Below, in pieces: positions 1-23,934 of a stretch of 23,934 bases of DNA. The first letter of the stretch is position 1. Each line of letters opens with the position of its first letter. Source of the stretch: a virus; IMG/VR virus record IMGVR_UViG_3300001833_000046, positions 1-23,934 of that record, one strand, 5' to 3'. The notes below the pieces were generated by a model that saw only the letters and a program-made list of their open reading frames with translations, searched no databases and was not told where the DNA came from. The position numbers and the translations under genes are program-made.

Positions 1-854
1 AAACGCTCAATAATGTCTGCGCGTTTTTTGTTGCCCAGTTTTGAATGCATTAATTCTGCGCCCGGTATTAAGTGCAGCAGGCTTTTGCCGTGATCAATTG
101 ACCCAATCAGCACAATCACATGGCCGCCGCCATCCATGCTTTGCTTTGCTAGTTCCGCAATGCACTTGTCTCTTTCCTGGTTTTCCCAGATGCCGTGTTT
201 TTGCGCTGCCTGCCATTTGCATTGGTTGATTTGCTTTTTGGCGCTCTCCGGATCCTTAAACATCCAACCAAGCCTTTTGCGCCTGCTATCAATCAGCGCC
301 TGCGCGTTGCATTTAATCAATGCTTTAGTGCCATTAGATTCAATTGAATGCCAAACAACAGATGCCTTGGCTAGATGGCCGCTTTCCACCAATTCAGATC
401 TGTCAATTGAATGGATCTTGTTGCCAAACATATTGCGCAACAAATTGTTCCGGGCAGGATCGTCATTAAATGGCGTTGCAGACAGTCCCCACCGGGCAGA
501 ATTAGTCTGCTTAATCTTTTTCGCCCATCCATCAGCGCCAGCCCTGTGGCATTCATCCACAATCAATAAATCTGGCGCTGTTCCCATTGGAGCGCCTGCC
601 GCGCAATATATTCGCAAATTGGCTTTTTCCTGTATAACCGGAAACCTGTCGCAAGCCGTCTGCATCTGGTCAACCTGCTCTTTGGTGTTAACCATGATTT
701 CAACAGCGGCCACGCCCTGCCTCCTGGATAAGCAAACGGCAAGCGCAGATGCCGCAATGTGCGTTTTACCTGCGCCTGCCGGAGCTTGCACAATACCGCG
801 CCGGGTTTTTGTTAAAAAATCAATTGCCCTTTGCTGGTACTGTCTTTTTTCCAT
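1..854 (-). CDS. SF2 (DEAD/DEAH-type) helicase, C-terminal part outside the window
   Basis: This is an ATP-dependent superfamily 2 nucleic-acid helicase, probably acting in phage DNA replication or recombination. I translated the minus strand from the ATG at 854 and found no stop codon in 284 codons, so the gene runs off the left edge. Motif I (APAGAGKT) is at residues 24-31, the DECH box at 100-103 after hydrophobic LLIV, and motif III (SATP) at 125-128. Residues near the edge (ELMHSK, then ADIIERF) look like the start of the second RecA lobe. The start lies one base beyond the stop of the preceding gene (TAACATG), which suggests translational coupling. It is the last visible member of the RecT operon. 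Family identity is firm; the exact subfamily (UvsW-like, Res-type) cannot be fixed without the C-terminus. Confidence 0.88.
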   Translation of the reverse strand, partial: MEKRQYQQRAIDFLTKTRRGIVQAPAGAGKTHIAASALAVCLSRRQGVAAVEIMVNTKEQVDQMQTACDRFPVIQEKANLRIYCAAGAPMGTAPDLLIVDECHRAGADGWAKKIKQTNSARWGLSATPFNDDPARNNLLRNMFGNKIHSIDRSELVESGHLAKASVVWHSIESNGTKALIKCNAQALIDSRRKRLGWMFKDPESAKKQINQCKWQAAQKHGIWENQERDKCIAELAKQSMDGGGHVIVLIGSIDHGKSLLHLIPGAELMHSKLGNKKRADIIER

Positions 855-855
855 G

Positions 856-1347
856 TTACCAAGGTTCGTCAACAGTCTCTACTGGATCTGCTTTCTTTTC
901 GCCTTCTTTAAACAACACATGGTTATTGTCATAAACAAAACCGCTAAAGCCAATCTCTGGCCAGAATTTAGCTGGATCATTTTTATCTGGTTGCATCTCT
1001 ACCTTGGCAGTAAACTTTTTGCCTTTAACGATTTCATAAAAGCCATCGGCATCTTCTGAATCTAATTGATTCCGGAAAATCTTAACGCCACATGCTTTCA
1101 AAAACATAAAGATCAATGATCGCGCCTTGTATTGTGTTACTGGCAGACCCAGATCTCCCCAGAAAAACGTCTTACGCATGGTAAGGCCTTCTTTTGTTGC
1201 AAATGTAACTTCAAACAAATCTGTGCCATCGCGCTGATTTATCTTATGATTAACATTGGTTGTTTTAAATTCATAAGTGCCTGCTTCTGTAATGTAGCTG
1301 CCACCTGTTGAATTTGCGTCTTCGTCTGTTGCTATATATATTGCCAT
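856..1347 (-). CDS. Putative ssDNA-binding protein, OB-fold/DUF669-like
   Basis: This is a 163-residue acidic protein. The pattern is consistent with phage single-stranded-DNA-binding proteins of the DUF669 kind: an N-terminal beta-rich segment (EAGTYEFK near residues 21-28), a central helical stretch with KACGVKIF, then a strand-rich part with GKKFTAKV, ending in an acidic tail (VETVDEPW). Such tails are common in SSBs and usually recruit partners, but that role is inferred here. It sits between a RecT-linked coiled-coil protein and a helicase, which favours a recombination/replication role. The ATG at 1347 follows the upstream stop by four bases and has no Shine-Dalgarno sequence, so it probably relies on coupled translation. 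I recognise no decisive motif; the assignment rests on overall pattern and context. Confidence 0.5.
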   Translation of the reverse strand: MAIYIATDEDANSTGGSYITEAGTYEFKTTNVNHKINQRDGTDLFEVTFATKEGLTMRKTFFWGDLGLPVTQYKARSLIFMFLKACGVKIFRNQLDSEDADGFYEIVKGKKFTAKVEMQPDKNDPAKFWPEIGFSGFVYDNNHVLFKEGEKKADPVETVDEPW

Positions 1348-1351
1348 AATT

Positions 1352-2020
1352 TTAATAAGCTTTGGTTTCTTCCCATGCCTTAATGCCGGGAATGTTGTTG
1401 TTTGTTTTTAATGCCCGGCGGATTTTAGTTTCATCCGGGCTAAATAAGTCTGGTCTGTGGAATTGTAATTTTATTTCATCTTCCACCTCAAACCTAATGG
1501 TTGTTTTTACTCTTAAACCCTTCACCGCTTCATGCTTCATTGCCGCTTCTTCATGCAATGTTGCAATCTCAGTTTGGGTTTTAGCATCCAGATCAGTAAT
1601 GTTTTGACCTGTTGCCAACGCTTCTTCTGATGCCTTCATAAGAAGTTCTTTTTCCTTATTAATGGCTTCCCTTTCAGCGCTGATTTTCTTCTGGCGCTCT
1701 ACCTTTTGAAAATCGCCAAGCAATTTTGCCAAGCGCTCTTCTTCCAGTTTTACATCTTCCAGAAAATCCTTTGCAATGCCGTCAATGTTTCTGCCTATTT
1801 GCAATATTGGCGCTTTAACCGCTTTCCTGGATTCCTCCATGTTTTTGATTAAACCGCGCAATGCTTTTTGCGCATCGGCAGCAACCTTGGCTTCAAAACC
1901 ATCTTCAACGCTTGCAATGTCTTTTGAGCAAAGCAAAGCATTAAGTTTTAATTCTTCGGCTTCGGCAATAATGCTGATTTCAACATTATTAACCTTGGGT
2001 TGCGTTAAATAATCCGTCAT
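1352..2020 (-). CDS. Coiled-coil protein of the RecT operon, function unknown
   Basis: This 222-residue protein is rich in charged residues. A long predicted coiled coil covers roughly residues 60-165, with many E, K and A heptad-like runs (for example LEEERLAKLLGDFQKVERQ) and few glycines or prolines. A short globular C-terminus follows, containing FHRPDLFSPDET. Its ATG overlaps the stop of recT as ATGA, and a weak AAGG lies upstream, so the two proteins are probably made in a coupled fashion. Coiled-coil proteins next to recT are common in phages, but their function is not established. It shows no nuclease motif and so is not an obvious exonuclease partner. I do not recognise a named family with confidence. 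Confidence 0.75.
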   Translation of the reverse strand: MTDYLTQPKVNNVEISIIAEAEELKLNALLCSKDIASVEDGFEAKVAADAQKALRGLIKNMEESRKAVKAPILQIGRNIDGIAKDFLEDVKLEEERLAKLLGDFQKVERQKKISAEREAINKEKELLMKASEEALATGQNITDLDAKTQTEIATLHEEAAMKHEAVKGLRVKTTIRFEVEDEIKLQFHRPDLFSPDETKIRRALKTNNNIPGIKAWEETKAY

Positions 2021-2784
2021 TTCAATACAGCCTTTTTAAATGACAAAAAATCGGTTTCCATCTTGGCTTGTATTGATTCTGGCAAATCGCGCCATGTATC
2101 GCCTAAGGTTGGATCAATCTTTTTTTTGCGCAACCAATAGTTGTTTACCCGGCCTTCCAAATCTTCGGCCGCAATCAATGCTTCCAAGTTTTTGTTTTCC
2201 GGTTGCTGTACAATTTCAGCATCAATAATTGGTTGCAACGGCTTGTCCATTTTAACCTGCGCTTCCTGCTTTGGCTGTGGCTTTGGCGCAACATTTGTAA
2301 CGTCCAATTCCTCTGGCACATAAACGCCCTGCACAATCTCTGGCGCAATGGCTCTCAGTGTTTCAGATATACATCTTGCGCGCAACATTGCGGCAGGTGT
2401 TTTGTCCCAAGCAGAGCCAGATCTAACCAACCCGGCGCGCTTGGCATCTTCAATAGAGTAACTGGCATCGGTTTTTTGACCCTCAAACGTAAAAACGGCT
2501 TCCTGTATTTCTTCGTTTTTCAAATCTGCCCAAACTACCTTTCCACCAGCCCGGCGGAAATCCGCAAGCATGGCATCTGATCGTTTAGTTAACTTGCCTT
2601 TAACCAGGTGATAATTTTTAGCCATCTCCAATGGCGGCTTGTTTTCAGCCACGCATTGCAAAGCAAAAACAATCCCTGCTTCTTTACTTTCGCAACCAAA
2701 CATGCCGGATCTGCAAATGGCATTGCCAAACATTTCCAACCCAGCCGCATCGTTTATCTTATCATAAGCAACGATTTGGCTCAT
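2017..2784 (-). CDS. recT: RecT-family single-strand annealing protein
   Basis: This is a homologous-recombination annealing protein that pairs complementary single strands. The 255-residue length suits the family. Features seen are NYHLVKGKLTKRSDAMLADFRRAGG (as parts, residues about 57-82), typical of the RecT core, then an ED-A-KRAGLV segment and the conserved stretch W-x3-P-x2-ML-x-AR (about 126-137). This is followed by a R-x-IAPEI-x-GVY-x-PEE segment (about 144-158). The C-terminus is a proline/glutamine-rich linker followed by a small helical tail. It has the strongest ribosome site in the window (AAGGAGGT, about five bases before the ATG), and its ATG overlaps the upstream stop as TAATG. 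No lambda-exonuclease or YqaJ-type partner is visible nearby. Family confidence is high. Confidence 0.88.
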   Translation of the reverse strand: MSQIVAYDKINDAAGLEMFGNAICRSGMFGCESKEAGIVFALQCVAENKPPLEMAKNYHLVKGKLTKRSDAMLADFRRAGGKVVWADLKNEEIQEAVFTFEGQKTDASYSIEDAKRAGLVRSGSAWDKTPAAMLRARCISETLRAIAPEIVQGVYVPEELDVTNVAPKPQPKQEAQVKMDKPLQPIIDAEIVQQPENKNLEALIAAEDLEGRVNNYWLRKKKIDPTLGDTWRDLPESIQAKMETDFLSFKKAVLK

Positions 2785-2951
2785 TATTTACCTCCTTGTT
2801 CATCAACAACAATGTTGACCTGTGGCGGCCTGCTTTTACTAGTAAACAACTGCAATCTGAAAACCTTAATGCCTTCTTCTTCCAGTTCCTCTAACACTTC
2901 TTCAATGGCTTCTTCTGCCTCTGCCTTAATGGCTTTAATACTGCCTTGCAT
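2784..2951 (-). CDS. Small acidic protein upstream of recT
   Basis: This 55-residue protein begins at the ATG at 2951, which has a clear Shine-Dalgarno sequence (AAAGGAG, about five bases away). An upstream in-frame TTG at 3041 would make 85 residues, but it would translate across the inverted repeats of the regulatory gap, so I reject it. The N-terminal half is a highly charged helix (residues 8-27, mostly E, A, K and L). The second half looks like a beta hairpin (KVFRLQLF, then PPQVNIVVD). Its stop overlaps the recT start as TAATG. It is the first gene of the recombination operon. The function is unknown; a small regulator or annealing-protein accessory would fit its place, but that is only inference. 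Confidence 0.7.
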   Translation of the reverse strand: MQGSIKAIKAEAEEAIEEVLEELEEEGIKVFRLQLFTSKSRPPQVNIVVDEQGGK

Positions 2952-3041
2952 TATTCTCCTTTGTTTTGGGCATCGCCCGGTTATTATTATTACAGCAAAA
3001 CGCTGTAAGTTGACATAAATAAAGCAACTTTTGCGCGTCAA
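2952..3041 (-). promoter_or_regulatory. Promoter/operator-like gap ahead of the recT operon
   Basis: This 90-bp non-coding gap separates the nucleotide kinase from the recombination operon. It contains a perfect inverted repeat, TTACAGC-N5-GCTGTAA (2990-3008). Read on the minus strand, its right arm runs into an extended -10-like string, TGTAATAAT. A second inverted repeat, AGTTGAC (3008-3014) and GTCAACT (3037-3043), flanks AT-rich DNA; its far arm gives a -35-like TTGACG on the minus strand. There is no U-tract after the first repeat, so it is not a normal terminator. I read it as a repressor- or activator-controlled promoter for 55-aa protein, recT and helicase genes. The promoter elements are imperfect. 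Confidence 0.4.
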
Positions 3042-3587
3042 CTATTGTGGAAGAATTATTTCCACTAAATTTTTTACGCAATTTTTGATGCCGCCTGCAT
3101 CAAATTCCCAATCAATCAAATGATCTGGCAATGGCTTTTCTGTTTCATGCTGCGCCGTGTAACCTATGCCTTCCCGGTAAAGCTTAACTATTTGGCCGCC
3201 ATTTTGTTTAATCCATTCGGCTTCATTTTCAAAACGGCAATCATCAATCACAATAATTAAATCATCCGGATTAGCTGATTCATTAACCAACTTTTGTATC
3301 TGCTGATTCATTGCCCATAACCAAATTTTTTCATTTATCATTTGCCTGCCCCACTCTGTTCCAAGTGAACAAAGCAATTGCCGGGCTGATTGATCCAGTC
3401 CTTCAATTGGCTCTTCTTTAGCCACGTTTAAATTGTGTTGGCTAACGCCCATTGCCTGCAACATGGAACGCAATGGCGCTGCAAATGAAACTATTTTTAC
3501 GCTATCGCTCAATTCAGCCAAAGCATTTGCAATGGTTGTTTTGCCTGTTGTTTTTGCTGCCGTAAGACCAATTAATTTATGCTTCAT
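3042..3587 (-). CDS. Deoxynucleoside monophosphate kinase
   Basis: This P-loop kinase probably phosphorylates dNMPs to dNDPs to feed phage DNA synthesis. From the ATG at 3587 it is 181 residues. The start is supported by a GAGGA ribosome site about seven bases upstream; a longer in-frame start at 3638 lies within the preceding gene and adds only a lysine-rich tail. Motifs seen are a P-loop with GKTT at residues 15-18 following GLTAAKTT, an LGTEWGR-like segment typical of phage dNMP kinases, and IIVIDDCRFENE, matching the family's Walker-B/substrate region. The start overlaps the upstream gene by 11 bases. It is the last gene before the regulatory gap. Family confidence is good; nucleotide specificity is unknown. 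Confidence 0.8.
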   Translation of the reverse strand: MKHKLIGLTAAKTTGKTTIANALAELSDSVKIVSFAAPLRSMLQAMGVSQHNLNVAKEEPIEGLDQSARQLLCSLGTEWGRQMINEKIWLWAMNQQIQKLVNESANPDDLIIVIDDCRFENEAEWIKQNGGQIVKLYREGIGYTAQHETEKPLPDHLIDWEFDAGGIKNCVKNLVEIILPQ

Positions 3588-3810
3588 CTGTGTCCTCTTC
3601 TTCATCTTCCCAAACAAATTCAAAATCTGTTTCTTCATTTTCTGCTATTGTTTTTGTTGCTTCCAAAAATAAGGCCTTGCCAATAATCTTATTTTTAAAG
3701 CCATAGAAAATTTCACCGGATTCATCCAGCACAACAAAAGCAAAATCCTCAAAATGCTCTGCAATAAACGCGCGGATTCGGTTATATTTATCCTGTTCCT
3801 GTTCGGTCAT
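3577..3810 (-). CDS. Small acidic protein, function unknown
   Basis: This 77-residue protein has a very acidic C-terminus (residues 60-77 are mostly E and D). The first part looks like a compact alpha/beta fold: helix RIRAFIAEHF, strand FAFVVLD, strand EIFYGF, then helix. Its ATG overlaps the metallophosphatase stop as ATGA, so it is probably translationally coupled. An acidic tail can mean DNA mimicry or binding to a basic partner, but nothing here shows which. I do not recognise a family. Confidence 0.7.
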   Translation of the reverse strand: MTEQEQDKYNRIRAFIAEHFEDFAFVVLDESGEIFYGFKNKIIGKALFLEATKTIAENEETDFEFVWEDEEEDTDEA

Positions 3811-4931
3811 ATTGTATGGTAAAACCTTGTTTTCAGCCCTTTGGTTTTAGAATATTCAAAAGCGCTTGCACCTTTTTGAGATCCAATAAAGCCTGCCCCG
3901 GAATGCCAAGCATCTGCCGGGCATAATGCTTCCAAATATTCAACAACTAAGCCGGACTGCTCATCTATTGTAACTGGCGCAATTGTTTTTTTATGATGCA
4001 CATGGCCACATTTTAAGTGCCGATATTTTGTCTTGCCCCATTCGGCGGCAAATTCAGCCGCAATGATCATTGGCCATTTTGGCGCTGCTATTCTGTCTCC
4101 ATGCGCCCAAACCAATAAATTTTCTCCCCAAATCAAATGCTTTCTTGGTGAAGGTTCTGATTTAACTTTTACGTTTTTGCAGTTTGAATAATAAGCATCC
4201 AAAACCTTAGCCAACCAAACTTCTGAATGCCATGAATGGTTCCCTTCCAGGACAACAACTTCCACTTCTGCTGCTATGCTCGCGGCAATCTGCACAACGT
4301 CCCGGCATGCTGTAATCAAATATTCAACAACCCGGTGGTATCGTGTGTCTACGTCTAACACATGCCCGGATGCCTCTGTTTGGTTGCGCCTATTGTCGCT
4401 GTGCATCATATCGCCGCCAAACACTAAAACGCATTTTTGCGGCCTGCTCGATCTTGACGCTAATGCTTCTGCCGCTTCAACCATCCGGGCTGCCGCAATG
4501 TCGCAATTGTAATCAGAATCCTTTGTTTCTTTTTCATCGGCATACATGCCAACGTGCGCGTCAAAAATATCCAACTCAAACAACACATCTTTAACGTCTG
4601 TTTTTTTGGCTTTCCGGATCGGCGCTTTGCCTGCGCCCTTAACCTGCTTGCAAAGCCCATCAATGACATCTTGCATCAATTGCGCGTCTGGGTATTGCCG
4701 CCGCCACTCCTGCACAACATCGCCATTCTTATCGAATTGAACAGTTGATTTGCCAACTGTTAGATGCCCCGGAGTTGGAGCAGCGGAACGCCACGGAACA
4801 CGGCCTTGCGCCTCTAACATTAAAATTGATTTCCGAACATTTGCCCGGTCTTTGCCAAGCAACTTTGCCGCTGCTGTGTAATTGCCTGTTTTTAGGTAGG
4901 CATCAATTATTTCTTTTTGATTTGGTGTCAT
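3807..4931 (-). CDS. HTH plus calcineurin-like metallophosphoesterase
   Basis: This is a two-domain protein of 374 residues from the ATG at 4931; an in-frame TTG at 4955 would add eight residues. Residues about 3-45 look like a helix-turn-helix (NYTAAAKLLGKDRANVRKSI). Residues about 118-340 hold all five metallophosphoesterase motifs: FDAHVG (D124, H126), GGD (D174), GNH (N231, H232), HGD (H277) and GHVH (H310, H312). The fold binds two metal ions and hydrolyses phosphoester bonds; the substrate is unknown. In phages related enzymes have been proposed as DNA nucleases or repair factors. No Shine-Dalgarno is seen, only an A-rich leader, and the gene overlaps the small membrane protein gene by 29 bases. 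The family is certain; the role is not. Confidence 0.85.
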   Translation of the reverse strand: MTPNQKEIIDAYLKTGNYTAAAKLLGKDRANVRKSILMLEAQGRVPWRSAAPTPGHLTVGKSTVQFDKNGDVVQEWRRQYPDAQLMQDVIDGLCKQVKGAGKAPIRKAKKTDVKDVLFELDIFDAHVGMYADEKETKDSDYNCDIAAARMVEAAEALASRSSRPQKCVLVFGGDMMHSDNRRNQTEASGHVLDVDTRYHRVVEYLITACRDVVQIAASIAAEVEVVVLEGNHSWHSEVWLAKVLDAYYSNCKNVKVKSEPSPRKHLIWGENLLVWAHGDRIAAPKWPMIIAAEFAAEWGKTKYRHLKCGHVHHKKTIAPVTIDEQSGLVVEYLEALCPADAWHSGAGFIGSQKGASAFEYSKTKGLKTRFYHTI

Positions 4932-5082
4932 TTTGTTTTTTATTATGGAAATCAAACAAAATCTTAACCTTTTCAGTTAAGCTTTCTATGCTGTAATGCA
5001 TGCGCGACAGCACAACAACCAATGTAATGAATCCCAAAAACAACGGCCATAATGAAGTTATAACTTCTATCATGCTATTCAT
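4903..5082 (-). CDS. Small single-pass membrane protein, possible lysis accessory
   Basis: This 59-residue protein was read directly from the DNA. One hydrophobic segment at residues 9-26 (including WPLFLGFITLVVV) is followed by a basic and polar tail with a short helical, coiled-coil-like part (SIESLTEKVKIL). Its ATG overlaps the stop of the 131-residue membrane protein as ATGA, and its end overlaps the metallophosphatase start by 29 bases, so it is embedded in the operon. The shape, a single N-terminal membrane helix with a charged coil, is common for small proteins beside phage holins. It might be a spanin-like or antiholin-like factor, but no lipobox or signal is visible. Confidence 0.62.
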   Translation of the reverse strand: MNSMIEVITSLWPLFLGFITLVVVLSRMHYSIESLTEKVKILFDFHNKKQNDTKSKRNN

Positions 5083-5474
5083 TTAACTTGGCTGCTCCCA
5101 AAATAAAAACCAATAATTGCCAAGGCTGCCTGCCTAACCTCTGGCAAAATAACAAATCCATTAACAGTTTCCCATTTAATGCCCTTAAATAGCCCCAGGA
5201 AGCCTTTTGTTTCCTGCTGAATGCTAACGCCAATGTCTGTAAATGCCACAACTGTTGGCACTATCACAATGGCAAACATAACAAAAAAAGTAATGCCCCG
5301 GCGCATCCATGTGCCGCCCCGGTTGGCTGCCCTATCTGCTGATTCATCTGCCATTTGTTGCGCCTGCAACATTTGTTCAAATAACTTTGCCTGCTGTTGC
5401 ATTTGGGTTGCCATGAATTTCATGATAAATCCACCCAAACTGCCGCCCAGCATTGCTATAAGATCCGGTGTCAT
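5079..5474 (-). CDS. Holin-like membrane protein with three hydrophobic segments
   Basis: This 131-residue protein has a short glycine-rich hydrophobic N-terminus (residues 4-20), then a glutamine-rich amphipathic helix (23-42). A strong membrane segment (about 59-79, ITFFVMFAIVIVPTVVAF) and a C-terminal one (about 105-127, ending AIIGFYFGSS) follow. A two-arginine motif (WMRRG) sits just before the central segment. The layout resembles the three-transmembrane holin group (such as GTA-type holins), which make the inner-membrane lesions that release endolysin or depolarise the cell. The start overlaps the stop of the 54-residue gene as ATGA. It lies between the fibre genes and the replication genes, a usual place for lysis genes. 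Holin is the best guess, not proven. Confidence 0.6.
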   Translation of the reverse strand: MTPDLIAMLGGSLGGFIMKFMATQMQQQAKLFEQMLQAQQMADESADRAANRGGTWMRRGITFFVMFAIVIVPTVVAFTDIGVSIQQETKGFLGLFKGIKWETVNGFVILPEVRQAALAIIGFYFGSSQVK

Positions 5475-5635
5475 TTGTCTTTAAGTTGCCTAATAACCTT
5501 AATCGTTGCAAACGTCATATAAATTGTTGTTACGGCCGCAACGCAGATGCTAGCATAAGCATCAACATTAGAAAGTGAAATGCTGGCAAGCGTACCAAAT
5601 GCGCCAACGCAAGATTTTGAAATAACTTCTTCCAT
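5471..5635 (-). CDS. Small membrane protein, candidate holin
   Basis: This 54-residue protein was read directly from the DNA. A hydrophobic segment covers residues about 27-47 (AYASICVAAVTTIYMTFATI), with a weaker one at 8-21, and the C-terminus is basic (RQLKDK). This is the form of small phage holins. The start is firm: the ATG overlaps the preceding stop as TAATG, and a purine-rich GGAGAGGAG lies about ten bases upstream. The end overlaps the next gene as ATGA. With the 131- and 59-residue proteins it makes a run of three membrane proteins. Which one is the true holin cannot be told from sequence. Confidence 0.65.
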   Translation of the reverse strand: MEEVISKSCVGAFGTLASISLSNVDAYASICVAAVTTIYMTFATIKVIRQLKDK

Positions 5636-5880
5636 TATTCTTCATCTCCTCTCCAAAAAACAACGTCCTGCACAACTGCTGCCTGCTCTTCTTCGGTTAA
5701 ATTGTAAGATTTAACGCCAAGCGCCCATTGTGAAGGTTCTGAATCGGTTGGCTCTGTTGGTCTTGGCAAAGATAAATATTTTGAGCCATGCCCATGTTTC
5801 CAAAATGACAAATCCTGCGCCTTGCCTTCGGCCGTTGCCCGGTCAATGGCATCCATTTTTTCTGAATAAATTAAATACAT
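5635..5880 (-). CDS. Small protein between the fibre gene and lysis cassette
   Basis: This 81-residue protein starts at the ATG at 5880, directly after the fibre-gene stop (TAA-A-ATG), with GGGACAT as a weak ribosome site. A longer in-frame start at 5934 would lie inside the fibre gene and is not needed. The protein is polar, with YSEKMDAIDRATAEGK at the start, a central HGHGSKYLSLP segment, and an acidic end. The C-terminal part (SYNLTEEEQAAVV) resembles small phage proteins found next to tail fibres that may help fibre folding, but I do not recognise a family. It shows no muralytic motif. Confidence 0.65.
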   Translation of the reverse strand: MYLIYSEKMDAIDRATAEGKAQDLSFWKHGHGSKYLSLPRPTEPTDSEPSQWALGVKSYNLTEEEQAAVVQDVVFWRGDEE

Positions 5881-5881
5881 T

Positions 5882-7156
5882 TTAAATGTCCCAATTGGTT
5901 TGAATGTCTGCAATAATGCCAGAAACGTTGGCACTTTGTTCCGTGTTATAAATAATTATTTCCGTCAATTCGCCGTCAAACAATGTTGTTGTTGCGCCAT
6001 AATTTCTGCCACCAATTTTTGGCGCGTTAATAATGTTAAGGATTTCCGTGTTTGGGGTTTGGCTTAAGCTTTCAGTTCCTTTTTGCAGTTGAATTGCTGA
6101 CCCTGTATGACCTGCATAATAAACCTGCCTTGCTGAATCAAAAGCAACATCAACGTCAACATCTTGCCAAGTAAAACGAAAATTGCTTGTGGATCTTATG
6201 CGCCAACCATCTTCAAACCCATCCCTTGCGTCAAATGGAATGCCCGAAGCAGTGTTTTGTTTCATTGTTATAAACAATGCCAACTGATTTGTTGTTGGAA
6301 TGTTGTTTAGCAAATCAATGTTGTTTGTTAAACTTGGATCAAATTTAATAAAATTTGTAAATGTTCCAAATTCAACAATTTTGGGTTGTTCATCTGCTGT
6401 TGTTTGCGTTGCGTTGTTGGCTTCTCCGCTTTGGTCATACCAAGTAACAACGTGCATGTCCGGTGGGCTGCCTGCCTCTGATATAAATTGCCCAAGTGTT
6501 GTTGCTGCTGTATCGCCCCGGCTTCCGGTCAACGTCATGCCGCTGCATGAAATACCTTCTGAGCCAGATGTGTTTTCTAAAATAAAATGTGTTGCATCTG
6601 CTGTTAACGTAAAAGTGCCGCCTTGCGATCCGGAAACTAATGTTGTTGCAGATGAAACGGCCAAGCTATTGTCAGATTGAGCCGGGTAAACTTTCCAATT
6701 GCTGCCACTTATGGATGTAACATAAGTTCCAAATGTAACCTTTGTCCCGGCAGACAATGTTGCGTCAAAAACTAATTTTATTCTGTATGGAGTAGAATAA
6801 GTGGAAGAAAGCGTTAAAGAGGATCTGCTTAAATTAGTGTATCCAGCCCCACCGCTAACATAAGTCCAATTAACGTCATCTGAAACTTCATAAGTTGGTT
6901 CATCGTCAACATTGTAAATTGATGAAGATGTTGAAATTTTATTTTGCCCATCAAACGCAACGTTGACTTCAATGTTATCCGTGCTGCGCCGGATTCTCAA
7001 TCCGTTGCCTAAATAATTTGCATTCAGTTTGCGCAATGAAACAGCAAATGCAGCATCTTTATATTTTTGAAGCAAAAGATTGCTTGGCACATCCGGTTTA
7101 ACTGGCGCATAAACGCTGCCCAAAACTGGCGGCAAGATGTTTGCAAAAACTGACAT
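5882..7156 (-). CDS. Tail fibre/adhesin with split LamG-like (arabinofuranosidase-B-type) lectin fold
   Basis: This 424-residue protein is probably at the tail tip and binds a carbohydrate or cell-surface receptor. Residues about 34-70 (AAFAVSLRKLN, then GLRIRRSTDN and VAFDG) and about 236-424 (including WYDQSGEANNATQ, then QPKIV) match the concanavalin-like fold of the arabinofuranosidase-B group. This fold is widely reused in phage and marine bacterial adhesins. Between them, residues about 71-218 form a serine/threonine-rich beta insertion that breaks the fold. The N-terminal 30 residues probably attach it to the tail. The start overlaps the previous stop as TAATG. I see no clear catalytic pair, so binding is more likely than hydrolysis. 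Confidence 0.7.
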   Translation of the reverse strand: MSVFANILPPVLGSVYAPVKPDVPSNLLLQKYKDAAFAVSLRKLNANYLGNGLRIRRSTDNIEVNVAFDGQNKISTSSSIYNVDDEPTYEVSDDVNWTYVSGGAGYTNLSRSSLTLSSTYSTPYRIKLVFDATLSAGTKVTFGTYVTSISGSNWKVYPAQSDNSLAVSSATTLVSGSQGGTFTLTADATHFILENTSGSEGISCSGMTLTGSRGDTAATTLGQFISEAGSPPDMHVVTWYDQSGEANNATQTTADEQPKIVEFGTFTNFIKFDPSLTNNIDLLNNIPTTNQLALFITMKQNTASGIPFDARDGFEDGWRIRSTSNFRFTWQDVDVDVAFDSARQVYYAGHTGSAIQLQKGTESLSQTPNTEILNIINAPKIGGRNYGATTTLFDGELTEIIIYNTEQSANVSGIIADIQTNWDI

Positions 7157-7458
7157 TAAAACTTTGAATTGAATTCAATGTCTGTAATTGAAATGTTCAG
7201 ATTTGGGCTGGTTGCGCCGGACAATGTAAAGCGCAGGTTTGCTTCTCCAATTCTGACATTTAACGCCCCGGCAGAAGTAAATGAGCCATCAGCTCCATTT
7301 GCATCTTTTAATGTAAACCAAGTGCTGCCGCCATCGTAAGACGCTTGGATGCTTAATGTGCCGCCACCAAATGTGCCGTATGCAGCAACGTTTAAATTGC
7401 CCTTTGATTGCAATGCTGATGTTGAACCATCAGAAGTTAAGTTATAAGTTTGAGCCAT
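7156..7458 (-). CDS. Small beta-rich tail-associated protein
   Basis: This 100-residue protein consists mostly of strands and glycine/serine turns. It contains SYDGGSTWFTLKDANG, a motif like the repeat of BNR/Asp-box or beta-sandwich proteins, and ends in LNISITDIEFNSKF. There is no signal peptide or membrane helix. It lies between two large tail proteins and is coupled to the fibre gene by a TAATG overlap. Its own ATG at 7458 follows an A-rich stretch without a Shine-Dalgarno sequence. Similar small proteins are frequent beside marine phage fibres and may decorate or join them; the exact role is unknown. Confidence 0.65.
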   Translation of the reverse strand: MAQTYNLTSDGSTSALQSKGNLNVAAYGTFGGGTLSIQASYDGGSTWFTLKDANGADGSFTSAGALNVRIGEANLRFTLSGATSPNLNISITDIEFNSKF

Positions 7459-7472
7459 AATTTTTTTTAAGT

Positions 7473-8657
7473 TTAATGCACAATCATTAGGTGATCACCA
7501 TGCCGATAAACATCCCCGGCTGATAAACCTGCTGCGATTGCGTGAGTATTGTTAGAATGTTCCTGTAATCCAGTAAAATTAGGTGCATTGACATTTGCCT
7601 TTAACGCCAATTGGGCATTTACATAAGACAAGCTCGCGCCCTCTGGTAAGCTTGTTGCAGGCAAACTGTTTGGCGCGGCCACCGCAGGCAAAACAGTAAT
7701 TGGCACTTGGCAAATAACATCTGTGTCAATTTTAACTTCAAAAAATGCTTCACCGCCAGATGCAATAAGTTGCTGCACTCTGGCGTTATTAGCACTTAAA
7801 GTTAGGCTAAAGCCATTAGTTATTGTGCTTGTTGTGTCAGTATAGATTGCAGGCTGTTGGCTAATCTCAATGACCTGCTGCGCTCTTACAATTGGAGTTC
7901 CAGTGAATGAGCCAAAAGAAGGAGATCCGCTCCCATCCTCTACTGTCCAGGATGTTACCTGCCAAGGGTAAGTCTTATCTTCTGTTGAGTAGTAATAAGT
8001 ATCAGAGTCCCAGCGGATTCTCCATTGAGTCCCAGTCCATCTGATATCGCCGCTACCTGCCGAAAAAGCCACTTTGCCGCTTACAAGAGACCCGTCTTTT
8101 GTCCAAGTCGCATCTATCTCATCGTTAGAGCCAGTAATGGTGAAGCCAGTAATGTTAGCGTCAATTATTCCCGGCACACTTGTTCCAACTGTAACTTCCG
8201 ATTCTGGCGCAAGATTAATGCTTGTTCCTGTAAGATCTGAGCGCGATCCGGCATCATTAAAAATAATTCTGTAAGACCCGGCCGCCAATTTTGTCACAAT
8301 AACACGCGATCCAAAAGCGCCTGTGTTAGAATTAAGCGCATTTAATGCATCTTCAACGGCCTGCGCTGATGCATCATGCTGCAAAGCCGCTGTGGTATCT
8401 ACGCCGTCAGTTAATGTAAATGTTCCGCTTGTTGCTGCCTTGCCGCGCCCAGAGATTGAAACCGCAACAGCAACTGATCCAGACCCACTCCTGGAATCAT
8501 AAGATCCAGCAGAATTGACCAAGTAAAGATTGGCTGAAACTGTTTCACCTTCAACAATTTGCGGCAATCTGACAATTTGGGTTGGTCTTTTTTCAGACGC
8601 AACGGCATTAGCCGTCAAATCCTTTAAATCTGTGTTAATATAAATTGCAGTTGCCAT
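7473..8657 (-). CDS. Modular tail protein with a tryptophan/tyrosine-rich inserted domain
   Basis: This 394-residue structural protein sits among the tail-tip genes. Residues 1-160 form a beta-rich region with an EALN/ALNSN helix. Residues about 169-253 form a compact domain rich in Trp and Tyr (IRWTGTQWRI, then DTYYYSTEDKTYPW and TSWTVEDG); I have seen this pattern as a repeated module in many phage and algal-virus proteins, possibly sugar-binding. Residues 260-320 form another beta domain. The end (AIAAGLSAGDVYRHGDHLMI) matches a short C-terminal motif common in phage fibres. DNA for the central domain (about 7880-8150) uses different codons from its flanks. The start lacks a Shine-Dalgarno and follows a hairpin. 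Confidence 0.7.
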   Translation of the reverse strand: MATAIYINTDLKDLTANAVASEKRPTQIVRLPQIVEGETVSANLYLVNSAGSYDSRSGSGSVAVAVSISGRGKAATSGTFTLTDGVDTTAALQHDASAQAVEDALNALNSNTGAFGSRVIVTKLAAGSYRIIFNDAGSRSDLTGTSINLAPESEVTVGTSVPGIIDANITGFTITGSNDEIDATWTKDGSLVSGKVAFSAGSGDIRWTGTQWRIRWDSDTYYYSTEDKTYPWQVTSWTVEDGSGSPSFGSFTGTPIVRAQQVIEISQQPAIYTDTTSTITNGFSLTLSANNARVQQLIASGGEAFFEVKIDTDVICQVPITVLPAVAAPNSLPATSLPEGASLSYVNAQLALKANVNAPNFTGLQEHSNNTHAIAAGLSAGDVYRHGDHLMIVH

Positions 8658-8673
8658 TGCTTAATCTTTTAAA

Positions 8674-8692
8674 GCCAAAATGAATTTTTGGC
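8674..8692 (-). terminator. Perfect 7-bp hairpin between two tail genes
   Basis: GCCAAAA-N5-TTTTGGC forms a perfect stem in the 47-bp gap between the 186- and 394-residue genes. On the minus strand it is followed only by TTTAAAAG, so any termination would be weak. It could instead stabilise the upstream mRNA 3' end or block a ribosome site. Confidence 0.35.
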
Positions 8693-8704
8693 AAGTGCAG
8701 ACAA

Positions 8705-9265
8705 TTAGGATAATGACAATGTTATGCTGCCATTTCCGCCAGCTATAAGTGCTGATTCTGACACGTTTGAATAGATATAAACCAACCTTGGCACAACTGA
8801 TTTTGCCAAATTAATGGTTGTGCTGCCGCTAATGCTAGCGCTGCTAACCTTTCCAGCGCCATACGGATCTGAATCTGAGTCACTATCAACAAATCCATTG
8901 GCTGTAATGTAAGCATCCGCAGTTGAAAATGGATAATTTGCGCTGTTTACTTGGCAATTGTAAGACAATGTAAAACTGATCGCGGTTGCGCATTGGCAAT
9001 AAAATGCAATGTAGATTTCCATGACATTGCCGCCCGGCCCGGAGCTTGCATAACTTATATTATGTGAAGGAAAATTGGTTGAATAGTTGTTGGCATTTGA
9101 TGCGTCAGATCCCAAAATATTTAACCAATATTTCCACGGCCAATTTGCGCTTGTTGTGTCTTTTGCGCAATTGACCGGATAAGTGTTTGCGCTGCCTGCT
9201 GTTGCTGGTTCATTTAAAAAGGAATCAGTAGTATTGGCAAACGCACCTGCTCTTAAAATTGCCAT
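8705..9265 (-). CDS. Tail-associated protein, function unknown
   Basis: This 186-residue protein is beta-rich and full of S, T, N and A, with four cysteines (in VNCAKD, YCQCAT and YNCQV), unusual for a phage tail protein made in the cytoplasm. It contains WPWKYWLNILGSD near residues 42-54 and a DSDSDSD run near 126-132 that might bind calcium, though this is only a guess. The start overlaps the previous stop as TAATG. The late tail-tip position suggests a minor structural or receptor-contact protein. I recognise no family. Confidence 0.7.
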   Translation of the reverse strand: MAILRAGAFANTTDSFLNEPATAGSANTYPVNCAKDTTSANWPWKYWLNILGSDASNANNYSTNFPSHNISYASSGPGGNVMEIYIAFYCQCATAISFTLSYNCQVNSANYPFSTADAYITANGFVDSDSDSDPYGAGKVSSASISGSTTINLAKSVVPRLVYIYSNVSESALIAGGNGSITLSLS

Positions 9266-9534
9266 TATGGAAGCTTTGTTAAGAAGATCCTTTGCCCGGC
9301 CGTGTTATCGCTTTGCACAATATCCAAAGTTTCTTCACTAAAGTCAATGGTTGCGCCGTTTCTGGGAATTCTTAACGCAACATTGTTATCCGAATATTCA
9401 ACCTGTGGCTCTGCATCAGAATCAATCGTTTCAAATTTCATGTTCAAAAGTGAATTGGTTTTCCCAATCACTTCATTCATTTTTTTGTTCCTGGCTAGCG
9501 CGCCGCCTGTTGTTACCTTTTCAATGTTTGCCAT
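9265..9534 (-). CDS. Small tail-region protein, function unknown
   Basis: This 89-residue protein has a helical N-terminal half (ALARNKKMNEVIGKTNSLLNM) and a strand-rich C-terminal half (NNVALRIP, GATIDFS). The start and stop both overlap their neighbours as TAATG, so it is translated in step with the tail genes. It might be a linker or an assembly factor; I do not recognise it. Confidence 0.7.
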   Translation of the reverse strand: MANIEKVTTGGALARNKKMNEVIGKTNSLLNMKFETIDSDAEPQVEYSDNNVALRIPRNGATIDFSEETLDIVQSDNTAGQRIFLTKLP

Positions 9535-10796
9535 TACAATGCCCGGATTCCCTTGGTAATAACTTCATAAATGTTGCCCTTCCAGCGCCTAATGTCGCTT
9601 GAAAGTGTTAACAAATCGCCATCTTCAATAAATTGCCTGTATTCATCTGCCGTTGGCTCTGTGCTAGATGTCAAAAAAGTAACCTGTGCGCCTGTTGAAT
9701 AATTAGTTCCTTCAAACTTTTGCGCCAATGGAATGTCTTGAATGTTTGAAATGCCAGTTGTTACGCCGGGCAAAAAATAACTGTGCCTTGTTTCAGTTGT
9801 TCCAATTTGGGAAATTTGGCTGCGTCCCCTTTTTGCGCCCGGATAAACTTTGCCGCTGGCGGCTATGTAACTAAAATTTGCTGGGAATTTTGCTTTTACT
9901 CTTAATGTGCTGCCAGTAGTTCCGGTCAATGCTTCTGCATAAAAAATCCTATATTCGCTATAGGTTCCGCCGCCAGAAGTAGCAATTGAGATTCTCATTA
10001 ATATTTTAACAGAATCACCAACTGAAATGCCGTGCGCGCTGCTAGTTACAATTGACAATTCAGTTGGAGTAGCTTGCGAAACGCTATTGATAACAAATGA
10101 AGATCCGGTTCCGGCAACTGATTGCAGCCCTGGAAAAGTAAATATTTCTGAACCGGATGGCTCTGATCTGTCCTTTGGAATGTTGGCAAATTGCCTGTCA
10201 AATGTTAACAACTCGCCGCTTTCGTCAACTGTATGGTTGAAATCGCCAACAAAATAAGCGTTAAAATCGGTAAAGTTTTCTGGCAAGGTTGGATAAATTC
10301 TGGCATTTGAATCAATCAATACATCATTAAGATCCGGTATCTTTTTTGATGTTACAAATGTCAATGTCCCAGATCCGGTTGCTGTAATCCAAGATGTTTC
10401 TTCAAACGGGAATCTTGTAATTACGCTACCCCCCTGCAAAACAAATGGATCAAATGTGCTTTGGTTATAAAAATACCAACCAGCTCCGGCATACCTTGCA
10501 AATTCATAATTGTTGCCAGAATCTCTATAAATTGGCGCATTATCGCTAAATGAAACGCCATCCCATTGCATTGAAACGTTTCCAATTGGTGTACCGCCGC
10601 TGTCACTAATTCCAGAAACTGTAAACCTATAAATGTTTTTTGGATGATAAGCTTGTTTGCGCATGCTGCAAGCAATGTGATAAACCTTAGTTTCCATATC
10701 GCCCTGCTCAATAAACGGATATTCAATATAGGTGTCCCCGGTTGCAATGGGAAAGCCGAACAACTCTAAACTGCTGCTGTAATAAGGAATGCTCAT
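9534..10796 (-). CDS. Tail-tip protein following the tape measure
   Basis: This 420-residue protein is beta-rich throughout and has no membrane helices. It is placed directly after the tape measure, where distal-tail and baseplate proteins normally lie. Visible parts include an aromatic-rich N-terminal domain (YHPKNIYRFTVSG, WDGVSF), an AHGISVGDSVKI segment near residue 254 like those found in beta modules of tail proteins, and a helical/beta C-terminus (ADEYRQFIEDGDLLTL, WKGNIYEVI). Its first residues, MSIPYYSSSLEL, resemble the start of the putative tail tube. The start is separated from the tape-measure stop by two bases. I cannot match it to a named lambda tip protein; a distal-tail role is inferred from place. 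Confidence 0.65.
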   Translation of the reverse strand: MSIPYYSSSLELFGFPIATGDTYIEYPFIEQGDMETKVYHIACSMRKQAYHPKNIYRFTVSGISDSGGTPIGNVSMQWDGVSFSDNAPIYRDSGNNYEFARYAGAGWYFYNQSTFDPFVLQGGSVITRFPFEETSWITATGSGTLTFVTSKKIPDLNDVLIDSNARIYPTLPENFTDFNAYFVGDFNHTVDESGELLTFDRQFANIPKDRSEPSGSEIFTFPGLQSVAGTGSSFVINSVSQATPTELSIVTSSAHGISVGDSVKILMRISIATSGGGTYSEYRIFYAEALTGTTGSTLRVKAKFPANFSYIAASGKVYPGAKRGRSQISQIGTTETRHSYFLPGVTTGISNIQDIPLAQKFEGTNYSTGAQVTFLTSSTEPTADEYRQFIEDGDLLTLSSDIRRWKGNIYEVITKGIRAL

Positions 10797-10798
10797 AA

Positions 10799-12574
10799 TT
10801 ATGGATTTTCGGAAATAACTTTTTCAATGTTTGTTAATGCGTCTGCGCTTGTCTTTACATTTGCGGCCATGTCAGTTGCTGTTTTGTCTTGCGCAGGTTT
10901 TGCGGTTTCCCCGGATGGTTGTTTGCGCTCTGCACCTACGCCAAACCCGGCTGCCCTTTCGCGCTCTTCCATGCGCTTGTTGCGCTCTTCCTGCCTGCGC
11001 CTTTCTTCTGCTTGAACCTCTGCCGCCCTTTCAGCCCTTTCCCTTGCTCTTCTGGCCTTATCTTCCTGCCTCTTTTTTCTATCGAATGCACGTTGTTCTC
11101 TTGGTGTAACATAACCGCTCTGGTTCACATCTGCCGGGTCTGATTCATCACCTGCTGCACCTGTTGTTGGCTTTATGCCAGATTCTTTTTCTTTAGCAGC
11201 AATCAATTCATTTGCTAATCTGGCAGCGGTTTCCCGGTCTGAATTTGTTTCACGCATTATGCGCTGTGTTTCACGCTCTAAATCTAATTGTTTTTGCGCC
11301 TGCTCAATTGCGCTTTCATTGCCATCAATCTGCGCATTAATTAAATCTAGCCTTAATTGCTCCAACGCAACCTGCTCTTCCGTTTTGGGTTTTGATGCGT
11401 TTTGAGTAGCAATAAAATTGCGCGATTCCTCTAAAATTTTTTGATAAGCTTTTAACCTTTCTTCCAATGCTTTTTTGCGCTCTGGATCTTTTTCTTCTTC
11501 GGCTTGTTTGCTTAATTCTTCGGCTAAATCTTCGGAATTTTTAATTGCGTCCTCTTTTAACCTATTTTCTTCTTCCAGTTTGGCAATGGCGGCCGATCTG
11601 GCTGCTTGGTAAGCATCGCGCGATTCTTTAAGCGCTGCAATCTCATTCCTAATCAACTCTTCCCTTTCAGCGCCGTAAATCCTGGACATTCTATGTCCCT
11701 TTGCTTCCAAGCTTTGCACGGCCTCAAATTCTTCCGCGCTAAATCCACGCATAAAGAAAACTTCACCCAAGCGCTGCCCAAAACCCTTAATCACGCCAAT
11801 GCCACTATTAACTGTTTTAAGGAATTCCGTAAAAGCAGGAATTAGTTCCTGCCCAACGCTTGTTGCCGTTTCCGTAAGTTCAACTTTAAGGAATTTTATT
11901 CTGTTAGCTGCGCTGTCTGCTGTAATTGCAGCATCTCCATTTGCTTCCCCCATGTCCCGGATAAGGATCGACTGCACGGCCAACGCCTTTTGCGCTGCCG
12001 TCATTGTGCCAACGCCGTCAAAAATCGCCAAATTTAAGCCTTCTTGCTTTAATCTGGCTTCATTAATAACAATGCCCAGTTGTTTTAATGGTTCAAATTC
12101 TCCGGAAATCGCGGATCTTAATTTTTGAAACATGTCCTCAATTCTGAGATCATGAAAACTTGCCAAATCGCCACCAATTTTAACCAACTGAATAGAAAGC
12201 AACCGGGCTGCCTCTTCATTAAACCCAAACGCTTTTGCCATCGCGCCAAATGTGGCCAACGCATTTTGCATTTCCTGTTCTGTTGCCGGGATAATTTTGG
12301 TAAGTTTTTCAACTTCTTTTGTCATTTCGGCAGTTGCCGGGCCAAATACTGCGCGAAACTTTGACGCGGTTTCTTCGGCAGATGCGCCCAATTCAACCAT
12401 GTTTTTTATTGCGCCAACGCCAATAATTCCTGCGAACATGCCCGGCAGTCCGGATAAGCTTTTCCGAACGCTTGAACCAAATGAAGCAACTGACATCTTG
12501 GCGCGCTGAATGCCGCGCTTAAACCCGGTTGAATCTAAATTGAGTTTGGTTCTAAGTTCAGCTTTCTGCGCCAT
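10799..12574 (-). CDS. Tape measure protein
   Basis: This 591-residue protein fixes tail length and passes through the tail tube at DNA ejection. Visible features are a basic N-terminus, a hydrophobic glycine-rich stretch (about 42-60), and a region typical of small tape measures (residues 60-250, with FGPATAEM, AFGFNEEAARLL and LGIVINEARLKQEGLN). Long coiled coils follow (about 300-470), then an extremely arginine/glutamate-rich helix (about 500-555). At the usual 0.15 nm per residue it would measure a tail of about 90 nm, which is known physics applied to this length. The start overlaps the upstream gene by 17 bases and has AGGAA as a ribosome site. Identity is strong. Confidence 0.85.
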   Translation of the reverse strand: MAQKAELRTKLNLDSTGFKRGIQRAKMSVASFGSSVRKSLSGLPGMFAGIIGVGAIKNMVELGASAEETASKFRAVFGPATAEMTKEVEKLTKIIPATEQEMQNALATFGAMAKAFGFNEEAARLLSIQLVKIGGDLASFHDLRIEDMFQKLRSAISGEFEPLKQLGIVINEARLKQEGLNLAIFDGVGTMTAAQKALAVQSILIRDMGEANGDAAITADSAANRIKFLKVELTETATSVGQELIPAFTEFLKTVNSGIGVIKGFGQRLGEVFFMRGFSAEEFEAVQSLEAKGHRMSRIYGAEREELIRNEIAALKESRDAYQAARSAAIAKLEEENRLKEDAIKNSEDLAEELSKQAEEEKDPERKKALEERLKAYQKILEESRNFIATQNASKPKTEEQVALEQLRLDLINAQIDGNESAIEQAQKQLDLERETQRIMRETNSDRETAARLANELIAAKEKESGIKPTTGAAGDESDPADVNQSGYVTPREQRAFDRKKRQEDKARRARERAERAAEVQAEERRRQEERNKRMEERERAAGFGVGAERKQPSGETAKPAQDKTATDMAANVKTSADALTNIEKVISENP

Positions 12575-13184
12575 TGTTTAATTCCTGTAAGATTTCCTGC
12601 TTAATAAGTTTAATCAATTTTGGCTCTGCCAACTTGTAATCCGGAATGGTTGCCAAGCGCATTGCTTTTTGTAACTGAAAGATTCTGTTTAATGGCCATG
12701 TTAAAACATCTGCCGGGTTTTGTCCATAACGCGCTGCAACTTCATCAATCGCACCAACAATTCCAGCAATTGGCGACATTTTATTGTCCCGGCTAAATCC
12801 GGATTTGGTGTTTATTGTTTCTGGCATTTCCGAAAATGCGTTGTTCACATGATCAAAAACCAGTTTTGCCAATGCCTCTTTATTGCTTTTGCCGTAAGCA
12901 TAGCCAATGCGTCTTTTGGCTTTTTCTGATGCCGCGCATTGCTTTGGGTTATATTCTGAGCAGTTGCGCCAAATGTAATCAATCAAATCCTGTTCAGATG
13001 GATCTGCTCCCAACGCAATGGCATTATCAATTAAGTTTAAATCCACCCATGCTTTGGCTGTAAGCGGCTTTAAAGCGATTTTGTCTTGCTTGGTAATACC
13101 AGAGTCAGATGACCAGGCCAAAAGCCTGTTTTGGGCAATTCTGGCTGTTGCTTCCTTTAGATCTTCTGACAATTTGTTGATCAT
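12558..13184 (-). CDS. Putative tail assembly protein in the lambda gpG position
   Basis: This is a 208-residue protein, mainly helical, between tail tube and tape measure, where lambda-like phages encode tail assembly chaperones. I choose the ATG at 13184; an in-frame TTG at 13232 would translate through a terminator hairpin. The ATG touches the T8 run of that terminator and has no Shine-Dalgarno sequence. Seen features are an N-terminal helix (INKLSEDLKEATARIAQ), a central basic region (EKAKRRIGYAYG), and a C-terminal domain with EVAARYGQNPADVLTWPLN, common in phage tail proteins. It ends 17 bases inside the tape-measure gene, so there is no room for a lambda-type G/GT frameshift product. 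Function is by position. Confidence 0.6.
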   Translation of the reverse strand: MINKLSEDLKEATARIAQNRLLAWSSDSGITKQDKIALKPLTAKAWVDLNLIDNAIALGADPSEQDLIDYIWRNCSEYNPKQCAASEKAKRRIGYAYGKSNKEALAKLVFDHVNNAFSEMPETINTKSGFSRDNKMSPIAGIVGAIDEVAARYGQNPADVLTWPLNRIFQLQKAMRLATIPDYKLAEPKLIKLIKQEILQELNNGAES

Positions 13185-13220
13185 AAAAAAAAGCCCTGCC
13201 CACCTTTGGGCAGACAGGGC
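13185..13220 (-). terminator. Intrinsic terminator after the tail-tube/52-aa pair
   Basis: On the minus strand GCCC, a four-base bulge and TGCCCA pair with TGGGCA and GGGC across an AAGG loop, followed directly by eight T residues. This is a strong rho-independent terminator. It lies 22 bases past the stop of the 52-residue gene and ends at the ATG of the gpG-like gene. It probably lets the tail tube be made in excess over the chaperone and tape measure, with those reached by read-through. Confidence 0.8.
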
Positions 13221-13241
13221 AATTTTAAGCAATTTGCTGAT

Positions 13242-13400
13242 TTAATCCTTAGCTTTTTGCTTTTTGGTTTTTGGGGTTAATTCTTCTGCATCGCCATTAT
13301 CAATTAAGGATTGCGCAACCAAATCGCCAACTTCAACAATTGACCCGGCTTCTTCAATGCAGCCCTTAATTGATTTTTCTTTTACCAGTTTAATTTTCAT
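13242..13400 (-). CDS. Small basic protein coupled to the tail tube gene
   Basis: This 52-residue protein was read directly from the DNA. Its ATG overlaps the tail-tube stop as TAATG. It contains two short strands (MKIKLVKEKSI, SIVEVGDLV), a helix and a lysine-rich end (PKTKKQKAKD). The pattern, a small beta domain with VGDLV and NGDAEEL, resembles short phage proteins that follow connector or tail-tube genes, and it recalls the 74-residue protein after the capsid. Small basic partners of tail tubes are known in other phages, but the function here is unknown. A strong terminator follows. Confidence 0.65.
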   Translation of the reverse strand: MKIKLVKEKSIKGCIEEAGSIVEVGDLVAQSLIDNGDAEELTPKTKKQKAKD

Positions 13401-13774
13401 TAACCTTGGTAAGTTTTGCGCACGGCAACCATTTCAAATGTGTCAAATGCGTCTTTGTCTCGATTAACAGTAACGTCTTTAACAACCAACGTTGAACCTG
13501 TGCCAGATCGGTCATAATCGTGCGTAAACTCATCACCAATTGCAGGCAATTCGTGGGTAGTGTGTGAGCGCTGCAATGTATAAGTAACTTCAATTTGATC
13601 AGACCCGGCGCGCAACATAAAGTCGCCACGATCGCCATTGGCATCTGTTCGGCTGATAATACGATTTGCGAAAGATGCACCGGAAACGGCATCAACGATA
13701 TAAGCAACAGAATTGATTGTTACTGATTCTAAACCTTGTGGAAGGTCTGATGAGGATGAATAAGGAATTGACAT
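13400..13774 (-). CDS. Putative major tail tube protein (lambda gpV position)
   Basis: This 124-residue protein is beta-rich, with charged loops (SRTDANGDRGDFML, TVNRDKDAFDTFEM) and a central QIEVTYTLQRSHTTH strand pair. Tube proteins polymerise as hexameric rings around the tape measure. Support is positional: it follows the gpU-like gene and precedes the gpG-like and tape-measure genes, and is followed by a strong terminator, as expected for an abundant protein. It is short for a tube protein (lambda gpV has 246 residues), so alternatives exist. The ATG has no Shine-Dalgarno sequence; TATACT lies four bases upstream. The N-terminus MSIPYSSSSDL resembles that of the 420-residue tip protein. 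Confidence 0.55.
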   Translation of the reverse strand: MSIPYSSSSDLPQGLESVTINSVAYIVDAVSGASFANRIISRTDANGDRGDFMLRAGSDQIEVTYTLQRSHTTHELPAIGDEFTHDYDRSGTGSTLVVKDVTVNRDKDAFDTFEMVAVRKTYQG

Positions 13775-13778
13775 AATA

Positions 13779-13807
13779 AGTATAAGTTAAATGTGATAAT
13801 CTCTTTA
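13779..13807 (-). promoter_or_regulatory. Possible promoter next to the tail tube start
   Basis: A good -10 hexamer (TATACT, 13784-13779) lies four bases before the ATG in a 38-bp AT-rich gap. The -35 at 17-bp spacing (TAAAGA) is poor. If real, the transcript would begin at or inside the start codon. Weak candidate. Confidence 0.2.
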
Positions 13808-13812
13808 GATAT

Positions 13813-14367
13813 TTAAACGCTTGGCCACGCAGTTGACAATATTGAAATTTGGCCGGAATAAGACAGAGTTGAAACGTCAAAAACATCTTCAACGCTATTA
13901 TCCGTCCCGGCAGGCCTTAAAAATTCTATTTCATAATGCTGCAAATAAGATTCCAGGGCTGAACCCTTGGCCTTTAGCAGGCTAACCCAAGTCCGGAGCA
14001 ATGCTATCATTTCATGATGCCGTGATTCAACATTTGCAGTTTGGCTGCCCTCTTCATTGTGCCGCCGGGTTTGAACAATAAATTCCAAGTCAAATTCATA
14101 TTGATCATAAACCGGGTTGGCCGCGCCGCCCGGCGCTGGATTGTAATGCCCGGTAACTGCGCCCAGCTTAAAAGATGCGCCAATGTAATCATCTGGCAAT
14201 GTTTCAACATCTTGCTGCTTTTTTACTTCCAGCATTTGATCCGCCAACCAGTCCCGGAAAGCAGAATCAACATTGCCTTCAAAATTAAATAATTCTGTAT
14301 AAGAAGCGGCTGGCATTTGCTTAAAATAGGTTGCAGATTCAATTTTGTCAATCAGCGCACATTCCAC
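13813..14367 (-). CDS. Putative tail terminator/connector protein (lambda gpU position)
   Basis: This 184-residue protein probably caps the tail during assembly. It begins with a helix (ALIDKIESATYF) and a strand-rich core typical of tail terminators, including YDQYEFDLEFIVQTRRH (about residues 87-103), a long helix (ESRHHEMIALLRTWVSLL) and a C-terminal beta portion. The predicted start is GTG at 14367, overlapping the preceding gene by 16 bases, with no clear Shine-Dalgarno; the first good internal ATG (residue 18) would remove the first helix. Order (FII, Z, U, V) supports the assignment. Sequence motifs alone do not. Confidence 0.5.
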   Translation of the reverse strand: MECALIDKIESATYFKQMPAASYTELFNFEGNVDSAFRDWLADQMLEVKKQQDVETLPDDYIGASFKLGAVTGHYNPAPGGAANPVYDQYEFDLEFIVQTRRHNEEGSQTANVESRHHEMIALLRTWVSLLKAKGSALESYLQHYEIEFLRPAGTDNSVEDVFDVSTLSYSGQISILSTAWPSV

Positions 14368-15137
14368 CCGGATTGCTTGGCCGTTTCCTTAAATAAGAAT
14401 TTTAAGCGCCTTTCCATAGCCTTTAACCTGCCGCGCTTAATTATGCTTAATGTTTTTGCCTGCACATATTGCAACCCAAATGCCTTGGCATCGGAAATTG
14501 CCGTCCAAGCATTGCCAATTTTTGTTATCCTGGCTGTGCCATTGGCTTTGGGCATTTGTTTTTGTATCCATGCAGGAATTTTTATTTTTTTGTTTAATCT
14601 GAATATTCCCTTGGCAATTGATGCCTTTGCAATGCCAACGTCTTTTTGCTGAATCAATAAATATTTTTCAAACATGGATTCAGTAACCCACATTTGCTGA
14701 AAGCCTTTTAGCGGCCTTGTCCTGCCGGATCTTGGGTTTCTGTTGGCATTGTGGAAGCGGCGCATTTCGTCCATAGATTTAATAACTCCTGCGCCAATAA
14801 TTCTTTTGCCTCTATAAATATTCCCGGAGGAAAATGTTTTAGCAGCCCAATTGTAAATGTCGCGCCTTGGAATAAAGAATATTTTATTTAAATCATATTC
14901 AATCGCCAGCTGCCCGGCTTTTTCGTCTTTTTTTGCCCCCAAGCTTCTGCCGCGCCCACTGGGAAATTCTTTATACGGCGGCACAAATCGCCCAATGTCT
15001 GCCAAAAACAATCCGCCTTGCTCTTTTACAAATTGCTTTTCGTCAATGTTCCACTTTTTTGCCAGCTTTCTGATTTTATGCTGAAACAATGCATCATCAA
15101 ATTCAACTGTTTTTCTAGCCATAAAGCTTGGATTCAT
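14352..15137 (-). CDS. Minor tail/tail completion protein (lambda gpZ position)
   Basis: This 261-residue protein is strongly basic, consistent with neck proteins of the gpZ or HK97-gp10 kind that join tail and head. It has a helical N-terminus (FDDALFQHKIRKLAKKWN), the patch FVPPYKEFPSGRGRSLGAKK, and a long lysine/arginine-rich stretch. The ATG at 15137 has GAAGG about seven bases upstream and overlaps the FII-like gene by 23 bases; ATG at 15122 (MARKT) is possible but has no ribosome site. The identity is by position and charge. Confidence 0.5.
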   Translation of the reverse strand: MNPSFMARKTVEFDDALFQHKIRKLAKKWNIDEKQFVKEQGGLFLADIGRFVPPYKEFPSGRGRSLGAKKDEKAGQLAIEYDLNKIFFIPRRDIYNWAAKTFSSGNIYRGKRIIGAGVIKSMDEMRRFHNANRNPRSGRTRPLKGFQQMWVTESMFEKYLLIQQKDVGIAKASIAKGIFRLNKKIKIPAWIQKQMPKANGTARITKIGNAWTAISDAKAFGLQYVQAKTLSIIKRGRLKAMERRLKFLFKETAKQSGWNVR

Positions 15138-15435
15138 TGCGCGCCTTCAATTCCACATTTCCGGTGCTAATGCTAACCTCTGTCACGAAATAAGTTTCAC
15201 CTGTGTTGGATCTTATAAACCGATCCTTCTTTTTTGGAATTGATGTTAAATCAAACAACGCAATGACAAGTTTGGTTTCCGGATTCGCAAGATCTCCATG
15301 CTCTACCATGTCCCAATCATTAATCTCTTCATCAAAAATTGCATTTACAAGTTGGCCGTTAATTTCGACAGATTCGCCCATAATAAATGCTGCGTCCCGG
15401 CATGATATATTTAAAAAATCTTCAAAATCGCTCAT
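15115..15435 (-). CDS. Head-tail joining protein, lambda gpFII-like
   Basis: This 106-residue protein probably forms the head-closure ring. It starts with DFEDFLNISCRDAAFIMGE, then ING-x5-IFDEE, a central strand LVIALFDLTSIPKKKDRFIRS and an end with TYFVTEVSIS-x-GNVELKARN. This arrangement (short helix, three-strand barrel, a K/D turn before the strand pair) matches the phage head-tail joining family often listed as ATP-binding sugar transporter-like. The place after the capsid gene and before the gpZ-like gene supports it. It begins downstream of a strong terminator; a promoter candidate lies between. Confidence 0.55.
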   Translation of the reverse strand: MSDFEDFLNISCRDAAFIMGESVEINGQLVNAIFDEEINDWDMVEHGDLANPETKLVIALFDLTSIPKKKDRFIRSNTGETYFVTEVSISTGNVELKARNESKLYG

Positions 15436-15441
15436 GCCCTA

Positions 15442-15470
15442 ATTCTTAAGCTTAAAACGCAAAATGACAA
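15442..15470 (-). promoter_or_regulatory. Possible promoter between terminator and FII-like gene
   Basis: TTGTCA (15470-15465) and AAGAAT (15447-15442) are separated by exactly 17 bases on the minus strand, directly after a terminator. Transcription would begin about at the ATG at 15435. The -10 is only a partial match. Confidence 0.28.
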
Positions 15471-15475
15471 GGTGC

Positions 15476-15508
15476 AAAAAAAACCGCCACCTGCATAACA
15501 GATGGCGG
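15476..15508 (-). terminator. Intrinsic terminator after the 74-aa gene
   Basis: On the minus strand CCGCCATCTG and CAGGTGGCGG form a ten-pair stem (one T-G pair) with a five-base loop, followed directly by eight T residues. It is a textbook rho-independent terminator and ends the capsid-74-aa unit. Confidence 0.85.
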
Positions 15509-15533
15509 CAACCCAACACACATACCCTAGCTA

Positions 15534-15758
15534 CTAAATTTTCTTTTTAACAGATTTGCGCACAACTTTAGGTTTTTCAACCTTTATGCCATCAATTTTT
15601 TTAAATTTGTCGATTTGTCCTTTTCTAAGGAAAACAACTTCACCGGGTTCAATGCAGTTTTTGTAAGCTTCCAGACAAATGCTGGCATCCTCAGAAGATT
15701 CAATAACAGACAATTTGCCGCTTGGTGATTTATGAAATGTGGCAGAAGGTTTTAACAT
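15534..15758 (-). CDS. Small basic protein after the capsid gene (lambda FI position)
   Basis: This 74-residue protein has an N-terminal polar strand region (ATFHKSPSGKLSVIESSEDAS), a helical patch (CLEAYKNCIEPGEVVFLRKG) and a strongly lysine-rich C-terminus. It lies between the capsid hairpin and a strong terminator, so it may be made in large amounts. Possible roles are capsid decoration or an FI-like packaging accessory; no family is recognised. Its ATG at 15758 has no Shine-Dalgarno and is preceded by repeated ATT. Confidence 0.62.
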   Translation of the reverse strand: MLKPSATFHKSPSGKLSVIESSEDASICLEAYKNCIEPGEVVFLRKGQIDKFKKIDGIKVEKPKVVRKSVKKKI

Positions 15759-15781
15759 AATAATAATGGTTTAAAGGATAA

Positions 15782-15808
15782 GGAGGCCTTGGTGTCGCCA
15801 AGGCCTCC
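15782..15808 (-). terminator. Strong 11-bp hairpin directly after the capsid gene
   Basis: GGAGGCCTTGG and CCAAGGCCTCC form a perfect 11-bp stem with a five-base loop, seven bases beyond the capsid stop. The following minus-strand bases (TTATCCTTT) are U-rich but not a run, so it may be a partial terminator or a block against 3' mRNA decay. Confidence 0.6.
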
Positions 15809-15815
15809 AATGGAA

Positions 15816-16700
15816 TTACGCAGATTTTACTCTTACGCCGTAGTCAACGCCAGCTGCAACGCCATAAAGAAGGTTGCAGTTATAGTAGAGTATGCCGTCA
15901 TTGTCATAAAAGCGGCGGAATTGAACCGGAAGGCCAAGCCCCGGAATAACAACATTTTCAACTTCAATGCCTGCTTGTTCAGCCAATTCTGTGTCAACAG
16001 AGCGGCCAGCCATAAGCAGCGCATTGCGTTGGAACGCGAAAGCGGCAAGGTTTTCGCCATTGGCATCAGCCAAGTCAGTTTCATAAACATCCAACTTAGC
16101 AACGCGCGGCACAATGCCCTCTTCCTTCTGCTCAGTAATTCCTGGGAATTCTGCGCTGTTCATGGATTTAACCAGGGAAGCATAATAAGTTGGGTTCATG
16201 AAAATTGAACGGCCAGCCTGTGGAGCTTTCTTGGTTTCCGTAAGTGTTGCGCTGAGATCCGCAAGATCGTCCCGGTCAAAGTTGGCGGCAGTAATTGTTT
16301 CAACTGTGCCAAATGTGCCGGATGTGATCAGATTCCAAACATCACCAAAAACCTTATCGCCAAGCGCCTGCAATGCAGGTTCAATGAAAAGGTTGTTCAG
16401 ATTGATGGAGGATTTGGAACGCTCAACATCGGTAAATCCATAAGTAAAGCCATAATGCTGATTAAGAGTAACAGTAGCGGCAGTCATTGCTACATCAGCA
16501 GATGCAGATTTGATCCCGGCGCTCATGTCAGCAGCGGTTGGCTTGGTTGGATAACGAGTTGTGACGCTTTCGCCAGCGCCTTGAACGTCAGCGGAAAAGT
16601 CAGTTGTTAGTGCGCTCAATGGAGCGAAAAGAGAGCTTAGACCAGCCAAGCTTTCCTGTGCGATTTCGGCAAGATTTGCCCCTGCTATTGTATTAGCCAT
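15816..16700 (-). CDS. Major capsid protein
   Basis: This 294-residue protein forms the icosahedral shell. Sequence features: an alanine-rich N-terminus (ANLAEIAQESLAGLSSLF), a segment with GESVTTRYPTKP and MTAATVTLNQHYGFTYGFTDVE (split here), matching the beta-extended part of P22/HK97-fold coat proteins. An A-domain-like C-terminus contains YASLVKSMNSAEF and YYNCNLLYGVAAGVDYGV. No cleaved N-terminal delta domain is evident, so scaffolding is probably supplied by the protease fusion. It follows protease and portal genes as expected. The leader has no Shine-Dalgarno but is A-rich with a repeated AAACTA. A strong hairpin follows the stop. Identity is good. Confidence 0.8.
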   Translation of the reverse strand: MANTIAGANLAEIAQESLAGLSSLFAPLSALTTDFSADVQGAGESVTTRYPTKPTAADMSAGIKSASADVAMTAATVTLNQHYGFTYGFTDVERSKSSINLNNLFIEPALQALGDKVFGDVWNLITSGTFGTVETITAANFDRDDLADLSATLTETKKAPQAGRSIFMNPTYYASLVKSMNSAEFPGITEQKEEGIVPRVAKLDVYETDLADANGENLAAFAFQRNALLMAGRSVDTELAEQAGIEVENVVIPGLGLPVQFRRFYDNDGILYYNCNLLYGVAAGVDYGVRVKSA

Positions 16701-16749
16701 AATATTTTTGGTTTTAGTTTTAGTTTACAAGTTCCACTTGGTGGTGAAA

Positions 16750-17778
16750 TTATTTTTTTAAAAGGTGTTTGTTATCTTTAAACCATTTGTTCTTGGCCTC
16801 CGCACCATGTGATTTTCCAATGGCTCTATATTCAGCCCAGAAAGATTCAGCATCCATTGGCTTGTCAGTTTCATTGGATGCTTCGGCAATTGCCTCTTCT
16901 GTTTGAATGGCCATTAATTCTGCGGCGGCAGATGCTACTGCATTTGCGGTAACTTTCTTGGCTTCGGTCAACTCTTCTGAATGCTTGTTTTGCATGTCTT
17001 GCAGAGTATCTTTAAACTCATTTAAAGAATTTTGCAATTCTTCAATTTGAACCGCGCTGTCATTAACAGTTGCATTGGCTTCAAGCAAATCTTCTTCAAG
17101 TTTTGCAACCTGCGTTTCATGCTGTGCAATCAAATTGCTGACAATCTTTTCCACCGGAAGTGTTGCTTCTGCCTGCTTGGCAATCATTGACAATTCTGAA
17201 ATGGATGCAGCGGCCTGCAATCCTTCGGTTGTTCCGTCAATAAACCCGGCTTCCAATGCCTCTGATGCTGTGAACCATGTTGTTGCATTCATCAATTCTT
17301 CCAACTCTTCTTCTGTATAAGATGAACGGCTGTAAGCATTAATAATGGCTGATTTCATTTTATCCATAAGGTCAGCATCTTTGCGCAGTTGTTCACTATC
17401 GCCAATTGATACAGTCCAAGGATTGTGAATCATAAGCAAAGCATTGTCTGCCATAATAACTTCATCTCCGGCCATTGCAATTACAGAAGCCATAGATGCA
17501 GCCATGCCGTCAATGTAAACAGTTACATTGGCTGAATGCCGTTTGATGGCGTTAAAAATAACATTGCCTTCAATAATTGAACCTCCTGGGCTGCTTATGC
17601 GCAGATCTATTTGTTCAACTTCTCCAAGGTTTTCCAATTCTTCCAAAAATTGCCCGGCGTTGACTCCAAAGCCGCCAATTTCGTCATATATAAAGATTTC
17701 TGCCTTAGTAGATTTATTTCCTTCGGCATCAATTTTTTGTTCCATCGCATACCATGTGTTGCTTTCAGTTTTTTGCAT
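16750..17778 (-). CDS. Prohead protease (ClpP/S14-like) with C-terminal scaffold-like domain
   Basis: This 342-residue protein processes and organises the procapsid. The start at 17778 has AGGAAAA ahead and is one base after the portal stop; a longer frame from 17829 would overlap portal. Residues about 25-190 are a ClpP-like fold: ISSPGG (61-66), GMAAS with likely nucleophile Ser95, and MIHNP with His118. The usual acid position of the E-T-W motif holds Thr166. From about 200 onward the protein is a long coiled coil (QIEELQNSLNEFKDTLQDMQ), ending in a basic stretch KNKWFKDNKHLLKK. This looks like the lambda gpC/Nu3 arrangement; Met198 could give an internal scaffold but no ribosome site is seen. 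Confidence 0.8.
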   Translation of the reverse strand: MQKTESNTWYAMEQKIDAEGNKSTKAEIFIYDEIGGFGVNAGQFLEELENLGEVEQIDLRISSPGGSIIEGNVIFNAIKRHSANVTVYIDGMAASMASVIAMAGDEVIMADNALLMIHNPWTVSIGDSEQLRKDADLMDKMKSAIINAYSRSSYTEEELEELMNATTWFTASEALEAGFIDGTTEGLQAAASISELSMIAKQAEATLPVEKIVSNLIAQHETQVAKLEEDLLEANATVNDSAVQIEELQNSLNEFKDTLQDMQNKHSEELTEAKKVTANAVASAAAELMAIQTEEAIAEASNETDKPMDAESFWAEYRAIGKSHGAEAKNKWFKDNKHLLKK

Positions 17779-17779
17779 T

Positions 17780-19570
17780 TTAATTTTCCTCAATTTCGGT
17801 TTTCTCGGATTCCGTTTCTGCAATCTCAATTTCAGATTGTGATTCAGAACCAGATTTTAAAGTTATTGGCCTTCTGTAACCGCCGTCCTCAGACCATGCG
17901 CCCAAAACTTGTTCAGACATTTCCGGCAATCCTGCTTCTGCCCGGAATGCAGCTTCATCGCTTTGCTGTGGCGTTACTGATCCAGCGCGAACGGCAACGC
18001 CGTAAGAATCAAACTTGGCTTTCAATGTGGCAAAATCCAGATCAGATTTCATTGCAAGATCTTGCGTTTCATCGCCATCCACTTCTTCCCCGGTTTCTTC
18101 AACAACTAATTCTGTTGCATCTCCGGGCATTGCGGTTGTGCCAAGTTCTGTTGGATTCAATCCGTTTTCTTCGGCAATTTGTTTTTTCAAGACAATATTG
18201 GCAGCACGTTTACGCAGCAATTCTTCATAATCCATGCCGCGCGCTTCAACAATGTGATCTTCTGTTGTTAGTCCTGCGCGCAAATCTGCAATGTCTGCCG
18301 CGCGCATTCTGCCTTCATCTACTGTGAATTGTGCTGGTTTGGTAAACCCAATCTTCCACCAATCTTCCGGCAGATCATAAGCGCCTTGTTTGGCGCGCTT
18401 GGCGATAACATATAAAGCGGCGCGCTTCATGGCTGCTTCAATAATTTCACATCGCGTTGAAATGGATTTATTGATGTCAGCCGCAAAACCTCTAACGCCT
18501 GCGCCACCAACTGCGCTAGAATCTAGCATTTCCCTGCGCCATCCAAGTGCATAAAACGCAGAAGATTCAACCAGTTTGGTAAAGTTAAGCCATTGGTCTG
18601 ACGGCCTGTTGCTTTGGTGCGCCTGTAAAGATCCGCCATTTTTAATGTACCGGATAAGGCCGCTGTCCATTAATTGTGTTTGCAAGCGGCCATCGCCACC
18701 GGGCTGTGGATTGACAATGCTGTTGCCCATGTCAGCGCGCCCGGTTTCATTTGATTCAACCAGCGTTAATGCGCTGTTCACCTTTTCAGCGATCTTTTCT
18801 GCATCCCTGGTTTCTGCCAAATCATACCAATCCAAAATGGCGGCGGCAACTGATGGCTGCCCCCGGCTTTGGCTAAACCATTCCAGATCCGCAACATGAA
18901 TCATGCTGCTGGCATTTACGTCCCTGTAACCATCCTTTGCTGATTCATCCTGCACCCGGTAAGCAATTGGCTGCATTAATTCATCAACAATAACGCCAGC
19001 AAAAATGCGCAGGCCTTTATAACGCCCGGTTGTTACTGTATGCTGCCCATGCAGACCAAATGAACCAACCCGGTGCGCCTCTAAAAATTGAAGCTTGGGA
19101 AATCCTGTGCCTGCGTTTTCTGTTAGTAAAATAAAATAATCTCCGTCAACATCTAATGTTTTAGATCCCAGCCATGAAGATTTTTTGAATGAAAAATTTG
19201 TTCCCCTGGTATCAAGCAGCCTGTCAATTTGCGCAAAATCTTTTTCAAGCGCCATCGCAAATTCTGTATCAGCGCTGTAAGATTGCAGCCGCCATGCATT
19301 GCCATAAACATAATTGGCTTTCTGCTTAACCGCGCCGGACACAGTTGAAAAGGATTGGTAAATGTAACGGCTATCGCCAAGCAACATCTTTTGGCGGTTT
19401 TCAACCATTAGTTCCGCAATATCACGCGCCAACTTGCCCCGGCCAAACCTGCGTTGGTCATCTGCGCCGCCCGGATAAAATTCATTAGTTCCGCCCCTGC
19501 CCCAAAATGAAGCAACGCCAGATTTTATCTTTTTAATTTTTGGGATAAGCTTTATCGGTTTGGTTGCCAT
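17780..19570 (-). CDS. Portal protein (lambda family)
   Basis: This 596-residue protein forms the dodecameric DNA channel at one capsid vertex and docks the terminase. It is the usual lambda-family length (lambda gpB 533). Features include the N-terminal basic region, a core with AKQ/VYGNAWRLQSY-type strands, LDVDGDYFILLTENAG (near residues 139-154), a DWYDLAETRDAEKIAEKV stem helix, and a conserved WRREMLDSSAVGG segment. The C-terminal 110 residues are acidic and glutamine-poor, ending IEEN; such tails vary. It has a strong ribosome site (AGGAGGAA) and lies between gpW-like and protease genes as in lambda. Confidence is high. Confidence 0.85.
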   Translation of the reverse strand: MATKPIKLIPKIKKIKSGVASFWGRGGTNEFYPGGADDQRRFGRGKLARDIAELMVENRQKMLLGDSRYIYQSFSTVSGAVKQKANYVYGNAWRLQSYSADTEFAMALEKDFAQIDRLLDTRGTNFSFKKSSWLGSKTLDVDGDYFILLTENAGTGFPKLQFLEAHRVGSFGLHGQHTVTTGRYKGLRIFAGVIVDELMQPIAYRVQDESAKDGYRDVNASSMIHVADLEWFSQSRGQPSVAAAILDWYDLAETRDAEKIAEKVNSALTLVESNETGRADMGNSIVNPQPGGDGRLQTQLMDSGLIRYIKNGGSLQAHQSNRPSDQWLNFTKLVESSAFYALGWRREMLDSSAVGGAGVRGFAADINKSISTRCEIIEAAMKRAALYVIAKRAKQGAYDLPEDWWKIGFTKPAQFTVDEGRMRAADIADLRAGLTTEDHIVEARGMDYEELLRKRAANIVLKKQIAEENGLNPTELGTTAMPGDATELVVEETGEEVDGDETQDLAMKSDLDFATLKAKFDSYGVAVRAGSVTPQQSDEAAFRAEAGLPEMSEQVLGAWSEDGGYRRPITLKSGSESQSEIEIAETESEKTEIEEN

Positions 19571-19923
19571 TAATATCTTCCTCCTGCTTGGTCAGCAAAT
19601 CGCGCCTTGGTGACATTGGTAACTTCATTGTCAGCATCAATGACGTAAGAAGCCATTTCAGCATCTGTCATTTGGCCGCCGGATGCGCCACCTGTTGTTA
19701 CTACCTTGTATAACATGCGCAGTTGTTCAATAAAATCAGTTGCAGACCATTCTGGCGGTAATTCATATTGAAACTGCTTTCCTGCCACGTTGGCAGACAC
19801 AATCCTTGCGCCTCCTCTGGATTGGGTTTCAAATTCACCCAATGCCAAGGTTTCAATTATAGCCAAAGCGGCCACAGCATCTTTTGCTGCTTTTATCCAG
19901 ATCACGAACAGAAGGCTTCTCAT
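19570..19923 (-). CDS. gpW-like head-tail joining protein
   Basis: This 117-residue protein lies between terminase and portal, exactly the lambda W position. The first part is a helix (IKAAKDAVAALAIIETLALG), then a beta hairpin (GARIVSANVAGKQFQYEL) and a second helix (ATDFIEQLRMLYKVV), the gpW helix-hairpin-helix order. A polar C-terminal tail follows. In lambda gpW plugs the portal after DNA packaging. The hydrophobic opening (MRSLLFVIW) is odd; a GTG at residue 7 is possible but has no ribosome site. A promoter candidate with a perfect -35 lies immediately ahead, which would give a nearly leaderless message. Confidence 0.6.
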   Translation of the reverse strand: MRSLLFVIWIKAAKDAVAALAIIETLALGEFETQSRGGARIVSANVAGKQFQYELPPEWSATDFIEQLRMLYKVVTTGGASGGQMTDAEMASYVIDADNEVTNVTKARFADQAGGRY

Positions 19924-19931
19924 GTGCCTTT

Positions 19932-19960
19932 GTTATGAGCAAAAAACGGCGAATTGTCAA
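19932..19960 (-). promoter_or_regulatory. Likely promoter of the head gene operon
   Basis: On the minus strand TTGACA (19960-19955), a perfect -35, is separated by 17 bases from CATAAC (19937-19932, four of six matches). The gene starts at 19923, so transcription would begin only a few bases before its ATG. It is the best sigma-70-type promoter in the window and would start the gpW-portal-capsid unit. Confidence 0.45.
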
Positions 19961-19970
19961 CTTGCGGTAT

Positions 19971-20039
19971 TTGGGCATAAAAAGCCGTTAAATTTATTCC
20001 GCTATTTTTGGGCATAAAAAAGCCGTTAAAATTATTCCG
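19971..20039. repeat. Tandem duplication of the terL 3' end
   Basis: Two copies of about 31-32 bp (19971-20001 and 20008-20039), sharing all but two positions (one extra A and one A/T change). Copy two contains the end of the large terminase gene with its stop codon; copy one lies in the gap after it. Offset is 37 bp. The copies carry AT-rich stretches and GCCGTTAAA. Confidence 0.75.
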
Positions 20040-21822
20040 GATCATTGTGCTGCATTGTTTCAGTTCCCAATGATTTGCACATGGCTGCGCAAACAACCTG
20101 CATGGCTTCACAGTCAAAATAGTGATCGTTGTGCTTATCTCGATTAATCCAATCATAATAAACAGATCCGTCTGGCTTCGTTTTGGCTATTTTCGCCCAA
20201 GCATTAATCTGCCTCTCATACATGTCCCCGGCATCGTCTGCATGCGTCCAAATTGGTTCACCCCGGTGATCCTTTAATGAGCGCATTAAGCTCAATCTGT
20301 TTTTGGCTGATTGTTTGGAAAAGAAAAACTGCCCAACTCTGGCCGCCCTGCTCATCGCTGTGCCGTCATAAGCATCAACTGGTTTAATGTCAGAATAAAT
20401 GCGCCTAAATCCGTCATTGTTCATATAATCCTTGGCGCTATCGCCACGAAAGACCATCCAGTTGTTTTCCAATGCTATGCGTTGCACTTGGTTGGTGTTA
20501 TAATTTCCGTCCAAAAATACCCGGCAAGCGCCGCCGCTGCCTAGCGCATTTTGAGGAATTTTCCATTTATCACATGCTTCCCGGATCTCTGCTGTGGTTA
20601 TAACCTTGCCGCAATCCAGCAACCTGGTTCGCAATGTGCCGTCAACGATTGCCCAACTCCGGATCAAATAATAATAATGATCCTTCTGCACATCAATTGT
20701 GCAAAATATAAATTGGTTCTGCACATTCCAAAGTTCATTTAGTGCATAACCGCCCCTTGCGCTAACCTGCGCATCTGCACTAACATAATCATCAGTTGCC
20801 CAGCCCTGCGCCAATCTTTTGCGGATAAAGTTTTCCAAAGCATCCAATGAGCCGCGCTCCCGGTCAATCTGAGCCAACTTAAATTGTTCAACTAAGTTTG
20901 GCCATGCAATGTGCGCCATAGCATTGTAATGATAAAAAGTTAATCCCGGATCTCCTTCTGGGTTCATTGCAATGTATTTGCCTGCTTGGTTTCTGGCTTT
21001 CTGCTTGGCTGTGTCTGCCTGCATCTTGCCGCCGCACAACTGGCATTCATAATAAACAGAATCTGCCAGCTTCTGGAAATCAATCCGGCCGTCATTGCTG
21101 GTGTAATCCTCCTTGGCAGCCCAACGCATGCCGCCAATCGGTATTTCATCCCCGGTTGCCTCTGGCCGCCAAATGTAAGGAATATATTCATTGCAGCAAT
21201 CACATTTAACATGCCAAGTTTTTTGGTCAGATCTCTGCCACATTTCGTCCAATTCACTTCCTTTGGTCTGCCCGGATGTTGGCAAAAACATCTGCCAACT
21301 CCATGTGTAACTGCTCATTCTGTCTTTGATCTGATCCAACCAGTTTTCCCCATAAGCCCAGGATTCGTCACAGGTTATCCGCTCCAATGTTTTTGAATTA
21401 CGCGCGGCAAGTACATTGGCAGACAGAAGCCGGATTGCGCCATAATTGGTGGAAGTAAAAAATTTGGTGCGCCGATAAGCTTGGTCTGGGATCATGCGCA
21501 AGATGGCATCGGTTGAATCAATTAATGGCGTAAACTTATCATCGCTAAACTCTTTTAATGCAGCTTCCGTCAAATCATACATTGCCGCCCGGCTTGGCTC
21601 AATTTGCAGGCCGTAAAGTTGCCACAACTGCGCCAGAAGTGTTTTGATGTGCTGAACCGATCCAATTAACCCAACTGTCTTGCCCCGGCTTTCCGCAACT
21701 GCCTGCAATGGCTCAATCAGCAATGGATGGAAATTGGGATCAAACATCCCATAATCCAATGTTATGTTCCGGCTGCACCAATTAACCGGGCTGATCGTTT
21801 TATATTTATTCAGCAGGTTCAT
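20032..21822 (-). CDS. terL: Terminase large subunit (GpA family)
   Basis: This 596-residue motor-nuclease packages DNA into the procapsid. Features are typical of lambda GpA-type terminases: an ATPase half with Walker B ITCDE (D152, E153), a zinc-ribbon-like cysteine set (C207, C209, C210, then C260, C263), the SFHLNA-like GLTFYHYNAMAHIAW at about 293-307, and nuclease motifs TIDVQKD (D377), LDGNYN, and a C-terminal NDHYFDCEA block. The P-loop is unusual: the expected GKT site reads SVQHIKT (residues 55-61). The gene overlaps the small subunit by 17 bases. Confidence high. Confidence 0.88.
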   Translation of the reverse strand: MNLLNKYKTISPVNWCSRNITLDYGMFDPNFHPLLIEPLQAVAESRGKTVGLIGSVQHIKTLLAQLWQLYGLQIEPSRAAMYDLTEAALKEFSDDKFTPLIDSTDAILRMIPDQAYRRTKFFTSTNYGAIRLLSANVLAARNSKTLERITCDESWAYGENWLDQIKDRMSSYTWSWQMFLPTSGQTKGSELDEMWQRSDQKTWHVKCDCCNEYIPYIWRPEATGDEIPIGGMRWAAKEDYTSNDGRIDFQKLADSVYYECQLCGGKMQADTAKQKARNQAGKYIAMNPEGDPGLTFYHYNAMAHIAWPNLVEQFKLAQIDRERGSLDALENFIRKRLAQGWATDDYVSADAQVSARGGYALNELWNVQNQFIFCTIDVQKDHYYYLIRSWAIVDGTLRTRLLDCGKVITTAEIREACDKWKIPQNALGSGGACRVFLDGNYNTNQVQRIALENNWMVFRGDSAKDYMNNDGFRRIYSDIKPVDAYDGTAMSRAARVGQFFFSKQSAKNRLSLMRSLKDHRGEPIWTHADDAGDMYERQINAWAKIAKTKPDGSVYYDWINRDKHNDHYFDCEAMQVVCAAMCKSLGTETMQHNDPE

Positions 21823-22633
21823 TAATCAAATCCACGCCCTCCAAGTAATTTTCACCTTCCGATTGCATACATTCCACAATCCATCCTGGCAGCTTAACTT
21901 GGCTTTGCGATTTGGTCAGCGCCTTAAAACCTTCAAATATTCGGCCGCCCAATATCGCTGGCGCAAGCAATTGATAAATTTGGTTCGGTGAAGATTCGGC
22001 TGCAAGCAATTCGGCGATTTCCTTTATTTGCGCCCGGACACATGCATTGCCTGCGTAAATAACCGCTTTAAGAATTCTTTCCATTTCCGCCCGGTCAATG
22101 GTTTCACCACTTTCCAGGCCAAGCTTCTTTTGGTGCGCTTCTGTTCGCCTCAAACTTTCGTCTGTTTTAAGCAGCAATTCATTCCAATATTTAATTTGGT
22201 TTTGATCGTTGCGCTTGGCGGCGGCGCTTAGTTTTGCAAAATAAAAATCGCGCAGCTTAATTTGGCTTTCAAATTCATCACCAATTTCATCATCTGTTGT
22301 TTCGTCAATTTGAGTAAATCCCTTTTCAATCTGCCAATTAATAAATTTTTTAGGAATGTGCGTCTGCTTCATGACAAAAGCATTCATGGCGGCATCATCA
22401 TCGAATGGCGCATTTAATTTTGCCCATCTGTTAATTGTCCGGACAGCAACGCAATATTCCTTTGCCATTTGAGCAATGGTTCGCTTTTCGCGTTTGCCGT
22501 TGGCTTTCGATTCTTCATCGTCCAAAGTGCGCTGCTCAGATGCCGTCAAAGATTTGCCTGCCTTTACCTTGGCAAGTATGTTGGCGATATTGCGCTTCCG
22601 GATCGCGTCAAATGGTATTTGAGCATCAGCCAT
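21806..22633 (-). CDS. terS: Terminase small subunit
   Basis: This 275-residue protein probably recognises the packaging site and brings the large subunit to DNA. Residues about 50-75 look like a helix-turn-helix (TIAQMAKEYCVAVRTINRWAK), the usual N-terminal DNA-binding element of terminase small subunits. Residues 110-185 are mostly coiled-coil helix (KLRDFYFAKLSAAAKRNDQ, TDESLRRTEAHQKKLG). Its place directly before terL, and its overlap with both neighbours, fit lambda Nu1 order, although it is longer than Nu1 (181). The ribosome site is weak (AAAGGC far upstream). Confidence 0.7.
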   Translation of the reverse strand: MADAQIPFDAIRKRNIANILAKVKAGKSLTASEQRTLDDEESKANGKREKRTIAQMAKEYCVAVRTINRWAKLNAPFDDDAAMNAFVMKQTHIPKKFINWQIEKGFTQIDETTDDEIGDEFESQIKLRDFYFAKLSAAAKRNDQNQIKYWNELLLKTDESLRRTEAHQKKLGLESGETIDRAEMERILKAVIYAGNACVRAQIKEIAELLAAESSPNQIYQLLAPAILGGRIFEGFKALTKSQSQVKLPGWIVECMQSEGENYLEGVDLINEPAE

Positions 22634-23885
22634 CTACCGGGTTGCCTTTCATTTTGGCTTCTGTGTCTGCAAAGGTTTTTCCAGTTGCTTCATTGGTTGC
22701 CTGCTTGCCTGTAAACTCCTGCCAACGCCTAATAATTACATCTATATATGCCGGTGCTAATTCCATCATAAAGCCTTTTTTGTTTTTAGTCTCACAAGCA
22801 ATCAGCGTTGAACCAGACCCGGCAAATAAATCCAAAACATTTGCGCATTTTTTTCCATACTTATCAAAGCACCATTCTGCTAATGCAATCGGCTTTTGCG
22901 TTGGATGCACACGCTTTACATTACGCTCTGATTCCTTAATTAATCCATTCCAAGTATGTTTAAAAATTCTCACAGCTGTTTTTTGATTAGTCCAAGCTAA
23001 TTCACAATCAGCAAAAAAACTTTCTCCATTGTTTTTATCCCAAACAATCCAACAACTTGAATTATCTAAATGTTTAGCATAATAATTGCCGCCCCATATT
23101 ATTTGCACTTCTGGTTCTATTTGCTGTATAATGGCAATTGCTTCAACAGCTACATCAATACTATCATCACCTGCAACTGGCGCATAAATACCAGCTTCAA
23201 TGATCGGCTTTGCTTTCATGCCTTTATGTATTGTTCCTACTTTACCAAAAGGTTTTGAACCACCTACACTATCGCTGCTAACTATTGAAATTCCATAAGG
23301 AGGATCTGTGTAAACCATGTCAGCCTTGTTGCCATCCATTAGCTTTTCTACTGCGTCAATGCTTGTGCTGTCGCCGCACATCAGCCTGTGATCGCCAAGT
23401 AGCCAAATGTCGCCTTCTACGGCAACAACCTGGTCAGCAACATCTGGCACTTCATCCTCGTCTGTTAGGCCTTCGGTTTCTTCGTCCTGCAAAAACTCTG
23501 CAATTTCATCTTCACCAAACCCGGTCAAGTCTAAGTCAAAGCCATCTTCAAGTAGCCGCTCAATTTCAACGGCCAATGCGTCTTCATCCCATCCTGCATT
23601 CAGCGCCAATTTGTTATCTGCTATAACATAAGCCCGGCGCTGTGCATCTGTTAGATGTGTTAACCGGATGCATGGCACTTCTTCCATGCCTAGTTTTTGC
23701 GCGGCCATCAATCTGCCATGCCCGGCAATAATTCCATTGCTGCCATCAATAAGAATTGGATTGGTAAAGCCAAACTCCTTAATGCTGGCCGCCACCTGCG
23801 CAACCTGTTTTTCATCGTGCGTCCTGGTGTTTCCGGAATAGGGAATTAAGTCGCCTGTTTTTAACTGTTCAATTTTCTGTGCCAT
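22626..23885 (-). CDS. ParB-domain DNA (adenine) methyltransferase
   Basis: This 419-residue enzyme probably methylates the phage DNA. Residues about 12-75 are a ParB-like nuclease/CTP-type domain (IPYSGNTRTHDEKQVAQVA, then GIIAGHGRLMAA with the GxxRxxA-like block). Residues 155-395 are a beta-class Rossmann methyltransferase: catalytic DPPY at 194-197 and SAM-binding FAGSGST at 354-360, with conserved HPTQKP at 327-332. DPPY favours N6-adenine over N4-cytosine. The fusion of ParB and methyltransferase is common in phages, often next to the terminase genes, which it is here: the stop overlaps terS by eight bases. The central part (about 22900-23290) uses different codons from the ends. No Shine-Dalgarno is seen. 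Confidence 0.85.
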   Translation of the reverse strand: MAQKIEQLKTGDLIPYSGNTRTHDEKQVAQVAASIKEFGFTNPILIDGSNGIIAGHGRLMAAQKLGMEEVPCIRLTHLTDAQRRAYVIADNKLALNAGWDEDALAVEIERLLEDGFDLDLTGFGEDEIAEFLQDEETEGLTDEDEVPDVADQVVAVEGDIWLLGDHRLMCGDSTSIDAVEKLMDGNKADMVYTDPPYGISIVSSDSVGGSKPFGKVGTIHKGMKAKPIIEAGIYAPVAGDDSIDVAVEAIAIIQQIEPEVQIIWGGNYYAKHLDNSSCWIVWDKNNGESFFADCELAWTNQKTAVRIFKHTWNGLIKESERNVKRVHPTQKPIALAEWCFDKYGKKCANVLDLFAGSGSTLIACETKNKKGFMMELAPAYIDVIIRRWQEFTGKQATNEATGKTFADTEAKMKGNPVDG

Positions 23886-23934
23886 AAATTAATGTTTTCA
23901 ATTCGCGTAAAAAAACGCACCAAGTCAAATCACC
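23886..23934 (-). promoter_or_regulatory. AT-rich leader of the methyltransferase gene
   Basis: The 49-bp edge region has a -35-like TTGACT (minus, 23928-23923) and a short inverted repeat GCGT/ACGC around six A residues (23905-23918), but no convincing -10. It may hold a promoter, or the end of a terminator for a gene outside the window. Confidence 0.2.

Follow-up and report, generated by a model that had tools for sequence, protein, structure and literature searches.

Predicted terminators and promoter-like sites that may adjust late gene dosage in a relative of Verrucomicrobia phage P8625

The window analysed here, the whole 23,934-nt stretch of DNA of record IMGVR_UViG_3300001833_000046, comes from a relative of Verrucomicrobia phage P8625. 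Behind its major capsid gene lie genes for a 74-amino-acid protein (g74; structure model with pLDDT 76.5), a head-tail attachment or head closure-like protein (g106), two further proteins (g261 and g184), a probable tail tube protein, g52, g207 and the tape measure protein (Table 1). The gene upstream of g52 probably encodes the tail tube, or possibly another tube-fold protein, as suggested by its position and by a low-confidence structure model (pLDDT 70.3) that weakly matches baseplate, neck and tube proteins of the tube fold; examples are 9ki1 of the phage Mu baseplate (1.8e-3) and, each at 0.061, the monocin tube 8qhs and Dit of SPP1. No match of the model to the PDB had an E-value of 0.001 or better, and a profile search with the family against solved structures gave no match. 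An Rfam scan of the window was likewise without matches. The start of g184 is probably ATG 14316, because ATG-CCA at this place is the start in relatives (BLAST hits beginning after query residue 12 were excluded), and that of g207 is probably ATG 13184, because an ATG is located 6–16 nt past the stem of the hairpin in front of it in all 32 measured loci.

Table 1. Genes, hairpins and promoter-like sites of the late block, in the order of transcription (positions in the window).
Feature	Position	Strand	Remarks
Major capsid protein	15816..16700	-	phrog_283, E 4.8e-24
T1, hairpin 3' of capsid gene	15782..15808	-	GGAGGCCTTGG-CGACA-CCAAGGCCTCC, tail TTATCCTTTA
g74, 74-aa protein, between T1 and T2	15534..15758	-	No family match
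T2, hairpin and T-run 3' of g74	15475..15509	-	Terminator score 47.6
P106, promoter-like site	15442..15470	-	TTGTCA-17-AAGAAT; -10 ends 6 nt before ATG 15435
g106, head-tail attachment/head closure-like	15115..15435	-	PF05354, 25.9 bits (slightly below the family cut-off of 26); phrog_82, phrog_153
g261, protein without assigned function	14352..15137	-	Synteny
P184, promoter-like site	14323..14351	-	TTGACA-17-TATTTT; -10 ends 6 nt before ATG 14316
g184	13813..14316	-	Probable start ATG 14316, versus GTG 14367
Ptube, promoter-like site	13811..13839	-	TTGTCA-17-TTAAAT; -10 ends 36 nt before tube ATG
Probable tail tube protein	13400..13774	-	Position before tape measure; weak structure matches
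g52	13242..13400	-	phrog_2616, function not assigned
T3, hairpin and T8 3' of tube/g52	13185..13220	-	Terminator score 54.9, highest in the window
g207, gene behind T3	12558..13184	-	Probable start ATG 13184, versus TTG 13232
Tape measure protein	10799..12574	-	phrog_1535, E 5e-17

An earlier note on this DNA had placed hairpins behind the capsid gene, g74 and the tube-g52 pair, and all three (T1, T2 and T3) were recovered there, on the minus (coding) strand. They have the most G-C pairs among 31 terminator-like sites in positions 1–20000; this number is within chance (shuffles 24.9, sd 5.7), and significance therefore rests on T1–T3 themselves and not on the count. They are stable, G+C-rich hairpins with the lowest energies (-21.6, -20.2 and -21.2 kcal/mol for T1, T2 and T3, respectively) among the eight coding-strand hairpins at or below -11 kcal/mol. 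On a d'Aubenton-Carafa-type terminator score with a T-score cut of 2.9, T2 and T3 have a U-tract right behind the stem (T-scores 5.18 and 5.43), and the T8 of T3 adjoins ATG 13184. The stem of T1 is as strong as those of T2 and T3, but its U-tract is weak and its T-score of 2.53 is below the threshold for an intrinsic terminator (terminator score 6.4). T2 and T3 are the only two sites that the scan identifies as canonical intrinsic terminators on the coding strand of the 24-kb window, and no site on the opposite strand scored above the terminator-score threshold.

The same hairpins, which the earlier note had proposed to look for in related phages, recur at the same gene borders in P8625 and in most relatives in which the site is visible. 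Within 118 nt past the stop codon, a hairpin was identified after the capsid gene in 33 of 41 loci, after g74 in 37 of 37 and after g52 in 16 of 19 (loci thinned at 85% identity), as compared to 17 of 211 cases after eight other genes and 130 of 2497 random windows. Hairpins with a U-tract were identified in 20/41, 32/37 and 15/19 of these loci, as compared to 5/211 and 17/2497 in the two controls; related loci are not independent of one another. In the antisense windows, hairpins were clearly fewer only for T2 (9/37) and T3 (3/19), while T1 stems also fold in antisense in 19 of 41 loci. The sense stem was more stable than its antisense counterpart in 36/38, 33/33 and 17/17 cases at the three sites, a comparison that was set aside since the hairpins had been picked on the sense strand.

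Among the 40 thinned loci in which both sites are visible, 36 have at least one canonical terminator between the capsid gene and g106 (both sites in 18, T1 only in 6, T2 only in 12). Four have none (L025, L037, L040, L042). Longer-loop inverted repeats, outside the reach of the scan, were seen by eye in L025, L037 and L040. In nine loci, the only terminator is T2 and a T1 hairpin is absent; in eight of these, the capsid gene and g74 are 1–6 nt apart. In L054, no T1 hairpin was found within a 40-nt gap. Of the 38 distinct hairpins at site 1, 26 are above both the score and the T-score cuts. No T3 hairpin was detected in L009, L050/L051 or L090, and that of L093 is non-canonical; L094, in which g52 was not identified, has T3 straight after the tube gene.

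The counts were cleaned as follows. L001 was excluded throughout, the duplicates L082–L085, L089 and L095 were excluded from all counts, and loci truncated too close to the stop or start were also left out. L096, a copy of P8625, was excluded from the hairpin conservation, T2 alignment, pair-type, spacing, score, per-locus terminator, promoter-bin, stability and antisense pile-up counts. Loci at least 85% alike were removed for hairpin conservation, the promoter shuffle test and the promoter bins, identical stems for pair types, terminator scores and sense/antisense stability, and capsid genes more than 97% alike for the canonical terminators between capsid and g106.

The stems of T2 and T3 have been kept through compensating changes, which were observed in 4 of 8 pairs of T2 (26 of 36 distinct hairpins aligned) and 3 of 12 pairs of T3 (20 of 20). 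Most stem positions show several pair types when the stems are aligned outwards from the loop, and so do those of site 1, for which consensus folding of the alignment (23 of 38 distinct hairpins) gave no structure. An origin of T2 as a copy of a host terminator was considered and rejected: its stem pattern occurs in 14 bacterial contigs from unrelated phyla, which we read as chance. One of these contigs is from a Verrucomicrobiales MAG (L114), and no relative of the phage proteins was found in the stretch examined. The narrow T3 pattern retrieved three viral contigs, all of which were already in the set.

Taken together, hairpins at fixed places behind high-copy genes, their U-tracts and the compensated stems of T2 and T3 support a role as terminators that would lower downstream expression. 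Alternatively, the main role of the hairpins could be to shield the 3' ends of mRNA or to mark sites of processing, and termination would be slight. This would fit T1 best, which in the window and the P8625 group combines a very stable stem with a T-score of only 2.2–2.5, but a pure 3' stabiliser needs no U-tract and the U-tracts have been kept at the frequencies given above, most of all at T2 and T3. We regard this explanation as quite improbable.

We searched for promoters of the sigma-70 type (cut of 8.0 in the bin counts). There is no excess of such sites in the window (33, versus 40.4 in shuffles), and those with a score of at least 9 number three on the coding strand and seven on the other. 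The earlier statement that only weak promoters lie between the hairpins thus holds for the window read alone, but needs correcting, since in many relatives promoter-like sites occupy fixed places before g106, g184 and the tube gene: sites in the same 10-nt bin were found in 13/28, 17/22 (window included) and 13/25 thinned loci, respectively. No bin held more than two before the capsid gene, g74, g261, g52, g207 or the tape measure gene in the 320 nt scanned, and none before the capsid gene held more than 1 of 43 loci. Likewise, a shuffle p of 0.05 or less was obtained in 8/19 loci for g106, 7/10 for g184 and 11/24 for the tube gene, as compared to 3/38 for capsid, 0/30 for g74, 1/22 for g261, 0/13 for g52, 1/17 for g207, 0/17 for the tape measure and 2/14 for the protease. 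BLAST hits starting after query residue 8 (shuffle test) or 25 (bin counts) were excluded; the shuffle test used starts too far upstream for g106 in the P8625 group and for g184 in the window, while the spacing and bin counts used the conserved ATGs. Of the three sites, only P184 (9.8) is above the threshold in the window. P106 scores 7.7 (shuffles p 0.03), and Ptube, the -35 of which falls within g184 codons, scores 8.0 after rounding, marginally below the cut (p 0.05). An antisense pile-up at the capsid start (19/43, TTGCCC-CATAAT-like) consists of the start codon and coding letters and was rejected as a promoter; a pile-up is therefore possible without one.

The distance from stem to ATG (unthinned loci) is 13–26 nt at site 1 in 68 of 68 loci, and at site 3 it is in the short range already given. 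At site 2, it is either 8–17 nt (22 loci) or 41–59 nt (41 loci), so that 22 of 63 measured loci have no room for a promoter. Within the long-gap class, L090 has no promoter-like site, that of L025 is weak (p 0.24), and TTGCCA in the P8625 group is accompanied by a poor -10. The gaps from T1 to g74 and from T3 to g207 are too short for a promoter, and read-through or antitermination is therefore needed there. These distances also bear on plain insulation without a dosage role, according to which T2 and P106 would split transcription units, T3 would end a third one, and unseen promoters would drive the tape-measure region. Such a layout agrees with the promoter-like site that follows the terminator at T2 in many relatives, and with a promoter scan limited to one promoter type; yet a normal-sized promoter does not fit into the 6–16 nt that separate T3 from the following ATG, and none is conserved among the sites scanned in the 320 nt before g207 and before the tape measure gene. 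We consider insulation alone very unlikely.

Tailed phages require hundreds of capsid and tube subunits and few connectors and tape-measure molecules, all from neighbouring genes. We think it fairly likely that T1–T3 are terminators that divide the late block and that restart promoters, together with read-through at T3, set the dosage of its products. In this scheme, T1, with its weak U-tract in the window, and T2 would end the transcript coming through portal, protease and capsid. Transcription of the connector and tube genes would be restarted by three promoters, namely P106, which lies directly past T2 and whose start is probably leaderless, P184 and Ptube. The tube-g52 transcript would end at T3. 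Only polymerase reading through T1 would transcribe g74, and only polymerase reading through T3 the region from g207 to the tape measure gene. The outcome would be abundant mRNA for capsid and tube but scarce mRNA for the tape measure, which agrees with a virion's need for many copies of the tube subunit and few of the tape measure. From the hairpins, their U-tracts and conservation, the T2/T3 compensation, the distances and the fixed-place sites in relatives, all of which can be read off the sequences, we infer termination, leakiness, promoter activity (also in the window) and dosage as the reason for retention.

The earlier idea that termination sets the ratio of capsid and tube to connector and tape-measure proteins is thus kept in part. 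The positions of the hairpins and the lack of room for a promoter behind T1 and T3 agree with it, whereas the three conserved-place promoter-like sites between T2 and T3 do not, since with these the connector genes need not rely on read-through alone. Moreover, with no conserved promoter-like site found in the 320 nt before the capsid gene, the hairpins alone cannot set capsid over portal and protease. Processive antitermination would leave no late ratio-setting: the terminators would act fully at early times or on stray transcripts, and the late polymerase would be taken past all three by a phage factor. It would account for the highest-scoring terminator of the window, T3, having no conserved promoter-like site behind it, but it would make the restart promoters between T2 and T3 superfluous. 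None of the 52 features of P8625 is named as an antiterminator, which speaks only weakly against it because most of them are hypothetical. We regard it as unlikely overall; antitermination is not needed for the stretch from T2 to T3 and may still act at T3.

More tentatively, the dosage scheme could extend to the P8625-related family as a conserved, modular terminator-promoter control of stoichiometry, with two interchangeable terminator sites behind the capsid gene, a leaderless restart and a tube to tape-measure ratio set by read-through at T3. If so, either post-capsid site may hold the working terminator, and a promoterless tape-measure region would lie behind T3, the strongest terminator in the window. 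Across diverged phages of a host group that has received little study, this predicted transcription punctuation is retained at the same borders between genes. The scheme is open to direct testing, since P8625 has been isolated and its genome sequenced, and its host, IMCC8625, is in culture.

P8625 (NC_029047) has the same gene order and a hairpin in each of the same three gaps, with a T1 that, as in the window, has no good U-tract; its capsid protein differs, with 66% identity to that of the window. The main text of the P8625 paper makes no mention of a terminator, promoter, hairpin or stem-loop. In the T7-like Pseudomonas phage LUZ100, ONT-cappable-seq data show what is apparently a strong terminator just behind the capsid gene, which differs in being under a local phage-type promoter; no mention of a tube terminator was found in the portions of the report available to us (PMC10134795). 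In T7, the terminator Tphi lies directly behind the major capsid gene, and the genes behind it, 11 and 12, are expressed only via read-through (PMC5592923). Similarly, T1 lies directly behind the high-copy capsid gene and T3 directly behind the probable tube gene and g52, and the genes behind both are without a promoter of their own, as judged from the distances and the sigma-70-type scan. T2 differs in this respect, with a promoter-like site behind it in many relatives, though a weak one in the window. In contrast to T7, whose single terminator serves the phage's own RNA polymerase (PMC5592923), the window and its relatives have up to three, one of them behind the probable tail tube gene, with sigma-70-like sites between them, and the sigma-70-type scan found no conserved promoter-like site just upstream of the capsid gene. 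With these differences, the predicted scheme resembles the T7 dosage terminator, and the hairpins probably help to set the amount of each part.

The late genes examined in the window lie on the minus strand and are transcribed in the order portal, protease, capsid, g74, g106, g261, g184, probable tube, g52, g207 and tape measure; g74 and g52 are the 74-aa and 52-aa genes. The portal was named after its counterpart in P8625, g106 is head-tail attachment-like, and the tube is a probable assignment made from its position and from a low-confidence fold, the weak matches of which include proteins of baseplates and necks. The 23,934 bases are the complete virus record, which is possibly a fragment of a phage genome. 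P8625 (L096 and L097, two records of one phage) was the sole match in the phage collection, with 66% identity in the capsid protein; it is a lytic siphophage whose marine host strain belongs to Verrucomicrobia subdivision 4 (PMC4642752). The related loci, which are not independent of one another in the counts, came from the best 80 of 113 capsid protein relatives in IMG/VR and from a tube search that gave 16 loci, of which 2 were already in the set and 6 were on contigs already in the set.

The hairpins that the earlier note had placed after the capsid gene, the 74-aa gene and the tube/52-aa pair were found at those borders. With a d'Aubenton-Carafa-type score, only T2 and T3 passed on the coding strand of the window, and no site passed on the other strand. 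The T1 stem is equally stable, but its tail is TTATCCTTTA and its T-score is under the threshold; in the window it may terminate no more than weakly, or may serve to stabilise the mRNA end.

Hairpins at the late-gene borders of the window
Hairpin	Position	Strand	Location
T1	15808-15782	minus	gap between capsid and g74
T2	15509-15483 plus T-run	minus	gap between g74 and g106
T3	13220-13193 plus T8	minus	gap between g52 and g207

After thinning of the loci at 85% identity, the 118 nt past the stop codon hold a strong hairpin in 33/41 loci for capsid, 37/37 for g74 and 16/19 for g52, as compared to 17/211 for eight other genes pooled (portal 1/36, protease 4/35, g106 2/22, g261 1/25, g184 0/27, tube 7/22, g207 0/23, tape measure 2/21) and 130/2497 random windows. 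Hairpins with a U-tract were recovered in 20/41, 32/37 and 15/19 of the thinned loci, respectively, versus 5/211 after the other genes and 17/2497 random windows. Of the five hits after other genes, four belong to a more distant clade (L063, L066, L069, L071) and are terminator-like hairpins located one gene before capsid; the fifth is the T3 of L094, directly behind tube. Antisense-strand hairpins occur at the three sites in 19/41, 9/37 and 3/19 loci. Site 3 was scored only with g52 present, which left out L046, L049 and L052, among others; L009, L046, L049 and L050, in which T3 was not recorded, have a strong hairpin without U-tract 37-39 nt past the tube stop. The P8625 gaps at the same borders measure 59, 60 and 74 nt, each with a hairpin of different sequence. 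An additional canonical terminator lies between gp30 and gp31 of P8625 (L097, 22357-22389).

Two-sided changes with pairing kept were observed at 4 of 8 pairs in T2 (26 of 36 distinct sequences) and 3 of 12 in T3 (20 sequences). Alignment of 23 of the 38 distinct site-1 hairpins gave no consensus structure; aligned from the loop, site-1 stems display several pair types at most positions. The hairpins are real and conserved, and probably functional.

Among 40 thinned loci with both sites visible, canonical terminators were identified at T1 and T2 in 18, at T1 only in 6, at T2 only in 12 and at neither in 4, and the capsid/connector border thus keeps at least one in 36/40. Nine of the 12 T2-only loci lack a site-1 hairpin and three, including the window, have a weak one. 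The capsid-g74 distance is 1-6 nt in eight of these nine, while L054 has a 40-nt gap and no passing hairpin. T2 is kept in 9/9 unthinned loci with abutting capsid and g74 and enough sequence (L016, L017, L019, L029, L030, L034, L035, L090, L094; the cut loci L018 and L038 were left out). In the more distant clade (L063, L065, L070, L074, L080), a canonical terminator also precedes capsid at a distance of one ORF, so that both ends of the capsid unit are delimited; behind capsid, L063 and L074 have a sub-threshold hairpin only. Extra sequence behind T2 extends the g74-g106 distance to about 900-1400 nt, versus the usual 100 or so, in L031, L033, L035, L036 and L041. A Verrucomicrobiales MAG contig (L114, 6247-6280) carries a T2-like stem with a GGCGGCTTTTTCG tail identical to several phages, and no relative of the phage proteins was found in the stretch examined.

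The earlier note had read the hairpins as dosage controls or targets of antitermination, with only weak promoters between. The account given below agrees with that note for T1 and T3, where the stem ends 13-26 nt (68/68 loci) and 6-16 nt (32/32) before the next ATG, measured on loci not thinned. It differs from the note for T2, where relatives have promoter-like sites. Here the spacing, again in unthinned loci, falls into two classes: 22 loci have 8-17 nt and 41 loci have 41-59 nt. Much of the longer class carries a sigma-70-like site: TTGTCA-17-AAGAAT in the window (P106), TTGCCA-17-TAAAAC and near variants in its closer relatives, and TTGACA/TTGACT-16-TATCAT/TATGAT in L016, L017, L019, L029 and, by eye, L030. 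In contrast, the P8625 group combines TTGCCA with a poor -10, L025 has a weak site and none was seen in the L090 gap. The -10 of the window and of its closer relatives stops 5-6 nt short of the g106 ATG, so the mRNA would be leaderless. In P8625 (L097), gp13 is annotated to start at TTG 9620, which falls on the -35-like TTGCCA; its conserved start probably lies at an ATG near 9656.

A scan of the 320 nt preceding every gene in 10-nt bins, with E. coli-type matrices, revealed one-bin pile-ups of promoter-like sites before g106 (13/28), g184 (17/22) and tube (13/25); no bin exceeded 2 for capsid, g74, g261, g52, g207 and tape measure, and protease reached 3/34. Against shuffles, p was 0.05 or less in 8/19 (g106), 7/10 (g184) and 11/24 (tube), and in 3/38 (capsid), 0/30 (g74), 1/22 (g261), 0/13 (g52), 1/17 (g207), 0/17 (tape measure) and 2/14 (protease). 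The window itself is over the cut at g184 alone, with P106 (7.7) and Ptube (about 8.0) just below. Pile-up alone is not proof of a promoter: in 19/43 loci, promoter-like letters shared on the strand opposite the capsid start belong to the start codon and to coding sequence, and near g184 the count is 7/22. P106 and P184 occupy non-coding gaps apart from their ends, and the -35 of Ptube is coding. Genome-wide, promoter-like sites showed no excess (coding versus other strand, 3 vs 7 in the window and 6 vs 3 in P8625). An operator-like palindrome, TATCCA-N-TGGATA, lies between the -35-like TTGACA and the g184 ATG in the P8625 and L025 groups (L096, 10751; L086, 5438; L025, 3954). Upstream of capsid, directly after the protease stop, many relatives have an inverted repeat TTTCAC..GTGAA, which is imperfect in the window (about 16731-16749).

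Punctuation is the simplest account of the hairpins and promoter-like sites, judged from sequence: a transcript would pass through capsid and stop at T1 or T2, transcription would restart at P106, P184 and Ptube and stop at T3, and g207 and tape measure would be reached by read-through. The copy-number argument draws on what is generally known of siphophages. The main text of the P8625 paper makes no mention of a terminator, promoter, hairpin or stem-loop (PMC4642752), and a literature search, covering few subscription journals, gave no mention of such terminators for this phage group. A terminator behind capsid is an already known kind of arrangement. In T7, genes 11 and 12 are expressed through Tphi only (PMC5592923), which is the same punctuation logic as proposed for the window, and it is shared by LUZ100, in which a strong terminator is described following the capsid gene (PMC10134795).
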